From Bacteroidota bacterium (GTDB lineage: Bacteria > Bacteroidota > Bacteroidia > 2-12-FULL-35-15), in assembly GCA_025963715.1 (NCBI GenBank), contig JAOQAG010000022.1, positions 1 through 64,000 on the forward strand: a stretch of 64,000 nucleotides of DNA, given 5' to 3'. Both the position numbers and the translations under genes were made by a program. This document shows positions 1 to 64,000 of this stretch, in pieces. The notes below the pieces were generated by a model, which was not told the origin of the DNA, made no database searches, and saw nothing but the letters and a program-made list of their open reading frames with translations. Positions within the stretch are counted from its first letter, which is position 1. Every line of letters begins with the position of its first letter.

Positions 1-82
1 TTGCGAGGGCTTTTCGCCCGAAGCAATCTCATTCTAGTTCATAATCTGGTGTGAGATTGCTTCGGGCGAAAAGCCCTCGCAA
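1..82. repeat. Long palindrome, GCGAGG...GCAATCTC family
   Basis: Perfect 31-base inverted arms (1-31 and 52-82) surround a 20-base loop. The arm ends in GAAGCAATCTCA and the right side continues into ATGACG, as in the palindrome at 17251-17326, so both belong to one dispersed family. The left end is cut by the window edge. No T-tract follows, so this is not a simple terminator. Confidence 0.9.
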
Positions 83-146
83 TGACGTTCTTAAAATAAT
101 TTCTTTTCATGGTGCAAAGTTCCGGATACTCACTATATGTTAACAG

Positions 147-186
147 GCCTTGCCTTATGTGTTTCTTTGTGCCTTATGTGGTAGAT
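147..186 (+). repeat. Short intergenic module (CCTTATGTGGTAGA type)
   Basis: The stretch carries a CCTTATGTG..CCTTATGTGGTAGA pattern that recurs at about 56533-56568. The rest of 83-287 holds no gene I can support. It is AT-rich non-coding DNA downstream of the GSCFA gene. Confidence 0.6.
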
Positions 187-287
187 TTTTTATTTTTTTA
201 TTTGTTGTAGCGGCGGAAGCCTTGTCAATAAGGACGTAGCGGGACGCTACACCCAACGTGAGATCGCAATAACGTTTAATTTAAGAT

Positions 288-1262
288 TCAGTTTCCGAAA
301 TACTCCAGTTCTTTTTTCAGATCAAGAGATGGAAAGTCTTCCTGTATATTAACGGCGCGCTGCAAATACGTTGCTTTGAATTTTTGGAACGCAGCAGCAT
401 CTTTATTGAACGGGCGATGCTCCATGGCCGTTACAAGATCACTTATTTTTTCAAAAAGTTTTTTTGTATCGCCATCAAAACTGCAATCCATTAACTTTTC
501 AAATACATAATCAATTGCCTGTTGTGTGGGGTGTACTAAATCCGGTTTGTAAAAACGATAATCGCGCAGGTCGTCGATGATCAATTCGTAAGCAGGAAAA
601 TAAAAAGCATTTTCATTTTGTTTTACCAATGCGTGTACCGACTGGATCAACACGGCTTTGCTCAGGTTATTCTCCACTACTCCATCGCGGATGTACCGCA
701 CCGGGCTTACTGTAAAAACAATATTCAGATCAGGATTAAATTCTTTTAATTGCGCAATCAGCGATGTGTATTCCTTTATAATTTCATCTGCGGAAAGCAA
801 TGATTTTACGAACTGGTTGTTCGGCACTTTGTGGCAATTGCCTGCTAATTTATTTCCGGCAGTATGCGTGTAAATAAAAGCGGAACCGAATGTAACGAAC
901 AGCCATTTTGCATTTTTTAATTGCAGATGCGCCTGCTCAATGCTGTTATTGATTCCGGTGAAACATACGGCTTTATCAGGATTAGAAAAGCGGCTGTGAT
1001 GTTCCCAGGAGTTCCAGCAATCATTAGCGAAGAACAGATCGCTTTCCTTTACGGATGTATTGTTCATGTAACTTTTTAACGCTACAGCCATGCTGGCCGG
1101 ATTGTATAAAATACCGTGCGGATTAATAGCTGCATTAAATTTAGATCGCTGCATTTTTTCGCCGATGTTTTCGGCAAAGCAGGAACCAACAAAAAGCAAG
1201 GAATGAGAATAATTTAACTGGCGGCTGAAAGGAGTGACAGGAAAAGAAAGATGAAAATCCAT
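288..1262 (-). CDS. GSCFA domain protein
   Basis: A GSCFA-family protein (PF08885), named for the motif GSCFAENIG, which lies about 25 residues from the start. The family resembles SGNH/GDSL esterases, so a hydrolase acting on a small ester or glycan is plausible, but no substrate is known. The conserved later motifs TFGSAFIYTH, FTVSPVRYIRDG and the C-terminal DLVHPTQQAIDYV (a possible Asp-x-x-His pair) fit the fold. I place the start at 1262 because that ATG overlaps the TAA of the upstream LRR gene (TAATG), which suggests translational coupling; an in-frame ATG at 1274 is the alternative. It is the last gene of a ribF-LRR-GSCFA run. No signal peptide is visible, so it is probably cytoplasmic. 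Confidence 0.9.
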   Translation of the reverse strand: MDFHLSFPVTPFSRQLNYSHSLLFVGSCFAENIGEKMQRSKFNAAINPHGILYNPASMAVALKSYMNNTSVKESDLFFANDCWNSWEHHSRFSNPDKAVCFTGINNSIEQAHLQLKNAKWLFVTFGSAFIYTHTAGNKLAGNCHKVPNNQFVKSLLSADEIIKEYTSLIAQLKEFNPDLNIVFTVSPVRYIRDGVVENNLSKAVLIQSVHALVKQNENAFYFPAYELIIDDLRDYRFYKPDLVHPTQQAIDYVFEKLMDCSFDGDTKKLFEKISDLVTAMEHRPFNKDAAAFQKFKATYLQRAVNIQEDFPSLDLKKELEYFGN

Positions 1263-1891
1263 TATTGCTGGCATTTACAATACGGCGAAAAATAAATTTT
1301 TGTTTTCGGAAGCATTTCCTGCACACGCTGCTGTTCTGCATCCGGGATCAGGATCACGCGCAGATCAAGGATCTCGAGTTTTTTGAGATAGCGCATTTCC
1401 GTCGGAAATTTATCCACGTTATTGCTCCAGAGATCCATGTTTTTTAAATTTACCAAACCACCGATCTGCGGCGGCAAACTCATTAAATTATTTTGATTGA
1501 GGTTGAGGTATTGCAGCATTTTTAAGGAACCGATCTCTTTTGGCAAAGATTCCAGATCATTCCTCGACAGGTTCAGTATTTGCAGGCTTTTCAGCGTATC
1601 AATCCCGGGAGGAATTTCCTTGATGTTGTTTTTACTCAGGTCAAGGTATTGTAAATTTTTAAAGCGGAAGATCTCGGGCGGAAATGCTTTTAATCTTTTT
1701 TTGCGCAGTTCCAGCTTGATCACTTTATCAGGATCTTTCAATGCTTCTTCAATGCTGGTATAACCTTTCAGTGTATCCAGCGTAAGCGAATCGAGTAAAT
1801 GTGCCTGTGCAAAAACTTTTGAAGAAAAACAAAACACCAGCATTATCAATAGAATGCTTTTTACTGAAAATACATTTCCTGTTTTTATCAT
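1262..1891 (-). CDS. Secreted leucine-rich-repeat protein
   Basis: A 209-residue protein with an N-terminal signal sequence (hydrophobic core SILLIMLVFCF, likely cleavage near VFAQA). About five consecutive leucine-rich repeats of roughly 23 residues follow, e.g. LQYLDLSKNNIKEIP and LQILNLSRNDLESLP, spanning about residues 70-185. The C-terminus ends in a small Cys cluster (PYCKCQQ). Bacterial LRRs of this kind act in protein binding; no partner can be named. The gene begins 18 bases after ribF stops and its stop overlaps the GSCFA start, so the three are probably co-transcribed. Since ribF is metabolic, the link is likely transcriptional rather than functional. Confidence 0.85.
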   Translation of the reverse strand: MIKTGNVFSVKSILLIMLVFCFSSKVFAQAHLLDSLTLDTLKGYTSIEEALKDPDKVIKLELRKKRLKAFPPEIFRFKNLQYLDLSKNNIKEIPPGIDTLKSLQILNLSRNDLESLPKEIGSLKMLQYLNLNQNNLMSLPPQIGGLVNLKNMDLWSNNVDKFPTEMRYLKKLEILDLRVILIPDAEQQRVQEMLPKTKIYFSPYCKCQQ

Positions 1892-1909
1892 ACGCTTTTC
1901 TGCAAATTT

Positions 1910-2857
1910 TTATAGAGATGGAGTAGCCGCCAAAATCCGGACTGAATTTTCCCTGTCAATTGCCAATGCGGCTTTCAACTCTTCCAACCCGTTGAATTTC
2001 ACTTCATCTCTTAGACGTTCAATAAAATAAATAGTTGCATCATCGTCGTAAATAACCTTGTCGAAATCAAAAATATTTACTTCGATCGTTCTGAATTGCC
2101 CGTTTACCGTCGGGTTATTGCCAATGCTCAGCATTCCGCCGTACATGCTGCCTTTGTGTTTTACTTTTACGGTATAAATTCCATCAGCCGGAATAAGCTT
2201 GTATTTATCCTCCACCACAATGTTCGCCGTCGGGTAACCGATGGTACGTCCAATTTTTTTGCCTTCCACTACCTTTCCGGTGATGCTGAACTCGTGCCCC
2301 AGGTAACTTACCGCTGTTTTAACATCTCCTGTTTGCAAAGCATGGCGGATCTTGGTAGAGCTGATCTCGACATGATCAATATCTTTTGCCGGAATTTCTT
2401 CCACATCAAAACCATACAGCGGACCGTATTCTTTCAAATGTTCGAAGGAACCTTCGCGGTTACGCCCGAAATGGTGATTATAGCCAATCACCAGGCATTT
2501 TGTTTTCATGCTGTTCACCAGGATATCGCGAACGAATTCGATGGAAGTCAGCCGCGAAAATTCTTTGGTAAATGGGTAAATGATCAGGTGATCGATGCCG
2601 TAGCGTTCCAGCAGTTCAATTTTTTCGTCCTGTGTGTTGATCAGCTGCAGATCATTATCTTCCGGAAAAAGCACCATGCGCGGATGCGGGTAAAAAGTAA
2701 GCAGAACGGTTTCGCCGTTTTGCTCCCGCGCCACATCTTTTAAGCGGGAAATGATCTTTTGGTGGCCCAGATGAACCCCATCAAAAGTACCGGTAGTAAC
2801 TACCGGATTTTTTACATTTTTAAAGTCGGATATCGTGTTGTAAACTTTCAAGCTCAT
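1910..2857 (-). CDS. ribF: Bifunctional riboflavin kinase / FAD synthetase
   Basis: RibF phosphorylates riboflavin to FMN and adenylylates FMN to FAD in the cytoplasm. The N-terminal nucleotidyltransferase half shows TGTFDGVHLGHQ (about residues 22-33, the HxGH adenylyltransferase signature) and EISSTKIR. The C-terminal flavokinase half (about 185-310) shows GRTIGYPTANI and SIGNNPTVNG. The length of 315 residues is normal for the family. It is the first gene of the run that continues into the LRR and GSCFA genes. I looked upstream (2858-2990) for an FMN riboswitch and saw none. Confidence 0.97.
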   Translation of the reverse strand: MSLKVYNTISDFKNVKNPVVTTGTFDGVHLGHQKIISRLKDVAREQNGETVLLTFYPHPRMVLFPEDNDLQLINTQDEKIELLERYGIDHLIIYPFTKEFSRLTSIEFVRDILVNSMKTKCLVIGYNHHFGRNREGSFEHLKEYGPLYGFDVEEIPAKDIDHVEISSTKIRHALQTGDVKTAVSYLGHEFSITGKVVEGKKIGRTIGYPTANIVVEDKYKLIPADGIYTVKVKHKGSMYGGMLSIGNNPTVNGQFRTIEVNIFDFDKVIYDDDATIYFIERLRDEVKFNGLEELKAALAIDRENSVRILAATPSL

Positions 2858-2889
2858 AGATGCAGATACGGTACGAATTTACTATTAAT

Positions 2890-2950
2890 TAGCTTACAGA
2901 TCACGTTACGGATCACGAACAGGAACAAATTTTACGAATCTGCGTGTGGT
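2890..2950. repeat. Dispersed module: ACGGATnACGAACAGGAACnAA ... ACGAATCTG
   Basis: The segment reads ACGGATCACGAACAGG, then ACGAATCTGCGTGTG. The same words occur twice at 6474-6528, in shorter form at 17105-17135, and at 34630-34690. No hairpin or ORF accounts for them, and their position in gaps points to a dispersed non-coding repeat. Confidence 0.7.
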
Positions 2951-2987
2951 AAAATGTTCAATTTGATTCTAATCAACAAAAGAATTT

Positions 2988-3080
2988 GTCATCCGGGGCC
3001 TGACCCGGGATCTCATGAATGTTTGCAGAGCCTGTTTAATAGTTTTTAATTAACAGATCCCGGGTCAGGCCCGGGATGAC
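2988..3080. repeat. Palindrome of the GTCATCCCGGG...CCCGGGATGAC family
   Basis: Inverted arms of 26 bases (2988-3013 and 3055-3080) differ at one position and enclose a 41-base loop. The arm core CCCGGGATCT is shared with the larger palindrome at 3152-3343, only 72 bases away. The gap 2858-3450 contains this element, that palindrome and short modules, but no credible gene. Confidence 0.9.
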
Positions 3081-3151
3081 AGTCAGAGAAAAGCTGTACT
3101 AGAATTGGACACAGCATTCACACAGATTAGTATATTAGTATTGATTTGTAT

Positions 3152-3343
3152 GGTTATGTTGTAGTAAAATGTTGTTTTTTTACAATGTTCACAAATAATA
3201 TTGTCATCCCGGGCTTGACCCGGGATCTGTTAAATACTTGCAGCGCCTACACAGTTCTTAATTGGCAGATCCCGGGTCAAGCCCGGGATGACAATATTAT
3301 TTGTGAACATTGTAAAAAAACAACATTTTACTACAACATAACC
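3152..3343. repeat. Perfect 78-base inverted repeat
   Basis: Bases 3152-3229 are the exact reverse complement of 3266-3343, with a 36-base loop. The inner 27 or so bases are the CCCGGG...GGGATCT palindrome core. The outer 50 or so bases (GTAGTAAAATGTTG, then ACAATGTTCACAAATAATA) are AT-rich and reappear, diverged, beside the small palindrome at 29475-29506. The element has no ORF of its own; the near-identical short ORFs on the two strands are a product of the symmetry. Confidence 0.95.
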
Positions 3344-3384
3344 TAAAATAATAATAGGTTCACCAATTTTTATAGAATGATTCA

Positions 3385-3414
3385 GTTCCCCTCTTGAGAG
3401 GGTTAGGGGTATGT
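3385..3414. repeat. Dispersed module TTCCCCTCTTGAGAGG..GGGGTnTGT
   Basis: A 30-base stretch with a small CTCTTGAGAG dyad. It recurs almost unchanged at 17074-17104 in another gap of this window. Confidence 0.75.
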
Positions 3415-3450
3415 TCTGTATAGATAACAATAATTATTAATTAATTTGTC

Positions 3451-4677
3451 TTAAAACAACGAAAGCTGACTCGCACCCATGATTGGTTTTGTTGCTTTTC
3501 CAAACACCGTGCGGCCGCCGTATTTATAACTTTCATTACGTTCGTGTTCGATCAGTTTATCGACTGAAGAATGAGGAGTAAAATTTTCCTCCAGTAGTTG
3601 CGATACGCGCGACAGATTTTTGATCGCCGTATTTTTGTCGTTGTTGCCCAGTTTTGTTTTCATAATTGCGTCTTGTATCAATTGAATTGTTTCATCGTAT
3701 GTAGTTGTGGGAACCGGAAAAGGATGTCCGTCCTTGCCGCCATGCGCGAAGGAAAATCGCGCAGGATCAGTAAAACGGGTAGGCGTTCCGTGGATCACTT
3801 CGCTTACCAGCGCCAGCGATTGGATCGTTCGCGGACCCACATCCTTTAATAAAAGCAGTTCATCAAAATTGCGCAGATCTTTTTCGTGTGCAAGTGCCAG
3901 CACACTTCCCAGCCGTTTCATGTTAATGTCTTTCGTGCGCACATCGTGATGTGCAGGCATCATCAAATGCTGGATCTCTTTCATGATCTTATCGGGATTT
4001 TCTTTCACAATTTCCAGCATTCCCAGTTTCGATTGCATCGCTTCTGAATGTGTAAGATTCAGGATCTCACCTTTGTTGACGCCATAGATAGAAGTATGTG
4101 GTTCGTTCGTATACGATTCAAATTGTGCCGAATTCCAGTGATAGCGCCGTGCCATGCCGTTAGAATCATTTAATCCCTGCTGGATCACAGCCCAGTTACC
4201 TTTATCGGAAACCACAAAAGTATGCAGGTAGATCTGGAAGCCGTCCTGGATCGCATTATTGTCCACTTTAGCCGTAAGCCTGCTGCTCTTTACCAGCTCC
4301 GTGCCGTTCAACCCGGTTCGTTCAGCCAATGCAGTAAGCTCCGCAGGCGTTTTCATCGATTGTTTTCCTTTTCCGCCTGCGATGTAAATTCCCAATTCGT
4401 TAAAGCGCGGGTTCAATGCTTTTTTCAACGCTCCCATCACGGAAGTGGTAATACCCGACGAATGCCAGTCCATACCCATCACGCAACCCAATGCCTGGAA
4501 CCAAAACGGGTCGCTGAGTTTTTCCAGCACCGTGTCTTTCCCATAATCGATAATAATGTTTTCAATAATAGCACCGCCCAGCAAGCTCATGCGGTCGGCA
4601 AGCCACAACGGTACTTTTCCATAATGCAATGGAAGATCAGCGTGACGTGTATTATTATTAAAATGAAGCTTTGGCAT
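3451..4677 (-). CDS. DUF763 domain protein
   Basis: A full-length DUF763 (PF05559) protein of 408 residues. Recognisable blocks are DLPLHYGKVPLWLADRM near the start, the signature FQALGCVMGMDWHSSGITTS (about 62-81), NPHTSIYG-type sequence mid-protein, and LLLLKDVGPRTIQSLALVSE, which resembles a helix-hairpin-helix DNA-binding segment. The catalytic role is unknown to me; the HhH-like motif suggests nucleic-acid contact. It stands alone, with a near-consensus promoter (4682-4712) almost touching its ATG. The C-terminal ASQLSLF is an oddly hydrophobic tail that could be a beta-clamp-like peptide, but that is a guess. Confidence 0.88.
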   Translation of the reverse strand: MPKLHFNNNTRHADLPLHYGKVPLWLADRMSLLGGAIIENIIIDYGKDTVLEKLSDPFWFQALGCVMGMDWHSSGITTSVMGALKKALNPRFNELGIYIAGGKGKQSMKTPAELTALAERTGLNGTELVKSSRLTAKVDNNAIQDGFQIYLHTFVVSDKGNWAVIQQGLNDSNGMARRYHWNSAQFESYTNEPHTSIYGVNKGEILNLTHSEAMQSKLGMLEIVKENPDKIMKEIQHLMMPAHHDVRTKDINMKRLGSVLALAHEKDLRNFDELLLLKDVGPRTIQSLALVSEVIHGTPTRFTDPARFSFAHGGKDGHPFPVPTTTYDETIQLIQDAIMKTKLGNNDKNTAIKNLSRVSQLLEENFTPHSSVDKLIEHERNESYKYGGRTVFGKATKPIMGASQLSLF

Positions 4678-4681
4678 ACAT

Positions 4682-4712
4682 CAAAGTTACCCAATGAACA
4701 GGGTCTTTCAAA
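4682..4712 (-). promoter_or_regulatory. Bacteroidota promoter, TTTG-N19-TAACTTTG
   Basis: On the minus strand TTTG (4712-4709) is followed after 19 bases by TAACTTTG (4689-4682), an exact match to the TTTG / TAnnTTTG consensus of the Bacteroidota primary sigma factor. Only four bases separate the -7 element from the ATG of the DUF763 gene, so the transcript would be leaderless or nearly so. Confidence 0.75.
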
Positions 4713-4886
4713 GCGAATTTGCTACGTTTCGTAGTTTTATTTTTGCAAATAATTTGTATGGGAAGCCAATTTCTGATGCAAAAAAAATGATTACTGATGT
4801 GCAGATTTGCTATGCGCAGAAAAATAAAATTTCAAATTTTTCGGGTATCTGACCAAAGAAAATTAAATAAACAAACCAAAACATTT

Positions 4887-4963
4887 TCTTCGCGTTTCCG
4901 CACCTTCGTGGCAAAAAAATGCTCCAAAGGAGCACACACAGCAAATTTTAAACTTTGAACTTT
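4887..4963. repeat. Composite of dispersed modules
   Basis: Three modules lie in a row: CTTCGCG..CCTTCGTGGCAAAA, then GCTCCAAAGGAGCACACACA, then AAACTTTGAACTTTC. The same order occurs at 6763-6935, 19550-19720, 25541-25652 and 34690-34837. The gap 4678-5081 holds this, the promoter above, the terminator below and a further CTCTGCG..TTTGCGGTTAAA module at 5031-5072. No gene is seen. Confidence 0.8.
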
Positions 4964-4970
4964 CTTCTAA

Positions 4971-5004
4971 ATAAAAAATCCCTTCCATCACCGACGAAAG
5001 GGAT
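4971..5004 (-). terminator. Intrinsic terminator of the 5.1-6.4 kb pair
   Basis: A hairpin with arms ATCCCTT and AAGGGAT (4978-5004) is followed, read on the minus strand, by a run of six T. It lies 77 bases past the stop of the secreted-protein gene and is oriented to end that operon. Confidence 0.7.
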
Positions 5005-5081
5005 CTAAAAATAAAAATGGACATGCTTTATCTCTGCGGACTCTGCGCCTTCTTTGCGCCCTTTGCGGTTAAATACACATA

Positions 5082-5528
5082 TTATAAGTTGCGGATCGAG
5101 TTTGATTTCGGAACCTGCATTCCCACCACCACTACAGCACAACCTTGTTTCGCTTTATCATCCGAAACAATTTCCAGTACCAGCTCCTGCGAAGAGTTCG
5201 AATAAAATTCAAACGAATCGGATTTACCGGTTTTGCTGTTATAGATCTCCACGTTGTCCTCGTCAACGATCCTGAAATTAACAGTTCCCAGCTGGCTTTC
5301 AGTGCTAACCTGTATTTTATAATTTAATCCTTTGTAAAAGGATAAATGCACCTGCGATGGTTCACCCAATACAAGTGTTGTTGTGCTTACCCCGCCCGTA
5401 TGCGTGTATGGCGCTAGTTTCCTGATTGCCTCTTTTGCAACATTTTTGCATTGAGCCGAAGCGCTGAGTACCGAAATTGTTAAAATAAACAACGCGATTA
5501 CCCGTTTAGTTTTATTAAATACCTTCAT
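5082..5528 (-). CDS. Small secreted protein, unknown
   Basis: I do not recognise a family. The 148-residue protein has a clear signal peptide (IALFILTISVLSASAQ). The mature part of about 120 residues is rich in beta-type residues, with two cysteines (CKN at the mature N-terminus and QGC near the end) that could form a disulfide. The pattern QVHLSFYKGLNYKIQVS / NVEIYNSK / LVLEIVSD resembles a small jelly-roll or Ig-like sandwich. It starts 13 bases after the lipoprotein gene ends and shares its operon, so both probably act in the periplasm or envelope. Confidence 0.7.
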   Translation of the reverse strand: MKVFNKTKRVIALFILTISVLSASAQCKNVAKEAIRKLAPYTHTGGVSTTTLVLGEPSQVHLSFYKGLNYKIQVSTESQLGTVNFRIVDEDNVEIYNSKTGKSDSFEFYSNSSQELVLEIVSDDKAKQGCAVVVVGMQVPKSNSIRNL

Positions 5529-5541
5529 GTTGTATGGTTAG

Positions 5542-6420
5542 TTAAAGAGTTAATTTATTTCTTAGCGTTTCTACTTTTGCAAGGATCGTTTTCAGCTGGT
5601 CTTTTGTTAATTCCAGCGTAGTATTGTTTCCTACACTTTTCATCGCTTTGTTTTGAGCAGCAGGCCCGTTTGATTTTGCAGGCTGCAACGATTCAAATAC
5701 AGTGTTCAGGTCTTTCAGGTCTTTTGACAGATCAGCAACTTCCGGATCCGATTCAAAGTTTGCCAGCATTTTGATCAGGTTTTTCATTGGGATCTTTTGT
5801 TCAGCCACTAATTCCGAAACCGCGCTTTCCGGCTTTTTATCCGCCAGTGACGCGATGATGTGCATGCCTTCGATCCAGCTTCCAACCGCAATTAATACAG
5901 TTGTATTGGTACGCTGATTTTCTTTCAGGTACAGATCAGCATTTACGCTGGCTTCCGATGCGATCACCATTAGCGAATCCATATTACCGGCATTTGCCTG
6001 TAATCTTTTGGTGATCTCCTGTCCGTAACTTCCGTCGATGCCCAATGCAGTCGTTAGCTCATTTACATTTTTCAGGTAATTATTAAAATCCTGGTTTTGT
6101 TTATACATAAAACAAAAAGAAAGATCGGCAGAATACACACCCAGGTTTACCGATTTTGAAAAGCTGGACGCATATTTCGGCAGCTTATCCACCGGGTTTA
6201 GCAAGGCTTTATCAAATTGTGATCCCGACATTTTTAAGATCGTGAACGTTTCCAACGGAGATGGAATGTTGTACAACACAACATCTTTTACACTGTCGGG
6301 TTTAGGCGCCACAGCAGTAGAATCCTGCCCGGCTTCCGTATTGCTTTTTCCGGATCCGCCACAGGCAGCAAAGGAAATACAGGCAACAACGAATGAAATG
6401 GTTTGAATTGTTTTTTTCAT
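5542..6420 (-). CDS. Putative lipoprotein, unknown
   Basis: A 292-residue protein with a lipoprotein signal and lipobox FAAC at about residue 20, followed by a Gly/Ser-rich spacer. The body is largely alpha-helical (e.g. ELTTALGIDGSYGQEITKRLQ and DLSKDLKDLNTVFESLQ) and contains no motif I can tie to an enzyme. It is the first gene of a two-gene operon with the secreted protein at 5082-5528. A perfect -7 element, TAGTTTTG (6460-6453), sits 32 bases upstream of the ATG, although no good -33 partner is visible. Confidence 0.75.
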   Translation of the reverse strand: MKKTIQTISFVVACISFAACGGSGKSNTEAGQDSTAVAPKPDSVKDVVLYNIPSPLETFTILKMSGSQFDKALLNPVDKLPKYASSFSKSVNLGVYSADLSFCFMYKQNQDFNNYLKNVNELTTALGIDGSYGQEITKRLQANAGNMDSLMVIASEASVNADLYLKENQRTNTTVLIAVGSWIEGMHIIASLADKKPESAVSELVAEQKIPMKNLIKMLANFESDPEVADLSKDLKDLNTVFESLQPAKSNGPAAQNKAMKSVGNNTTLELTKDQLKTILAKVETLRNKLTL

Positions 6421-6452
6421 CTGGTTAATTTTATGGATAGTTTTAGTTGAAA

Positions 6453-6460
6453 CAAAACTA
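6453..6460 (-). promoter_or_regulatory. -7 element TAGTTTTG upstream of the lipoprotein gene
   Basis: An exact TAnnTTTG match on the minus strand, 32 bases before the ATG. I see no TTTG at the expected -33 spacing, so it is only a partial promoter match. Confidence 0.4.
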
Positions 6461-6465
6461 ATACA

Positions 6466-6935
6466 TTTCGGTTTACGGATAACGAACAGGAACGAATATT
6501 AATGTACGGATAACGAACAGGAACGAAAAACGAATCCGGATGATTACAAATTACGAATTAATACAAATTTACAAATCTGTGTGTCCGGATCTCAGCCACG
6601 CCCGAATGAACGAATTCATTTGTTCGGGCGGGCCTTCATCCCCTCTCCACGCGCCGACGCTGAAACTTTAGCGCAAGAGTCAAGAGAGGGAGCTATGCGT
6701 GAACTGTGTGTATTGGTTTGTGACCAAAGCCCATTAAAATTAATTAACTTTTTCTTATTCTTTGCGCCTCCGCGCCTTCGTGGTAAAAAGCGCTCCGCAG
6801 GAGCCACACAACAAAGCTCTTTTTCTTCTTTTCCTTCTCAGTGCTTTCTTCGTGTCTTCGTGGTAAAAAATCTGCTCCGCAGGAGCCACACAGCAAACTT
6901 TAAACTTTTGAATTTTAAACTCTGAACTCTTTTCC
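6466..6935. repeat. Composite intergenic block of dispersed modules
   Basis: Almost the whole gap 6421-6964 is module sequence. Two copies of ACGGATAACGAACAGGAACG (6475-6528) are followed by CGCCTCCGCGCCTTCGTGG at 6766-6784. GCTCCGCAGGAGCCACACA occurs twice (6791-6809 and 6872-6890), and CAGTG..CGTGTCTTCGTGGTAAAA lies at about 6839-6869. The block ends in AACTTTAAACTTTTGAA-type sequence at 6897-6931. The stretch 6600-6700 also carries a short CGCCCGAA...TTCGGGCG inverted repeat. No credible coding sequence is present. Confidence 0.8.
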
Positions 6936-6944
6936 CTAACTTAG
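6914..6944 (+). promoter_or_regulatory. Possible promoter TTTA-N19-TAACTTAG
   Basis: A degenerate match to TTTG-N19-TAnnTTTG, 20 bases upstream of the ATG at 6965. The upstream half falls in the terminal AACTTT-type module, the same arrangement as the stronger promoter at 19712-19742. Confidence 0.4.
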
Positions 6945-6964
6945 CACTACCAAAATTCCCCGCC

Positions 6965-7264
6965 ATGCACAGCTACGATACCCTCACCGAAGCCTTAAAA
7001 GATCTCAAAAAAAGAGGCTATACCGAAGATTTTAACCTGGCATCCGATGCCCTCGTGTGCGACATTGCCCGTTACCACCCCGAAGATTTTGAGATCACCG
7101 AAATTTATCGTTTCGAAGGCAATACCGACCCGGCAGATGAAGCCATCGTGTATGCCATTGAGTCGAAAAACGGCTTAAAAGGCGTGTTGGTAAATGGCTA
7201 CGGGATCTCTGCCGATGCGCTCAGTTCCGCTATGGCAAAAAAATTCAGCATCCACCTGCATTAA
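6965..7264 (+). CDS. Small conserved Bacteroidota protein (PRPP-synthetase-annotated family)
   Basis: A 99-residue cytoplasmic protein that I recognise as a compact family frequent in Bacteroidota. It has a YDTLTEALKDLKKRGYTEDF start, the central FRFEGNTDPADEAIVYAI-type block, and the ending KGVLVNGYG. Databases often label it phosphoribosylpyrophosphate synthetase, but it is far too short for that enzyme and lacks its PRPP loop, so I regard the name as a carried-over error. The acidic DPADEAIVYAI stretch is the most conserved part. It stands alone between a repeat block and the BamA-like gene. Confidence 0.75.
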   Translation: MHSYDTLTEALKDLKKRGYTEDFNLASDALVCDIARYHPEDFEITEIYRFEGNTDPADEAIVYAIESKNGLKGVLVNGYGISADALSSAMAKKFSIHLH

Positions 7265-7292
7265 ATACCGTTTCCGTTCAATAAACACCGCG

Positions 7293-7323
7293 CTTTTTCG
7301 TTTATCCTAAATGCTTAACTTTA
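7293..7323 (+). promoter_or_regulatory. Possible promoter ending in TAACTTTA, four bases from the ATG
   Basis: TAACTTTA (7316-7323) matches TAnnTTTG at seven of eight positions, with a T-rich stretch at the -33 position but no exact TTTG. The ATG of the BamA-like gene follows after four bases, the same spacing as at the DUF763 gene, which suggests a leaderless transcript. Confidence 0.45.
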
Positions 7324-7327
7324 TGCG

Positions 7328-9064
7328 ATGCGATTGAGGGTTATTTTGCTGTTTTCACTTTTTTTTATGTGTGCGTTTGCGCGTGCACAGCAAAATTATT
7401 CATTGTCGGTTTATTCCATCAGGGACGAAGCCATCCTGAAAAAAATCGCCTACCAGAAAAATTTTACTTCCAAAACCGATCGCGATAAAGAATTGCAAAA
7501 CCTGCTGTTCACTTGTTTTGATAATGCCTATTTAACGGCTGCTTATGATAGTATCATAAATGTGGATTCGCTTGCACAAAAAGCATATCTCACGTTTGGC
7601 GCGCAATACAAATGGGCCTACTTGAAAAAAGGAAATGTGGACGAAGGCGTATTGAGCGTAATCGGTTTCCGCGAAAAATTATACAGTAGCAGGCCCGTAA
7701 AATACAAAGATGTAAAACGCGTACAGGAAAAAATAATCACGTATTACGAAAACAACGGTTATCCATTTGCATCTATTCGCCTTGACAGCATTGTGATTGC
7801 CGGTGATAAAATTTCGGCGCAGCTGAACCTTGCAAAAAATAATGAGCAGAAGATCGATAGCATCATCATCAAAGGAAATGCGAAAATTGCACCCGTATAC
7901 ATGTACAATTACCTGGGAATAAAACCCGGGAATTTGTACGATGAAAGCCAGCTGCAGCGCGTAAATACACGCTTGCGCGAATTACCTTTTGTAACACTTC
8001 GCAAACCTTCGTCGGTTACATTTACCAATAAATACAACAAATTAATTTTAAACCTCGATAAAAAGCGCGCCAGTCAGTTTGATGGCGTAATAGGTGTTTT
8101 ACCTGACAACAACACCGGGAAAATTTTATTTACAGGCGATGTCCGGCTCAAATTACAAAATGGCCTGGGCCGCGGCGAGCTCATCGATTTAAACTGGAGC
8201 AGGCTACAGACGCAAACGCAAAACCTGGCGGTACGCCTTGTATATCCCTTTATTTTACGTACGCCTTTCGGGCTCGATTATAATTTTACGTTGTATAAAA
8301 AAGACACCACCTACATCGATCTCAATCAAAACATTGGCGTGCAATATTTGCTGAAAGGCGGTAATTACCTCAAGCTTTTTTACCAGAATAAAAGCTCTAC
8401 ATTGCTTTCTACCAATGGGCTGGAGTTTTTAACCACATTACCGGCTTATGCCGATGTGCATTTGAATATGTACGGTGTGGGTTTAAAAATGGAGCGTTTG
8501 GATTACCGCTTAAATCCCCGGAAAGGCTATTCGGTATTGGTAAATGCGAGCGCCGGAACAAAAACCATTAAAAAAAATGCAAAACTCAATCCCGTTATTT
8601 ATGATGGATTGAATTTAAATTCGGCACAGTACAATTCCGATTTACTGGCCAGCGTGTATTTTCCGGTTGGTAATCGCAGTGCAGTAAAAGTGGCAAACCA
8701 ATCGGCATTTTTATACGGAGAGTCCACCTTTCAAAATGAATTGTACCGGATCGGCGGATTAAAATCATTGCGCGGTTTTGATGAAGAATCCATTTACGCA
8801 TCTTCCTATTCCATTTTTTCGCTCGAATACCATTTTATACTCGAGCAAAACAGTTATTTATATGTGTTTGGCGATGGCGCCTGGTACGAAAATAAAAGCC
8901 TGGGCGAGTACGTAAAAGATACGCCGTACGGTTTTGGCGCCGGGATCAGCTTTGAAACAAAAGCCGGAATTTTTTCCATCAATTATGCACTCGGAAAACA
9001 ATTTGATAATCCCATCGAATTGAAAAGTGGCAAGATCCATTTCGGGATCGTCAATTATTTCTGA
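7328..9064 (+). CDS. BamA/TamA-like outer-membrane protein
   Basis: A 578-residue member of the Omp85 superfamily. It starts with a signal peptide (VILLFSLFFMCAFARAQ) and continues with periplasmic POTRA-like segments (about 100-240, e.g. VQEKIITYYENNGYPFASI and IDSIIIKGNAKIAPVYMYNY). A C-terminal 16-strand-type beta barrel (about 250-578) shows the characteristic RIGGLKSLRGFDEESIYAS and GAGISFETKAGIFSINYALG. At under 600 residues with a short POTRA region it is smaller than BamA itself and closer to TamA-like accessory proteins, so it probably translocates or inserts a restricted set of substrates. A second protein of the superfamily lies at 25657-27387. Confidence 0.85.
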   Translation: MRLRVILLFSLFFMCAFARAQQNYSLSVYSIRDEAILKKIAYQKNFTSKTDRDKELQNLLFTCFDNAYLTAAYDSIINVDSLAQKAYLTFGAQYKWAYLKKGNVDEGVLSVIGFREKLYSSRPVKYKDVKRVQEKIITYYENNGYPFASIRLDSIVIAGDKISAQLNLAKNNEQKIDSIIIKGNAKIAPVYMYNYLGIKPGNLYDESQLQRVNTRLRELPFVTLRKPSSVTFTNKYNKLILNLDKKRASQFDGVIGVLPDNNTGKILFTGDVRLKLQNGLGRGELIDLNWSRLQTQTQNLAVRLVYPFILRTPFGLDYNFTLYKKDTTYIDLNQNIGVQYLLKGGNYLKLFYQNKSSTLLSTNGLEFLTTLPAYADVHLNMYGVGLKMERLDYRLNPRKGYSVLVNASAGTKTIKKNAKLNPVIYDGLNLNSAQYNSDLLASVYFPVGNRSAVKVANQSAFLYGESTFQNELYRIGGLKSLRGFDEESIYASSYSIFSLEYHFILEQNSYLYVFGDGAWYENKSLGEYVKDTPYGFGAGISFETKAGIFSINYALGKQFDNPIELKSGKIHFGIVNYF

Positions 9065-9382
9065 TCATCTGAACCCGGATTTGAGCGTCTAATGCTCAGA
9101 ACTCCATTATTACAGGCCAGTTTCCGATAGCTGCTTTTAACTGAAATTCTGATAAATCTCCCGGATACAAAAAGCCATAAAACCTTACATGTGACTTTTT
9201 GATGAGCATATCGAATTGATTCCGCCGGGTCCTATGCTTTTCTTTGTTGTGTAAAGTGGTTATTTAACAGGCCTTAAATTTCCATTTCGGTCTATTCCAA
9301 TTCCGTTTTCAATGTGTTATTTATATAGTATTGACTTTTTTTTAAAAATAAATTGATTATGCACTGTTCTAAAAATTAATTT
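9065..9382. other. 318-base intergenic region without a gene
   Basis: AT-rich DNA between the BamA-like and FIST genes, with none of the dispersed modules common elsewhere. A TTGAC followed by T/A runs (about 9331-9365) may be part of the promoter of the FIST operon, but the match to the Bacteroidota consensus is poor. Confidence 0.5.
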
Positions 9383-10534
9383 ATGAAAATTATACAAAAA
9401 AAATTATCTGCATTAAGGGAATGGGAAATTATCAGGGATGATGGCTTTGATCACGGTTTATGCAATGTCGTTTTTGCTTTTGGCTCCCGCGAACTCCTGT
9501 CTGATGTTTCATTTTATTCTTTTTTCCAAAAGAGCTATCCATTAGCTGAAATAATAATGTGCTCCACTTCAGGAGAAATAATCGATACACAGGTAAGTGA
9601 TAACACGATCTCCTTAACAGGGATATTTTTTGAGCGAACAGCTATAAAAGTGTGCAGCATTGAAATTGAAAGTGCAGAAGAAAGCTTTGATACCGGGAAG
9701 CGGTTATCGGGCCTGCTTGAGCATCCGGGGCTAAAGCATGTAATGGTTATTTCGGATGGTATGAAAGTAAACGGAACCGAGCTGGTGAATGGTTTGGCGC
9801 AAGGTTTACCGCAGGGAGTAATTATTACAGGCGGATTGGCCGGTGATGGATACAGATTTGAAAAAACGATTGTGGGTGCTAATGGGACACCAATAGAAGG
9901 GCAAATCATTGCGATCGGTTTTTACGGCCAGCATATCATTACATCGTACGGCAGTGTTGGCGGATGGGGGCCGTTTGGTCCGGAGAGGCTTATAACCAAA
10001 GCAAAAGGTAATATACTGTTTGAATTGGATGGAAAGCCTGCCCTGAATATTTATAAAAATTACCTGGGTGAATATGCCAGTGAGCTACCCGGCTCCGGCT
10101 TATTGTTCCCTTTAAGTATCCGCAGCAATACTTCCGGAAATTTTCTTGTAAGAACCATTCTTTCAATTAATGAAAAGGAGGGGAGCTTAACTTTTGCAGG
10201 AAGTATTCCGGAAGGCGTGTATGCCAGGTTTATGAAAGCCAGCTTCAATAAATTAATTGAAGGTGCATATGATGCGGCACAAAATAGCATAATAGGTACA
10301 ATTCAGAAGCCCGACCTGGCCATTCTGATTAGTTGTGTTGGAAGAAAATTGGTTTTGGACCAACGTGTGGAAGAAGAAATAGAAGTGATCAGGACAATTT
10401 ATGGAAACCAGACCGCAATTACCGGTTTTTATTCTTATGGAGAAATTTCCCCTCTCCTGGACTCCGTAATATGTGAATTACATAATCAGACCATGACAAT
10501 AACAACTTTTACTGAAGCAGATGAATCTAAATAA
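9383..10534 (+). CDS. FIST (N and C) domain sensor protein
   Basis: A 383-residue soluble protein with a FIST N domain (about 28-225) followed by a FIST C domain (about 230-370). FIST proteins are predicted small-ligand sensors, possibly for amino acids, working with signalling enzymes. Visible hallmarks are VVFAFGSRELL, EIIMCSTSGEI, GVIITGGLAGDGYRFEKT, YGSVGGWGPFGPERLIT and the C-domain end TAITGFYSYGEISP. Its stop overlaps the start of the PAS kinase gene by 14 bases, so the two are translated together and very likely form one pathway in which FIST binds the ligand and the kinase passes the signal. Confidence 0.92.
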   Translation: MKIIQKKLSALREWEIIRDDGFDHGLCNVVFAFGSRELLSDVSFYSFFQKSYPLAEIIMCSTSGEIIDTQVSDNTISLTGIFFERTAIKVCSIEIESAEESFDTGKRLSGLLEHPGLKHVMVISDGMKVNGTELVNGLAQGLPQGVIITGGLAGDGYRFEKTIVGANGTPIEGQIIAIGFYGQHIITSYGSVGGWGPFGPERLITKAKGNILFELDGKPALNIYKNYLGEYASELPGSGLLFPLSIRSNTSGNFLVRTILSINEKEGSLTFAGSIPEGVYARFMKASFNKLIEGAYDAAQNSIIGTIQKPDLAILISCVGRKLVLDQRVEEEIEVIRTIYGNQTAITGFYSYGEISPLLDSVICELHNQTMTITTFTEADESK

Positions 10535-12959
10535 ACTTTTATCACGACAAGTGCAAAAATACTTAGGTGGACTGGAGAATGTTCCTGCCGGTCTGCATGG
10601 CTTTTTAATGGCAGTGTCAGAATCGTACGATCACTATGAAAAAGATCATAGAATGCTGGAACGTAGTATCGATCTCAGTTCTGCTGAAATGATAGAGCTG
10701 AACAGCGTATTGCGGCAGGAAACCAAAAAACTTAAAGCCGCCGATGACGAGCTCAGAAAATTATTTCAAAATATTGATGAGGTCTTTTTTTCTGTTGATA
10801 TGAGATCTTATAAGCTTATTCAAATCTCTGAAGCATGTGAAAAAATTTACGGATATAGCCCCACGGAATTTTATACCATTCCTGATTTGTGGAGGAAGGT
10901 TGTTCATCCAAGCGATATAAATATTTCGGATCAGCAGGTTGTAAGATTGAAAAAAGGCGAAAATGTGTTTAATCAATACAGGATAATACATAAAAACGGA
11001 AGTGAGCGGTGGATTGAAAATAAAATTATTCCTACGCTTGAAGATGGGAATCTTGTCCGCCTGGACGGTATAACAAGCGACATCACTGCGAGAAAAAAAA
11101 CGGAAAGACTGATTCTTGAATCTGAAAAAAAATACAGGCTGGTATTTGAGAACCCTTTTCTTGGTGTGGCGCTTGGAACAATGGAAGGAGTGGTTATGAA
11201 TGCAAACAAGGCATTTTATAGTTTACTGGGCTATACGCATGAGGAAATACAAAATGTTCATTTTTCAACATTTACGTATGCTCTTGATATGGAAAAGGAA
11301 ATGCCTTTTATAAAAAAAATGGCAAATGGGGAGCTGAATCAATACCAGCTGGAAAAAAGATATATAACAAAACAAAATGAAATTATCTGGGTAGAGCTAA
11401 GTGTTAGTTGCGTAAAAAATGAGGCAGATCAGATACAATTTGTAGTTGCCGTTATCCAGGATATTACAGCAAAAAAGAAATCAAAAGAATCGCTTCTTAA
11501 ATCGGAAGCAAATCTTATGAATATTTTAGAAAATACCGATACGGCGTATGTGCTGCTTGATAATAATGGAGACATTCTTTCTTTCAATAAAATTGCCCGT
11601 AACATGGGAATAGAAGAAATAGAAGAATCTCTTGAGATAGGAAAAAATTATGCGGACCTTATGTTTGAAGACAGGAAAAACGCTGTACGGGCCAAAATTA
11701 AAAATGTATTGGCACACGGAAAGCCGGTTAAATATGAAACCAGTAGCGAAAAAAACGACGCAACCAAATGGTTTTACGTAAGCATGCACCCGATTTTTGG
11801 CGAAAATAAGCATGTAATAGGCTTAAGCGTTGCCGTAACGAACATTACTGAAAGGAAAAAAACAGAAACACTCATCAGTGGAAGCAATGAACGGTACGAA
11901 CTGGTTACTAAAGCCACAAAAGATATAATCTGGGATTGGAATCTTTCTGAAGAAAGATTGTATCGATCTTCAAATTATGAACAAGTCTTCGGCTATTCAA
12001 ATTCAAATAATATATACGACAAACCATCGTGGGAAAATATTCATACGGAAGACCGGGAAAGGATAAAAGAATCTATTATGAAAAGAATAGGTGATCCGGC
12101 TGCTGTTCTGTGGGAGGATCAATACCGCTATTACCGGGCTAACGGAGAGTTGGCATATGTAGATGATCGTGGATACATCATCCGGGACGATAAGAAAAAG
12201 ACCATTCGGGTAGTAGGTGCAATGCGGGATATAACCGATGAAAAAACACTTCAAAACGAGCGGAGTAAAATGACTTCCGATCTTTTACAGCGAAACCGGG
12301 ACCTGGAACAGTTTGCTTATATCATTTCCCATAACCTCCGGTCTCCTCTTGCCAATATAATAGGGCTCATGAATTTATTTCAGAATGATTTAATACGGGA
12401 TAACGATGAATATAAAAAATGCATAAAAGGGCTGCTTCTGTCTACAAATAAATTAGACACGGTTATCAAAGATATAAGTTATATCCTGCAGGTTAGACGT
12501 GAGATAAATGAAAAGAAAGAGCCCGTTCTGTTTTCAGAGTTGGTTGCGGATATTAAAATAAGCATCAATAATTTGTTGCAAACGGAGAATGCTTTAATAG
12601 AAACAAATTTTGAAATAGACCAGGTTTTTACGCTGAAAAGCTATATGTATAGCATCTTTTATAATCTTATTTCGAATAGCCTGAAATACCGTAATGGCGT
12701 AACACCCATTATTTCGATCAGTAGCGAAAAAAGGAACAATAAAATATTTTTAATTTTTAAGGATAATGGATTAGGGATCGATCTGAAAGTTCAGAGAGAT
12801 AAGATCTTCGGCTTATATAATAAATTCCATTTTCACAAAGAAGGCAAAGGCATGGGATTATATATGACAAAAACGCAGGTTGAAATCCTCGGAGGTAAAA
12901 TTGATGTGAAAAGTGATGTAAACCAGGGGACGGAATTTTTTATAGAATTAGAACGCTAA
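10521..12959 (+). CDS. Multi-PAS sensor histidine kinase
   Basis: A cytoplasmic hybrid-free histidine kinase of 812 residues with no transmembrane segment. It has an N-terminal helical region (about 1-80) and four PAS/PAC units (about 80-195, 200-320, 325-445 and 450-575), each ending in a DITxxKK-type PAC tail such as ITSDITARKKTE. The HisKA domain carries SHNLRSPLANI with the phospho-accepting His at about 604. The HATPase domain shows DNGLGID and GKGMGLYMTK. The gene starts inside the end of the FIST gene. No response regulator is adjacent, so its target must lie elsewhere. Confidence 0.93.
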   Translation: MNLNKLLSRQVQKYLGGLENVPAGLHGFLMAVSESYDHYEKDHRMLERSIDLSSAEMIELNSVLRQETKKLKAADDELRKLFQNIDEVFFSVDMRSYKLIQISEACEKIYGYSPTEFYTIPDLWRKVVHPSDINISDQQVVRLKKGENVFNQYRIIHKNGSERWIENKIIPTLEDGNLVRLDGITSDITARKKTERLILESEKKYRLVFENPFLGVALGTMEGVVMNANKAFYSLLGYTHEEIQNVHFSTFTYALDMEKEMPFIKKMANGELNQYQLEKRYITKQNEIIWVELSVSCVKNEADQIQFVVAVIQDITAKKKSKESLLKSEANLMNILENTDTAYVLLDNNGDILSFNKIARNMGIEEIEESLEIGKNYADLMFEDRKNAVRAKIKNVLAHGKPVKYETSSEKNDATKWFYVSMHPIFGENKHVIGLSVAVTNITERKKTETLISGSNERYELVTKATKDIIWDWNLSEERLYRSSNYEQVFGYSNSNNIYDKPSWENIHTEDRERIKESIMKRIGDPAAVLWEDQYRYYRANGELAYVDDRGYIIRDDKKKTIRVVGAMRDITDEKTLQNERSKMTSDLLQRNRDLEQFAYIISHNLRSPLANIIGLMNLFQNDLIRDNDEYKKCIKGLLLSTNKLDTVIKDISYILQVRREINEKKEPVLFSELVADIKISINNLLQTENALIETNFEIDQVFTLKSYMYSIFYNLISNSLKYRNGVTPIISISSEKRNNKIFLIFKDNGLGIDLKVQRDKIFGLYNKFHFHKEGKGMGLYMTKTQVEILGGKIDVKSDVNQGTEFFIELER

Positions 12960-13084
12960 CTTTTTGATTTTATCCAATTCACTCCAAATTGCTGCCGGTA
13001 TAGTTCTGTAGCCGTTATATGACGGATGTTTATTTTTATTATTTCATAAATGGGCGATATGCTGATTGTGCTTATTGGCAGGCA

Positions 13085-13160
13085 ATCAGGCGCTCTTTCC
13101 TGCCTTCCCCCCTCACGGTGAAAATTCCTTCTTTTTCGCGCCTTCACGGCGAAAAAATCT
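13085..13160. repeat. Short copy of the CGCCTTCACGGCGAAAA module
   Basis: TTCGCGCCTTCACGGCGAAAAA just upstream of rmuC is a variant of the GCGCCTTCGTGGnAAAA module. CCCCTCACGGTGAAAATT 25 bases earlier looks like a degraded second copy. Bases 12960-13193 otherwise hold nothing recognisable. Confidence 0.55.
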
Positions 13161-13193
13161 GTAAATTAGCAATTCAAATTTTTGAGTGTTTTT

Positions 13194-14648
13194 ATGGAGA
13201 TTTTATTTTTAATTATCGGGCTGGTGTTGGGTTTTGTGATCGCGTTTTTGTTGTTCAGGAACAAAAATACAGCGGTGGCGGATCCGTCCGTGCAGGATGC
13301 AAAGTTTGTAGCGCTGGAAAAAGAAAAATTAGTGCTGTCGACCACTTTTGCCAATGCCGAAAAAGAAATTACCCGCATCAATCTCGAATTGAAAAACCTG
13401 CGCGAACAATCGGCGCTGGAAATAACTGCCGAGCGCCAGAAATATACCACCGAATTAAATACTGAGCGGGAACGTTACATCGCCGAACTGAATACTGAAA
13501 AAGAAAAGCTCAGCAAAGCCGAATCACGCATTGCCCGTGCCGAGGAAATTTACAAATCGCAGGAAGATAAATATACCACATTAAAAACCGACCTGGAAAA
13601 CGTACACAAAAAATACAGCACCGAGTTTGAAGTGATCGCCAATAAGATCCTCGATGAAAAATCATTGAAATTTACGGAGCAGAATAAATCCAACATGGAT
13701 ATTATTTTAAATCCATTGAAGGACAACATCAAGCGTTTTGAAGAGCAGGTACAAAAATCTTACAAAACCGAATCTGACGAGCGTATTACTTTAAAAACCG
13801 AAATAAAAAACCTGATCGATCTTAACAAGCAGATCAGTGAAGAAGCAAATAACCTGACCAAAGCGCTGAAAGGCGAAAACAAAACACAGGGAAACTGGGG
13901 CGAGCTTATTTTAGAAAAAGTACTGGAGCGTTCGGGTTTGGTAAAAGACCAGGAATACCGTTTGGAATACAGTACTACCAACGAAGAAGGATCGCGGATC
14001 CGGCCGGATGCAGTGATTATGCTGCCGGATAACAAACACATTATTGTGGATGCAAAAGTGTCGCTCATCGGATACGAAGCCTTTGTAAATGCTACCAATG
14101 AAGAAGACAGCGCCCGTTATATAAAAGAGCATTTAGCATCCGTTCGCACACACATTAAAACACTGAGCGAAAAAAATTATTCCACTTCCGCAGATTTTAA
14201 TACGCCTGATTTTGTGCTGTTGTTCATTCCCATTGAATCGTCGTTCAGCATTGCTGTGCAAGCCGATCAGGAATTGTTCAATTTTGCATGGGACAAAAAA
14301 ATTGTGATCGTAAGTCCATCCACATTACTGGCTACATTACGCACCATTGCATCCGTTTGGAAGCAGGAGCGCCAGACAAAAAATGCCATCGAGATCGCGA
14401 AACAAAGCGGTGCGCTGTACGATAAATTTGTGGGCTTTTTGGAAGACATGGACAAGCTCGGCAAGAACATGGATGCATCACGCACCGTGTACGAAGCCGC
14501 TATGAACAAGCTGTACAAAGGATCCGGCAATTTGGTAAAACGCGCACAGGACATTGAAAAACTGGGTGCAAAAGCAAGCAAAAAAATTTCGACCAAATAC
14601 CTGGAAACAGACGAGCCGCCGCAATTAACGGAAGATGTAAATAACTGA
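13194..14648 (+). CDS. rmuC: DNA recombination protein RmuC
   Basis: RmuC family proteins limit inversion and recombination at short inverted repeats and have a PD-(D/E)xK nuclease-like core. The start at ATG 13194 puts a transmembrane helix first (FLIIGLVLGFVIAFLLF); an in-frame TTG at 13182 is less likely. A long coiled coil (about 25-200, Glu/Lys-rich) follows, then the RmuC domain with NWGELILEKVLERSGL, IRPDAVIMLPDNKHIIVDAK and SPSTLLATLRTIASVW. The length of 484 residues is typical. The role is notable in a region so rich in inverted repeats, though nothing shows a direct link. Confidence 0.95.
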   Translation: MEILFLIIGLVLGFVIAFLLFRNKNTAVADPSVQDAKFVALEKEKLVLSTTFANAEKEITRINLELKNLREQSALEITAERQKYTTELNTERERYIAELNTEKEKLSKAESRIARAEEIYKSQEDKYTTLKTDLENVHKKYSTEFEVIANKILDEKSLKFTEQNKSNMDIILNPLKDNIKRFEEQVQKSYKTESDERITLKTEIKNLIDLNKQISEEANNLTKALKGENKTQGNWGELILEKVLERSGLVKDQEYRLEYSTTNEEGSRIRPDAVIMLPDNKHIIVDAKVSLIGYEAFVNATNEEDSARYIKEHLASVRTHIKTLSEKNYSTSADFNTPDFVLLFIPIESSFSIAVQADQELFNFAWDKKIVIVSPSTLLATLRTIASVWKQERQTKNAIEIAKQSGALYDKFVGFLEDMDKLGKNMDASRTVYEAAMNKLYKGSGNLVKRAQDIEKLGAKASKKISTKYLETDEPPQLTEDVNN

Positions 14649-14699
14649 TAAGATTTTACGATCCGGTATTCCGGCCCGTTCAATGAAAAATAAATAACA

Positions 14700-15965
14700 A
14701 TGAAAAAATATTTTTTATACCTGCTTGTTGTCGCGCTCGCTATTGCCTGCGGTACGCCTAAAAAAACAACCAGCTCGGCGCCCAGCACAACGTACAAAAA
14801 GGAAGCGAACAGCATTCACCCACAGTTTGCGGTGTTCAATGTGAGCGATTCCATCTCGGAGCTGAATTTTAAGATCGCCAGCAAAGAGTTGTTGTATACG
14901 CGTCCCGACGGAATTAATTTTTCATCCAATGTGCTGATCTCTTTTCGCATGTATTCCAGCTACGAATCCAAAGAGATCCTGGATAGTGGCTCTGTACGCC
15001 TTGTTGACAAGAACAATGCGCTGGAAGATAAATTCCTGATCGGTAAAATGAATGTGCACGCTATTTCTCCGCACAGCTATTTTGTGCGTTTGAAAGTGAT
15101 CGATCTGAATCGTAATAATGAAGTGACTGCGGTAACAACCATTGAAAAAGACAATGATCTCAATCGCCAGAATTTCATTGTAAAATCGGCAGAGACCGAT
15201 GCGCCGATCTTTAGAAGTTTTGTGAAGCTGGGCGAGGAAGTGACTATCAATTACAAAGCAAAAATTGCGGTGAATTTATATGTGCGTTATTACAACCGCG
15301 AATTTCCACTGGCATCGCCACCGTTTTCGCTCACAGAGCCAAAACCCTTTATGTATAAGCCCGATAGCGTGTATGTGTTGCAGATGTCAACGGAAGGGAT
15401 TGCAACATTTACAGCAACAAAAAAAGGATTTTACCACATCCAGCTGGATACAACCAAGCGCGATGGCATTACACTTTTTAATTTTGTGGATGCATTCCCC
15501 GACATTCGCAAAGCAGATGATATGATCCTGCCTTTGCGCTTTATTACTTCCAAACAGGAATATGAAGAGATGGTTACCAGCGTAAGCAAAAAAATTGCAG
15601 TGGATAAATTCTGGATGGATTGCACCGGCAACCAGGATCGTGCAAAAGAGATCATTCGTAAATTTTACAACCGTGTACAGGATGCCAATACTTATTTTAC
15701 ATCGTATCTGGAAGGTTGGAAAACCGACCGTGGCATGATCTACCTGATCTACGGCGCGCCCAATGTAATTTACCGTACTGCTAATTCCGAAACCTGGACG
15801 TATGGAGAAGAAGGCAATATCAATTCGCTGAATTATACGTTTTCAAAAGTAAATAATCCCTTTACCGACAATGATTTTGCACTGGAACGCTCAGCTGCCT
15901 ATAAACAATCGTGGTACACTGCCGTGGATATCTGGAGGCAGGGACGTGCGTATTTGCAGGACTGA
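14700..15965 (+). CDS. GWxTD domain lipoprotein
   Basis: A 421-residue protein with a lipoprotein signal (lipobox AIAC, Cys about residue 17) and a C-terminal GWxTD domain. The naming motif is visible as YLEGWKTDRGMIYLIYGAP (about 345-363). The domain is found in Bacteroidota and Acidobacteriota secreted proteins; its function is not known. The N-terminal 300 residues are beta-rich with Ig-like spacing. The gene follows rmuC by 51 bases and precedes rlmB by about 210, with no clear functional partner. Confidence 0.88.
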   Translation: MKKYFLYLLVVALAIACGTPKKTTSSAPSTTYKKEANSIHPQFAVFNVSDSISELNFKIASKELLYTRPDGINFSSNVLISFRMYSSYESKEILDSGSVRLVDKNNALEDKFLIGKMNVHAISPHSYFVRLKVIDLNRNNEVTAVTTIEKDNDLNRQNFIVKSAETDAPIFRSFVKLGEEVTINYKAKIAVNLYVRYYNREFPLASPPFSLTEPKPFMYKPDSVYVLQMSTEGIATFTATKKGFYHIQLDTTKRDGITLFNFVDAFPDIRKADDMILPLRFITSKQEYEEMVTSVSKKIAVDKFWMDCTGNQDRAKEIIRKFYNRVQDANTYFTSYLEGWKTDRGMIYLIYGAPNVIYRTANSETWTYGEEGNINSLNYTFSKVNNPFTDNDFALERSAAYKQSWYTAVDIWRQGRAYLQD

Positions 15966-15974
15966 TCCAGTAGA

Positions 15975-16136
15975 CAATGAAAGAAGTAGACAAGAAAAAA
16001 ATAAATAGGCAATAGGCAGTTGGCAATAAAAAAAATAAGAAGAAAAAAAAATAAGTAAAGAAACAATAACCAAACATATGCCTCCGCGAGCTTTGCGCCT
16101 TCTTTGCGCTCTCTGCGGTTAAAGCACACAGTACTA
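15975..16136. repeat. Dispersed modules GTAGACAAGAAA and CTTTGCG..CTCTGCGGTTAAA
   Basis: GTAGACAATGAAAGAAGTAG resembles, in reverse complement, the CTTGTCTACTG units at 30622-30678. CCTTCTTTGCGCTCTCTGCG at 16099-16118, followed by GTTAAAGCACAC, matches the module at 5048-5072. This second module runs in frame into rlmB and creates a false N-terminal extension. Confidence 0.65.
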
Positions 16137-16175
16137 ACAACCAGCAAAATAATAACTGCGGTTAAAAACACAACA

Positions 16176-16937
16176 ATGCAAACAAAAGAACAACAAAAAG
16201 AAAATGAGAATATGATCTTCGGGATCCGCCCGGTGATAGAAGCATTAAAAGCAGGGAAAGAAATTGACAGGCTGTTTGTACAAACCGGTTTAAAAAATGA
16301 ACTGTTCGGCGAGATGATGGGCATGTTGAAAAAACACAATGTGTTGTACCAATATGTTCCGGCCGAAAAATTAAACCGTCTTACTTCCAAAAATCACCAG
16401 GGAGTGGTGGGATATATTTCATCGATCGAGTATCATAAAATTGAAGAAGTATTACCGGCTGTTTTTGAAAAAGGGAAAATACCTTTGATCCTCATCCTGG
16501 ATCGTATCACGGATGTGCGCAACTTTGGCGCCATTGCGCGTACAGCTGAATGTTCGGGTGTGGATGCCATTATTATTCCCACAAAAGGCGCAGCGCAGAT
16601 CAATGCCGATGCGATCAAAACGTCTACCGGTGCATTGCACACGATCCCGGTTTGCAGGGAAGAAAACTTAAAACAGGTAATCGAATATCTTCGCGAAAGC
16701 GGCTTGCTGGTAATTGCCTGTACCGAAAAAACAAAAGAGAATTATTACCAGCAGGATTTTACATTGCCTGTGGCGATCATGATGGGATCAGAAGAAAACG
16801 GGATCTCGTCGGAGTTTCTGAAAATGGCAGATGCACATGCAAAAATTCCATTGATGGGAGAGATCAGCTCGCTGAATGTGTCGGTAGCAACAGGGGTTAT
16901 TTTGTACGAAGCGGTAAGGCAGCGACTAACGGAATGA
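16176..16937 (+). CDS. rlmB: 23S rRNA (guanosine-2'-O)-methyltransferase, RlmB type
   Basis: A SpoU-family (SPOUT) methyltransferase that uses S-adenosylmethionine to methylate a ribose in 23S rRNA, by homology G2251. The N-terminal substrate-binding domain begins IFGIRPVIEALKAGKEIDRL. The catalytic knot shows RITDVRNFGAIARTAECSG (motif 1), PVAIMMGSEENGIS (motif 2) and IPLMGEISSLNVSVATGVIL (motif 3). I choose ATG 16176 (253 residues), because the 24 upstream codons come from the dispersed repeat and are not conserved in the family. Confidence 0.95.
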   Translation: MQTKEQQKENENMIFGIRPVIEALKAGKEIDRLFVQTGLKNELFGEMMGMLKKHNVLYQYVPAEKLNRLTSKNHQGVVGYISSIEYHKIEEVLPAVFEKGKIPLILILDRITDVRNFGAIARTAECSGVDAIIIPTKGAAQINADAIKTSTGALHTIPVCREENLKQVIEYLRESGLLVIACTEKTKENYYQQDFTLPVAIMMGSEENGISSEFLKMADAHAKIPLMGEISSLNVSVATGVILYEAVRQRLTE

Positions 16938-17205
16938 TCTGCTAAATGCCAATCTGTACCAATATACTAATCTGTGTGTGATGGAACGCGGATGAGGCGG
17001 ATGAAGCAGATAAAAACAGATTTGTGTGGTGCTGTATTTTGATTTATACTAAAATAAAAAACGTGCAGGATCAATTCCCCTCTTGAGAGGGGTTAGGGGT
17101 GTGTCAATACAGGAACGAATTTAACGAATCTGTATCTGCTAAATCCGGAGTACACTCTTAATTTTTAACTGTCATTCTGGTCCGCTGCGGCGGACGGGAT
17201 CTGTT
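16936..17205. repeat. Run of dispersed modules
   Basis: In order: ATCTGCTAAATGCCAATCTG with ACCAATATACTAATCTGTGT (16937-16976, recurring at 19270-19310); TTCCCCTCTTGAGAGGGG (17075-17092, as at 3385); CAGGAACGAATTTAACGAAT (17109-17128, as at 2920, 6500 and 34670); and GTCATTCTGGTCCGCTGCGG with a GTCCGC/GCGGAC hairpin (17171-17202). There is no ORF of interest. The gap runs from 16938 to 17389. Confidence 0.75.
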
Positions 17206-17250
17206 TATTTAGAACGTGATCATTCGTAACAATAAATATTAAATAGAGTA

Positions 17251-17326
17251 CGTCATTGCGAGGAACGAAGCAATCTCACACTAGCTGTTCTACTGGAATG
17301 AGATTGCTTCGTTCCTCGCAATGACG
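17251..17326. repeat. Perfect 28-base palindrome, GTCATTGCGAGG...GCAATCTC family
   Basis: Arms 17251-17278 and 17299-17326 are exact reverse complements around a 20-base loop. The word CATTGCGAGGAACGAAGCAA is one I recognise as an interspersed palindrome in many unrelated bacteria. The element at 1-82 is a longer relative with an altered centre. Confidence 0.92.
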
Positions 17327-17389
17327 TTTTTAAACAAATTTTACACCGGTACCTTTTGATTTTTGAATAAAAACTTTTGAATTCCATTC

Positions 17390-18796
17390 ATGAATTTCTT
17401 CAACAAAAAACAGCTTCCATTTCTTTTACTCTTCATCGCCGTATTCATTACACGGCTTCCCTTTTTACATGCCGGTTACGGTGTGGAAGAAGATTCCTGG
17501 GGGATTGCACTTGCTGCTTTTCATACAAAACTAACAGGTATTTACGAACCTTCCCGTTTCCCGGGGCATCCTGTGCAGGAGCTGATCTACTCGGCATTGT
17601 GGGGCTACGGCCCAATGGTGTTCAATGGTTTATCCGCTTTTTTCAGCGCCATTGCCGCCTTGTTTTTTGCACTCATTTTAAAGCACCTGAATTTTAAATT
17701 TTATTTTTTAGCAGCACTTGCATTTGTATTTATTCCGGTATTTTACATCAGCAGCACCTACACCATTGATTTTGTATGGTCGGAAGCGCTGGTGCTCATC
17801 AGCCTGTATTACGTTTTAAAAAATAAATTGCTCCTTGCCGGGATTTTCCTGGGTTTGGCTGTAGGTTGCCGCATTACCAACGGCGTGATGTTGCTGCCGT
17901 TTATGATCATCCTCTGGCAGGAAAAAAATATCAAACAAAACATTCTGAATTTATTAAAAATATCAATCCCGATGTGCGTGTTGATATTGCTGGTATTCCT
18001 GCCGATCATCCTGCAATTCGGAACTTCTTTTTTTATGTATTACGACCAGTTTCCATACCCGCCGCTGGCCAAAGTGTTTTATAAAATGACACTGGGCGTG
18101 TTTGGTTTTGTTGGATTACTGGCCATTGCGCTTACGCTGATCGTGATCGTATTAAAACGAAAAGAACAACATCCCGGCGAATTGTTTGAAAGCATGTTGA
18201 ATAAAAAAATAATTGCCACCGCTTTCCTGGTCATCGGTTTATACATTATTTCTTATTTCTGTTTACCGCAAAAATCAGGATACATGATCCCCGCTATTCC
18301 TTTCGTGATCCTGTTGTTCGGTTATTATGCAAATGCGCGCAATTTTCAATTACTGTGTTATTCACTGATCATTTCTTCATTTTTTTGCAGCATTAATCTA
18401 ACAGATAAATTGCGCGGCGCCACTTATTCGGGTATGGCCAAAACATTTACCATCTCCGGACAGGAAGTTTTTTTTGATGTGCTCACCGGCCCGGTTATTT
18501 CCGATTATTCAAAACGTATCCAGAAAATAAATTACACAACCGAAGTGATCAATGCGGTATCGCAGATAACTACAAAAAAAGTGATCATTGCCGGTTGGTG
18601 GTATAACGAAATTATGGTGACGATGATCCCGCTGAAGAAAAATGAAAATGTGTTGTATGAAGCCTACATTGATGAAGATAAAATGAAAGCTTACACCGCA
18701 TCCGGTTACGAAATTCTATATCTGCCCGAGCAGGATATTTACAACGACCAGATGTTTAAAATGAAAGTAACGGATCCATTGGCCGCACCTTTTTAG
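17390..18796 (+). CDS. Polytopic membrane glycosyltransferase, GT-C type
   Basis: A 468-residue integral membrane protein with about ten to twelve transmembrane helices. The first luminal loop carries GVEEDSWG and RFPGHPVQELIY, which fits the acidic motif and His/Pro loop of GT-C enzymes that use lipid-linked sugars (ArnT, PMT and GT39/83 relatives). LGLAVGCRITNGVMLLPF is a further family-like helix-loop. The C-terminal 110 residues are a soluble periplasmic domain. It probably transfers a sugar from polyprenyl phosphate to an envelope acceptor, but neither donor nor acceptor can be read from the sequence, and no glycan genes lie beside it. Confidence 0.72.
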   Translation: MNFFNKKQLPFLLLFIAVFITRLPFLHAGYGVEEDSWGIALAAFHTKLTGIYEPSRFPGHPVQELIYSALWGYGPMVFNGLSAFFSAIAALFFALILKHLNFKFYFLAALAFVFIPVFYISSTYTIDFVWSEALVLISLYYVLKNKLLLAGIFLGLAVGCRITNGVMLLPFMIILWQEKNIKQNILNLLKISIPMCVLILLVFLPIILQFGTSFFMYYDQFPYPPLAKVFYKMTLGVFGFVGLLAIALTLIVIVLKRKEQHPGELFESMLNKKIIATAFLVIGLYIISYFCLPQKSGYMIPAIPFVILLFGYYANARNFQLLCYSLIISSFFCSINLTDKLRGATYSGMAKTFTISGQEVFFDVLTGPVISDYSKRIQKINYTTEVINAVSQITTKKVIIAGWWYNEIMVTMIPLKKNENVLYEAYIDEDKMKAYTASGYEILYLPEQDIYNDQMFKMKVTDPLAAPF

Positions 18797-18800
18797 TTCC

Positions 18801-18832
18801 ATTGACTGACGATTATAAAATCATTACTTTTA
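18801..18832 (+). promoter_or_regulatory. Probable promoter ATTG-N20-TACTTTTA
   Basis: The -7 element TACTTTTA (18825-18832) matches TAnnTTTG at seven of eight positions, with TTG at the right distance. It would give a leader of about 45 bases for the AHSA1 gene. Confidence 0.5.
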
Positions 18833-18883
18833 CAGTGCAGAACAAAATTTACCGTTAAATCCGTTAAATAACAAAATAAACAC

Positions 18884-19270
18884 ATGCCCGTAATCAAGCA
18901 ACAATACGAAATGGATGCAACACCCGAAGAGGTTTTTGATGCATTGGTAAATCCTGAAACGATCCAGATCTGGAGTCGGGATGAAGCAAAAATGGGAGCA
19001 GGTGTAGGTGATGATTTTGTACTGTGGGGCGGACAAATGTTTGGAACCAATATCGAAGTGATAAAGAATAAAAAATTGGTGCAGGAATGGTGTTACGATC
19101 AGTGGGATGCGCCTTCTAAAGTTACATTCACGATCAAACCGAAAGGCAAAAAAACGATTGTGGAACTGGTACACGAAGATGTTCCTGAAAAATCGTTAAA
19201 AAGCATTGATGAAGGCTGGGATTCCTATTACCTTGGGGCAATGAAGGACATGTTCGAGGAAAAAAAATAA
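18884..19270 (+). CDS. AHSA1/SRPBCC (START-like) domain protein
   Basis: A 128-residue protein with the full SRPBCC fold of the activator-of-Hsp90-ATPase-1-like type. It opens with KQQYEMDATPEEVFDALVNP, has WGGQMFGTNIEVIKNKKLVQ in the middle, and ends with the typical helix WDSYYLGAMKDMFEE. Such proteins bind a hydrophobic ligand in a deep cavity; the ligand here is unknown. It is monocistronic, with its own likely promoter. Confidence 0.85.
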   Translation: MPVIKQQYEMDATPEEVFDALVNPETIQIWSRDEAKMGAGVGDDFVLWGGQMFGTNIEVIKNKKLVQEWCYDQWDAPSKVTFTIKPKGKKTIVELVHEDVPEKSLKSIDEGWDSYYLGAMKDMFEEKK

Positions 19271-19465
19271 TCTGCTAAATACCAATTTCTACCAATATAC
19301 CAATCTGTGTTTTAAAAACAGATCACAAATTTTACTGTCATCCCGCAATGTTGCGGGATCTGTTCATTAAGAACAAAAAACAGCATCCCGCAAACATTTA
19401 TGAGTTCTCGACTCCGCTCGAACTGACAGCAGGATCATTATTGTCAGTTCGGGCGGAGTCGAGAA
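19270..19465. repeat. Modules and two palindromes downstream of the AHSA1 gene
   Basis: TCTGCTAAATACCAATTTCT with ACCAATATACCAATCTGTG (19272-19310) repeats the module at 16937. ACTGTCATCCCGCAATGTTG with GCGGGATCTGTT (19334-19365) is a half-copy of the GTCATCCCG palindrome family. A third palindrome has arms 19405-19428 and 19442-19465 (TTCTCGACTCCG core) with one mismatch. The gap 19271-19762 has no gene. Confidence 0.8.
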
Positions 19466-19549
19466 ATAGACATTCAGTTATCTCTCCACAGCATGTGACC
19501 AAACTTAAATTACACGCTTCATTTTATTGATTTTCCTACCACTTTTTTT

Positions 19550-19720
19550 TCTTCGCGCCTCCGCGCCTTCGTGGCAAAATCGCTCCGAAGGAGCACACGC
19601 AGCAAAAACTCTTTTCCTTCTTTTTCCTTCTTAGTGTTTTCTCAGTGCCTTAGTGGTAAATTTGCTCCGCAGGAGCACACCCGGCAAACTTTGAACTTTT
19701 AAACTTTAAACTTTGAACTC
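19550..19720 (+). repeat. Composite of dispersed modules ending in a promoter
   Basis: The order is CGCCTCCGCGCCTTCGTGGC, GCTCCGAAGGAGCACACGCA, CAGTGCCTTAGTGGTAAATT, GCTCCGCAGGAGCACACCC and then AACTTTGAACTTTT..AACTTTGAACTCC. The last AACTTTG overlaps the -33 element of the next gene. The order matches the block before 6965 closely. Confidence 0.8.
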
Positions 19721-19742
19721 CTTCGAACATTTCGTAAATTTA
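19712..19742 (+). promoter_or_regulatory. Promoter TTTG-N19-TAAATTTA
   Basis: TTTG (19712-19715), a 19-base spacer, then TAAATTTA (19735-19742) match the Bacteroidota consensus at all but one position. The ATG of the M1 peptidase follows after 20 bases. The TTTG is part of the AACTTTGAACT module. Confidence 0.7.
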
Positions 19743-19762
19743 GTGTCCAAATCCAAACGGTA

Positions 19763-22219
19763 ATGAAACACTATTTCTCCTTTTTACTCCTTTTTGCAAC
19801 TTCTTTTTTAACGGCACAAAACAGGGCAGATGTCAATGCATTTGAACACGGTACCCAAAGAGCAATGCCAACCGATCCGCAAACGCTTGCATCCAACATG
19901 CGCAGCGATACTGTTGACATCCTTAATTATACCATCAACCTGAACATCACCGATTTTACCGGAAAAGTCATCCGTGGAAACACACAGTTAAAATTTACTC
20001 CTAAAATGAACGGCGTGAATACCCTTGATCTGGACCTGCTGATGCTCAGCATCGATTCCATTAGATCCGGAGCCAGCGTGCTTACTTATACTTACAACGA
20101 CACGTTGCTGAAAATAAATTTACCTGCAATTTATAACATCAGCGATACATCCGCTGTAACGGTTTATTACCATGGCGTTCCGCAAGGCGATGCTTCCGGC
20201 TGGGGAGGATTTTATTTTCAGAGCGGTTATGCGTACAACTTAGGAGTGGGCTTTGCAGCGCTTCCGCACAATTACGGAAGAGTGTGGTATCCCTGCTTTG
20301 ATAATTTTGTAGAACGTTCCACTTTTGAATTTAACATTACTACCAATGGCGGCAAAATAGCCTATTGTAACGGTTATCTTGCCAGCGATACCACCAATGT
20401 TGGCGGCGACCGAACCCGCAAATGGATCATGGACAAAACGATCCCGAGCTACCTGGCATCTGTTACCATTGCCGCTTACGCGCAGATCAACCAAACGTAC
20501 AACGGCATCAACGGCCCTTTACCGATTGTGATCGCAGCCGTTTCAACGGATACCACTGCCGTGAAAAATTCATTCCTGAATTTACCGGTAGCACTCTCTA
20601 TGCTGGAAGGACATTTTGGAGCGTATGCATGGAACCGCGTTGGTTATTGCATGGTGCCTTTTAATTCCGGCGCCATGGAGCATGCCACTAACATTTCCTA
20701 TCCGAAAGCAACAGCTACCGGAACACTTTCGTATCAGAATTTATACGCGCATGAGCTGTCGCATCATTGGTTTGGCGACCTGGTAACCTGCCGCACTTCA
20801 GAAGACATGTGGCTGAATGAAGGCTGGGCGCATTACTGCGAATTTTTATTTTATGAAGCGCTTAACGGTTACAGCAATTACATAACAGCTGTGAGAAACA
20901 ACCATGAAGATGTGATCCAGTTTACACACAACAAAGAAGGCGGTTATCAAACACTTTCAAACATTCCGCAAACATACACCTACGGCGATCACGTGTACAA
21001 CAAAGGCGCAGACGTTGCACATACTATGCGCGGTTACATGGGCGACAGCCTTTTCTTTTATTCCGTGAAAACATATTTGGCCAACAATCATTACAAGGAT
21101 GCATCCAGTCTTGATTTTATGAACGGGCTTACTGCCGCAAGCGGAATGAACATGAGTGATTTTTTTAACGACTGGGTGTTCCATCCGGGTTACCCTCATT
21201 TCTCTATCGATTCAACGATAGTTACACCAAGCGGGCCGGATTACAATGTAACGGTTTATGTAAAACAAAAATTAACAGGTGCGCCTTCTTATTTTACAAA
21301 CGTGCCGCTGGAAATTACATTCAAAGCGGCAGACTGGACGGAGCAAACAAAAAATATCATGATGTCGGGCGCTAACATGTCTTTTAGCTTTACCATTCCT
21401 TTTAATCCGGCGTTCACAGCCATCGACATGAGCGAGAAGATCAGCCATGCAGTAGCGCCCGAAGTACACAAACTAATAACAGCAGGCACCGCGGTTACAT
21501 TTGGAAATGCAAAAATGACGATCACGCCAACAGTAATGTCTGATTCGGCATTTGTACGCGTGGAGCATAATTTTACAGCGCCCGATGCATTTCACGCCTG
21601 CTGCATGCCTTATCGCTTATCGCCTAACCATTACTGGAAAGTAGATGGTGTGATACCAGCTGATTTTAAGGCAAAAGCAGTCATTAATTACGATGGAAGA
21701 ACCACTGCGTTTTCCGGAACGTTATGGCTGGATAATTTACTGGGTATTGTAAATGAAGACAGCGTGGTGCTGCTGTACCGCCGTAATGCGGCCGACGACT
21801 GGCATGAATACCCATATTATACTAAAAATGAGCAGGGAAATGCAACCGATAAACATGGGATATTTACGATTGACACCATGCAGTTAGGAGAATACGTTAC
21901 TGCCGTGGTCGATCACGTAACTGCCGGAATTGCCAACCATCAGCTTGTTTCAGCGGATCAGAAAACGATCAGTGTATTTCCGAATCCGTCAAAAAATAAT
22001 TTAACGGTGGATCTTGCCAATCTTAAAAAAGAACTGAGCGCTGCAGCATTTATTGTGATCACGGATGTGAACGGAAAAATAATGCTGAATGAAAAATTAA
22101 CCAATCAGCAGGAAACATATAAATTAAACACCGGCAATTACAACAACGGAATTTATTTTGTAACGATAAAAAATGCATCCGGCAGCATCGCGAAAAGTAA
22201 ATTCATTGTATCGCATTAG
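19763..22219 (+). CDS. Secreted M1-family aminopeptidase with T9SS sorting tail
   Basis: A zinc metallopeptidase of 818 residues. It has a signal peptide (FSFLLLFATSFLTAQ), a beta-sandwich N-domain (about 45-230), the substrate motif SGAMEHATN in the place of GAMEN, and the catalytic HELSHHWFGD with WLNEGWAHY 20 residues later (two His and the Glu bind zinc). A further beta domain follows, and the final 75 residues form a Por-secretion tail starting VFPNPSKN and ending in GIYFVTI. It should be exported by the T9SS and cut N-terminal residues from extracellular peptides. It is probably monocistronic; the UbiD gene follows after about 60 bases. Confidence 0.93.
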   Translation: MKHYFSFLLLFATSFLTAQNRADVNAFEHGTQRAMPTDPQTLASNMRSDTVDILNYTINLNITDFTGKVIRGNTQLKFTPKMNGVNTLDLDLLMLSIDSIRSGASVLTYTYNDTLLKINLPAIYNISDTSAVTVYYHGVPQGDASGWGGFYFQSGYAYNLGVGFAALPHNYGRVWYPCFDNFVERSTFEFNITTNGGKIAYCNGYLASDTTNVGGDRTRKWIMDKTIPSYLASVTIAAYAQINQTYNGINGPLPIVIAAVSTDTTAVKNSFLNLPVALSMLEGHFGAYAWNRVGYCMVPFNSGAMEHATNISYPKATATGTLSYQNLYAHELSHHWFGDLVTCRTSEDMWLNEGWAHYCEFLFYEALNGYSNYITAVRNNHEDVIQFTHNKEGGYQTLSNIPQTYTYGDHVYNKGADVAHTMRGYMGDSLFFYSVKTYLANNHYKDASSLDFMNGLTAASGMNMSDFFNDWVFHPGYPHFSIDSTIVTPSGPDYNVTVYVKQKLTGAPSYFTNVPLEITFKAADWTEQTKNIMMSGANMSFSFTIPFNPAFTAIDMSEKISHAVAPEVHKLITAGTAVTFGNAKMTITPTVMSDSAFVRVEHNFTAPDAFHACCMPYRLSPNHYWKVDGVIPADFKAKAVINYDGRTTAFSGTLWLDNLLGIVNEDSVVLLYRRNAADDWHEYPYYTKNEQGNATDKHGIFTIDTMQLGEYVTAVVDHVTAGIANHQLVSADQKTISVFPNPSKNNLTVDLANLKKELSAAAFIVITDVNGKIMLNEKLTNQQETYKLNTGNYNNGIYFVTIKNASGSIAKSKFIVSH

Positions 22220-22281
22220 CAGAATTTGAATGCCGGAATTTTTGATCATTTAAAAAGCAAACGGTTTTAAACCGCGTGGAT

Positions 22282-24129
22282 ATGGGATATAAAAACACAC
22301 AGGATTGCGTTAATGATTTAGAGAAACACGGGCACCTGATCAGGATCAGGGAAGAAGTAAGCTCGGACCTGGAGATGGCGGCCATTCATTTACGGGTATT
22401 TGAAAACAACGGGCCCGCTATTTTATTTGAAAATATAAAAGGTTGTAAATTCAAAGCCGTTTCTAATTTATACGGCGATACTGAACGCAGTAAATTTATT
22501 TTCAGGGACACGATCGAAAAAATAAAAACACTGATTGATCTGAAAAATGATCCGCTGGAAGCGCTCAAACACCCTTTAAAATATGCCAATGTAGGGCTGA
22601 CAGCTTTTTCGGCATTGCCTAAAAAAGCACGGTTCAGTAATCCCGTTTTACAAAATCAAACATCTATATCGGAATTACCGCAGATAAAATGCTGGCCGGA
22701 TGACGGCGGCGCATTTGTAACACTTCCGCTGGTATATACCGAAGACATTGACAAACCGGGTGTGATGAATTCCAATTTAGGAATGTACCGCATTCAGTTG
22801 AGCGGTAATGATTATCTCAAAGATAAAGAAGTAGGCTTGCATTATCAGCTGCACCGGGGCATTGGCGTGCATCAGTCAAAATCAAATCAAAAAGGGAAAC
22901 CGCTGAAAGTAAGTATTTTTGTAGGCGGGCCGCCTTCACTTACATTGGGCGCTGTAATGCCCTTGCCGGAAGGCATGAGCGAGCTTACATTTGCCGGTGC
23001 GCTGGGAAACCGCCGCATCCGTTATTCGTATGAAGATGATTTTTGCATTGCAGCAGATGCCGATTTTGTAATTACAGGCGAAATATATCCCGGTGAAAAT
23101 AAGCCGGAAGGCCCGTTTGGCGACCATTTGGGGTATTACAGCCTGAAGCACGATTTCCCGGTAATGCGCGTACACAAAGTATATCACAGGAACAATGCCA
23201 TCTGGCCGTTCACCGTGGTTGGCCGCCCGCCGCAGGAAGATACCGCATTCGGGAACCTGATCCATGAGCTTACCGGCAATGCCATTCCCAAAGAAATTCC
23301 GGGTTTAAAAGATGTGCACGCAGTAGATGCATCGGGTGTTCATCCTTTGTTACTGGCCATTGGAAGCGAGCGCTACACACCATATTACAAGGATCGCAAG
23401 CCGCAGGAAATTTTAACTATTGCCAATCACATTTTAGGATCGGGACAATTAAGCCTCGCGAAATATTTATTTATCATTGCCGGGGAAGATAATCCTGCAC
23501 TGACCACACACCACGTAGCGGATTTTTTCCGTCATGTGTTGGAACGGATCGACCTGACAAGAGACCTGCATTTTTATACACGTACAACAATTGATACACT
23601 GGATTACAGCGGCAGCGGCCTGAACAGCGGGAGCAAAGTGGTGATCGCTGCAGCCGGAAACAAGATCAGGGAACTGGGAACCGAATTACCGGCGTTGAAT
23701 TTACCGGATGGTTTCCGTAATCCAAAAGTGGTATTGCCCGGTATCATTGCCATTCAGGCTGATAAATACACGGATGCAACAACAGCGGTAAAAACAATGC
23801 AGCAATTAACTACTAACCTGGGACAAACATTTGATCCGCAGCATGCTTCCTCTAATTTTCCTTTATTTATTATTTGTGACGACAGCGATTTTGTTTCAAA
23901 AAATTTAAATAATTTTCTTTGGGTAACCTTCACGCGGAGCAACCCTGCAGCTGATATTTATGGCGTGGCCAGCTTTACGGAAAACAAGCATTGGGGCTGT
24001 AAAGGTTCCATGATCATTGATGCGCGCATCAAGCCGCATCACGCGCCACCGCTGATCAAAGATCCGGAAATTGAAAAGCGCGTGGATCGTCTCGGCGAAA
24101 AAGGCGCTTCTTTACACGGGATCATTTGA
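22282..24129 (+). CDS. UbiD-family (de)carboxylase
   Basis: A 615-residue UbiD protein. These enzymes use prenylated FMN to decarboxylate or carboxylate aromatic or unsaturated acids. The conserved core is visible: HRGIGVHQSK, FVGGPPSLTLGAVMPLPEGM, and GEIYPGENKPEGPFGDHLGY, whose glutamate-rich stretch supplies catalytic and metal-binding residues. I place the start at ATG 22282; an in-frame GTG lies two codons upstream. The TGA overlaps the ATG of the flavoprotein gene, so they are co-translated. No prenyltransferase (UbiX) gene is in the window. The substrate is unknown; menaquinone synthesis or catabolism are both possible. Confidence 0.93.
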   Translation: MGYKNTQDCVNDLEKHGHLIRIREEVSSDLEMAAIHLRVFENNGPAILFENIKGCKFKAVSNLYGDTERSKFIFRDTIEKIKTLIDLKNDPLEALKHPLKYANVGLTAFSALPKKARFSNPVLQNQTSISELPQIKCWPDDGGAFVTLPLVYTEDIDKPGVMNSNLGMYRIQLSGNDYLKDKEVGLHYQLHRGIGVHQSKSNQKGKPLKVSIFVGGPPSLTLGAVMPLPEGMSELTFAGALGNRRIRYSYEDDFCIAADADFVITGEIYPGENKPEGPFGDHLGYYSLKHDFPVMRVHKVYHRNNAIWPFTVVGRPPQEDTAFGNLIHELTGNAIPKEIPGLKDVHAVDASGVHPLLLAIGSERYTPYYKDRKPQEILTIANHILGSGQLSLAKYLFIIAGEDNPALTTHHVADFFRHVLERIDLTRDLHFYTRTTIDTLDYSGSGLNSGSKVVIAAAGNKIRELGTELPALNLPDGFRNPKVVLPGIIAIQADKYTDATTAVKTMQQLTTNLGQTFDPQHASSNFPLFIICDDSDFVSKNLNNFLWVTFTRSNPAADIYGVASFTENKHWGCKGSMIIDARIKPHHAPPLIKDPEIEKRVDRLGEKGASLHGII

Positions 24130-25325
24130 TGAAAAAAACAATCAGCATTATTGGTTCCGGCCCTTCTGCATTAGTGCTTGCGGCACAGCTCAACGAACAA
24201 AAATTTGATGTTACTGTTTACGAGCGTAATTTTGCGCCAGGCCGTAAGTTTCTTGTTGCAGGTGATGGCGGTTTTAACCTGACACACTCAGAAAATACCG
24301 ATCGGTTTATTTTACGGTATACGCCCGCTTCTTTTTTTCAGAATCTTATTTCTTCCTTTAACAATAACGATCTCTGCGACTGGCTAAAAAATATCGGCAT
24401 TGAAACGTATGTGGGGAGTAGCAAGCGCGTTTTTCCTGTGAAGGGGATCAAGCCGATTGATGTATTGAACGCGATCCTGAATGAGCTGAAGCGTAAAAAT
24501 GTACTGATAAAAACACAACATCTCTGGAAAGGCTGGAGCGATAAAAATGAATTACTGTTTGAAAATAATAAAGCGGAGATTACTGTTAAATCAGATTTTA
24601 CCGTGTTTGCACTGGGCGGTGCCAGCTGGAGCAAAACCGGCTCTGATGGTAGCTGGACAAACATTTTCGAAAAAAATAAAATTGGGATCATTCCCTTTCA
24701 GGCTTCCAATTGTGCATATAAAATTAATTGGGACGATTCTTTTTTAGCTTCCGCTGAAGGTAAATCATTGAAAAATATTTCAATTTCCTGCAATGGAAAA
24801 TCAAAAAGCGGGGAATTGGTGATCACGCGTTTTGGGATCGAAGGCGGAGCCATATATGCGCTGAGCCCGGAGATCCGCGAACAATTAAAGCAACAAAATA
24901 CAGCCGCGGTGTACGTTGATTTAAAGCCTGTTTTTCCGGAAGAAGAAATAAAAAATAAATTGCTTTCAAAAGGTAACCGTTCGGTTACAAAACAATTGGA
25001 AGATGAACTGAATTTTAATGCGGTTCACATTGCCTTGCTGAAATCTGTTTTAAGCAAAGAAGAATTTACAAATTCCGAGGCGCTCGCAAAAAAAATAAAA
25101 AACCTTCCTTTAATGATCACTGCAGCAGCACCAATTGATGAAGCCATTTCAACGGTAGGCGGAATCCCGTTAACGGAAATAGATGAACATTTTCAATTAC
25201 AGAAATTACCAGCTAATTACGTGATCGGTGAAATGCTTGACTGGGATGCACCTACAGGAGGATACTTGCTGCAGGGGTGTTTTAGTATGGGAAGTAAGTT
25301 AGCAGGATTTTTAAACGAAATTTAA
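24129..25325 (+). CDS. HI0933-like / TIGR03862-type flavoprotein
   Basis: An FAD-binding protein of 398 residues with a Rossmann dinucleotide motif at the start (IIGSGPSALVLAAQL). PGRKFLVAGDGGFNLTHSE and the C-terminal APTGGYLLQGCFSMGS are typical of the HI0933/BaiN-like group. Related proteins act as flavin-dependent reductases of ring or enone substrates. It starts at ATG 24129, overlapping the UbiD stop (TGATG); an in-frame TTG at 24126 is unlikely. The tight coupling to UbiD suggests consecutive steps on one substrate, or one enzyme supplying reduced flavin chemistry to the other; both are inference. Confidence 0.85.
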   Translation: MKKTISIIGSGPSALVLAAQLNEQKFDVTVYERNFAPGRKFLVAGDGGFNLTHSENTDRFILRYTPASFFQNLISSFNNNDLCDWLKNIGIETYVGSSKRVFPVKGIKPIDVLNAILNELKRKNVLIKTQHLWKGWSDKNELLFENNKAEITVKSDFTVFALGGASWSKTGSDGSWTNIFEKNKIGIIPFQASNCAYKINWDDSFLASAEGKSLKNISISCNGKSKSGELVITRFGIEGGAIYALSPEIREQLKQQNTAAVYVDLKPVFPEEEIKNKLLSKGNRSVTKQLEDELNFNAVHIALLKSVLSKEEFTNSEALAKKIKNLPLMITAAAPIDEAISTVGGIPLTEIDEHFQLQKLPANYVIGEMLDWDAPTGGYLLQGCFSMGSKLAGFLNEI

Positions 25326-25655
25326 GTTCAAAGTTTAAAGTTAGAAAGTTCAAAGTTTGCTGTGTTGCCCCTTCGGAGCGTTTTTTTAACCACGAAGGCG
25401 CAAAGAAAAAAGAATTTATTTATTTACTTAACAGGCTTGGGTCACGCTTAATACGTAGTTCATAATTAAAAGAAAACTTTACTAAGCATAATTTACATTT
25501 TCCTGTGTTAACAAACATTCCGCAGGACTAAAATTAATTACAAAATTCTTTGCGCCTTCGCGACTTCGTGGCAAATCCGCTCCGCAGGAGCCACCCTACA
25601 CACACAGCATCTGCGCACAGCAAACTTTGAACTTTCTAACTTTAAACTTTGAACT
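25326..25655. repeat. Inverted and direct copies of dispersed modules between convergent genes
   Basis: Left part (25326-25412), read on the minus strand, carries the modules TTTGCGCCTTCGTGGTTAAAA, CGCTCCGAAGGGGC and AACTTTGAACTTT. Right part (25541-25654), on the plus strand, has CTTTGCGCCTTCGCGACTTC, GCTCCGCAGGAGCCACC, CATCTGCGCACAGCAAAC and AACTTTGAACTTTC. The two composites therefore face each other between the two gene ends. The middle 130 bases are plain AT-rich DNA. Confidence 0.8.
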
Positions 25656-25656
25656 A

Positions 25657-27387
25657 TTAATCATAGTTTAACGCCTCCGGTTTATCCATAATAAACTCCT
25701 GCAATGAGATCGCATAAAACCAATATGGGTTAAACTTGCCTACCGGCACCGGCAAATTCGGATAATAAGTAAATGATAAACGAATGTTGTTGATGATCAG
25801 GTGATCGTTGCGTACCATGATCCCCGCACCAAATGCCTGGTAAATAGTATTGCGTAAATTAATAGAGTTGGGTGTGATCGTTGCAAAACCGGCGTACACA
25901 AACACGGCGAAATTAAATCCCAATAATTTATAAGGCGTATACACCACAGTGTTCAAGCTTAGCGATAATTTACTGATGCCACTCAGTTCATGCGTTGTTA
26001 AATTGTACAAGCCGTCATCCGTAGATAAATACAATTGTTCATCCGGCTGCCGGTTAAATCCCTGTTTTGCCTTTAACAGCGCATAATGCCGGATCCCGAA
26101 TTTGCGGATATTCCATTTTTTTGTAATGTGAGTGACACCAAAGCTCAGGATTCCCTGCTGCGCTTTGTTGGAATTAAAAAATGTTCCAAAACCAGCATCA
26201 AAAGAAAGATAGCCGATCTTCGGATAAAATTTTCCCTGCCGCGCTTCAATTGCCGAATAAAGAAGATCCCTGGAACCCTCAATGTGCCGGTATCCGGGAA
26301 TGTAAGCGATCATCACACCTTCCGGAATATCTTCATTATTTCCAAATTTGAATAAATATTTTTCCTTGTAATAGGAGCGGAATGAGATGCCGATATCTGC
26401 TAAATAAAATGTATTTGTTTTGTAGTCATCCTGGTTAAATGCCGGGATCTGCTTGTTTCGTGCGGTATAATTGGTTTGGATCACGCGCGCGGAAGTAAAG
26501 ATTTTCAAGCGGTCGCGGTACACTTTGTATTTTGTTTTTACGTTGAATGTTTTTCCAGCCCACACATCTTCCGTATTGTACTTGATCCGGGCAGTAGAAG
26601 TGCTGTCATCGGAATAATAGCTGATCACATCTTTGGTATAATCAAAATATTCAGCACCTGCGTTCCAGTTCGTAACGGGCGAATAAAAGCTTTTTGAAAT
26701 ACTCACACCGTTCTGGCTTACGCCCGATGGCGTGCTGAAATAAACACTTCCGGTAAAAAAAGATCCGAACATATTCGGCCAGGTATAGATTCCGTTGTAA
26801 GAAAAATGCTGTTTGTCTTTTTCAGAATAATTAACCTCGTTTGCAAACGCCTGGTTGTATCCTGCAATATTATTGAATGTAAGCCCGTATGATTTTACGG
26901 TATCAAACGCCGATGTATTAATGGTGATGGAGATCAGATCCTGCACGATCACATACACGTCCACCATGCCCTCTCCAGCAGGTTTTACAACCGTTTTGGC
27001 ATCGCGCACACGCAGGCTCCTCCGCAGTAAACGCTCACTTTCCTCGATCTCAATTTTTTTGAGTGGCTTGCCTTCTTCGTACAGTAAATAATTCCGGACA
27101 ATGTGCTGATTACTGTTGGGATGTGTATTGTTTACAACATCGCGGATAAAACCTTTGGCTTTTACCGTTGTGTCGTTGATGTTGGTACCCATCGGAGAAA
27201 GTACTGTAATGTAAATGTGGCGGATGGTGGCACCTTCGTAAGCACCATATTTATAAGTGTTTTCGGTTTCAGTACGCAGGTGTTTGAATTGCTGCTGCAT
27301 TTTTTTACTGATCGTATCCTGCATGTTGCCCTGTGCAAACGCTCCGCCACGCAGCAAAAAAAGCAGTATCAACAGGCGGTTTCTCAT
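25657..27387 (-). CDS. BamA/TamA-like outer-membrane protein with POTRA region
   Basis: A second Omp85-superfamily protein, here 576 residues from the ATG at 27387, chosen because a signal peptide follows directly (LLILLFLLRGGAFAQ). An upstream in-frame ATG at 27477 would add 30 polar residues. The periplasmic part (about 40-165) contains the POTRA-type pattern ESERLLRRSLRVRDAKTVV followed by VDVYVIVQDLISI. The rest is a beta barrel with many alternating Tyr/Phe strands, ending near the C-terminus in IRLSFTYYPNLPVPVGKF. The protein exceeds the other window homologue in barrel length. It starts about 140 bases after the OmpA gene stops. Confidence 0.8.
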   Translation of the reverse strand: MRNRLLILLFLLRGGAFAQGNMQDTISKKMQQQFKHLRTETENTYKYGAYEGATIRHIYITVLSPMGTNINDTTVKAKGFIRDVVNNTHPNSNQHIVRNYLLYEEGKPLKKIEIEESERLLRRSLRVRDAKTVVKPAGEGMVDVYVIVQDLISITINTSAFDTVKSYGLTFNNIAGYNQAFANEVNYSEKDKQHFSYNGIYTWPNMFGSFFTGSVYFSTPSGVSQNGVSISKSFYSPVTNWNAGAEYFDYTKDVISYYSDDSTSTARIKYNTEDVWAGKTFNVKTKYKVYRDRLKIFTSARVIQTNYTARNKQIPAFNQDDYKTNTFYLADIGISFRSYYKEKYLFKFGNNEDIPEGVMIAYIPGYRHIEGSRDLLYSAIEARQGKFYPKIGYLSFDAGFGTFFNSNKAQQGILSFGVTHITKKWNIRKFGIRHYALLKAKQGFNRQPDEQLYLSTDDGLYNLTTHELSGISKLSLSLNTVVYTPYKLLGFNFAVFVYAGFATITPNSINLRNTIYQAFGAGIMVRNDHLIINNIRLSFTYYPNLPVPVGKFNPYWFYAISLQEFIMDKPEALNYD

Positions 27388-27530
27388 GGTTTGGATCAGT
27401 AGCACATCCTTATTATAAAAAAATGTGCCAGCAGGCACGCTACTGTTTTCAGGTAGTTCCGTTGTTTTTCTTCGCAATGAATATGCATGGAATGCCTACA
27501 CCAAATTAAATCCGTTTTTTAGAAAATAAA

Positions 27531-29363
27531 TTATTTTTTTACCACCAGAAATTCTACTCTCCTGTTCTTCTTTTTCCCTTCCTCATTGTCATTGGATGCA
27601 ACTGGCTGTGTGCTTCCAAATCCTTTATAGGAAAGTCGTTCCTTCTCAATTTTTTTTGATACGAGATAATCCACCACTTTTTTTGCACGCGCTTCCGAAA
27701 GTTTCTGATTTGTTTTTTCATCGCCTGTATTGTCTGTATGGCCGCGGATCTCGATGGTCATGCTCTTGTTTTTCTGAAGCAACTCCACTAATTTGTCCAA
27801 TGCAGTACCGGATTCTTTCAGCAAAATTGTTTTATTAGATTCGAATAAAACATTTTCCAGAATAACAGGTGCAGCTAAAAGCTTAGCCGGTCTTTTATGC
27901 AATGCTTTTGGTTTTTGAGGCCAGTAATTATAAAAATAAATAGTAAATCCTTTTGAGTTGGGATAAGAGCAAGCCACCATTAAATAATAGGTTTCGCCCG
28001 CTTTCACCGGCAGCGGCGTCACATAACCGGAGGGCGCATAACCCGATCCCAGGTACATGTTAGTAGCAGATTCAGACAATCCCGTAGAGCTGTTTTTATC
28101 AAAATTGACACTGTAACAAAACCGGTCGGCCTTTACTTCATTTTTCCTGATCTTATTCATACAATCTCCATCAGGACACTTGAAAAGAAAAAAATCATAA
28201 TCCTCACGCGGATAATCAGGGACAATGTCAAAGATCAGAAGCGTATCCAGGTCCATGGTAAATTTAAACCAAGCTGAATTTGTCAATTCTCCGTAACCAT
28301 AAGGAAGCGTAAAATCTATATGATTGCCGGTTCCTTTGCAAACATTCACTGGCCCGATAATCGAATCATGAATCTCTGTTGCTGTTTCAAAATCACCATT
28401 TAAATATACCGGCTCCGCTTTCTTTTTTGGCGCCCGGGGCTTCAATACAATTCCCCAGTGGTTTACATATTCTTGTAAAGGTTCGAGTCCAACAGCAGCC
28501 CTGCGTTTATCCACATTCGGAAAATCTTCAACAGGTGCAATGGTATCTTTTCCTGTTTTCGGATCAGTGATGATCTGGCTGCCGTAAATCTGTTTTTTTC
28601 CTTCTCCCAACGCTACCCTGTCTTCCAGCAATGCCAGTGCACTTGCTTGTGCATTCCCATTTTTTACAGCTTCACGCATCATTGGCAAATAATGTTCCTG
28701 TGTTTTTAGATCAGAATGCTGGATTACCAAAAACAAAGTGGTGTTGCCGTTTAAACCAACAATATCAGGCCCAAGCCAGCCGTCACGGTCTAAAATAGCT
28801 TTTACTTTTATTAAATTAATGGAATCAGTCTTGTTTATTTGTTGCCAGAGTTCTTTCAACTCTTTGGAATCCGCTCCATAAGCAGACTTTGTATCATCGA
28901 TCCTCACGCGATATTGCTGGTCATCCGTGTTAATACTATCAAGTTTCCAGATCAGCGGTTTGTTTAATTTTGCTTCTGCATTTTTTGCATTCTGCTGAAC
29001 GTTTTCCAGTAATAATTCCCAGCGTTTTTCTTTTTGCAATGATTTAAAAGCAGGTTCTGTTGCAATCATCTGGTAATTATAATATTTCCCGTTTTCTATG
29101 ACCTTACCAAGCTGAAAATATGCGCTGTCTGGTATACCTGCCATTGCCCATGCGCAAGCCGCGTTGTAACGGTCATCTGTAGTTGCTTTCCAGCGATTGA
29201 GCTTAAATGCCTGTGAATAGGTTTGCGCAGATGTTTTGTAATTTTTTAAACGATAAAACCGGTCCGCTTTTTTTAGCAGCTCGTTATACCTTTCCGGAGA
29301 GATCTGTGCAAATGAAGTAACACCGGGCAGTAAAAGAAATAAAATAAAAAATATTTTTTTCAT
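27531..29363 (-). CDS. TPR-OmpA envelope protein
   Basis: A protein of about 610 residues with a signal peptide (FFILFLLLPGVTSFAQ). It carries a tetratricopeptide-like segment (about 25-115: ADRFYRLKNYKTSAQTYSQA), a long middle region with a beta-sandwich, and a C-terminal OmpA-like peptidoglycan-binding domain (about 505-613). The OmpA signature is clear: IEIRGHTDNTGDEKTNQKLS and GFGSTQPVASNDNEEGKKKN with the final NRRVEF. It probably anchors an outer-membrane assembly to the cell wall. The start may be three codons further upstream (29372). It precedes the BamA-like gene on the same strand. Confidence 0.85.
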   Translation of the reverse strand: MKKIFFILFLLLPGVTSFAQISPERYNELLKKADRFYRLKNYKTSAQTYSQAFKLNRWKATTDDRYNAACAWAMAGIPDSAYFQLGKVIENGKYYNYQMIATEPAFKSLQKEKRWELLLENVQQNAKNAEAKLNKPLIWKLDSINTDDQQYRVRIDDTKSAYGADSKELKELWQQINKTDSINLIKVKAILDRDGWLGPDIVGLNGNTTLFLVIQHSDLKTQEHYLPMMREAVKNGNAQASALALLEDRVALGEGKKQIYGSQIITDPKTGKDTIAPVEDFPNVDKRRAAVGLEPLQEYVNHWGIVLKPRAPKKKAEPVYLNGDFETATEIHDSIIGPVNVCKGTGNHIDFTLPYGYGELTNSAWFKFTMDLDTLLIFDIVPDYPREDYDFFLFKCPDGDCMNKIRKNEVKADRFCYSVNFDKNSSTGLSESATNMYLGSGYAPSGYVTPLPVKAGETYYLMVACSYPNSKGFTIYFYNYWPQKPKALHKRPAKLLAAPVILENVLFESNKTILLKESGTALDKLVELLQKNKSMTIEIRGHTDNTGDEKTNQKLSEARAKKVVDYLVSKKIEKERLSYKGFGSTQPVASNDNEEGKKKNRRVEFLVVKK

Positions 29364-29430
29364 GTTATTCAAATAAATTTTGACTGCACATCTGCAATCG
29401 GCTCATGTATTTTTTATTAAAATCTTTGGT

Positions 29431-29506
29431 ATTGTTGTAAGAAAATGTTATTGCTTATAACATTCACAAATAATACTGTCATTCCGCAACATTGCGGGAT
29501 GACAGT
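29431..29506. repeat. Small palindrome with a diverged flank of the 3.2 kb element
   Basis: ACTGTCATTCCGCAA and its complement TTGCGGGATGACAGT (29475-29506) form a hairpin with almost no loop. The preceding 45 bases (GTAAGAAAATGTTATTG...ACATTCACAAATAATA) align with the outer arm of the palindrome at 3152-3343. The flank and core therefore move or spread as one unit. Confidence 0.8.
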
Positions 29507-29660
29507 TCTGGAGAGTATTTCTCATATACTAAGCTAATTTAAGCTTTAATATTTCGAAAACAAAAGCCCTCGCAATGACGTGTTAATTAAACCTTTTTTA
29601 ATAAAAATAAAACAGGCTTGTATCAACTTTCCGATAGTCATTTACATTTGCAGCATCAGG

Positions 29661-30098
29661 TCACAACCGCATCCTGTCCGCTTTCCAGTTTTTGATCGAG
29701 CGCTTGATCTCGTCCCCGCTTAGATTTTCTTTCAATGTACGATCCAGTAATATCTTAAATTCATCATCGGGAGTAAAGCGCAATGCTGCTATTTGTCCGA
29801 ATGATAATTGCGCTTCTGCGGCATCGCAGGCTTTTCCAAACAATTCGAAATACCGCAAGCGAAATTCCAGCCGGACGATCCGGTTTTGATTTCCCAGCGC
29901 ATAATGTTGCCGCAGCATGATCGCTAAATAAAGCATGCAAAAAGAAAGAATGCTGAATAAAGTCCACTCCAGGCAATGTATAGGATCAGCGAAAGCTTTC
30001 CATATTCCAACGCCAATCAATATTCCCATTAAAGGAAGAAAAATAAAATGATGCGGCGCGTAATAGCGTTTGTGATTGGAGTAATTTTGAGTTTTCAT
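29661..30098 (-). CDS. DUF6526-like membrane protein
   Basis: A 145-residue protein with two adjacent transmembrane helices (FIFLPLMGILIGVGIW and WTLFSILSFCMLYLAIM) after the start MKTQNYSNHKRYYAPHHF, which I recognise from the DUF6526 family. Both termini should face the cytoplasm; the C-terminal 75 residues are helical and charged. I moved the start to ATG 30098, because the upstream codons overlap the neighbouring gene and do not resemble the family. Its role is unknown. Confidence 0.8.
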   Translation of the reverse strand: MKTQNYSNHKRYYAPHHFIFLPLMGILIGVGIWKAFADPIHCLEWTLFSILSFCMLYLAIMLRQHYALGNQNRIVRLEFRLRYFELFGKACDAAEAQLSFGQIAALRFTPDDEFKILLDRTLKENLSGDEIKRSIKNWKADRMRL

Positions 30099-30177
30099 AT
30101 CATAGCAGGATAAAAAATATGCCATTGCATTAAGCTGATCAAGCTCGTATACGCCGGATCTTATCTTTAGAGTTTGT

Positions 30178-30573
30178 TTAATTCTGCTTTTTTGTTTTGA
30201 TGTGTATTTCTGTATCAAAATTCATCGTGTTCAATGTAGGATCGGCCGGGTAATATTTTACTTTATAATATCCACCCGGCACCCTTACAAAGCGATCAAT
30301 CCATAAATGTTCCTGCGCCATTGTTGCGCCATAATATGGTTTTCCGTTAACGGTAAACACGTACATCACACGTTCTATTTCGTCCCCGGTATAATTTATT
30401 GTTAAACCAATCGCATATTTTCCAGGACCACTTAATAATTCTTCTTTCCGGCTGGAATTGATCGCCTTTTGTGTTTCATATAAAAAACCGGACACAACGA
30501 CCACAAGCATAACTACAAAGCCGTTTACCTGCGAATTCCTGAGTTCGTATTTATTTTTGAGCGCTTTAAGCAT
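30178..30573 (-). CDS. Small membrane-anchored protein, DUF3592-like
   Basis: A 131-residue protein with one transmembrane helix near the N-terminus (GFVVMLVVVVSGFLYE) and a beta-rich domain of about 80 residues outside. The order MYVFTVNGKPYYGAT ... RVPGGYYKVKYYPADPTLNT recalls the DUF3592-type fold (strands, GK-Y, then V-Y-P-x-P). That is pattern resemblance, not certain membership. It sits upstream of the DUF6526-like gene on the same strand with a 79-base gap and may be co-transcribed with it. Confidence 0.6.
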   Translation of the reverse strand: MLKALKNKYELRNSQVNGFVVMLVVVVSGFLYETQKAINSSRKEELLSGPGKYAIGLTINYTGDEIERVMYVFTVNGKPYYGATMAQEHLWIDRFVRVPGGYYKVKYYPADPTLNTMNFDTEIHIKTKKQN

Positions 30574-30591
30574 CGTGATTCTACCTAATAA

Positions 30592-30620
30592 AAAACGCCA
30601 GCATCATGCTGACGTTTTTT
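30592..30620 (-). terminator. Intrinsic terminator after the pyruvate dehydrogenase E2 gene
   Basis: The hairpin AACGTCAG / CTGGCGTT (minus strand) is followed by six T. The stem pairs fully in RNA only on the minus strand, where the fifth pair is a U-G wobble (it would be a C-A mismatch on the plus strand). This supports termination of the E2 transcript 65 bases past its stop. Confidence 0.75.
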
Positions 30621-30621
30621 C

Positions 30622-30680
30622 TTGTCTACTTTTTTATTTCTTGTCGACTGTCGATTTATTTCTTGTCTACTGTCGACTAC
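30622..30680. repeat. Three imperfect tandem units, TTTCTTGTCTACTGTCGA type
   Basis: Units of about 22 bases (CTTGTCTACTTTTTTATTT, CTTGTCGACTGTCGATTTAT, CTTGTCTACTGTCGAC) lie between the E2 stop and its terminator. They would therefore be in the 3' untranslated region of the E2 mRNA. A reverse-complement relative occurs at 15975-16010. Confidence 0.7.
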
Positions 30681-30684
30681 CTAA

Positions 30685-32346
30685 CTAAATAGCACTCGCA
30701 CCCAACATCAAAATCGGATTTTCCAAATTGTGTTTCAACGTTTGTAAAAATGCAGAACCGGTTGCGCCGTCCACCACGCGGTGGTCGCAGGACAATGTTA
30801 ATTTCATTACGTTACCCGGTACGATCAGCCCGTTTTTCACAACAGGAGTTTGTTTGATCCCGCCAACCGCTAAAATGCAGGCATCCGGCGGATTGATGAT
30901 TGCCGTGAATTGCTCAATGCCAAACATTCCAAGATTAGAAATGGTGAATGTATTTCCTTCCCAATCGCTTGGCTGTAATTTTTTCTCGCGTGCTTTCACC
31001 GCGTAATTACGAACTTCCGTACCAATCTGTGTTAATGTTTTACCATCAGCAAAACGCACTACCGGAACCAGTAAGCCGTCTTCCACAGCAACCGCCACAC
31101 CAATGTGAATGTGATTGTTATAACGGATCTTATCGCCCAGCCAGGATGAATTTACTTTTGGATGCTTGCGCAAGCTTGCTGCTACCGCTTTGATCACCAT
31201 GTCGTTGAACGAAATTTTAATTCCGGCAACGGTGTTGATCGCATCGCGTGCTTTCATGGCTTCATCCATGTCAATTTCCATTGTTAAATAGAAATGCGGA
31301 GCCGTGAACATACTTTCGCCTAAACGTTTCGCAATCACTTTGCGCATTTGCGAAACAGGCTCTTCTGTATAGCTTTCCACACCTACAAATGCAGGCGCTG
31401 CACCATTCGATTTAAAATTGTCAATATCGCGTTTGATGATGCGGCCGTTGTCGCCGCTGCCTTTCAACGCAGTAATGCTGATGCCTTTATCTTCCGCTAA
31501 TTTTTTTGCAAGCGGAGAAATTTTCTGACGCTCGCCGTTATTTACTGATTGTTGATTGCTGGTTGCCGGTTTAGCAGAGGCTGCAACACTTGTAGCTTGT
31601 TTATTTTCAGAAGATTTGCTTTCTTTTTTTACGTTCTCTGACTTTGAACTTTGAACTTCTGAACTTTGAACTTTTTTATCCGCTGCAATGATCGCAGAAA
31701 CATCTTCATCGCCTTTTCCAAGGATCGCTAAGATCGAATCCACCGGTGCGCCTTTTCCTTCTTCCACACCAATGTGCAGTAACACACCGTCCTGGAACGA
31801 TTCAAATTCCATGGTTGCTTTGTCGGTTTGAATATCCGCCAACAGCTCGCCCGATTTCACTTTATCGCCCACTTTCTTGTGCCATTTTGCAACAACACCT
31901 TCTGTCATGGTATCGCTTAGTTTTGGCATTCTCACAATTTGTACGGTATCCGGAATTTTTACTTCCGCAACAGGTGCAGCTTTTTTTGCATCTGTTTTTA
32001 CAGCCTCTTTTTTATCTGATTTTGCATCTTCTTTTGTGTCAGTTTTTGCTTCTTCTTTCGAATCGCCTGCCGGAGCTTTTTCATTCAATAATCCCGAAAT
32101 ATCTTCGCCTTCATTTCCTAAGATCGCAAGGATCGAATCCACCGGTGCGCCTTTTCCTTCCTGAACGCCAATGTGTAATAAAGTTCCATTCTGAAACGAT
32201 TCAAATTCCATCGTTGCTTTATCCGTTTCAATATCCGCCAGCACTTCGCCCGATTTCACTTTGTCACCTACTTTTTTATGCCATTTTGCAACAACACCAT
32301 CCGTCATGGTATCGCTTAATTTGGGCATTCGTACTACTTCAGCCAT
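30685..32346 (-). CDS. Pyruvate dehydrogenase E2 (dihydrolipoamide acetyltransferase)
   Basis: The E2 core of the pyruvate dehydrogenase complex, which transfers the acetyl group from lipoate to CoA. It has two lipoyl domains (about 2-78 and 136-212), each with the lipoylated Lys in TDKATMEFESFQ. An Ala/Lys/Ser linker follows, then an E1/E3-binding domain (ISPLAKKLAEDKGISITALKG, about 275-310) and a catalytic domain ending with the active-site motif SCDHRVVDGATGSAFLQ. The length of 553 residues fits a two-lipoyl E2. Residues 225-236 of the second linker (KVQSSEVQSSKS) are encoded by the dispersed AACTTTGAACTT repeat. E1-alpha lies upstream on the same strand, interrupted by the four-helix-bundle gene. 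Confidence 0.95.
   Translation of the reverse strand: MAEVVRMPKLSDTMTDGVVAKWHKKVGDKVKSGEVLADIETDKATMEFESFQNGTLLHIGVQEGKGAPVDSILAILGNEGEDISGLLNEKAPAGDSKEEAKTDTKEDAKSDKKEAVKTDAKKAAPVAEVKIPDTVQIVRMPKLSDTMTEGVVAKWHKKVGDKVKSGELLADIQTDKATMEFESFQDGVLLHIGVEEGKGAPVDSILAILGKGDEDVSAIIAADKKVQSSEVQSSKSENVKKESKSSENKQATSVAASAKPATSNQQSVNNGERQKISPLAKKLAEDKGISITALKGSGDNGRIIKRDIDNFKSNGAAPAFVGVESYTEEPVSQMRKVIAKRLGESMFTAPHFYLTMEIDMDEAMKARDAINTVAGIKISFNDMVIKAVAASLRKHPKVNSSWLGDKIRYNNHIHIGVAVAVEDGLLVPVVRFADGKTLTQIGTEVRNYAVKAREKKLQPSDWEGNTFTISNLGMFGIEQFTAIINPPDACILAVGGIKQTPVVKNGLIVPGNVMKLTLSCDHRVVDGATGSAFLQTLKHNLENPILMLGASAI
31641..31674. repeat. Dispersed AACTTTGAACTT module inside the E2 coding sequence
   Basis: ACTTTGAACTTTGAACTT, CT, then GAACTTTGAACTT lie in frame within the E2 gene and encode VQSSEVQSSKS on the minus strand. 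The same word ends the composite intergenic blocks elsewhere. Its Ser/Gln/Val coding fits an unstructured linker, so it is tolerated there. Confidence 0.85.
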
Positions 32347-32357
32347 ATTTCTTGTTG

Positions 32358-32386
32358 AATTATAAATTATGGATTATAAATTATTT
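32358..32386. repeat. AT-rich TATAAATTA repeat, left flank of the four-helix-bundle gene
   Basis: AATTATAAATTATGG followed by ATTATAAATTATTT. It resembles, in inverted orientation, the ATTTATAATT repeats at 32839-32953 on the other side of the gene. Confidence 0.65.
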
Positions 32387-32452
32387 AAAAGCTTTATCGT
32401 ATTGATGATGATGCCGTTTAAATTTTATAACCTGTTTTATGTTTTAAATTAA

Positions 32453-32812
32453 TTAAGAATTTGCCAGTTGTAATTGCGATGTTTTAACAATTGCCGTTAA
32501 AATATTTACAATCTCGTCTATGTCTTTTAACTGTTTTGAATAATTATAATTTACCAGCTGGCTTTTATCCAAAAGCCGTAACCAGTATTTTGATTCCCGT
32601 GCTTCTTTCAATGAGATCCCCATTTTTGCTGTGAATTCTCTTTTTGAAATCGACCCGATCGCTTCCTCCACATTCGCCCCGATACTTGTTGCTGATCTGA
32701 GTAATTGTTTTGATAAAACGTATTCTTTATTTTCTATTAAATGCTTGTATAATTCTATTGTTATTAATGAAAAATCAAATGTTTTGTTTGCAATTAAATT
32801 ATCCTTCCCCAT
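32453..32812 (-). CDS. Four-helix-bundle protein (S23 / 23S rRNA intervening-sequence type)
   Basis: A 119-residue all-helical protein of the four-helix-bundle family (TIGR02436), first met in intervening sequences of bacterial 23S rRNA genes. Typical blocks are ALITIELYKHL-like helix 1, LLRSATSIGANVEEAIGS and KMGISLKEARESKYWLRLLD. The family forms pentamers, and its function remains unclear. Here it is not in an rRNA gene but between the E1-alpha and E2 genes of pyruvate dehydrogenase, on the same strand. AT-rich repeats lie on both sides, which suggests it arrived as a discrete unit. Confidence 0.9.
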   Translation of the reverse strand: MGKDNLIANKTFDFSLITIELYKHLIENKEYVLSKQLLRSATSIGANVEEAIGSISKREFTAKMGISLKEARESKYWLRLLDKSQLVNYNYSKQLKDIDEIVNILTAIVKTSQLQLANS

Positions 32813-32838
32813 AAAATTTCTTTCTACTAACTCTTTTT

Positions 32839-32953
32839 TAATTTATAATTCAACATACAGAAAACACGCAGCATTTATAATTCATCATCTATAATTTATA
32901 ATTGCTTTTTAGCACCCGGCATTTATAATTTATAATTCATCATTTATAATTCC
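32839..32953. repeat. AT-rich ATTTATAATT repeats, right flank of the four-helix-bundle gene
   Basis: At least six copies of TTTATAATT or TATAATTT occur in 115 bases, broken by short linkers (CATCATC, GCACCCGGC). They are inverted relative to the copies at 32358-32386. Confidence 0.7.
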
Positions 32954-32960
32954 CTTCACC

Positions 32961-34007
32961 TTAATCAATGATGTAAGGATAATCATGTTGATCATACACA
33001 TCTTTGTACAATTCATCAACAGTTGGATAAGGGGAATCTTCACCAAATTTCACTGATTCCGCAACAATATCCTCTACATTTTTCTCCGCTGCTTCAATGT
33101 CCGCATCGCTCATCCATTTATTTTTTTTGATGGTCTCCAATACTTTTTCGATCGGATCCTGCGCCTGGTATTCTTTTACTTCGTCTTTCGTTCTGTACGT
33201 TTGCGCATCGCTCATCGAGTGACCTTTGTAGCGGTATGTTTTCATTTCCAGTAATGTTGGCCCATCGCCTTTGCGCGCTCTTTCTGCCGCTTCCGCGATG
33301 GCATCATGCACTGCTTCACAGGTCATACCGTCTACTGCTTTGGAAGGCATCTCATACGACAAACCAATTTTGTATAAGTCATGCACATTGGAAGTCCGTT
33401 CAACGGAAGTTCCCATGGCGTAATGATTGTTTTCAATGATAAAAATTACCGGTAATTTCCACAGCATGGCCATGTTGAATGCTTCGTGCAATGCTCCCTG
33501 GCGAACAGCGCCATCGCCCATGTAACAAAGCGTTACGTTATCATTGCCGTTGTATTTATCTGCGAAAGCAATACCTGCGCCCAATGGAATTTGTCCGCCC
33601 ACAATACCATGTCCGCCAAAAAAATTAAACTCTTTTGAGAACATGTGCATCGAACCGCCTTTTCCTTTGGAACAGCCTGTTATTTTTGCCATCATTTCGG
33701 CCATAATATATTTTGGATGCATGCCGCGCCCGATCGGGTGTGCATGGTCGCGGTACGCCGTGATCATATTATCTTCTTTGCGGATCGCCGATACAGCTCC
33801 CGCTACCAGTGCTTCCTGCCCGATGTATAAATGACAGAACCCGCGGATCTTTTGTTGTATGTATAAATGGCCGGTTTTTTCTTCGAATTTGCGCATCAGC
33901 AGCATCGATTCGTACCATTTGATATAGGTTTCCCTGCTGAATTTGGTCGCTGATTTTGTTCCAGTCACTTCTGCTTCTTTTTTTGTTTTGCTTGCTACTT
34001 TTTCCAT
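32961..34007 (-). CDS. pdhA: Pyruvate dehydrogenase E1 component, alpha subunit
   Basis: The thiamine-diphosphate-binding alpha subunit that decarboxylates pyruvate. The ThDP motif is GDGAVRQGALHEAFNMA ending in IENNHYAMGTSVERTS (about 165-210). MHMFSKEFNFFGGHGIVGGQ marks the substrate-entry region, and the regulatory-loop sequence YRYKGHSMSDAQTYRTKDEV (about 265-285) is intact. The length of 348 residues is usual for heterotetrameric E1. The beta subunit gene is not in the window. A near-consensus promoter lies 23 bases upstream, so transcription of this gene and E2 may start there. Confidence 0.96.
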   Translation of the reverse strand: MEKVASKTKKEAEVTGTKSATKFSRETYIKWYESMLLMRKFEEKTGHLYIQQKIRGFCHLYIGQEALVAGAVSAIRKEDNMITAYRDHAHPIGRGMHPKYIMAEMMAKITGCSKGKGGSMHMFSKEFNFFGGHGIVGGQIPLGAGIAFADKYNGNDNVTLCYMGDGAVRQGALHEAFNMAMLWKLPVIFIIENNHYAMGTSVERTSNVHDLYKIGLSYEMPSKAVDGMTCEAVHDAIAEAAERARKGDGPTLLEMKTYRYKGHSMSDAQTYRTKDEVKEYQAQDPIEKVLETIKKNKWMSDADIEAAEKNVEDIVAESVKFGEDSPYPTVDELYKDVYDQHDYPYIID

Positions 34008-34029
34008 GATCTTGATTTGTGTAGAACCA

Positions 34030-34060
34030 CAAATTTAACAATAAAAATTATAATCCCCAA
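34030..34060 (-). promoter_or_regulatory. Promoter of pdhA: TTGG-N19-TAAATTTG
   Basis: TAAATTTG (34037-34030) is an exact -7 match on the minus strand. TTGG lies 19 bases further upstream, a partial match to TTTG. The leader would be about 20 bases. Confidence 0.6.
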
Positions 34061-34091
34061 TCTCTGTTTTTTATTCTGAAAAGCTCAATTT

Positions 34092-34583
34092 TCAGCCTTT
34101 TTTCAGTTCTTCCGCCTTGAACATAAAAGGCAGCAGGTCGCTGATGCTTTCCACCATCCTGATCCTGCCTTTTTCGCCCGCCAAAAGGATCCTGATCTTC
34201 GAATTGTGGCGCATTTCATATTCGGCAATGGCCTGGCGGCAGGCACCGCAGGGCGATAAGGGTTCGTTTACCTCAAATGCCGGTGATTTGCAGGTTACTG
34301 CAATGGTTTCAATGGCTTCATCCGGAAAGGTGGCTCCGGCGGCATAAATTGCAACGCGTTCGGCACATAATCCGCTCGGATAAGCCACATTTTCCTGGTT
34401 ATTCCCGGTAATGATCTGCCCGTTTTTCAGCAACAATGCCGCTCCCACGTAAAAGTTGGAGTAGGGAGCGTATGCCGACTCAGCAGCCACACGTGCTTTT
34501 TGTAATAATTCGCGGTCGGATTCATTCAACTCGCTTTCATTTTCAAACTCAGCGTAGGATATTTTTAATTCGTGTCTTTTCAT
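34092..34583 (-). CDS. cdd: Cytidine deaminase
   Basis: A zinc enzyme of nucleotide salvage that deaminates cytidine and deoxycytidine. The metal and catalytic residues are clear: YPSGLCAERVAIYAA (Cys ligand and catalytic Glu, about 96-110) and LSPCGACRQAIAEYE (the other two Cys, about 140-155). The N-terminal 35 residues are a helical extension common in Bacteroidota homologues. It is followed by pdhA after 84 bases and probably has its own promoter. Confidence 0.95.
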   Translation of the reverse strand: MKRHELKISYAEFENESELNESDRELLQKARVAAESAYAPYSNFYVGAALLLKNGQIITGNNQENVAYPSGLCAERVAIYAAGATFPDEAIETIAVTCKSPAFEVNEPLSPCGACRQAIAEYEMRHNSKIRILLAGEKGRIRMVESISDLLPFMFKAEELKKG

Positions 34584-34601
34584 CTGAAATACTATTTATA
34601 T

Positions 34602-34609
34602 CAAAGATA
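34602..34609 (-). promoter_or_regulatory. -7 element TATCTTTG upstream of cdd
   Basis: An exact TAnnTTTG match 18 bases before the cdd ATG on the minus strand. No clear -33 TTTG is visible at the expected distance. Confidence 0.45.
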
Positions 34610-34627
34610 CGGGTTAATTTGGAAATT

Positions 34628-34837
34628 AGTACGGATAGCGCCCGCCTGAACGATTCGGGCAGGAACAGGAACGAATATTGCGAATCTGTGTGGCTCCGAA
34701 GGAGTACACAACAAAAGCTCTTTTTTCTTCTTTTCCTTCTTAGTGTTTCTTCGTGCCTAAGTGGTAAAACCGCTCCGAAGGAGCACACACCGCATCTGCG
34801 TACAGCAAACTTTGAATTTTGAACTTTAAACTTTGAA
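34628..34837 (+). repeat. Composite of dispersed modules
   Basis: The order is TACGGATAGCG, a CGCCTGAACGATTCGGGC hairpin, AGGAACAGGAACGAATATTG, CGAATCTGTGTGGCTCCGAAGG-type sequence, CGTGCCTAAGTGGTAAAAC, GCTCCGAAGGAGCACACACC, GCATCTGCGTACAGCAAAC, and finally TTTGAATTTTGAACTTTAAA. It fills the gap between cdd and the TPR gene. It is the most complete example of the module series in the window. Confidence 0.8.
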
Positions 34838-34842
34838 CTACT

Positions 34843-36837
34843 TTACTTATAACAAAACCGTTTGATCACATTATACGCTTCCAGAATCCCCAACTCTCCC
34901 GCCTTGCTCAAATCAATACAGGCATTATTATTATCGTGCAAAACGATAAGCAACAAGCCGCGGTTGTAATACACTTCCGAAAGGCTTGGATCGCAGGAAA
35001 GCGCCATGGTGTAATCTGCAACAGCGCCTTTGTAATCATTCGTTTTTATTTTTGTAGTAGCGGTATTGAACCAGGCATACGTAAATTCAGGGTCCAGCTG
35101 CAAGGCTTTTGCATAATCATTCAGCACCATGTCGTACGTATTATCCGTGTAAACGCGCTTTTGATAGGTTTTAGGAACATTACCGCTGGCATCAAATGCC
35201 GGAACGTCATCAAACGAATACAGCAATTCCAGTAATTTATACCGCGTGTTTGCTCTGCTGAACCAGGCCATTACATTGGTAGAATCAAGCTTTATAGACA
35301 TGTTGTAATCGGCGATCGACTGGTTGTATTTTTGCACGGTGGCATATAAAATGGCACGGTTAAAATAATTACCTGCATTCAAACTGTCTTTTTCTATGAC
35401 CGTAGTTAGCGCATTTATTTTATTAAAAACAGCGGCTTCATCCAAACTATCTGCAGGCGTATTTACCAGTGTAAGCACGCTGTCTTTTTTATTTTTTAAG
35501 GGAACTTTATACAACCTGAATTTTTTTTGCGCCGGGAACATCGTCACCGAAAAAATAGATTGCGGCTGAATATCGGCATTGCTGTATTGTACTTTTTCTT
35601 TGGAATTATTCTGACTTTCGGAACCGGCACTCAGCGACATGAACTTCATCAGTTTGGCACTTTCTTCCACGCGGGCACTATCGCTCAGCGATGTGTTGGA
35701 ATTGTGGATCTCTACCGATTTATCGTGATCGCGTTTGGAATCTTCCGGTTTATTCAGATCCTTTTCCACCTGTGAACGGTTTTCATACGCATCGGAAAAA
35801 TTCGGGAATAAGGCAATCACTTTGTTATAATCTTCCAGCGCGCCTTTCAGATCGTGATGCGAATATTTTAATCCCGCACGATTATAATAGGCGAGAATAT
35901 TCTGTGGATGAATTTCCAGTACTTTATCATAATCATACAAGGAACCGTTGTAATCCTTCATGTCGCTTTTTAACATCGCGCGATTAAAATATGCAGTTGC
36001 ATTATCCGGCGATAAGCGGATCACTTTGTTGAGATCTTTTAAGGCTTCCGCATTTTTTTTATCATCGATCTTTAAAATGGCGCGGTTCAATAATGCGTCG
36101 GTATTTAATGAATCGTGCTTCAATACAAAATTCAGATCGGCAATGGCCGAATCTTTTTTCTCCATGGCCACCCAGGTTTCAGCGCGCTGCATGTATGCGA
36201 AAATATTTTTATGGTTTTTACTGATCACACGGCCAAAATCTTTGATCGCATTTTCATATTGGGTCAGGCCCGATTTGGCCGCGCCTCTTACGATGTATAA
36301 ATTTTCGTTGTTGTATTTTAATCGTTCTGCATGGTTACAATCATCGATCGCCAATTGGAATTTTTGCAACGCAAGGTAAGTGATCGCGCGGTTAAAATAG
36401 ATCACCGGGTTTAAAGAATCCAGCAGAATGGCTTTGTCATAATCTTCAAAAGCGCCCTGGTAGTTAAACATTTTATCGCGGACCAATGCGCGTGAAATAT
36501 AGGCATCCACCCAGCTCGAATAAATGCTGATGGATTTGGTGTAATCTTTTTCCGAACCGATATAATCATCCAGTTCTTCCTTCGCAATAGCGCGGAAAAA
36601 ATACGCATCAAACGATTGGCTTTGCTGCCCGATCGCGAGGTTAAAATATTCGATGGCTTTGGTAAAATGCTCCTGGCTTAGCTCATACCGGCCCATTTGC
36701 AGATAGCTGGATTTTAACTGCGCATAGCCCGGCAACAAACAGCAGCAATGCAGGATCAGTACCAAAACTATTTTCTTTATGCGCTGCATCTCGTTTTTAT
36801 CGTGCCTGTATTTTTTGCTTGTTTTATCATCCTGCAT
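34843..36837 (-). CDS. TPR-repeat envelope protein
   Basis: A 664-residue protein made almost entirely of tetratricopeptide repeats (34-residue units with A-x-x-x-x-N/D-x-A-I pattern, e.g. NAITYLALQKFQLAIDDCNH). One block spans about 40-385, and a second (about 475-655) follows a non-TPR linker. A hydrophobic signal-like segment (IVLVLILHCCCLLPGYA) is at about 22-38. The ATG at 36837 overlaps the TAA of the upstream beta-barrel gene (TAATG); an internal ATG at 36789 would put the signal segment closer to the N-terminus. It probably scaffolds a periplasmic complex and belongs to the receptor/regulator cluster. Confidence 0.85.
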   Translation of the reverse strand: MQDDKTSKKYRHDKNEMQRIKKIVLVLILHCCCLLPGYAQLKSSYLQMGRYELSQEHFTKAIEYFNLAIGQQSQSFDAYFFRAIAKEELDDYIGSEKDYTKSISIYSSWVDAYISRALVRDKMFNYQGAFEDYDKAILLDSLNPVIYFNRAITYLALQKFQLAIDDCNHAERLKYNNENLYIVRGAAKSGLTQYENAIKDFGRVISKNHKNIFAYMQRAETWVAMEKKDSAIADLNFVLKHDSLNTDALLNRAILKIDDKKNAEALKDLNKVIRLSPDNATAYFNRAMLKSDMKDYNGSLYDYDKVLEIHPQNILAYYNRAGLKYSHHDLKGALEDYNKVIALFPNFSDAYENRSQVEKDLNKPEDSKRDHDKSVEIHNSNTSLSDSARVEESAKLMKFMSLSAGSESQNNSKEKVQYSNADIQPQSIFSVTMFPAQKKFRLYKVPLKNKKDSVLTLVNTPADSLDEAAVFNKINALTTVIEKDSLNAGNYFNRAILYATVQKYNQSIADYNMSIKLDSTNVMAWFSRANTRYKLLELLYSFDDVPAFDASGNVPKTYQKRVYTDNTYDMVLNDYAKALQLDPEFTYAWFNTATTKIKTNDYKGAVADYTMALSCDPSLSEVYYNRGLLLIVLHDNNNACIDLSKAGELGILEAYNVIKRFCYK

Positions 36838-39737
36838 TAATTTCCACCCGGTGGTGGGCCCATTCCGCCCGGAGGTGGCATGCTTCCCGGAGGCGGCATT
36901 CCTTTCGGAAACTGCATTTGCTCCGGCTCCTTCGATCCGTTTTTAAAATGCTTGAATGTATAGGTTAAAGTTACCATAAAATATCGTTTCAGCACATTTG
37001 TATTGCTGTCTTCCGTATACGTTTCGGTCACAGTCCGGCTGATGCTCCTGTTCTGGTTCAAAATATCATACACCGAAACTTTTGCCTCCAGCGACTGGTT
37101 CTTTAAAAATTTATACCCGATGTAGGCATTCCACAATACATAATTCTGGTTGTAGCTTTTTGTCAATCCGGTATAATACATTTGATTCACATCGGTATTG
37201 AATACTACTTTTTTCAATAAAATATAATTTACTTTCAGCGTAGCGGTATGATTAAAATACGCATTGTCGGATTGCGCCTGCAGCGTGTTTTTTACGGTAT
37301 TGTAACTGCCATTGTATGCAATCGAAAAATCAAACGACGTGCTGATGTTGCTGCTTAAATAAATGCCGCCGCTCACTGCATTGTTGCTCGAATAATTTAT
37401 TGCATCGTTGATCAGTGCCGGTGTGTGCGCATAGGTATAACCTGCGTTGATGTTCAAATTGCTTTTGATCGGTTTCAGCGGAAAACTATACACGCCAAAA
37501 GTGCGCAGGCTGTAATAATTATTCAGGTTTACCGGTTTTATCAATTGGCTTCCGCGATTGATCGTGTAGCCTTGCAACGAAGTGTCAGAGCGGATCAGGT
37601 AGGTGGCATTGCTGATGTAATTGGTGGTTTGGTTCGCCATCAGGAAAATGAAAAAGTTTTTTGCTTTCATCGGATTTCCCAGGCCTAAGCGCACTGTTAA
37701 ATTGTTTTCAAATGTTTGTTTCAGATCCGTATTTCCCGATTTTACCAGCAAGGGGTTGGAAATATCGATCACATTTTGCAGCTGCGTTACCGAAGGCGAT
37801 CGCGTGGTGGTCCGGTAATTAATATTCAGGTTTTTTGTTTTGCTGAACTTGTAGCTATACATCGCGGTTGGCAAAATATTATTGAAGGTGCGGTTCAGCT
37901 TAACGTTTTCAGGATACGTTTGATTGCCGCTTAATACAGCCTGTTCCACATCGGCGCCCACCATAAATGTTGATTTTGGTTTGTTCAAACGGTAGCTCAA
38001 ACCGCCGCGTTGACTGGTATATGTGTTGTTGTATCTATTTGACAATGCTGTATCCAAAACCGAATAATCGCCTTCGCCGTTATTATTATTTGTGGTTTTA
38101 TCCGCTTCGTTTTTTGTGTACGACGGACGGTAGGTGATCATCATTTGCCCGTCTTTCCCCACTGGTTCCGTATAAGAAAGGTTTCCGCCCCAGGTTGTGC
38201 TTTTGCTTACGTTTGTATATTGCTGATCAAGCACAGTACTGGTGGTAAGCGAATCGTTGTAAATACTCGACGAATAATAACTGCCGTTTCCATCGCGGTT
38301 ATTTATTTGCGTATTGATATTGAATGAAATGGTTCTTCCCTTTTTTTGAAATTTATGTTGCAGCAATAAATCATTCTGAAAATTATAACCGGTGTTGATC
38401 GCCTTCGTTCTGTTTTCCGTCTGGCTCAGGAAGGAGGCGCTGTCGGGCAGACTGTTTGTTCCCATCAGGTCGCTGGTAGCATTGTTTTGCTGGAACGTAA
38501 GCCGAGGTGTCAGCGTGATCGAATTCATCGTATCGATCGCATATTCCAGCTTAAAATTTATTTTGTGGTTCAGGTTTTTTGTACGCGATGTGCTCGTTTG
38601 ATCATACATCAGTTTGTTGTCCGTAAAATAATTCCGTGCAATGGTTCCTGTATTCAAATTATCCGTTTGATTGAAAAAATAACTGCCGGATACATTTATT
38701 TTTTTGCCCCAGGCATCCGAATAATTTAATCCGGCTGCAGTAGTAGTTGCAACACCGCTTTGCTGTCCCGCAAAAAAATTGGAAGCGCCACCGCCGCCCG
38801 ATCCGCCCATTCCGGGGCCGCCGCCGCTTTGTCCGGAATTGCTCATCACGCTCATGATGTCCGAAATATTAAAATTCTGCTGGTTAATATTATTCGACAT
38901 CCCGATCACGGAGAAGCGGCGTTTGCCGTTAAAGCTGTTGAATGTTAAGCCACTGTTGTATTTCAATTCAGAGGCATCGTCATCCGTTCCTGCGCCGCCA
39001 TAAATTTTCCCGAACTGCCCTACATTTCTTCCCGGCTTCGTAATAATGTTCATGGCTTTTTGTTCGTCACCGTCTTTAAAACCGGTAAATTGCGCCTGGT
39101 CGCTGTTTTTATCATACACCTGTACTTTATCAATAATATCCGCAGGTAAATTTTTTAATGCAGCAGTTGGATCATCACCGAAAAACGGTTTGCCATCCAC
39201 AAATACTTTTTTTACTTCCTCGCCATTTACTTTCACCGTAGTTCCGTCGGAAGTAACGCCCGGCATTTTCTTCACGAGATCTTCTGCAGAAGCATCCGGA
39301 TTAGTTTTGTAGGCGTTGGCATTAAACTGAGTGGTATCGCCCTTTTGCTCCGCACGCTGCTGTTCGCCTTCTACCGTCACTGTTTTTAAAACCGATGCGT
39401 TTGTTTCCATCGCCATCGTTCCGGTGTAGACATCTTTATCGGCAACCGTAATAAATTTTTGTCCGTTTTTATAACTGATGTAATACGCAGTTAATTTATA
39501 GCGCGCCGGTGTCACATTTGCAAATTCAAAATTTCCATTCGCATCGGCAGCAATGCCAGTTACTTTGGTTGTATCTGCAATGTCAGTCAATTTTACAATG
39601 GCGCCGATCAGTGGAACAGTATCCGTTTTGGAAATGATGCGGCCTCTCACATGGTAGGTTTGCGCTTGTGTAAAAAAAACAAAAACAAAAATGAAGATCG
39701 CGGTAAGTGTATATTTTTTAAGAGAGATGTGCAACAT
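36837..39737 (-). CDS. TonB-dependent-receptor-like outer-membrane barrel (OMP_b-brl_3)
   Basis: A 966-residue protein with a signal peptide (FIFVFVFFTQAQ) and a carboxypeptidase-regulatory-like domain (about 28-115, VRGRIISKTDTVPLIGAIV). A plug-like segment follows (KMPGVTSDGTTVKVNGEEVK), and then the large barrel. A Gly/Ser/Met-rich loop (SGQSGGGPGMGGSGGGGAS) lies at about 305-325. The last 28 residues form a repetitive Met-Pro-Gly tail (GMPPPGSMPPPGGMGPPPGG), unusual for a barrel terminus. The LytTR regulator gene ends five bases upstream and the TPR gene starts on its stop codon. Confidence 0.85.
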   Translation of the reverse strand: MLHISLKKYTLTAIFIFVFVFFTQAQTYHVRGRIISKTDTVPLIGAIVKLTDIADTTKVTGIAADANGNFEFANVTPARYKLTAYYISYKNGQKFITVADKDVYTGTMAMETNASVLKTVTVEGEQQRAEQKGDTTQFNANAYKTNPDASAEDLVKKMPGVTSDGTTVKVNGEEVKKVFVDGKPFFGDDPTAALKNLPADIIDKVQVYDKNSDQAQFTGFKDGDEQKAMNIITKPGRNVGQFGKIYGGAGTDDDASELKYNSGLTFNSFNGKRRFSVIGMSNNINQQNFNISDIMSVMSNSGQSGGGPGMGGSGGGGASNFFAGQQSGVATTTAAGLNYSDAWGKKINVSGSYFFNQTDNLNTGTIARNYFTDNKLMYDQTSTSRTKNLNHKINFKLEYAIDTMNSITLTPRLTFQQNNATSDLMGTNSLPDSASFLSQTENRTKAINTGYNFQNDLLLQHKFQKKGRTISFNINTQINNRDGNGSYYSSSIYNDSLTTSTVLDQQYTNVSKSTTWGGNLSYTEPVGKDGQMMITYRPSYTKNEADKTTNNNNGEGDYSVLDTALSNRYNNTYTSQRGGLSYRLNKPKSTFMVGADVEQAVLSGNQTYPENVKLNRTFNNILPTAMYSYKFSKTKNLNINYRTTTRSPSVTQLQNVIDISNPLLVKSGNTDLKQTFENNLTVRLGLGNPMKAKNFFIFLMANQTTNYISNATYLIRSDTSLQGYTINRGSQLIKPVNLNNYYSLRTFGVYSFPLKPIKSNLNINAGYTYAHTPALINDAINYSSNNAVSGGIYLSSNISTSFDFSIAYNGSYNTVKNTLQAQSDNAYFNHTATLKVNYILLKKVVFNTDVNQMYYTGLTKSYNQNYVLWNAYIGYKFLKNQSLEAKVSVYDILNQNRSISRTVTETYTEDSNTNVLKRYFMVTLTYTFKHFKNGSKEPEQMQFPKGMPPPGSMPPPGGMGPPPGGN

Positions 39738-39742
39738 GAATT

Positions 39743-40462
39743 TTAAAATTTCATTGATTTAGAAGCGAGGTATTCCATAAATTCATTTTTATGCTGGTCC
39801 GCGATCCTGATGTGATTTTTACCGATGATCACCTGTGTTCGCTCAATCGCTTCGATCTTTTCGAGATTGATAATGAATGAACGGTGTACCCGCATGAATT
39901 TCGAAGGCAGCTGTTCTTCCAGTGCTTTCAGGCTGATCAAACTAAGTACCGCTTTGTCGGCGTCTTCTAAATGGATCTTTACATAATCTTTCAAACCTTC
40001 AAAAAACAATACTTTATTCAGATCAATTTTAATTTGTTTGTATTCCGATTTCACATACAGAAAAGAATCTGTTTCCGTTTTTTGCTCCGGGTTTAATTTT
40101 GTCCTGAACCATTCTTTCGCTTTGTTAGCGGCTTTCAGGAACTCTTCGTAATTAAATGGTTTTAATAAATAATCCAGTGCATCTATACGAAATCCTTCCA
40201 GCGCATATTTTTCAAAAGCGGTTGTTAAAATTATTTTCGGGCCGTTGGTAAGCGTGCGCGAAAATTCAATACCGTTCAGATCCGGCATCTGAATATCTAA
40301 AAACAGCAGATCAATGGAATTGGAATTCATCAGCTCCATCGCCTCAAACGCATTCGCACATTTCCCTTTCAATTCCAGGAAAGGTGTTTTGTTCACATAT
40401 CCTTTGATCAAATGAAGCGCAGGTGGCTCATCATCCACAATCAGGCAATTTATTTTTTTCAT
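39743..40462 (-). CDS. LytTR-family response regulator
   Basis: A 239-residue regulator with a receiver domain (about 1-120; DDE near the start and phospho-acceptor Asp in LLFLDIQMPDLNG, about residue 55; conserved Lys in DYLLKPF). A LytTR DNA-binding domain follows (about 135-235; LFFEGLKDYVKIHL and FMRVHRSFIINLEKIEAIE). The likely partner is the histidine kinase at 44309-45373, which leads the same strand run with the TonB receptor and DUF4249 genes between them. Upstream is an exact -7 element (TATTTTTG, 40494-40487). Confidence 0.95.
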   Translation of the reverse strand: MKKINCLIVDDEPPALHLIKGYVNKTPFLELKGKCANAFEAMELMNSNSIDLLFLDIQMPDLNGIEFSRTLTNGPKIILTTAFEKYALEGFRIDALDYLLKPFNYEEFLKAANKAKEWFRTKLNPEQKTETDSFLYVKSEYKQIKIDLNKVLFFEGLKDYVKIHLEDADKAVLSLISLKALEEQLPSKFMRVHRSFIINLEKIEAIERTQVIIGKNHIRIADQHKNEFMEYLASKSMKF

Positions 40463-40486
40463 TTACAACATACAGGATTAAGGGTG

Positions 40487-40494
40487 CAAAAATA
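40487..40494 (-). promoter_or_regulatory. -7 element TATTTTTG upstream of the LytTR regulator
   Basis: An exact TAnnTTTG match 24 bases before the ATG on the minus strand. The -33 region is not convincing. It suggests the regulator, barrel and TPR genes may be transcribed separately from the receptor operon. Confidence 0.45.
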
Positions 40495-40535
40495 CTTAAG
40501 GAAAACCAATTAAACCCTGCCATTTAACACAAATT

Positions 40536-41348
40536 TCAGGGTTCTTTCACTTCGAGCATCAGCGTATCCGAATTTAAGCCCGTAAATATCCCATATCCGT
40601 TGCTAATACTGGTGGAAGGATTTGTTAAATTTTGTGAACTCGTGCTGTTATCATCATACAGCGTGGCATAATCTGGCAATACATGGTACAAGATCAGGCG
40701 ATGCGTGCCGTAATACTGGAATTCATTCGCCCGGATCTCAATACTGGTGCTATTCGTAGGTTTTTTCTTAAAACGGTTGCCCGGAGGCGCATTGTTCCCA
40801 AAATCGCGGATCGGGTCCAGCGTGGCTTCAATATTTTCGATCACCACAATGTAATAAGAACCGTCTGTATTCGTCCAGCTGAGCGTTACCGGATCGGGCA
40901 TGGTAAAACCGCCAGCCATCGGTGTGCTGGTGCTATCCATGCGTGTGATGGCTATCTGCGTCACCGATTGCGTATACCCCTGTGGTTTCGCAGGAATGTA
41001 CGTATAAGCAGTTACCGGTTTTTTATTATAGGTAAACGATAAATTATATTTTGCACCTTCCGCCACGATCAGGTTGCTATCCGCATATTGCCCGTTGCCA
41101 TAAGCGGTGAGCGGATACGTAACATTGTTACACGTAACATTTACACTCAGTGCATTAATATCATCAGCCGAATAATTTACGCCCGACGAAAATGGGATCT
41201 GTCTGCTCAGCTTTACATTCATTACATTTCCCGGCTGCAGGTACGATTCGATCACCGGTGTATCCGTAAATTCGGAGCTGTCCTGTTTTTTGCAGGCCGT
41301 TAAAGCAAACGAAAGCAGCGCTACTGTTATTCTGATTTTTACACGCAT
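40536..41348 (-). CDS. DUF4249 lipoprotein
   Basis: A 270-residue lipoprotein (lipobox LTAC, Cys about 19) of the DUF4249 family: it opens with TPVIESYLQPGN and has the typical LSWTNTDGSYYIVVIENIEA centre. DUF4249 proteins are encoded next to TonB-dependent receptors and are thought to be their surface-lipoprotein partners, by analogy with SusD-type pairs. The ATG follows the TAA of the receptor gene with no base between them, so they are co-translated. Confidence 0.9.
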   Translation of the reverse strand: MRVKIRITVALLSFALTACKKQDSSEFTDTPVIESYLQPGNVMNVKLSRQIPFSSGVNYSADDINALSVNVTCNNVTYPLTAYGNGQYADSNLIVAEGAKYNLSFTYNKKPVTAYTYIPAKPQGYTQSVTQIAITRMDSTSTPMAGGFTMPDPVTLSWTNTDGSYYIVVIENIEATLDPIRDFGNNAPPGNRFKKKPTNSTSIEIRANEFQYYGTHRLILYHVLPDYATLYDDNSTSSQNLTNPSTSISNGYGIFTGLNSDTLMLEVKEP

Positions 41349-44288
41349 TTATCTTAATTTTAGTGATAAAGTAAGGTTGGGAGTGATCCCTAAATAATTC
41401 ACATTTGTTTCAATGATCTGTCCGTCCACAATGCTGTATTGCTTGTACCATACATTTGTCCGGTTGTACACATTAAAAATGCTAAAGCCGATGTAGCCGA
41501 TGTCTCTTCGTTTTTCACCCACCAGTAATTTATAATTTACCGAAATATCGGCGCGGTGATAATCCGGCAAACGCAAGCTGTTTTTTGCCGTTACAGTAAA
41601 ATAATCCTGCGTGGTTCCGTCGAGCAACGTAATCGTGTATGCTCCCGATGGTGCGGTGTATGGCCTGCCTGTGGCAAAGATCCAGGTAGCGGAAAAATCC
41701 CAGCGCTTGTATTTATACAATCCCACAATTTTAAATTCGTGCGTTACATCCTGGCTTGCGGGATAATCATCGGTAGAATAAATCGCGAAATGATTCATCG
41801 CTTCCGCGAGTGTATAACTTACCCAGCCGTTAAATTTTCCAAATTTCTTCTGCGCTAAAAATTCAATTCCTCTTGAATAGCCGGTTCCGTTAAAAAAGTT
41901 TTCGTTGTAATCCACGCCTTCCGGACTGGCATTAAAACGCAATGAATATTCCGTGAGTCCGGACAGCTTTTTATAATAACCTTCGGCACTGAATAAATAA
42001 TCGTTTGTTTCATAGGAGATTCCCGCAACGTAATGAATGGCAGAGCTTACCGGGATCTTATTTCCATCCGATAATACCCAAAAGTCGCGGCTGCCCGATA
42101 AAATATCTTCACGCGTTACGCGGTTAGCAAACTGGTAATACTTGCCGGTAGCCGCTTTTAGCGAGATCTTACTTGTTAATTTATAAATCGCAGAAGCCCT
42201 CGGTTCGTAATATGGCTTGCCTGTTACATCAAAATAACTGATCCTGATTCCGGGTAAAAAAATTAATTTATCATCAAAGAATTTTGTTTTGCTCTGCACG
42301 TAACCACCTGCCAGCACTGCAAAATTATGGCGGTCGAGGATCGTGTTTGTATCATTTTGTGCGTAGGTATATTTGATGTCAAAATACGTTGCGAAACCTC
42401 CGAATTGTAATTGACTGTTTTTAAAAATATTCCATTCATAATCCGATTTGAAGCTGTAATCCTTTAAATTATTATTTTCGAAAAGTCCCGTTTTGGTTGT
42501 TACTGCTGTTCCTGCGGCGTTCGTCACCGTGCGCTCCTGCGAACGGTCCCGATCGCTGTAATAATTGGAGTAGCTCAAAATAGTATTGCCGTATAATTTG
42601 GACGACCATTTGCGTGACCATTTTAAGCTGCTTCCGATATTCCCGTATTTGGTAAGATCGGTGGAACTCGTGCTGAAACTGCTCGGTGCATTTGCAGAAG
42701 AAGCTGCTGCTGTTCCGTTGTTTAATTTATCCGTTCCGTTAAACAAGCTGAAAGAAATAATATCCTTGTCCGTTGGCCGGTACGTGAGCTTTGCATTCAG
42801 GTCGTAAAAAAAAGATACCGCTTTCGATTGTTGCTTAAAACGCCCGCCACCGCTGGGTTGATCGGAAGTGGTGGTTTGACTGCTGTTAAATTTATTGAAA
42901 ATTTTATCATACACATATCCCTGGTACGATCTTCTGAACGCTACCACCGATGTGAATTTTTTACCGATCGGAATTTCCACAAATGCATTCGCGCTCAGCA
43001 AACTAAAATCGCCGCCCATGTTAAATTTTTTCTGATTGCCTTCTTTGCCCGCAATTTCCGTCACACTCGAAAGCCTTCCGCCAAAGCGTGATTCGAACGC
43101 ACCTTTATACAATTGAATGTCTTTTAATGCATTCGAATTAAATGCGCTGAAAAAACCGTACAAGTGATCCACATAATAAATAGTAAAACCATCATACAAA
43201 ATTAAATTCTGGTCGGGTGTGCCGCCCCGCACATACAATCCCGATGATGATTCATTGGAAGCGCCAATACCCGGCATCAGCTGGAATGAGCGCATAATGT
43301 CTTTCTCGCCGATGTTAGGCAATTGCTCCAGTTTTTTCGGTGTCATTTTTATCGTGCTGATATCTTCCTTGTTGGAAAGTACAATGTCTTCCCGCTGGCC
43401 TTCCACAACAACTGTATTCAGCATCTGCGACGATGGTTTTACTTCGATCAGCAAATTCCGTTTCGGCAATTGCGGATTTAAATACACTTCCGTTTTTTGG
43501 TAACCCACATACTGGATCACCAGTGTGGCCGTATCCGACGGCACTTTTACCAGTGTAAAATAACCATCGGTATTGGTCGCGATGCCGTTCGTAGTACCTT
43601 TGATCTGCACCGTTGCAAACGGCAATGCTTCTCCGCTCGCAGCATCCCGCACAATTCCGGAAAGCGTATAATCAAAAGTTTTCGGCGCGCCAAAATATGT
43701 TTTTTGCGGTGCTTTTTCATCCGCTGCTGCTGTTTTTACTGATGTTTCCTCTTTTTCATCTTCATCCGGAACGGCCACCGTTTCTTTAAAGTCGGAAGTG
43801 ATATCAGCTTGTGCCACAGCACCAACAGCTTTTACAGCCGGTATTGCCAGCCGGATGGTTTTAAACACGCCCGTTAAATGTGCCGCTTTCACATCCTGTG
43901 AATTAATGCTTTCATCATTCACTAAAAAAAATAAATTTTCCTTTCCCCTCGAATAACCAAAGGAAACAAGGCTTACCAGCGAAGAAATGCAATCCAGCTT
44001 TTCTGCGGCAGTAGTTCCATGATTGGGAACATAAATAAATTTGTAATTAAAAAAAGCAGGCAGGTCTTTGATCGTATCCTTTGTATAAGCTTCCATGGGC
44101 GATTCTCCCGGCTTTAATAATTCAAATACCACCGGTTTTGTATCCAGCGAATAATTTCCATCGGCAGTGTAAGAAACAAATTGCAGGTAACAAGCGTTGC
44201 CGGGAGCGTTCAGCTCACACTCTTTTTGCGCTTCCGCAAGGTGTACAAGCAAACAAAGCGCAAGAAGCGGGAATCCTATTTTTTTCAT
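41349..44288 (-). CDS. TonB-dependent receptor with N-terminal extension
   Basis: A 979-residue outer-membrane receptor with a signal peptide (PLLALCLLVHLAEA). An N-terminal domain of about 180 residues with four or so cysteines has no family I recognise. A carboxypeptidase-like domain follows (about 207-290: LSGIVRDAASGEALPFATVQ), then the plug (about 300-400: MPGIGASNESSSGLYVRGGT) and the barrel. It imports an unknown ligand with energy from TonB. A histidine kinase gene precedes it by 20 bases and DUF4249 follows directly, so ligand uptake and signalling are probably linked. No FecR-type anti-sigma or STN domain is seen. Confidence 0.92.
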   Translation of the reverse strand: MKKIGFPLLALCLLVHLAEAQKECELNAPGNACYLQFVSYTADGNYSLDTKPVVFELLKPGESPMEAYTKDTIKDLPAFFNYKFIYVPNHGTTAAEKLDCISSLVSLVSFGYSRGKENLFFLVNDESINSQDVKAAHLTGVFKTIRLAIPAVKAVGAVAQADITSDFKETVAVPDEDEKEETSVKTAAADEKAPQKTYFGAPKTFDYTLSGIVRDAASGEALPFATVQIKGTTNGIATNTDGYFTLVKVPSDTATLVIQYVGYQKTEVYLNPQLPKRNLLIEVKPSSQMLNTVVVEGQREDIVLSNKEDISTIKMTPKKLEQLPNIGEKDIMRSFQLMPGIGASNESSSGLYVRGGTPDQNLILYDGFTIYYVDHLYGFFSAFNSNALKDIQLYKGAFESRFGGRLSSVTEIAGKEGNQKKFNMGGDFSLLSANAFVEIPIGKKFTSVVAFRRSYQGYVYDKIFNKFNSSQTTTSDQPSGGGRFKQQSKAVSFFYDLNAKLTYRPTDKDIISFSLFNGTDKLNNGTAAASSANAPSSFSTSSTDLTKYGNIGSSLKWSRKWSSKLYGNTILSYSNYYSDRDRSQERTVTNAAGTAVTTKTGLFENNNLKDYSFKSDYEWNIFKNSQLQFGGFATYFDIKYTYAQNDTNTILDRHNFAVLAGGYVQSKTKFFDDKLIFLPGIRISYFDVTGKPYYEPRASAIYKLTSKISLKAATGKYYQFANRVTREDILSGSRDFWVLSDGNKIPVSSAIHYVAGISYETNDYLFSAEGYYKKLSGLTEYSLRFNASPEGVDYNENFFNGTGYSRGIEFLAQKKFGKFNGWVSYTLAEAMNHFAIYSTDDYPASQDVTHEFKIVGLYKYKRWDFSATWIFATGRPYTAPSGAYTITLLDGTTQDYFTVTAKNSLRLPDYHRADISVNYKLLVGEKRRDIGYIGFSIFNVYNRTNVWYKQYSIVDGQIIETNVNYLGITPNLTLSLKLR

Positions 44289-44308
44289 CAGGTAAGCGGG
44301 TTGATTAT

Positions 44309-45373
44309 TTAATCGATCTCAATAACTAAGCGGGTGAGGAATACATCGTTTATCACTTCTGTTGTAAACGTGTAATGATCTTTATAAAGGAGGTTCAAAC
44401 GTTTTTTTAAATTGTCGAGTCCTATTCCCGAACCGCTTTTGTCCAGATCAGTTTTTGGGAAATTAGAATTTTCTGTTAAAAAATAAATTTTGTTGTCCAG
44501 GATCTTCATCTCAAAAAAAATGAAAGATTGCTGCGTGGCGGAAATGCCGTGTTTGTAAGCATTTTCCAATAAGGGAACAAATAATAACGGCGGCACGCTT
44601 CGCGTGATCTGTACTTTCGGAAAATCATAGGTAACGCTTGTTTTATCTGTCAGGCGCAGCTGCATCAGCTCAATGTATTTTACTAAAAAAGAAATTTCCT
44701 GCGACAGCTCCACCGTGCTGTTCCCGGTTTCATACAACAGGTAACGCATGAGTTTGCTCAGGCTGTGAACGCCTTCCTGCGCCTTTTCCGGCGAATTTTC
44801 AATCAGTGAATAAATCGTATTTAACGAATTAAAAAAGAAATGCGGCTGCACCTGGTAACGTAAATGCAGTAATTCTGATTCCAGGTTTTTATTCTCCGCT
44901 TCCTTTTTTGCCGTTTCCGTTTTAAACCAGTGCTGTGTGATCTTGATCGCAACGCTCATTACTACGGGCAATACAAACGGGCTCGACATTTTAATGACGA
45001 TCATCAGCCTGTTCGGCCTTGCCATCTCTTCTTTCATAAAATGCCCGAAAGGCAAATCGTGACGCGGCCAGGGCATATCAACCCGGAACAGGTTGTTCAG
45101 GAAGGAGCACAGCGCGATCAGTACAAGATTGATCAGCACAAAAATGAGCACTTTCTTTTGAAAGATCAGCCGCTCGATCAGGATAAAATAATTGATGTAA
45201 AAGATCAGGAGAAAAAAGAACAGGAACTGTCCCGACGATTTTAAGATAAAATCCCAGTCAACCGTTTCCCGGAAAGGAGAAGGGGAGAAGAAGATTAAAA
45301 AAACGAAAAAAACACCCCACATAAGCACATGTGTTGTTATTTCAAGAAACCGGCTTTTGATGATCGCTGTCAT
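44309..45373 (-). CDS. LytS-type sensor histidine kinase
   Basis: A 354-residue membrane kinase from the ATG at 45373 (the upstream in-frame TTG at 45397 is unlikely). There are four transmembrane helices in about the first 150 residues, with an external loop RVDMPWPRHDLPFGHFMKEE. The His_kinase domain (PF06580) has the phospho-accepting His in VQPHFFFNSLNTIYS, and the ATPase domain ends SGSGIGLDNLKKRLNLLY. It leads the run into the TonB receptor, DUF4249 lipoprotein and LytTR regulator. It is divergent from the second kinase gene at 45671. Confidence 0.93.
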   Translation of the reverse strand: MTAIIKSRFLEITTHVLMWGVFFVFLIFFSPSPFRETVDWDFILKSSGQFLFFFLLIFYINYFILIERLIFQKKVLIFVLINLVLIALCSFLNNLFRVDMPWPRHDLPFGHFMKEEMARPNRLMIVIKMSSPFVLPVVMSVAIKITQHWFKTETAKKEAENKNLESELLHLRYQVQPHFFFNSLNTIYSLIENSPEKAQEGVHSLSKLMRYLLYETGNSTVELSQEISFLVKYIELMQLRLTDKTSVTYDFPKVQITRSVPPLLFVPLLENAYKHGISATQQSFIFFEMKILDNKIYFLTENSNFPKTDLDKSGSGIGLDNLKKRLNLLYKDHYTFTTEVINDVFLTRLVIEID

Positions 45374-45670
45374 AACTGGGTGTTTTTCGTTTTTCAACTA
45401 AACTAAGCGTGGGGATGTATGTTGCTAATTCTAATTGTGAATCGGGTACAAAGATGTTTGTGAAATCATTCATAAAAAAATAAAATAGAAGTACCCACCG
45501 ATTTCATAGAAGAACCCCTGTATTTTACCTTTGAATTACAGGAGATAAACGTACAATTGACGGATAAAGCCGACAGTAGGTTTAAAATATACCGACACAA
45601 TGAAGCAACTGACCTCAATAATTTATAAACAGCGCGCGGGAACTTCCACTTTTAATTTACCTTTACAGAT

Positions 45671-46726
45671 ATGAACAAGAAAACAAGCCAGATCATCATT
45701 CACGTTATCGGTTGTGTGGTTTTCCTTGCATTTCCCATACTTTTTTCGCCGGATCTGTCCACCACCTTCGAGTTTATTAAAATCGGCGGTTTTCAACGGG
45801 ATTTCCTGTACTTTTCCCTATTGATCCTCTTTTTCTATTTCAATTATTTTTTCCTGATCCCTAAATTTTATTTCAGGAAACGGCACCTCCTGTTTTATTT
45901 GCTTTCCGCTTTGTACTTCCTGTTCATTTTCCTGTTGCCGCTAAGCCTGATCGCGCCAACACACTTTATGGGACCGCCTCCCGGCCACCTTTTCAGCCCG
46001 GAGCATTACCACGATTTTGATTTTCCGCATCCCTTCCGCCATTTTCTTTTCCAGGAATTGCGCATGCGTTTTTTCCAGTTTTTCATCGTTTTTATTTTCT
46101 CCCTGATGTTGCGTATCAACAACCGCTGGAAACGCAGCGAACAGGAAAAATTAAATACCGAATTATCCTTCCTGAAAGCGCAGATCAATCCGCACTTTTT
46201 ATTCAATACGCTCAATAGCATTTATTCTTCCGCCATCGAGGAAAAGGCAAAAAGCACTGCTTCCGCGATTGTAAAGCTTTCCGGACTGATGCGTTACGTG
46301 ATCAGCGAAGGAAATACCGATTTTGTATCGCTTGGTAAAGAGCTCAATTACATCAGCGATTACATCGAGCTGCAAAAGATCCGCCTGGTAAACACCATCC
46401 AGCTTTCCTACACCATTTCCGGCTCCACCGAAGGCAAAAAAATTGCGCCGCTGATTTTGATCCCCTTTATTGAAAATGCCTTCAAGCATGGTGTTAATCC
46501 CGAAGAAGCGTCCAATATTTCCGTCAACATCGAGATCATCGGAAACCAGCTCATTCTGCAGGTCAACAATAAAAAAGTATATCACCGCCCGTCCATGGAT
46601 CGCCCGAGCGGATTGGGGCTCGAGAATACCAAAAGCCGTTTGCAGCTCAGCTATCCGCACAAACACAAATTATCGATCACCAATGATCCGAAAGATTTTT
46701 TAGTTTTACTCCAAATTGATTTGTAA
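45671..46726 (+). CDS. LytS-type sensor histidine kinase with His/Pro-rich loop
   Basis: A 351-residue kinase related to the divergent one next door. Four transmembrane helices come first; between the third and fourth is a loop rich in His, Pro and Phe (FMGPPPGHLFSPEHYHDFDF, then PHPFRHF). The phospho-accepting His is in QINPHFLFNTLNSIYS, and the ATPase motif is SGLGLENTKSRLQL. The stop overlaps the ATG of the LytTR gene (TAATG). The loop would lie in the periplasm and, with six His in about 25 residues, could bind a metal ion. That is inference from composition only. Confidence 0.93.
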   Translation: MNKKTSQIIIHVIGCVVFLAFPILFSPDLSTTFEFIKIGGFQRDFLYFSLLILFFYFNYFFLIPKFYFRKRHLLFYLLSALYFLFIFLLPLSLIAPTHFMGPPPGHLFSPEHYHDFDFPHPFRHFLFQELRMRFFQFFIVFIFSLMLRINNRWKRSEQEKLNTELSFLKAQINPHFLFNTLNSIYSSAIEEKAKSTASAIVKLSGLMRYVISEGNTDFVSLGKELNYISDYIELQKIRLVNTIQLSYTISGSTEGKKIAPLILIPFIENAFKHGVNPEEASNISVNIEIIGNQLILQVNNKKVYHRPSMDRPSGLGLENTKSRLQLSYPHKHKLSITNDPKDFLVLLQIDL

Positions 46727-47421
46727 TGATCAGAGCAATTGCCATAGATGATGAGCCACCGGCGCTAAAAGTAATAGAAAGCTTTTGCAGCGATGTGGAT
46801 TTTATAACACTCGAAAAAACATTTACAAAACCCAACGAAGCATTAAAATACCTTCGCAAATTTCCGGTGGATCTGCTGTTCCTCGATGTGAATATGCCTG
46901 CATTGTCGGGTTTGGAATTGTATAAAAAGATCGATCAGGAAACACTCGTGATCTTTACCACCGCCTATCCCGAGTTTGCCGTGGAGGGTTTTAACCTCAA
47001 CGCGCTCGATTATTTATTGAAGCCCTTTACCTTCGAGCGTTTTTTGCAGGCGGTGACAAAAGCAAAAGAATTTTACCGTTACAGCAATAGCACCACTGAA
47101 CCCGCACAGGAGCAATTCCTTTTTATTCGCGCCGATTACAGCCTTATTAAGATCACCCTTTCCGATATTCTTTATATAGAAGGACTCGACGATTACATGA
47201 AGATCCATTTGCACAATCAAAAACCAATTGTTGCACGCATGACCATGAAAGGGATTTTAGAAAAGCTTCCTTCCAAAGAATTCATCCGTGTACACCGCTC
47301 TTTCATTGTCCCTTTCAGCAAGATCGAGAACGTCCGCAAAAAAAACATTACCATCGAAGGCAAGGAAATTCCAATCGGCACCAGCTACGAGACTGATTTT
47401 TTCAGCATCTTTAAAGAGTAA
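46726..47421 (+). CDS. LytTR-family response regulator
   Basis: A 231-residue regulator with a receiver domain (Asp in LLFLDVNMPALSG, about 54; Lys in DYLLKPF) and a LytTR DNA-binding domain (ILYIEGLDDYMKIHL, then FIRVHRSFIVPFSKIENV). It overlaps its kinase gene by one base and should be its direct partner. It is close in sequence to the regulator at 39743-40462, so the two systems are probably a duplicated pair with possible cross-talk. Confidence 0.95.
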   Translation: MIRAIAIDDEPPALKVIESFCSDVDFITLEKTFTKPNEALKYLRKFPVDLLFLDVNMPALSGLELYKKIDQETLVIFTTAYPEFAVEGFNLNALDYLLKPFTFERFLQAVTKAKEFYRYSNSTTEPAQEQFLFIRADYSLIKITLSDILYIEGLDDYMKIHLHNQKPIVARMTMKGILEKLPSKEFIRVHRSFIVPFSKIENVRKKNITIEGKEIPIGTSYETDFFSIFKE

Positions 47422-47429
47422 TGAAAAGA

Positions 47430-47600
47430 ATTGATAATGGACAATTGATAATGGACAATGAAAAAACAACTATCTACTGCTTTTCCATTCATCCCGTCTA
47501 CGAACTTCTAACTCCTAACTACTAACTACTAACTACTAACAACTAGCCACATTATCAACTGTCAATTCTCCATTATCAATTCCTTACCAGCTATCCGCTA
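47430..47600. repeat. Dispersed words: ATTGATAATGGACAATTGAT and CTAACTACTAACTACTAAC
   Basis: AATTGATAATGGACAATTGA and TAATGGACAATG (47430-47460) form an inverted pair with CATTATCAACTGTCAATTCT and CCATTATCAATTCC (47550-47582). Between them are about five tandem TAACTACTAAC units (47508-47542). A degraded relative (GTTAGTTTTTAGTACTTAG) is at 50606-50625. The gap 47422-47882 contains no convincing gene. Confidence 0.7.
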
Positions 47601-47725
47601 CCCACTTTCACCGACAAAAAACCTTTTTTCATCTCATTTATTTTTAACATGATAAAAAATGATGAATATTTGTATCGGTTTATTTATGAATGTTTTTTTT
47701 AGTTTGTTTAAAAAAACAACATCCT

Positions 47726-47764
47726 GCAATCCTGGTGTGTACGGCACCAGGATTGCTTTTTTTT
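47726..47764 (+). terminator. Strong hairpin with T8
   Basis: GCAATCCTGGTG and CACCAGGATTGC are a perfect 12-base-pair stem with a 7-base loop, followed by eight T. It is the strongest intrinsic terminator in the window. It lies 300 bases after the LytTR stop and 120 before the next gene, so it may end either the regulator transcript or a small RNA beginning in the gap. Confidence 0.85.
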
Positions 47765-47882
47765 ATACATGCCCCATCTATAGCGCCATTCCGGCATCAT
47801 CCCGATAAAATCAAATTGTTTACCTCAATAATTTTTCATGCGTTAATGTTTTGTTCACTTTTGAATAAAAAATAATTAACCC

Positions 47883-49577
47883 ATGAAAAACATAAAATTT
47901 ACATTAAGTATCTTTTTGATCGCCTGCCTTTTTGCTCTTCAACCGGCAAAAGCCCAGCAATGGGGTAACTATACACTATATAGTGTACAGAACAGCACCA
48001 ATACTTACCTTATTGATACCAACAGTGTCGTGTATCATACCTGGACACATACATCTGCAAACAAAACCGGTTACTCGTCTTATTTATTACCGGGTGGCAA
48101 TCTTATCCGTACCATCACATTAAGCGGAACCACATTTACCGGTGGCGGTATAACAGGTAAAGTTCAGAAAGTAGACTGGAACGGAAATATTTTATGGGAT
48201 TATACCTATTCCACATCTGCCTATTGTATGCACCACGATATTTGTCCGCTGCCAAACGGAAACGTATTATTAATTGCGTACGAATCAAAAACGGCGGCAC
48301 AGGTAACCGCTGCCGGTTGTTCGTCCAGCATTGTCATGTGGCCCGATAAAATTGTGGAAGTGCAGCCAACCGGCACAACCACGGGAACAATTGTATGGGA
48401 ATGGCACGCCTGGGATCACCTGGTGCAAAATGTAAGCGCAACCGGCGCCAACTATCAAACCTCCATCGTTAATCACCCCGAATTGTTGAATATCAACTTC
48501 AATCCGCAAAAAGAATGGATGCACATGAACGGTATCGATTACAATCCAATGCTCGACCAGATCACGTTCAGCTGCCATAATTTAAGCGAAATGTTTGTGA
48601 TCGATCACAGCACCACTACCGCTGAAGCAGCCAGCCACAGCGGCGGAAACTCCGGTAAAGGCGGCGATATTTTATACCGTTGGGGACATCCTGCCGTGTA
48701 CAGCGCAACCGGAACACAAATTTTAAACGTAGTGCACGATGCACACTGGGTGCCCGAAGGTTCGCCAAATGCAGGCTATTTAGTTGGTTTCAACAACCAG
48801 GGAATTTCCAGCTCAGCATCCTGTATCGATCAGTTTTTACCACCTTACAATGGTTACAATTATTCATTAACATTGGGATCGGCATACACGCCTTCCACCT
48901 ACGGATTGCGCCAGGCTGTTGGCGGATACAGCAGTAACATGGGTAATTCCATACAATTGCCAAATGGTAATATGCTGGTATGCATTGCTACTTCCGGCAT
49001 CATCAAAGAATTTGGGCCAACCGGAACATTGTTGTGGTCAAAAACTGCAACAGGTGCCGTTCCGCAGGCACAGCGCTACGATTCCTGCTACGTGGCAAAC
49101 GCAGCGCCTGCCATTCCCCTGATCAGCGAAAGCAGCGGAACCTTAACAGCAACCGCTGCAACTACCTATCAATGGTACATGAACGGTTACCAGATAAGCG
49201 GTGAAACCAATCAAACATACACACCAACCCAAAGCGGAATTTACATTGTGCGCATCACCGATACAAACGGTTGTGTGTATGAATATTCCACCGGTTATCA
49301 TTATACTTTAACAACAACAGGCATTTCAGAAGCTGCAAAAAATAGTTTGATCACCATTTTTCCAAACCCATCTACCGGCGTTTTTAATTTTGATGATGCA
49401 GCTATCCGTAACGGAAATTACGAAGTGCGCGTGTACGATGCAGTAGGTAAATTGATCATCTCACAAAAAGATCAGAACGGAATTGATCTTTCCAATTATA
49501 CCAACGGAATTTATTTCATCAACATCACATCGCCGTTAATTGGCAGCATCAACAAAAAAGTATCATTACTTAAATAA
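47883..49577 (+). CDS. Secreted arylsulfotransferase-like protein with T9SS tail
   Basis: A 564-residue protein with a signal peptide (LSIFLIACLFALQPAKAQ). A six-bladed propeller of the arylsulfotransferase (ASST) type follows: repeated LPGGNLI, PLPNGNVLLI and LPNGNMLVC blade motifs, and a His set in MHHDICPLPNG, EWHAWDHLVQ and HDAHWVPEG. An Ig-like segment and a T9SS sorting tail (IFPNPSTG ... NGIYFINI) follow. ASST moves sulfate between phenols without PAPS, but many propellers of this family have other roles. Only 32 bases separate it from the next gene, so it may open the CotH/VTC operon. Confidence 0.85.
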   Translation: MKNIKFTLSIFLIACLFALQPAKAQQWGNYTLYSVQNSTNTYLIDTNSVVYHTWTHTSANKTGYSSYLLPGGNLIRTITLSGTTFTGGGITGKVQKVDWNGNILWDYTYSTSAYCMHHDICPLPNGNVLLIAYESKTAAQVTAAGCSSSIVMWPDKIVEVQPTGTTTGTIVWEWHAWDHLVQNVSATGANYQTSIVNHPELLNINFNPQKEWMHMNGIDYNPMLDQITFSCHNLSEMFVIDHSTTTAEAASHSGGNSGKGGDILYRWGHPAVYSATGTQILNVVHDAHWVPEGSPNAGYLVGFNNQGISSSASCIDQFLPPYNGYNYSLTLGSAYTPSTYGLRQAVGGYSSNMGNSIQLPNGNMLVCIATSGIIKEFGPTGTLLWSKTATGAVPQAQRYDSCYVANAAPAIPLISESSGTLTATAATTYQWYMNGYQISGETNQTYTPTQSGIYIVRITDTNGCVYEYSTGYHYTLTTTGISEAAKNSLITIFPNPSTGVFNFDDAAIRNGNYEVRVYDAVGKLIISQKDQNGIDLSNYTNGIYFINITSPLIGSINKKVSLLK

Positions 49578-49609
49578 TATAATTCAATTTTTTTAAAAGA
49601 GATCTGATC

Positions 49610-50602
49610 ATGAAAAAAATTATAACGCTTGCTTTCATCCTCGCCACTGCATTTTCCGCTACAGCTAAAAAAGTAAAATTTGCAGTCGACATGACCGGCA
49701 TTACCATTAATTCCACCGGGATGCACGTTGCCGGAGATTTTCAAACCGTAGCCGGATTTTCCGGTGGCGATTTTAATTCCAGCAGCACTTCCTTAACACA
49801 GGAAGGCATTACCGATATATGGAGCATTGTGGTTGATATTCCCGCTTTCGCGAAATATGAATACAAGTTCCTGAACGGTGATCAGTTTTACGATGCCGAA
49901 TTTGTTCCCGTTGAATCCCGCGTTGGATACGATTTTGATGATAACCGCTGGATCTACGTGGATTCACTGGCAAATGATACCACCGCCGTTGGCGCTGTAT
50001 TATTTGCAGGAAATGCACCAGCCGGTTTAAACCTGATCCGTTACCTGGTGGATCTGCAAACACAATCTTCCATTGCAAGCACAGGCGTTCATGTGAGCAC
50101 AGATTACCAATCGTATGATCCTGCAAAAACACGTTTGTATTCTTTCGGTTCCAACATTTACGAGATCATTAATTATGTAACAAGTGGTACACACTTGTTT
50201 CAATATGTAAATGGCAATACCGGTGTTTCTGCAGAAATTGTTCCTGCTGGCTGCGCTACGGGCACTTATCGCTCCGTCACTGTTCCGCACGATACCGTAC
50301 TTGCCACCGTTTGTTTTGCTTCCTGCAGCGCTTGTGTTGCGGCTGGCATCGCGGAAAATGAAACTGCAAAAACTCCTCAACTATTCCCAAATCCGGCAAA
50401 CGAATACACTACACTGAAATTTAATAGCACCAGCACACACACCGTTTATATGAGTGATGTAACCGGCCGGATCGTTCGTTCTTACAATTATGTAACCGAT
50501 GAGTTACGTATTGAAAAACAAGACCTGAATGCAGGTATTTATTTTATCAGTATCCAAAACACAGATAAAATAAGTACTTCACTTAAATTGATCATTCAGT
50601 AG
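49610..50602 (+). CDS. Secreted protein with two CBM-like repeats and T9SS tail
   Basis: A 330-residue protein with a signal peptide (ITLAFILATAFSATA) and two similar beta-sandwich units of about 110 residues (VKFAVDMTGITINSTGMHVA and IRYLVDLQTQSSIASTGVHV). The pattern, ending WSIVVDIPAFAKYEYKFLNG in the first, is that of starch-binding-like CBM20/48 domains. The C-terminal tail of about 75 residues (LFPNPANE ... GIYFISI) is a T9SS sorting signal. It lies between the ASST-like and CotH genes. It could bind glycan on the surface where the other products act. Confidence 0.8.
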   Translation: MKKIITLAFILATAFSATAKKVKFAVDMTGITINSTGMHVAGDFQTVAGFSGGDFNSSSTSLTQEGITDIWSIVVDIPAFAKYEYKFLNGDQFYDAEFVPVESRVGYDFDDNRWIYVDSLANDTTAVGAVLFAGNAPAGLNLIRYLVDLQTQSSIASTGVHVSTDYQSYDPAKTRLYSFGSNIYEIINYVTSGTHLFQYVNGNTGVSAEIVPAGCATGTYRSVTVPHDTVLATVCFASCSACVAAGIAENETAKTPQLFPNPANEYTTLKFNSTSTHTVYMSDVTGRIVRSYNYVTDELRIEKQDLNAGIYFISIQNTDKISTSLKLIIQ

Positions 50603-50812
50603 TCGTTAGTTTTTAGTACTTAGTCTTTAGATGTTGTTAAAAGTTGGTAGTTAGTTGTTCGTAGACGATGCATTAGCGTACAATTAATTTAACATTTAAC
50701 ACAGCATCAGCGTACAGCAACCAAATGAACCAATGAACTAATGAACGAGTGAACCAATGAACACATAGTATCAGCGCACAGCAAACTTTGAACTTTAAAC
50801 TTTGAACCTATT
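50602..50812 (+). repeat. Dispersed words ending in AACTTTGAACTTTAAACTTTG
   Basis: After a GTTAGTTTTTAGTACTTAG-type stretch and tandem AATGAACCAATGAACTAATG words (50724-50760), the block ends GCGCACAGCAAAC and AACTTTAAACTTTGAACC (50775-50808). It abuts the CotH start codon, so the last module forms the immediate 5' leader of that gene. Confidence 0.75.
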
Positions 50813-50813
50813 A

Positions 50814-53111
50814 ATGAAGCCAATAAAAAAAATAATAACTCCTGCACTAACGTTCATCCTGTTGATGGCAGGCACTATTATCCACGCCCAAACAACATTT
50901 TACGACCTCAATACCATTCAAAAAATTGAGATCACGTTTACCCAACCCGATTGGGATTACCAGATGGATACAGCCAAAGCAGGTGCCGAAGGCTACATCA
51001 TGGCGCAATCTGTAAAAATTAACGGTGTCGAATTTGATAGTGTAGGAGTGAAGTACAAAGGCAATAGTTCCTACAATTCAGCCAACCTGAAGAACCCGCT
51101 GCACATTGCACTTGACGAATATAAAAGCCAGTCCTACCAGGGCTTAAAAGATGTGAAGCTCGGTAATGGTTACGCCGATCCTTCCATGATCCGCGAAGTA
51201 TTGTCCTACGATATTTTAAAAAATTACATGGATTGTCCGCGTGCTAATTTTGCAGAATTGTTTATCAACGGTGTATATGTTGGTGTGTATTCCAACGACG
51301 AAGCCATCAATAAAAAATTCTGCTCCGATCATTTTTATTCTTCCGGCCATACTCTTGTAAAGTGTAATCCCATTGTTAATCCAAGCCCTTCCACCAAAAG
51401 CAATTTAAAATACATTGCTTCCGCAGATAGCACCGCATACTTTAATTTTTACGAAATTAAATCCGATTACGGCTGGAACGATCTGGTGAAATTATGTGAC
51501 ACCGTTACCAATTATCCGGCTGCAGTAAGCGCTACAATGGACATGGACCGCGCCATCTGGATGCTTGCTTTTAATAATGTATTAATCAATCTCGATAGTT
51601 ATACCGGCGTATTTGCACAAAATTATTATTTATATAAAGATAATACCGATCGGTATAATCCAATTGTCTGGGATCTCAACATGTCCTTCGGTGGCTTTCC
51701 ATACGTCGGAAGCGGTACCACCAGCCTCGGAAGTTTAACCATTACCAACATGGAGCAGCTTTCGCCTGCTATTCATTCATCCGATGCCAACTGGCCGCTC
51801 ATCAAAGACGTGATCAACAATGCATCGTATAAAAAAATGTACATCGCACACATGCGCACCATCCTCAACGAAATGTTTGTAGCCGGTACGTATCAAACTA
51901 CCGCAACACAATTGCAATCAATCATAGACACATCGGTGGTTGCCGATACCAATAAATTTTTTACCTACGCGCAGTTTCAAACCGCTATGACAACCGATAA
52001 TACCTTCGGAAGCTACACCGTTCCGGGCATCAGCAATTTAATGAACGCAAGAGTAGCTTACTTGCAGTCGACAACCGATTTTTTGTATACTACTCCTGCA
52101 ATCTCGGCTGTTACTGCAAGTACAGCGGCTCCTGATCCTGATAGTACGGTAACCATCACTGCAAATGTAACCAACACAAATGCTGTTTATTTAGGTTACC
52201 GCTTTAGCGCCGATTCAAAATTTGTTCGCGTTCCGATGTACGATGATGGCTTGCACAACGATGGTGCAGCTGCTGATAACGTATACGGTGCCGCGTTTAC
52301 AATGGGAAGCCTGCAGGCGCAGTATTATGTGTATGCAGAGAATGCAAATGCCGGAATGTTCTCGCCCGAGCGTGCCGAACACGAATTTTACACGCTGCAA
52401 TCTTCCGTACACAATCCAACTGCCGGAGAAGTGGTGATCAATGAATTTATGGCATCCAACGACGATTATATGGTAAACGATTACGGAGATTATGAAGACT
52501 GGATCGAATTATACAACACCACATCCAACCCGGTAAGCTTATCGGGTTTATACCTGACGGATAATTATTCCAACCCTGCAAAATTTCCATTTCCATCAAA
52601 CACCACCATCCCGGCAGGCGGTTACCTCATCGTGTGGGCCGACCAGGATACAAGCACTGCCGCGTATGTACACGCCAATTTTAAATTATCGGCAAGCGGG
52701 GAAGAGATCATGTTCAGCAATGCAGCGGGCATTCCACTCGATAGCGTTTCATTTGGTGCGCAAACAACAAATATTTCTGTAGGAAGATGTCCGAACGGAA
52801 CCGGGCCTTTTTTGCAGCTTTCATCGCCCTCTTTTGCAACATTCAATTGTGTAACCGGTATCGATGAAAAAAATGTAGCTTCAATTAGCATCAGCATATA
52901 TCCCAATCCGGCCAATAATTCCGTGACCGTTGCGATGGATCCAAAAATGAAAACAAACATTATCAGGATCGTTAACACACTCGGACAACAAATGTTCGCA
53001 ACCACATCCGGTAACGATAAAGAGATCATTGATGTGTCCGGCTTATCGCCCGGGCTGTATGTATTAAGCGTAAACGATAAAGTGTATAAGAAGCTGCAGG
53101 TAACAAGGTGA
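50814..53111 (+). CDS. CotH-kinase-family protein, lamin-tail domain, T9SS tail
   Basis: A secreted 765-residue protein starting at ATG 50814 with a signal peptide (PALTFILLMAGTIIHAQ). The CotH domain (about 25-420) shows VGVKYKGNSSYNSANLKNPL, GNGYADPSMIREVLSYDIL, FAELFINGVYVGVYSNDEAI and VWDLNMSFGGF. As I recall the family, that last motif is usually WDxDxxFG, so Asn replaces the second Asp here. CotH proteins are atypical protein kinases of spore coats and surfaces. A lamin-tail domain follows (about 535-655: EVVINEFMASNDDYMVNDYG), then a T9SS tail (IYPNPANN ... GLYVLSV). The next genes include VTC and DUF4956, a combination I know from other bacteria. Confidence 0.9.
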   Translation: MKPIKKIITPALTFILLMAGTIIHAQTTFYDLNTIQKIEITFTQPDWDYQMDTAKAGAEGYIMAQSVKINGVEFDSVGVKYKGNSSYNSANLKNPLHIALDEYKSQSYQGLKDVKLGNGYADPSMIREVLSYDILKNYMDCPRANFAELFINGVYVGVYSNDEAINKKFCSDHFYSSGHTLVKCNPIVNPSPSTKSNLKYIASADSTAYFNFYEIKSDYGWNDLVKLCDTVTNYPAAVSATMDMDRAIWMLAFNNVLINLDSYTGVFAQNYYLYKDNTDRYNPIVWDLNMSFGGFPYVGSGTTSLGSLTITNMEQLSPAIHSSDANWPLIKDVINNASYKKMYIAHMRTILNEMFVAGTYQTTATQLQSIIDTSVVADTNKFFTYAQFQTAMTTDNTFGSYTVPGISNLMNARVAYLQSTTDFLYTTPAISAVTASTAAPDPDSTVTITANVTNTNAVYLGYRFSADSKFVRVPMYDDGLHNDGAAADNVYGAAFTMGSLQAQYYVYAENANAGMFSPERAEHEFYTLQSSVHNPTAGEVVINEFMASNDDYMVNDYGDYEDWIELYNTTSNPVSLSGLYLTDNYSNPAKFPFPSNTTIPAGGYLIVWADQDTSTAAYVHANFKLSASGEEIMFSNAAGIPLDSVSFGAQTTNISVGRCPNGTGPFLQLSSPSFATFNCVTGIDEKNVASISISIYPNPANNSVTVAMDPKMKTNIIRIVNTLGQQMFATTSGNDKEIIDVSGLSPGLYVLSVNDKVYKKLQVTR

Positions 53112-53231
53112 TCCGGGTATTCCGGACCCGAAAAATCAGGTCTGAAATAGTAACAATAAGTAGTAAAAAATGAGCGCTGGCGCAGTTCTCAGAACCCGTT
53201 TTTTGTTTAATTTTAAACTCGGAAAAAATAC

Positions 53232-53239
53232 TATCTTTA
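53232..53239 (+). promoter_or_regulatory. -7 element TATCTTTA before the lipoprotein gene
   Basis: It matches TAnnTTTG at seven of eight positions, 31 bases before the ATG at 53271. It may mark a second promoter for the lipoprotein-to-DUF2490 part of the cluster. Confidence 0.4.
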
Positions 53240-53270
53240 ACACTACATTGATCTTTAATTAACTCGCGTC

Positions 53271-53669
53271 ATGAAAAAATTACTTGCAATAACAGTCATC
53301 GCAATGCTGCTCATCGTTTCCTCCTGCAAAAAAGGACCGGGCGAAGGCGGCAATTCTACCATCGTTGGAAAAGTATGGGTAAAGGATTATAACTCCGATT
53401 TTACCATCTTTAACGGCGAATATGCCGGGGCAGATGAGGACGTATATATTATTTACGGCGACGATGTAAGCTACGGAGATAAGCTAAAATCCGGCCCCGA
53501 CGGCGTGTTTGAATTCAAATACCTGCGCCCCGGAAAATACAAGGTATATGTGTATTCAAAAGACCGCACACAGGTTACCGTGTCCAATATGGTTGCGGTA
53601 TCCGCCACGCCCGAGATCACTAAAAAGAAACAAACCGTGGATGCCGGTACCCTTCAAATCTATAATTAA
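53271..53669 (+). CDS. Small lipoprotein with SdrD/CarboxypepD-like beta domain
   Basis: A 132-residue lipoprotein (lipobox VSSC, Cys about 19). The mature part is a single beta-sandwich of the SdrD-B/carboxypeptidase-regulatory type: STIVGKVWVKDYN at its start, then SGPDGVFEFKYLRPGKYKVY, the usual Gly-x-Phe and Pro-Gly-x-Tyr turns. It could display or bind at the outer membrane. The next gene starts seven bases after its stop. Confidence 0.75.
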   Translation: MKKLLAITVIAMLLIVSSCKKGPGEGGNSTIVGKVWVKDYNSDFTIFNGEYAGADEDVYIIYGDDVSYGDKLKSGPDGVFEFKYLRPGKYKVYVYSKDRTQVTVSNMVAVSATPEITKKKQTVDAGTLQIYN

Positions 53670-53676
53670 TCAGCTC

Positions 53677-54252
53677 ATGCGCTCAATAAAAAAAATAATT
53701 CCCGCTTTTCTTATCACGCTTATGTTTACGGTCGTTGCCGATGCGCAAACAAAAAAAGAAGTGAAAAAATTCAAGATCAAATCAACCACTGTAACGGTAA
53801 CCGACGTTGTGGATGGAAAAGAAAAAACACGCAACGATTCCTATCAGAAATTTGATAACGCCGGAAATACCATCGAAGATGTAGAGTACAACAAAGACGG
53901 ATCTATAAAGAAAAAAGAAACACGCCAGTTCAATAAAAATAATGATCCCATCGAAGAAATAATTTACGATGAAAAAGGAAATATAAAAAAAAGAACCACC
54001 ACGGAATACAATTCCAGCAACGATAAAACAACGGAGATCGTATACGACGGCAAAGGAGCAATAACCGAAAAAACACAATACGGTTACAATGCCAAAGAAG
54101 AAAAAATATACGAGATCACATTTGACAGTAAAGGTAACACCCTTAAAAAATCAATCTATACTTACGACCGCAACAGCCTGAAGATTGAGAAGAAAACAAC
54201 CGATGCAAAAGGCGTTGTGATTGCCGTTAAAAAATACACCTACGAATATTAA
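53677..54252 (+). CDS. Secreted charged-repeat protein (YD/RHS-like repeats)
   Basis: A 191-residue protein from the ATG at 53677, chosen because a signal peptide follows (IIPAFLITLMFTVVADAQ). A longer reading from 53509 is an out-of-frame overlap with the previous gene. The mature part is about six repeats of 22-24 residues with the pattern Y-D-x-K-G-x-I/T-x-x-K-T-x-x-x-Y (EEIIYDEKGNIKKRTTTEY, TEIVYDGKGAITEKTQYGY). These form a beta-hairpin series like YD repeats. It is rich in Lys and Thr/Ser and is a possible substrate of the CotH kinase, which is inference. Confidence 0.7.
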   Translation: MRSIKKIIPAFLITLMFTVVADAQTKKEVKKFKIKSTTVTVTDVVDGKEKTRNDSYQKFDNAGNTIEDVEYNKDGSIKKKETRQFNKNNDPIEEIIYDEKGNIKKRTTTEYNSSNDKTTEIVYDGKGAITEKTQYGYNAKEEKIYEITFDSKGNTLKKSIYTYDRNSLKIEKKTTDAKGVVIAVKKYTYEY

Positions 54253-54260
54253 TCCGCAGC

Positions 54261-55037
54261 ATGCAATCCATAAAAGATATATTACAGGGGTTTGACCCCA
54301 TTTCCCTCAGGGAGATGGATGGCTCTGAATTAATGGAGCGCATGGACCTGAAATATTTTTTTACCGTTGACCAGTTACCTGCTGTTCTTTCGCATCTGAC
54401 AGAACATTACAAAGTATTGTGTATCCTCGATAACCGGCTTTGCAAATACGAATCGCTTTATTTTGATACTCCGGATTTTGAACTGTTTTACAATCACCAC
54501 CGCGGCCGCTCCAACCGCCGTTACAAGATCCGTTTCCGGAAATACGTGGAATCTGAATTGCATTTTTTTGAAGTGAAATTCAAGAACAGGAGAGGCCGCA
54601 CCATCAAGGATCGCGTGATGCAGGGCCGCATGAGTGATGTGATCCAGCACAATGCAGAAGAATTTTTAAAAGAAAAAACACCGCTGGAAGCCGGAGAGCT
54701 GGAGCCTAAATTAATGGTGCGCTATTGCCGCATGACGCTTGTAAATAAATTAATGGCCGAACGCGTTACCATCGATCTTAATCTTAATTTTCAAAACAAT
54801 GACGGTGGCGACAGAACAATCGATAACCTTATTATTGCCGAAGTAAAACAGGACAAATCATTTGTATCGCCGTTTATAAAAGTCATGCGTGAACTGCACA
54901 TCCGTGAAGCATCGTTAAGTAAATACTGTTTCGGGGTCATCACTCTCTTCGAAAACATGAAGCACAATAATTTTAAACCCAATTTAATCTACATAAAAAA
55001 ATTACTAAATGGTACTCTTGCAAGAACAACTCACTGA
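54261..55037 (+). CDS. VTC-domain (polyphosphate polymerase-like) protein
   Basis: A cytoplasmic 258-residue protein with a complete VTC domain (PF09359), the catalytic fold that in yeast Vtc4 makes polyphosphate from ATP. The tunnel residues appear intact: ELMERMDLKYFFT, ESLYFDTPDFELFYNHHRGR, RRYKIRFRKYVES, FFEVKFKNRRGRTIKDR, and the late acidic strand NLIIAEVKQDKSF. Bacterial single-domain VTC proteins are associated with CotH and DUF4956 genes. It starts nine bases after the repeat-protein stop and overlaps DUF4956 by 29 bases, so the three downstream genes are tightly coupled. Confidence 0.92.
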   Translation: MQSIKDILQGFDPISLREMDGSELMERMDLKYFFTVDQLPAVLSHLTEHYKVLCILDNRLCKYESLYFDTPDFELFYNHHRGRSNRRYKIRFRKYVESELHFFEVKFKNRRGRTIKDRVMQGRMSDVIQHNAEEFLKEKTPLEAGELEPKLMVRYCRMTLVNKLMAERVTIDLNLNFQNNDGGDRTIDNLIIAEVKQDKSFVSPFIKVMRELHIREASLSKYCFGVITLFENMKHNNFKPNLIYIKKLLNGTLARTTH

Positions 55038-55656
55038 CGAAAACGTCTCCACCGGATTTGCCCTGTTTGAAAAATTAGGATTCAAATTCTTTATGCGCTT
55101 AGCCATCAATTTTGTTTCGGTGTTTATTCTCATTCGCTTTATTTATTATCCGGTTTACAAAAACCGCGAGAACTTTTTTACGCTCTTTATTTTCAACATC
55201 ATTATTTTCCTCATCACTTTTATCCTCAATAAATCGGATATGAGCATGGGTGCGGCATTTGGTCTGTTTGCCGTTTTCTCGATGTTGAAATACCGTACCG
55301 AAGGTATTTCTTCCAAAGATATGACCTACATGTTCCTGGTTATTGCCATGGGATTGATTACCGCATTAAGCAAAGGAAGCTGGCTCGAATTGTCCTTCAT
55401 CAATGTGCTCATCATCCTTTTTACATTCTGCCTCGAAACAAATTTCCTGATGAAAAAAGAAACCTCGAAAACCATCGAGTATGAAAACATTGAAATGATC
55501 AAACCCGAAAATGTAGCGCAGTTGCAACTCGATCTCGAAAGTCGTTTGGGAATGAAGATCAACCGCATCGAAATTGGTAAAGTCGATTTTTTACGGGATT
55601 GTGCCGTAATCAAAATATTTTATTTCGAACCGAAACAAACACATAGCATGTCGTAA
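55009..55656 (+). CDS. DUF4956 membrane protein
   Basis: A 215-residue protein with about four to five transmembrane helices in residues 25-150 and a cytoplasmic C-terminal domain of about 65 residues. The diagnostic loop is MSMGAAFGLFAVFSMLKYRT, with ISSKDMTYMFLVIAMGLI after it. DUF4956 is usually encoded beside VTC and CotH genes. It may carry the product of VTC across the membrane or regulate it. Its start lies within the end of the VTC gene, and its stop overlaps the DUF2490 start (TAATG), so the products are made together. Confidence 0.9.
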   Translation: MVLLQEQLTDENVSTGFALFEKLGFKFFMRLAINFVSVFILIRFIYYPVYKNRENFFTLFIFNIIIFLITFILNKSDMSMGAAFGLFAVFSMLKYRTEGISSKDMTYMFLVIAMGLITALSKGSWLELSFINVLIILFTFCLETNFLMKKETSKTIEYENIEMIKPENVAQLQLDLESRLGMKINRIEIGKVDFLRDCAVIKIFYFEPKQTHSMS

Positions 55657-56339
55657 TGAAAAAAAATGTTTTTTTAATACTCATCCTCGCAAGCTTTGTA
55701 ATAAAAGCTTTTCCGCAGGCGTCAAATGATGCAGGCTTGTGGACAACCTTGAATATTGAAAAAAAAATCAACCGGAACCTATTGGTATTTGCAACAGAAG
55801 AATACCGCTTGCGCGAAAACTTTACCCGTAATAATTTATTTTATACCGATCTCGGCATCGCGTTCAAGCCTTACAAAATTTTAAAAATAAGTATTGCCTA
55901 CCGCGGTATTCAAAAATCCCTCATCGATGAAACCTGGAGTTTCCGCCATCGCTTAATGCTCGATATTTCATTGAAGAAAAAATTCGGAAATTTTGGATTG
56001 TCTTACCGTCACCGCATTCAATCTGAAGTACGTAACGTAAATTCCAGTGAAGATGGAAAAGTTCCGGAATGGTATTCACGACATAAATTTGAAGTAAAAT
56101 ATGATCTCGGAAAACGCATCACACCTTATGTTTCCGTAGAATTTCGTTACCAGATCAGTAATTCACGCGCCATCGAATCCGACCAAACCTGGCACCGCAG
56201 CCGCTATGCCGCAGGCTTCGATTATGAGCTTGACAAGCGCAACACCTTCGGCGCTTACTACCTCATTCAAAACGAATACAACGTTGCCGCCCCGCAAAAT
56301 TTATACATCATCGGTCTGGAATATTCTTTGTCACTGTAG
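55656..56339 (+). CDS. DUF2490 outer-membrane barrel protein
   Basis: A 227-residue protein with a signal peptide (VFLILILASFVIKAFPQ) and a barrel of about ten to twelve strands with many aromatic residues (e.g. RYQISNSRAIESDQTWHRSR and FGAYYLIQNEYNVAA). It ends in the C-terminal aromatic-containing strand YIIGLEYSLSL. DUF2490 members are predicted outer-membrane porin-like proteins. It is the last gene of the ASST-to-DUF2490 run and may be the outer-membrane exit or anchor for the CotH/VTC system. Confidence 0.85.
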   Translation: MKKNVFLILILASFVIKAFPQASNDAGLWTTLNIEKKINRNLLVFATEEYRLRENFTRNNLFYTDLGIAFKPYKILKISIAYRGIQKSLIDETWSFRHRLMLDISLKKKFGNFGLSYRHRIQSEVRNVNSSEDGKVPEWYSRHKFEVKYDLGKRITPYVSVEFRYQISNSRAIESDQTWHRSRYAAGFDYELDKRNTFGAYYLIQNEYNVAAPQNLYIIGLEYSLSL

Positions 56340-56344
56340 TTTTA

Positions 56345-56425
56345 TAATAGTTCAATTTGAAAAGTTCAAAGTTTACTGCGTTGAAAAAAAAGTTCAAGGT
56401 TCAAAGTTCAAAGTTTGCTGTGTGT
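56345..56425 (-). repeat. Inverted AACTTTGAACTT module copies
   Basis: On the minus strand: TGCACACACAGCAAAC, then AACTTTGAACTTTGAACC, then a further CAGTAAACTTTGAACTTTTC. These are the same words as in other gaps. The gap 56340-56976 consists of this and the tandem array below. Confidence 0.75.
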
Positions 56426-56511
56426 GCAAAAAAATTGGAATAAATCAGCCTCAACATTCCTCAAAATTTAGTATAAAGAGAACAGCCCTACAATAAAATA
56501 TTCGCGAGTAC

Positions 56512-56972
56512 ACGTTAGCATGTCCACGCTTCGCCTTATGTTTTCTTATGTTCCTTATGTGGTAGAATAACACACAGCTTCTGCGATCTCCGCGTTTCTG
56601 CGAGAAAAAAAACAGGCGAGTCAGCAAGCACACATTAGCATGTCCACGCTTCGCCGTATATTTTCTTTTGTTCCTTTTGTGGTGAAATTTTTTGCGCAGG
56701 CAAATACTTAGTAGCCTAAGTGCCTTAGTGGTAAACAGGCAGCACTCTGTGATCTCTGCTCTTCTCCGTGCTCTCTGTGTTAAAAAGCCGAGCCTGCGAG
56801 ACACATTAGCATATCACACTTCGTCTTATGTTTTCTTTTGTTCCTTTTGTGGTGAAATTTTTTGCGCAGGCAAATACTTTGTGGCCTAAGTGCCTTAGTG
56901 GTAAACAGGCAGCACTCTGCGATCTCTGCTCTTCTCCGTGCTCTCTGTGTTAAAAAGCCGGGCCTGCGAGTG
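56512..56972 (+). repeat. Tandem array of two 171-base units and a partial unit
   Basis: Two near-identical units (56632-56802 and 56803-56972) run ACATTAGCAT, CTTCG..TATnTTTTCTTTTGTTCC, GTGGTGAAATTTTTTGCGCA, CTAAGTGCCTTAGTGGTAAA, CTCTGCTCTTCTCCGTGCTC, GTTAAAAAGCC. The first 120-base unit (56512-56631) has a divergent centre. The units are themselves built from the dispersed CCTTAGTGGTAAA and CTCTGTG-type words. The array lies between convergent genes; no ORF or hairpin-plus-T end was seen. Confidence 0.85.
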
Positions 56973-56976
56973 CAAC

Positions 56977-57456
56977 TTACGCTCTCTGGATCAGCGCCAC
57001 CGCATACGCGCAAACGCCTTCCTCCCGCCCTACATACCCCATTTTCTCATTCGTCGTCGCCTTGATCGCCAGATCTTCCGGCTCAATCCCCAGGACCGGA
57101 CAAAGCGTTTGTTTCATCGCATCAATGTGCGGATTTATTTTTGGTTTCTCTAAAACCAGTGTACAGTCAATGTTGCCGATCGTATAGTTTTTTTCAGTCA
57201 GGAGCGTAACAACACGCGCCAGTAAAATTTTACTGTCAATACCTTTAAATTCAGAAGAAGTATCCGGAAAATGAAAACCAATATCGCGTAAACCAGCAGC
57301 GCCCAATAATGCATCACAAATGGCATGGATCAGTACATCCGCATCCGAATGCCCTACAGCGCCTTTCGTGTGAGCATGTTTGATGCCACCTAACCAAAAG
57401 TCGTTACCTTCCTTTAACTGGTGAACATCAAAACCAAAACCAACACGTATTTTCAT
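56977..57456 (-). CDS. ispF: 2-C-methyl-D-erythritol 2,4-cyclodiphosphate synthase
   Basis: IspF of the MEP isoprenoid pathway, which cyclises CDP-methylerythritol phosphate with release of CMP. A zinc-binding DVH is at the start (GFGFDVHQL, about 6-14). GHSDADVLIHAICDALLGAA supplies the other metal ligands, and RDIGFHFPDT follows. The sequence ends with NEKMGYVGREEGVCAYAV. The length of 159 residues is exactly that of the family. It starts 45 bases after porV and is on the same strand; co-transcription with the T9SS genes is possible but functionally unrelated. Confidence 0.97.
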   Translation of the reverse strand: MKIRVGFGFDVHQLKEGNDFWLGGIKHAHTKGAVGHSDADVLIHAICDALLGAAGLRDIGFHFPDTSSEFKGIDSKILLARVVTLLTEKNYTIGNIDCTLVLEKPKINPHIDAMKQTLCPVLGIEPEDLAIKATTNEKMGYVGREEGVCAYAVALIQRA

Positions 57457-57501
57457 AATTGTATTGCTGACTGAAAATGGAAAGCGTATAAAGGTTACTG
57501 T

Positions 57502-58773
57502 TTATTCACTTTTCGCACCTTCATCATTCTGCGCTTTAAACGCATCAAAGTCAAATGTAAGTGTAAAACGCAACGTGTTTTCCAATGGATTGCGTTGTTG
57601 TGTCGGGATCAGGTAAGCAAAATCCAACCCGAATACATTGTACCGCACACCTGCACCAAGTGTAAAATACTGGCGGTTTCCTTTAGTCGGATGCTCGTAA
57701 AAATAACCCGCACGCACTGCAAATAAGTGATTATACCAGTATTCCATACCCACCGAATAGTTGATCTCGTGCAGCTCTTCTTTTGCACCACCCGGAGCAT
57801 CGTTAAACGATCCGAAAATTCCTTCCGCAATACCACGGTTAGGATCTTTTCCTGCCAGGATCAACGGGTTACCATCTGCATCAACCGCAATCCCTTTGTC
57901 TTTCCCGGTCGAATCATAATCATGCTTGTAGATCGGTGGAGTAGGAACAAGCAATTTATTAGCATCTGCCAAAAAAGTAATAGAGTTGTAATCATCCAGC
58001 TGAACAATCAGCCCCCCGCCTAAACGTAAATTGATCGGAAGAAAATCCGCCTGGTCATTGCCGCCCCTGTCGGAATACGACATTTTATTTCCAATATTTG
58101 TTACCGCAATCCCAAACGATAAAATTCCTTTTTTATCACCCAGTTTTAATTTTTCTTTCCTGTACAATGCCGAGATGTCAACCGCAATCGCACGGCCTGC
58201 ATGTGTTTCTGCGCCTTCCACTAAAGCGCCGCCTGTTAAGTTAGAGTTGATAAAACGCAACGCACCACCCACCGAAAATTGTTTCGAAAGTTTTACAGCG
58301 TATGCAACATCCAGTGCAAATTCATTCGGACGAAATTGTCCGACTGTATTTCCATTGGCATCCGTAAACGTAATGTCGCCCAATGAAAAATAACGAAGTG
58401 AAGCACCGATCGTACCTCTCTTTTTAGTTTTATAATAACCCGATAAATAAGCAAGGTTGATATCCGGCACCAACGCTCTTAACCAAGGTGTATAGGAAAC
58501 ACCGATCCCCATTTTTTTATCCGCAAACGCTAATTTTGAAGGATTCCAGTGAATCGAATTAATATCGGTAGAGGAGGCAACCCCGGCATCACCCATACCG
58601 CCTGCGCGGGAATCCGGTGTGATCATTAAAAACGGTACGGCAGTGGTAATGGTATTCAATTGAAGTTGATCAGCCCGTTGACTTTGGGTAGTTTGTGCCT
58701 TCATATTATTCCCAACAACAAAAGCCAAAGCAAGTACATATATACTTTTGCTATATGCTCTAAAATCTTTCAT
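57502..58773 (-). CDS. porV: Type IX secretion system outer-membrane protein PorV
   Basis: PorV (LptO) is an outer-membrane barrel of the FadL type that carries T9SS cargo from the translocon to the sortase PorU. The 423-residue protein has a signal segment (SIYVLALAFVVGNNMKA). The family block ITPDSRAGGMGDAGVASSTD is followed by INSIHWNPSKLAFADKKMGI, and AVRAGYFYEHPTKGNRQYFT precedes the closing strands. It follows porU with only 31 bases between, and the two are a classic pair. Confidence 0.95.
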   Translation of the reverse strand: MKDFRAYSKSIYVLALAFVVGNNMKAQTTQSQRADQLQLNTITTAVPFLMITPDSRAGGMGDAGVASSTDINSIHWNPSKLAFADKKMGIGVSYTPWLRALVPDINLAYLSGYYKTKKRGTIGASLRYFSLGDITFTDANGNTVGQFRPNEFALDVAYAVKLSKQFSVGGALRFINSNLTGGALVEGAETHAGRAIAVDISALYRKEKLKLGDKKGILSFGIAVTNIGNKMSYSDRGGNDQADFLPINLRLGGGLIVQLDDYNSITFLADANKLLVPTPPIYKHDYDSTGKDKGIAVDADGNPLILAGKDPNRGIAEGIFGSFNDAPGGAKEELHEINYSVGMEYWYNHLFAVRAGYFYEHPTKGNRQYFTLGAGVRYNVFGLDFAYLIPTQQRNPLENTLRFTLTFDFDAFKAQNDEGAKSE

Positions 58774-58804
58774 TTTTTTCTTTTTAGGATCGCTAATTTA
58801 CTAA

Positions 58805-61800
58805 TTAATTTAAAATCACAAGTTTTTCATATTTTTCCGCCGTCTGTCCTGTACTTGTTTTTACTTTCAAACGGTACACATACACGCCCTTACCGATCTT
58901 GTCGCCAAAATCATCGCGGCCATCCCATTCAATAGGAGCAGAGCGGTAACCTTCGGCGTATACAAACTGACTGAAATTTTTTACCAGTTTACCCGATACC
59001 GTAAAGATCTGCAATTCCACTTCCAGCGACTGGCAGCATTGATTTTGCTCAAAATAAAAGCTGGTCCTTGTTGTAAACGGATTTGGATAATTCAATACAT
59101 GGTCCAGCGCCAGCGAGGCCGATTTTGCAACCACAAATTCCGTGTAGGCCTTCGACGAGTTATTGTATACATCCCACACTTTCATATCCAGCGTGTGATG
59201 TCCTTCACTCAGCGAATTGAACGGATACCGGATGCTTCCACTCTTGTAACTGTTCAGGTCCGCCTGGTAATAATCATTCAGCACGATCGAATTTTCCGTA
59301 TTTGCATCCAGTATCGCCGTTACATCATGCCCGATTCCGTTACCAACCGTGTTGATCCCGTTATCATCCTTCAAAACAGCATACAGATCAGGATTTTCAT
59401 CCGTCATCCCGCCAAATGCAAACTTGTTGTCATTCATGAATAATTTTATTTCCGGCCCCACATTATCCGCCGTCGCTGTATCATTCGAGCCGCCGATAAT
59501 TATTTTCTCATAATAACCGCTCGCATCATCCGTTCCGTTTTCTGCATAATAGCTGATCCGGCCAATGCCATACTGATAAGCAATGTCCTTCGGTACCACA
59601 AAAGTGTATTTGAAATAACCATTGGTAACGCTCACTTTTCCTTTGTACAGAATATTTTTTTGAAGTTTAAAAGTATAAGGCGGGCTTAGCGAAACGCCGT
59701 CATTCGAAAGCGTGGTAATGCTTTGCGCTTTGTCATATACCGTCGGATAAAGCACACCGTTATAATTTGTCAGGATCGCGCCGCTTTTGCTGCGTACAAA
59801 TCCACTCACCGTTACTACCGATAACGCTTTGATCGTATCATGCGATGCAGACGTTACAAGAGCCATATTCAGCGTATCCGTGGAAACGTTAAACTCCGGG
59901 TAAGCCAGTCTTAATGCAGGATCTCCAAGCAATGTAAAGTTACGGCTGTTCACCGAGTTTCCGCCCGGCTGCGTTTTAATGTAATAATACAGATCGCCCA
60001 AACGTGGCATCCTGCCTGCAACCGGTGTAAAAACAGTCTGGTAAAAATCTTCATTCAATGTAAAGTTCGGACTGGCATATACCAAACGTACCGTAGTGAA
60101 CAGTGCAATACCACCGCCATTCGGGTTCAGGAAAACATCCTCACCTGCAGAAGTACGCTCAGGATCATCAAAACGACTGAACTCACACGTTGCAGTAAAA
60201 AACAAAGGCATGTTATTAATGTTGTCCCATCTGTTGATGTCCGATACTTCCACGATCCGCTCATGCGCTAAGCCAACCTCGCCGCCATGTCCCGTATAAT
60301 TAATGATCAGCGCGCCTTTCTCCACACGTTTGTTGATCGCATCCGTAACACCAGGATAACGGTTTCCGCCCGGAGTAGATTCCTGCTGGTACGAATCAAG
60401 GAAAATTTTATCCACGTTGTAATTGTTGTAGGTCGTGTCCACGATCGTTGCCAGCGTGTTGGATTGTACAATGTGCAAATCGCCATCCTCATCATCACCG
60501 ATAAAGCAAACCACATTGCGCCAGTCGCCAAACGGAGAGCTGGTAGTTTGCGTACAACTGCTATTGTTGCTGCTGGCCGTAGAAGGCAATCCTGTTTTGC
60601 AATACGCTAAAATTTTGTTCACTGCCGTTTGCGCTTCTGATTTTGATTTCACAGGAAAACGACCGATCCCTATATCCACCGCATCGTTGTCGTCTTCTTC
60701 CCAATAACCTTCTGTATCATCCAGCAATCCGAAAAAATCATCCGATACGTATGAAGTGGTGGACATCGTTGAGTTGTACGATTGGTAGGTTACAATAAAA
60801 TCAGTGTTGTTGCTAAATCGGTTTTTGTTATCATATGATCCGTCACCGAATAACAAAAGGTAACGCGGCATATCGGTAGTGCTTGTAGAACGGTCGTAAA
60901 ACATTTTTACAAAATCGCGGATCGCCGAAGCATCCTGTGAACCGGATGAATACTCGTTGTAAATTTGCTGCGGTGTTACTATCAGCGTCGACAAAGAATC
61001 ATGCGCTTCGTGAAAAGAAGCCAGCTGCATCGCCTGATCGTAAAAATCAGGATACGCCACGATGATCAGGTCTTTGTTCGTCATCCCATGTAAATCCTGG
61101 TTAGCAACCGTTCCCGATGCTTTTGGTGTTTCAAATCCGCCACCCGTATAAGCTACAAACTCGTGCATCGCATCCGCAGGCAACACAAACTGGTAATCGT
61201 TCGTCCCTACAAGATTGGTAGCCTGGAGCTTAATATTGGTCGGATCTGTAATGTCCCACAGCTGAACCGGCGTATTGCTCGTTAAATCATATTGTGCTAC
61301 ATGTCCTGCTCCCACTGATTTTGCATCCCTGAAGGCCATTTGTGTTCCAAACATGATCAGTTGCCTTCTGGCATTTACCTCCACAAAATCCATCCAGCCC
61401 AATGCATCCGCAGTTTGTTTGGTTACATTCACCGTTAAGGTTGTGCTGAGGCTTGTTGGGTTAAATGAAAAACAGCCGTTCCCGATGTTTGCATAATCAT
61501 CTTCCGAAGCGCCCGTTACTTCCGGGATGCCAAGGTTAATGCTGCCCGATTGGCAGCTCACAGAATAATAAGCATTGTTGATGGCCGTCGACAGATCCTG
61601 GTAACGCGATGCCAGCCTCACTTTTACATAAGCAGGCGCGCTGTGATCGATGTTCGGAAAAGAATAGGAAAAGTTGTAAGAAGCAATATTGTCGAAGTAT
61701 TCACCGTACCACTCACGTCCCGATTTAATAAAATTAGTGGTGTTGTTTTCTGTAAATCCGTGATCGTCAAAAGTAGTTACAAAATGCGTCGGCGTAAGGG

Positions 61801-62752
61801 AAGAAGAAGACTGGTTCGAAACGCGTTTCCCCGGACCCAGATCAAAAGTGATAAAATAATAAGCCGAATCGGAATACAGGTTGGATGTGTGCGTAAAGTT
61901 GGTGCAGGAGCTGGTGTCGTACTTCCATGTATTGGCGCTGGTTCCGTAAAACAACGCGTAATCTCCCGAATCAAATACCCCGTCGGTTTCACCCTGCACA
62001 TAAATTGCATTCTCTGCAAGGTCATCGATCCGCGGATCAGAATTTTGCTCCGACAGCATTCCGCCGCCATTTCCATAGATCCGGAGGTTTTGCGGATTTA
62101 CAGCTGCCATGTTAATTCCCAGGCCCGCTAAAAATGAATAAGAGATCTTGTAGATCCCGTCCGTAGTAGTAGCGATCTTATACCATTTGCCGCTTTGTAA
62201 AACCGAATTTGCTGCGTATGTACGGCTGCGTGTAAACGATTTTGGCGTATACGAAGTGGTCACCTGCAGGTCGAAAGAAACTAATTTTTCGTATTTGCCG
62301 GTAGTGCTGTTTTTCCGGATCGGGATAAAAGAAGCTACGCCGGAGTTGGTTTTTTTGTGAGTAAGTACGTGAGTAGTAATAACAATGCTATTCGTAATTC
62401 TGCTTTTTCTGCTGATCAGGGCGCTTTCCGCATCCGTTAGCTGTTCATAAACAGCATTGATCAGTGTGGCGGTAAAGCTATTCTCATTGCCCCGCAGATC
62501 CACACGCTTCGAATAACGCGGCAGGTATTGATCGCTGTGCTCATGATCAGCACCCTCAAACGATAATGCTTTGGCGTCTTCCCCTTCTATTTCGCTGATT
62601 TTGACCGGCGCCGTCCATTTAATTGAATTGGCCGCTGCTGGCGGTAATTTTGCACTTAAATTGGAAGTTAATGGAGCAGTGTTATACTTGGTTTGTCCCA
62701 AAAGGATGGAATGAACGAAGAAAAGTAGGATAAATAATTTTCCGATTCTCAT
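58805..62752 (-). CDS. porU: Type IX secretion system sortase PorU
   Basis: PorU is the gingipain-like (C25) surface sortase that cleaves T9SS sorting tails and attaches the cargo to lipopolysaccharide. From ATG 62752 (1315 residues) it has a signal peptide (LFILLFFVHSILLGQ) and a long beta-rich N-terminal region. The C25 catalytic domain has the His in INYTGHGGEVGLAHERI (about 822) and the Cys in FFTATCEFSRFDDPERTSAG (about 856). An Ig-like part and a C-terminal FlgD/T9SS-type end follow (LNYPNPFTTRTSF ... KGVYVYRL). An in-frame ATG eight codons upstream is less likely. An exact -7 element (TAAATTTG) lies 21 bases before the ATG. Confidence 0.96.
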   Translation of the reverse strand: MRIGKLFILLFFVHSILLGQTKYNTAPLTSNLSAKLPPAAANSIKWTAPVKISEIEGEDAKALSFEGADHEHSDQYLPRYSKRVDLRGNENSFTATLINAVYEQLTDAESALISRKSRITNSIVITTHVLTHKKTNSGVASFIPIRKNSTTGKYEKLVSFDLQVTTSYTPKSFTRSRTYAANSVLQSGKWYKIATTTDGIYKISYSFLAGLGINMAAVNPQNLRIYGNGGGMLSEQNSDPRIDDLAENAIYVQGETDGVFDSGDYALFYGTSANTWKYDTSSCTNFTHTSNLYSDSAYYFITFDLGPGKRVSNQSSSSLTPTHFVTTFDDHGFTENNTTNFIKSGREWYGEYFDNIASYNFSYSFPNIDHSAPAYVKVRLASRYQDLSTAINNAYYSVSCQSGSINLGIPEVTGASEDDYANIGNGCFSFNPTSLSTTLTVNVTKQTADALGWMDFVEVNARRQLIMFGTQMAFRDAKSVGAGHVAQYDLTSNTPVQLWDITDPTNIKLQATNLVGTNDYQFVLPADAMHEFVAYTGGGFETPKASGTVANQDLHGMTNKDLIIVAYPDFYDQAMQLASFHEAHDSLSTLIVTPQQIYNEYSSGSQDASAIRDFVKMFYDRSTSTTDMPRYLLLFGDGSYDNKNRFSNNTDFIVTYQSYNSTMSTTSYVSDDFFGLLDDTEGYWEEDDNDAVDIGIGRFPVKSKSEAQTAVNKILAYCKTGLPSTASSNNSSCTQTTSSPFGDWRNVVCFIGDDEDGDLHIVQSNTLATIVDTTYNNYNVDKIFLDSYQQESTPGGNRYPGVTDAINKRVEKGALIINYTGHGGEVGLAHERIVEVSDINRWDNINNMPLFFTATCEFSRFDDPERTSAGEDVFLNPNGGGIALFTTVRLVYASPNFTLNEDFYQTVFTPVAGRMPRLGDLYYYIKTQPGGNSVNSRNFTLLGDPALRLAYPEFNVSTDTLNMALVTSASHDTIKALSVVTVSGFVRSKSGAILTNYNGVLYPTVYDKAQSITTLSNDGVSLSPPYTFKLQKNILYKGKVSVTNGYFKYTFVVPKDIAYQYGIGRISYYAENGTDDASGYYEKIIIGGSNDTATADNVGPEIKLFMNDNKFAFGGMTDENPDLYAVLKDDNGINTVGNGIGHDVTAILDANTENSIVLNDYYQADLNSYKSGSIRYPFNSLSEGHHTLDMKVWDVYNNSSKAYTEFVVAKSASLALDHVLNYPNPFTTRTSFYFEQNQCCQSLEVELQIFTVSGKLVKNFSQFVYAEGYRSAPIEWDGRDDFGDKIGKGVYVYRLKVKTSTGQTAEKYEKLVILN

Positions 62753-62773
62753 AGTAGCTTTTTGTAAAGAATT

Positions 62774-62781
62774 CAAATTTA
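62774..62781 (-). promoter_or_regulatory. -7 element TAAATTTG upstream of porU
   Basis: An exact TAnnTTTG match on the minus strand, 21 bases before the porU ATG. No TTTG was found at the -33 distance. The divergent gap 62753-62965 is very AT-rich and must also hold the porP promoter (TATAATTG at 62935 is a weak candidate). Confidence 0.45.
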
Positions 62782-62965
62782 ACTAAAAATTAAGCAATAA
62801 TATTGGCAGATATGAATTTTTAATATAAATTTGTGTATTGGATAAAATCAATTCAGAACGATATTATTTATTTTTTATTGCTTTTAAATATGTTTTTTTT
62901 AACATTAAATGAAACTATTTATTAAAAATTATTGTATAATTGTGTCCCATTAAAATAAAGTAATT

Positions 62966-63922
62966 ATGTTAAAACGGCTTGTTTTAATTTTAACTGTGTT
63001 GTTTTCATTAGGGTTTGGCGGTAATCTATTTGCTCAAGATCCTGAGTTTACACAATTCTACGCGAATCCCCTTTATTTGAATCCTGCATTTGCAGGTACA
63101 GCACGCTGTCCGCGGATCTGCCTCAATTACCGTAATCAATGGCCAGCAATTTCCGGAACCTATGTAACCTACTCCGCTTCATACGATCAGCATTTTGATG
63201 CGATCAAAGGTGGTTTGGGATTATTAGTTACCAATGACAAAGCAGGCCAGGGAACACTTACAACCACAAATGTTTCAGGAATTTATTCTTACCAGTTAAA
63301 CATCAACCGCGAATTCTCAATGAAATTCGGCTTTCAGGCAACATACTTTCAAAAAAGTATCGACTGGAGCAAACTTACATTCGGTGATATGATTGACGAA
63401 CGCAGAGGTTTTGTTTACAATACCAATGAAGTTCCCGGACAATCAAAAAAATCAAACGTGGATTTATCTGCAGGTTTATTGGGATACAGCAAACGTTATT
63501 TCTTTGGATTTGCAGCACATCACTTAACACAACCGGATGAAGGATTGATCGGGCCAAGTAAATTACCGATGAAATTTACCGTACACGCCGGAGCCGTTCT
63601 TCCGATCGGCGATAAAGGCAACCAGACAATGATTTCCCCGAACGTCCTGTACCAGAAACAACAGGATTTTCAACAATTGAATTTAGGTGTATATGTAAAC
63701 AAAGGATCCATCGTTGGTGGGCTCTGGTATCGTAACCAGGATTCATTCATCGCCCTGATCGGTTTTACACAGCACTTCTTTAAAGTAGGTTACAGCTATG
63801 ACGTTACCGTGTCAAAACTAACAAACGCAACCGCAGGTTCACACGAGATCTCTTTCTCCCTGCAGTTTGAATGTAAACCGAAAAAGAAAAAATTCAGAAC
63901 AGTTAGCTGTCCATCTTTTTAA
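62966..63922 (+). CDS. PorP/SprF-family T9SS membrane protein
   Basis: A 318-residue outer-membrane protein of the PorP/SprF family (TIGR03519). It has a signal peptide (LVLILTVLFSLGFGGNLFAQ). The family start is PEFTQFYANPLYLNPAFAGT, then RICLNYRNQWPAISGTYVTY. Further markers are FDAIKGGLGLLVTNDKAGQG, YSKRYFFGFAAHHLTQPDEG and a barrel end in EISFSLQFEC. PorP is thought to anchor the PorK/L/M/N complex or a cargo adhesin. It is divergent from porU across a short AT-rich gap, and a new start codon appears 65 bases downstream. Confidence 0.94.
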   Translation: MLKRLVLILTVLFSLGFGGNLFAQDPEFTQFYANPLYLNPAFAGTARCPRICLNYRNQWPAISGTYVTYSASYDQHFDAIKGGLGLLVTNDKAGQGTLTTTNVSGIYSYQLNINREFSMKFGFQATYFQKSIDWSKLTFGDMIDERRGFVYNTNEVPGQSKKSNVDLSAGLLGYSKRYFFGFAAHHLTQPDEGLIGPSKLPMKFTVHAGAVLPIGDKGNQTMISPNVLYQKQQDFQQLNLGVYVNKGSIVGGLWYRNQDSFIALIGFTQHFFKVGYSYDVTVSKLTNATAGSHEISFSLQFECKPKKKKFRTVSCPSF

Positions 63923-63987
63923 TAATCAAAAACAATTTTTTACCTGATATATAGTTATAGGCATAAGAATTAGTATTAACCAAATCA

Positions 63988-64000
63988 ATGAAAATGAAAA
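63988..64000 (+). CDS. Start of the next gene, cut by the window
   Basis: ATGAAAATGAAAA begins 65 bases after the PorP/SprF stop, on the same strand, with two in-frame ATGs. Only four codons are inside the window. In many T9SS loci the next gene is a porK/gldK lipoprotein, but nothing here can confirm that. Confidence 0.35.

Follow-up and report, generated by a model that had tools for sequence, protein, structure and literature searches.

A cluster of CotH, VTC and DUF4956 genes has already been published, without a function, for Gram-positive pel loci, which carry cotH-PPP-DUF4956(-DUF4832) accessory genes (PMC7112168 and PMC12345266, in their accessible parts). In S. intermedius, deletion of the CotH gene (SIR_1594) gave less Pel and less aggregation, and deletion of SIR_1592 (membrane and ACT domain; taken to be the DUF4956 protein of this species) gave more Pel and less aggregation; for deletion of SIR_1593 (polyphosphate polymerase domain), the accessible text reports no change in aggregation or Pel (PMC12345266). 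Given these unlike effects, one linear pathway looks unlikely. The same text states that the arrangement was not found outside pel; we found CotH-VTC-DUF4956 in two annotated plasmid stretches and in a second locus of the genome studied here, none of which contains a gene annotated or matched as pel. This second locus (DUF4956-VTC-CotH) sits in a polysaccharide cluster, with glycosyltransferases and a protein of the O-antigen-ligase family around it. Its VTC had no match among plasmids, while another VTC matched six plasmid records.

Here, we analysed a stretch of 64,000 nucleotides from a Bacteroidota bacterium (the window), in which the same three families lie side by side. Unlike the Gram-positive accessory genes, the window adds a T9SS tail on CotH, a DUF2490 protein, a lipoprotein and a repeat protein, and no pel-type family (pelDEADAFG context) was found among the 14 window proteins scanned (44.3-62.8 kb). 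The genes of the locus and its immediate surroundings are as follows:

45671..47421, plus strand: histidine kinase and LytTR response regulator, directly upstream, candidate regulator (PF06580, PF00072, PF04397)
47883..49577, plus strand: ASST-like protein with T9SS tail (PF05935, 2e-20; PF18962, 1.8e-13), variable cargo
49610..50602, plus strand: secreted protein with a T9SS tail (PF18962) only, variable cargo
50814..53111, plus strand: CotH-type kinase with lamin-tail domain and T9SS tail (PF08757, 1.2e-44), variable cargo
53271..53669, plus strand: core gene 1, small lipoprotein with Cys19 in its lipobox
53677..54252, plus strand: core gene 2, repeat protein rich in Lys (pI 9.3) with a signal-like N-terminus
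54261..55037, plus strand: core gene 3, VTC domain, polyphosphate polymerase-like (PF09359, 8.8e-27)
55009..55656, plus strand: core gene 4, DUF4956 membrane protein (PF16316, 5.6e-52)
55656..56339, plus strand: core gene 5, DUF2490, probable outer-membrane barrel (PF10677, 9e-21)
57502..62776, minus strand: porV (T9SS channel protein) and porU (sortase), downstream in convergent orientation (NF033710, NF033707, PF19572, PF01364)

The original prediction described a single run of eight plus-strand genes. Its gene content held: all eight open reading frames were confirmed (47883-56339, plus strand), PF18962 scored over its cut-off in all three proteins said to carry T9SS tails, and the lipoprotein, VTC, DUF4956 and DUF2490 calls are borne out by the lipobox Cys19, PF09359, PF16316 and PF10677, respectively. 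The last three genes also overlap as described (29 nt are shared by VTC and DUF4956, and 1 nt by DUF4956 and DUF2490). The run is not evenly spaced, however; core genes overlap or are 7 or 8 nt apart, whereas gaps of 32, 211 and 159 nt follow the three T9SS-tailed genes, indicating a five-gene core plus cargo. The label "CBM-like" for the second gene was also dropped, as Pfam gives the T9SS tail alone and no family of carbohydrate-binding proteins reaches E <= 0.01. For CotH, a start at ATG 50814 is more likely than one at TTG 50802; for the repeat protein, the start is ATG 53677.

The same two layers are seen in related genomes: a near-invariant core (lipoprotein, repeat protein, VTC, DUF4956 and DUF2490) and variable T9SS cargo upstream. 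Loci with the window-type core (type A) were selected by VTC, which is thus present in all of them by construction; 40 of the 52 VTC matches outside our own genome were retrieved in the order, and 32 of 32 in the phylum sample. The order provides 31 type A loci, the window included; 30 of them have the lipoprotein gene, 29 the repeat protein and 29 a DUF2490 gene within the locus itself. VTC is a direct neighbour of DUF4956 in 27 of these 31, and in 29 of the 32 phylum VTC loci. CotH is close and on the same strand in 15/31 and 8/32 of these sets, several of whose loci end at contig ends. Relatives of the upstream response regulator were found in 12 and of its kinase in eight of the 31 order loci (window counted), while relatives of the ASST-like protein occur in some order loci only. 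A PDB search by sequence with the latter gave best matches outside the ASST part, with the remaining matches no stronger than E 0.2. The T9SS cargo genes are exchangeable across loci, with the core nearly constant.

A survey of gene neighbourhoods, in which a lack of co-occurrence would have counted against the original prediction, instead bore out its claim that CotH, VTC and DUF4956 recur together elsewhere. In a phylum sample of 148 genomes, all 29 genomes with VTC also encode DUF4956 (Fisher 1e-19) and CotH (2e-14), kinship being ignored in both tests; CotH is also found in 31 of the 119 VTC-less genomes. These CotH counts come from a profile of the kinase domain alone, since profiles including T9SS tails also gathered relatives of the ASST-like protein and of the second gene. 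In loci found by DUF4956 alone, mostly from Bacillota, both VTC and CotH lie within a few genes of DUF4956 in 59 of 75. These 75 are the best 80 of at least 586 loci ranked against a Planococcus sequence, minus five whose DUF4956 the gene caller missed, and the set therefore leans to Bacillota. A 729-aa neighbour frequent in Bacillota matched no Pfam family. The two plasmid stretches add further instances of the recurrence.

The VTC protein had been put forward as a candidate polyphosphate maker. It passes PF09359 at 94.6 bits (cut-off 23), its sole Pfam family at E <= 0.01, and all ten PDB matches to VTC profile A1 are VTC chains, with catalytic Vtc4 on top, above Vtc2 and Vtc3, and Vtc4 3g3q as the nearest solved relative (1e-20). 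Window residues R91, R93 and E194, which do not vary among the 32 A1 sequences, align with Vtc4 R264, R266 and E426, which were changed to impair catalysis (PMC9911596, accessible part). Judged by its sequence, the window protein is likely a polyphosphate polymerase, as first proposed. Like the eukaryotic VTC complex (Vtc1/Vtc3/Vtc4), the locus pairs a VTC domain bearing the tested Vtc4 residues with a membrane protein. Unlike that complex, it has no SPX or Vtc1-type membrane domain in Pfam scans of the VTC protein and its partner, which matched only their own single families, and the membrane partner is the separately encoded DUF4956.

DUF4956 combines a helical membrane part with a ferredoxin/ACT-like domain (structure model pLDDT 86; hydropathy), and its Arg96 is invariant in the 45 sequences of alignment A2. 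An HlyD-like gene lies within three genes of DUF4956 in 31 of the 36 phylum loci other than type A (by adaptor profiles built from 20 of these same 31), and a TolC-like gene is additionally present in 13 of these 31, corresponding to 13 of the 16 loci without VTC (by a profile built from six of the same 13). HlyD kinship is based on Pfam searches of representatives and a PDB profile. TolC likeness is based on Foldseek (all 38 matches at E <= 0.001) with a low-confidence model (mean pLDDT 58), and a PDB profile search by sequence with this protein gave nothing useful. Among eight neighbours scanned in two such loci, no ABC, RND or MFS families were found; at one locus (L080), DUF4956 has other membrane proteins (DUF6580 and BrkB family) close by, which could partner the adaptor instead. 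Adaptor and TolC-like genes thus adjoin DUF4956 in relatives, as in tripartite exporters, but the window is unlike these, matching neither profile, and neither gene was found by profile search in the other 30 order type A loci, the 11 phylum type A loci or the 11 order type B loci. This HlyD/TolC context of DUF4956 is new here; the literature covered, which took in few subscription papers and no preprints, and papers only in part, yielded no report linking VTC or DUF4956 to HlyD/TolC or T9SS. It favours the earlier suggestion that DUF4956 passes a product, which we now consider its likely role, and gives this domain of unknown function a concrete, testable one.

In our preferred reading, which we consider about evenly balanced between right and wrong, VTC and DUF4956 form a polyphosphate synthesis-and-export pair; we infer the polymer, the direction of transport and its use by CotH. 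VTC would make polyphosphate from ATP at the cytoplasmic side, and DUF4956 would carry the chain across the inner membrane as it grows, as a counterpart of the membrane part of yeast VTC. DUF2490 (presumably an outer-membrane barrel), the lipoprotein (Cys19 invariant in 11 aligned sequences; Pfam matches sub-threshold only) and the Lys-rich secreted protein may accept, bind or position this polyanion at the outer membrane, a place that HlyD-type adaptors would fill elsewhere. The product might then be used by the adjoining surface cargo, CotH and the ASST-like protein, both T9SS-tailed. Several observations argue against this pair: the deletion effects in S. intermedius differ between the three genes, CotH is near only about half of the order type A loci and 8 of the 32 phylum VTC loci and also occurs in VTC-less genomes, 16 phylum-sample genomes carry DUF4956 without VTC, and no HlyD- or TolC-like gene was found in the type A loci searched. 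The DUF4956 model also gave no clear match to solved transporters (Foldseek, VIA-align), which does not demonstrate a new fold; a PDB profile search gave no useful match, and an MgtC match in a DUF4956 relative is weak (E 0.026).

It is possible, if unlikely, that the module instead tunes or decorates an exported polysaccharide, with CotH phosphorylating glycans or synthase partners and with VTC and DUF4956 acting as regulators or phosphate handlers. The occurrence of cotH-PPP-DUF4956 in Gram-positive pel loci (PMC7112168, accessible part) and the altered Pel amounts after deletion of the CotH and membrane genes in S. intermedius (PMC12345266, accessible part) point this way, as do the setting of the genome's own second locus and the GT2/chitin-synthase-like neighbour cluster in 36 of the 75 Bacillota-rich loci. 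However, no polysaccharide-synthesis gene is among the 14 window proteins scanned around the core, and this explanation leaves the HlyD/TolC context unaccounted for.

Less probable still is that the five-gene core serves as a T9SS accessory module, preparing or modifying cargo at the surface, with CotH one cargo of several. Of the 31 type A loci, 21 encode a protein with a T9SS tail on the same strand, no more than 8 kb upstream (CotH in 14), and Pfam scans of three further tailed neighbours (L016, L026 and L024) gave two beta-propeller proteins and one without a family. In the window, the core is closely followed by porV and by porU, the sortase gene; porU or porV is near 16/31 order (window counted) and 1/11 phylum type A loci, and one locus (L030) has a PorP/SprF-family gene nearby. 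Yet this linkage may be mere synteny inside one order, and T9SS tails are not special in the source genome, which encodes SprA and at least 150 tails (150 matches scored, of 215 candidates), so finding one next door is not unusual. The DUF4956-VTC pair is also found in Bacillota, which to our knowledge lack T9SS.

Ordinary phosphate storage, with VTC a second cytoplasmic polyphosphate maker beside unrelated neighbours, would fit the family match and kept residues, but we think it very improbable; 27 of the 29 VTC-bearing genomes of the phylum sample (our own included) have PPK1 already, and membrane-gene adjacency and envelope-directed neighbours recur across phyla. VTC is thus not the sole polyphosphate maker in those genomes, which also rules it out as a PPK1 replacement. 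The tunnel-fold (TTM) superfamily includes triphosphatases and nucleotide cyclases, but the idea that VTC is another such enzyme, making no polymer, is barely credible with PF09359 alone at E <= 0.01 and a PDB profile matching only VTC chains.

Returning to the synthesis-and-export pair, its use by CotH is the more doubtful part. The window CotH passes PF08757 at 153.6 bits (cut-off 23.8), its only PDB match is B. cereus CotH 5jd9, and it keeps the invariant Glu as well as the Asp in each of the NLD and WD motifs; the Glu and two Asp aligned with 5jd9 are presumably catalytic. Exported polyphosphate may serve CotH as a phosphate source, or the two may act jointly in modifying polymers. In favour, where CotH gets its ATP is called an unanswered question; against polyphosphate as donor, CotH used ATP in vitro (PMC7821199, accessible part). 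The literature we covered, with few subscription papers, no preprints and papers only in part, contained no proposal of polyphosphate as CotH donor. Like the Bacillus CotH-CotG-CotB module, the window has a CotH-family kinase with a Lys-rich repeat protein nearby; unlike it, VTC and DUF4956 are present, which the accessible text of PMC7821199 does not describe, and the invariant columns of the repeat protein favour Lys over Ser/Thr, compared with the Ser/Lys-rich repeats of CotB and CotG. The repeat protein, which matches no Pfam family, had been proposed as a phosphate acceptor. We reject this, since its 18 invariant columns include seven Lys and one Thr, and it is missing from a locus with CotH (L019). 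Overall, CotH as a user of exported phosphate seems rather unlikely.

With a polymerase and membrane-protein pair beside CotH in more than one phylum, the donor supply of a secreted kinase becomes directly testable. There is a small but appreciable chance of a two-part bacterial VTC machine with DUF4956 as its channel, whose polyphosphate a secreted CotH would use instead of ATP on proteins or glycans outside the cell. If so, phosphorylation beyond the cytoplasm would be fuelled by an exported phosphate polymer. The placement of VTC and DUF4956 beside a secreted CotH suggests, short of proof, how some extracellular kinases might get their phosphate.

The original prediction of an eight-gene run at 47883-56339 on the plus strand was confirmed by an ORF and Pfam check of the window. 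By spacing and conservation, the run is a tight five-gene core with T9SS cargo upstream. The core genes lie in the order lipoprotein, repeat protein, VTC, DUF4956 and DUF2490, with gaps of 7 and 8 nt followed by overlaps. Pfam supported the T9SS sorting tails of the first three proteins, as well as the predicted families ASST, CotH, VTC, DUF4956 and DUF2490; gene 2 has no family beyond its tail. Intergenic stretches beside the cargo genes and at the end of the operon (47440-47640, 50610-50800 and 56350-56700) consist of short degenerate repeats, noted by eye.

We compared the window with 30 loci from the same order that carry its kind of VTC (type A); these were chosen by VTC, which is hence present in all 31 by construction. 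The lipoprotein, repeat protein, VTC, DUF4956 and DUF2490 genes occur in 30, 29, 31, 29 and 29 of the 31 loci, and VTC and DUF4956 are adjacent in 27. The exceptions include a locus cut by a contig end (L023), an orphan VTC (L029), a locus lacking the repeat gene (L019) and two with VTC set apart on the opposite strand (L017 and L028). The cargo varies: on the same strand and no more than 8 kb upstream, 21/31 loci encode a T9SS-tailed protein and 14/31 a tailed CotH, while the CotH domain profile finds a close same-strand CotH in 15/31. The window operon is preceded by a histidine kinase/LytTR regulator pair (Pfam), with kinase relatives in 8/31 and regulator relatives in 12/31 loci, window included. 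Downstream and convergent lie ispF and the following genes:

57502-62776, minus strand: porV, for the T9SS channel protein, and porU, for the sortase; convergent with the operon and directly downstream of it

Either porU or porV is near 16/31 type A loci of the order and 1/11 of the phylum, and the linkage may be mere synteny. It is also seen in L072, a locus from another family of the class.

Both presumed enzymes retain key residues. The PDB matches of the VTC profile are VTC chains only, with Vtc4 on top; R91, R93 and E194 of the window VTC align with Vtc4 R264, R266 and E426 (numbers assigned by counting along the alignment) and are invariant in 32 sequences. K31, K106, K116, R157, K196 and K221 are also invariant, and we take these to match residues of the Vtc4 tunnel. 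The CotH profile aligns with 5jd9 at 6e-38 and the window domain alone at 4e-8, and CotH retains the invariant Glu and two Asp. In one study, Vtc4 R264, R266 and E426 were replaced to impair the enzyme (PMC9911596).

Elsewhere in this genome, among glycosyltransferases, lies another VTC locus (the second type), in which DUF4956, VTC and CotH are followed by an O-antigen-ligase-family protein and a second CotH-like protein with a beta-helix. The two VTC loci hold three of the genome's four CotH matches, and CotH was nearby in all 11 second-type loci read in the order. The second CotH-like proteins of L003 and L036, the two aligned, have neither of the two Asp found in intact kinases and so look like pseudokinases; CotH and this protein are likely a kinase/pseudokinase pair. 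The copy at L003:3888-6497 (own genome, C6) lies near the intact CotH in the polysaccharide locus, with further relatives in L035-L043.

The presence of T9SS points to Bacteroidota as the phylum. Across 148 phylum genomes, including this one (which has a single PPK1 match), VTC occurs in 29, DUF4956 in 45, CotH in 60, DUF2490 in 55 and PPK1 in 135. Every VTC genome has DUF4956 and CotH (29/29 each), and 27/29 have PPK1; Fisher's test, which ignores kinship, gives p values of 1e-19, 2e-14 and 1.0, respectively. Sharing a genome is not the same as being next door, however; CotH is close to only 8/32 VTC matches in the other genomes of this sample. We also scanned contigs by DUF4956 alone, finding at least 586 relatives, of which the best 80 (mostly Bacillota by title) were kept and the gene recovered in 75. 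In these 75 loci, VTC lies within two genes of DUF4956 in 69, CotH within three genes in 64, and both are close in 59; the commonest other neighbour cluster (36/75) has a GT2/chitin-synthase-like representative. Clustering of the same loci (L096-L175, from the best 80 of at least 586 relatives), with representatives scanned, also gave a 729-aa protein without a Pfam family in 27/75 and a HEAT-repeat protein in 24/75. Annotated plasmids of Pseudobutyrivibrio and Planococcus carry CotH kinase, polyphosphate polymerase domain and DUF4956 genes contiguously, with glycosyltransferase genes nearby. Given the 29/29 genomes, the 59/75 loci and the plasmids, the recurrence of CotH, VTC and DUF4956 withstands a broad survey.

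The DUF4956 model (pLDDT 86) joins a ferredoxin-like domain to a helical membrane portion, with no clear match among solved structures. Hydropathy suggests up to five membrane segments, the third weakly hydrophobic and ending at the invariant Arg96. A Streptococcus intermedius membrane protein, taken as a homologue, has four according to PMC12345266.

In 31 of 36 non-type-A DUF4956 loci read in the phylum sample, an HlyD-like gene lies within three genes on the same strand, mostly just before or after VTC-DUF4956 in the VTC loci inspected. Kinship with HlyD rests on Pfam for representatives, PDB profile matches of the 355-aa family to AcrA/EmrA-type adaptors, and comparison of profiles, which gave 97.6% for one HlyD group but just 35% for the second. 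A further protein follows the HlyD-like gene in 13/16 DUF4956 loci without VTC. Its model has low mean confidence (58), but each of the 38 Foldseek matches with E <= 0.001 is, by its title or by the identity of the entry, a TolC-type outer-membrane channel. With HlyD-like and TolC-like neighbours, and no ABC, RND or MFS family among eight neighbours scanned in two VTC-less loci, DUF4956 stands in the position where a tripartite exporter would have its inner-membrane pump, although in L080 DUF6580 and BrkB-family membrane proteins are also nearby. The DUF4956, HlyD-like and TolC-like triplet without VTC is seen in L080-L091 and L076. In another locus where no VTC was found (L079:7763-10871), DUF4956 is followed by a 341-aa protein without known family and a calcineurin/purple-acid-phosphatase-like protein. 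The HlyD-like adaptor is absent from the window and the 30 order type A loci, from the 11 order second-type loci and from the 11 phylum type A loci, 8 of which have DUF2490 in its stead.

The simplest reading is that the VTC polymerase would pass its chain to a membrane channel, a pairing we liken to yeast VTC, which couples the making of the polymer to its translocation (PMC9911596). Since CotH is extracellular and the source of its ATP is called an unanswered question in PMC7821199, exported polyphosphate could be its phosphate donor outside the cell, though we consider this rather unlikely. The strongest evidence against this step is the genetics of S. intermedius, as given in PMC12345266: a strain deleted for the polymerase-domain gene still aggregated and produced Pel, while membrane-gene and CotH deletions lowered aggregation and changed Pel in opposite directions. 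CotH's use of ATP in vitro (PMC7821199) also counts against a polyphosphate donor, and the step is weakened by the lack of CotH beside about half of the order type A loci and most phylum VTC loci.

The CotH-VTC-DUF4956 cluster has been published for Gram-positive pel loci (PMC7112168), without a settled function. In the literature searched, we found no report of the T9SS-linked five-gene core or of the HlyD/TolC context of DUF4956, and no proposal of polyphosphate as CotH donor. On that search, the T9SS-linked set is an unreported form of an already published, unexplained gene set.
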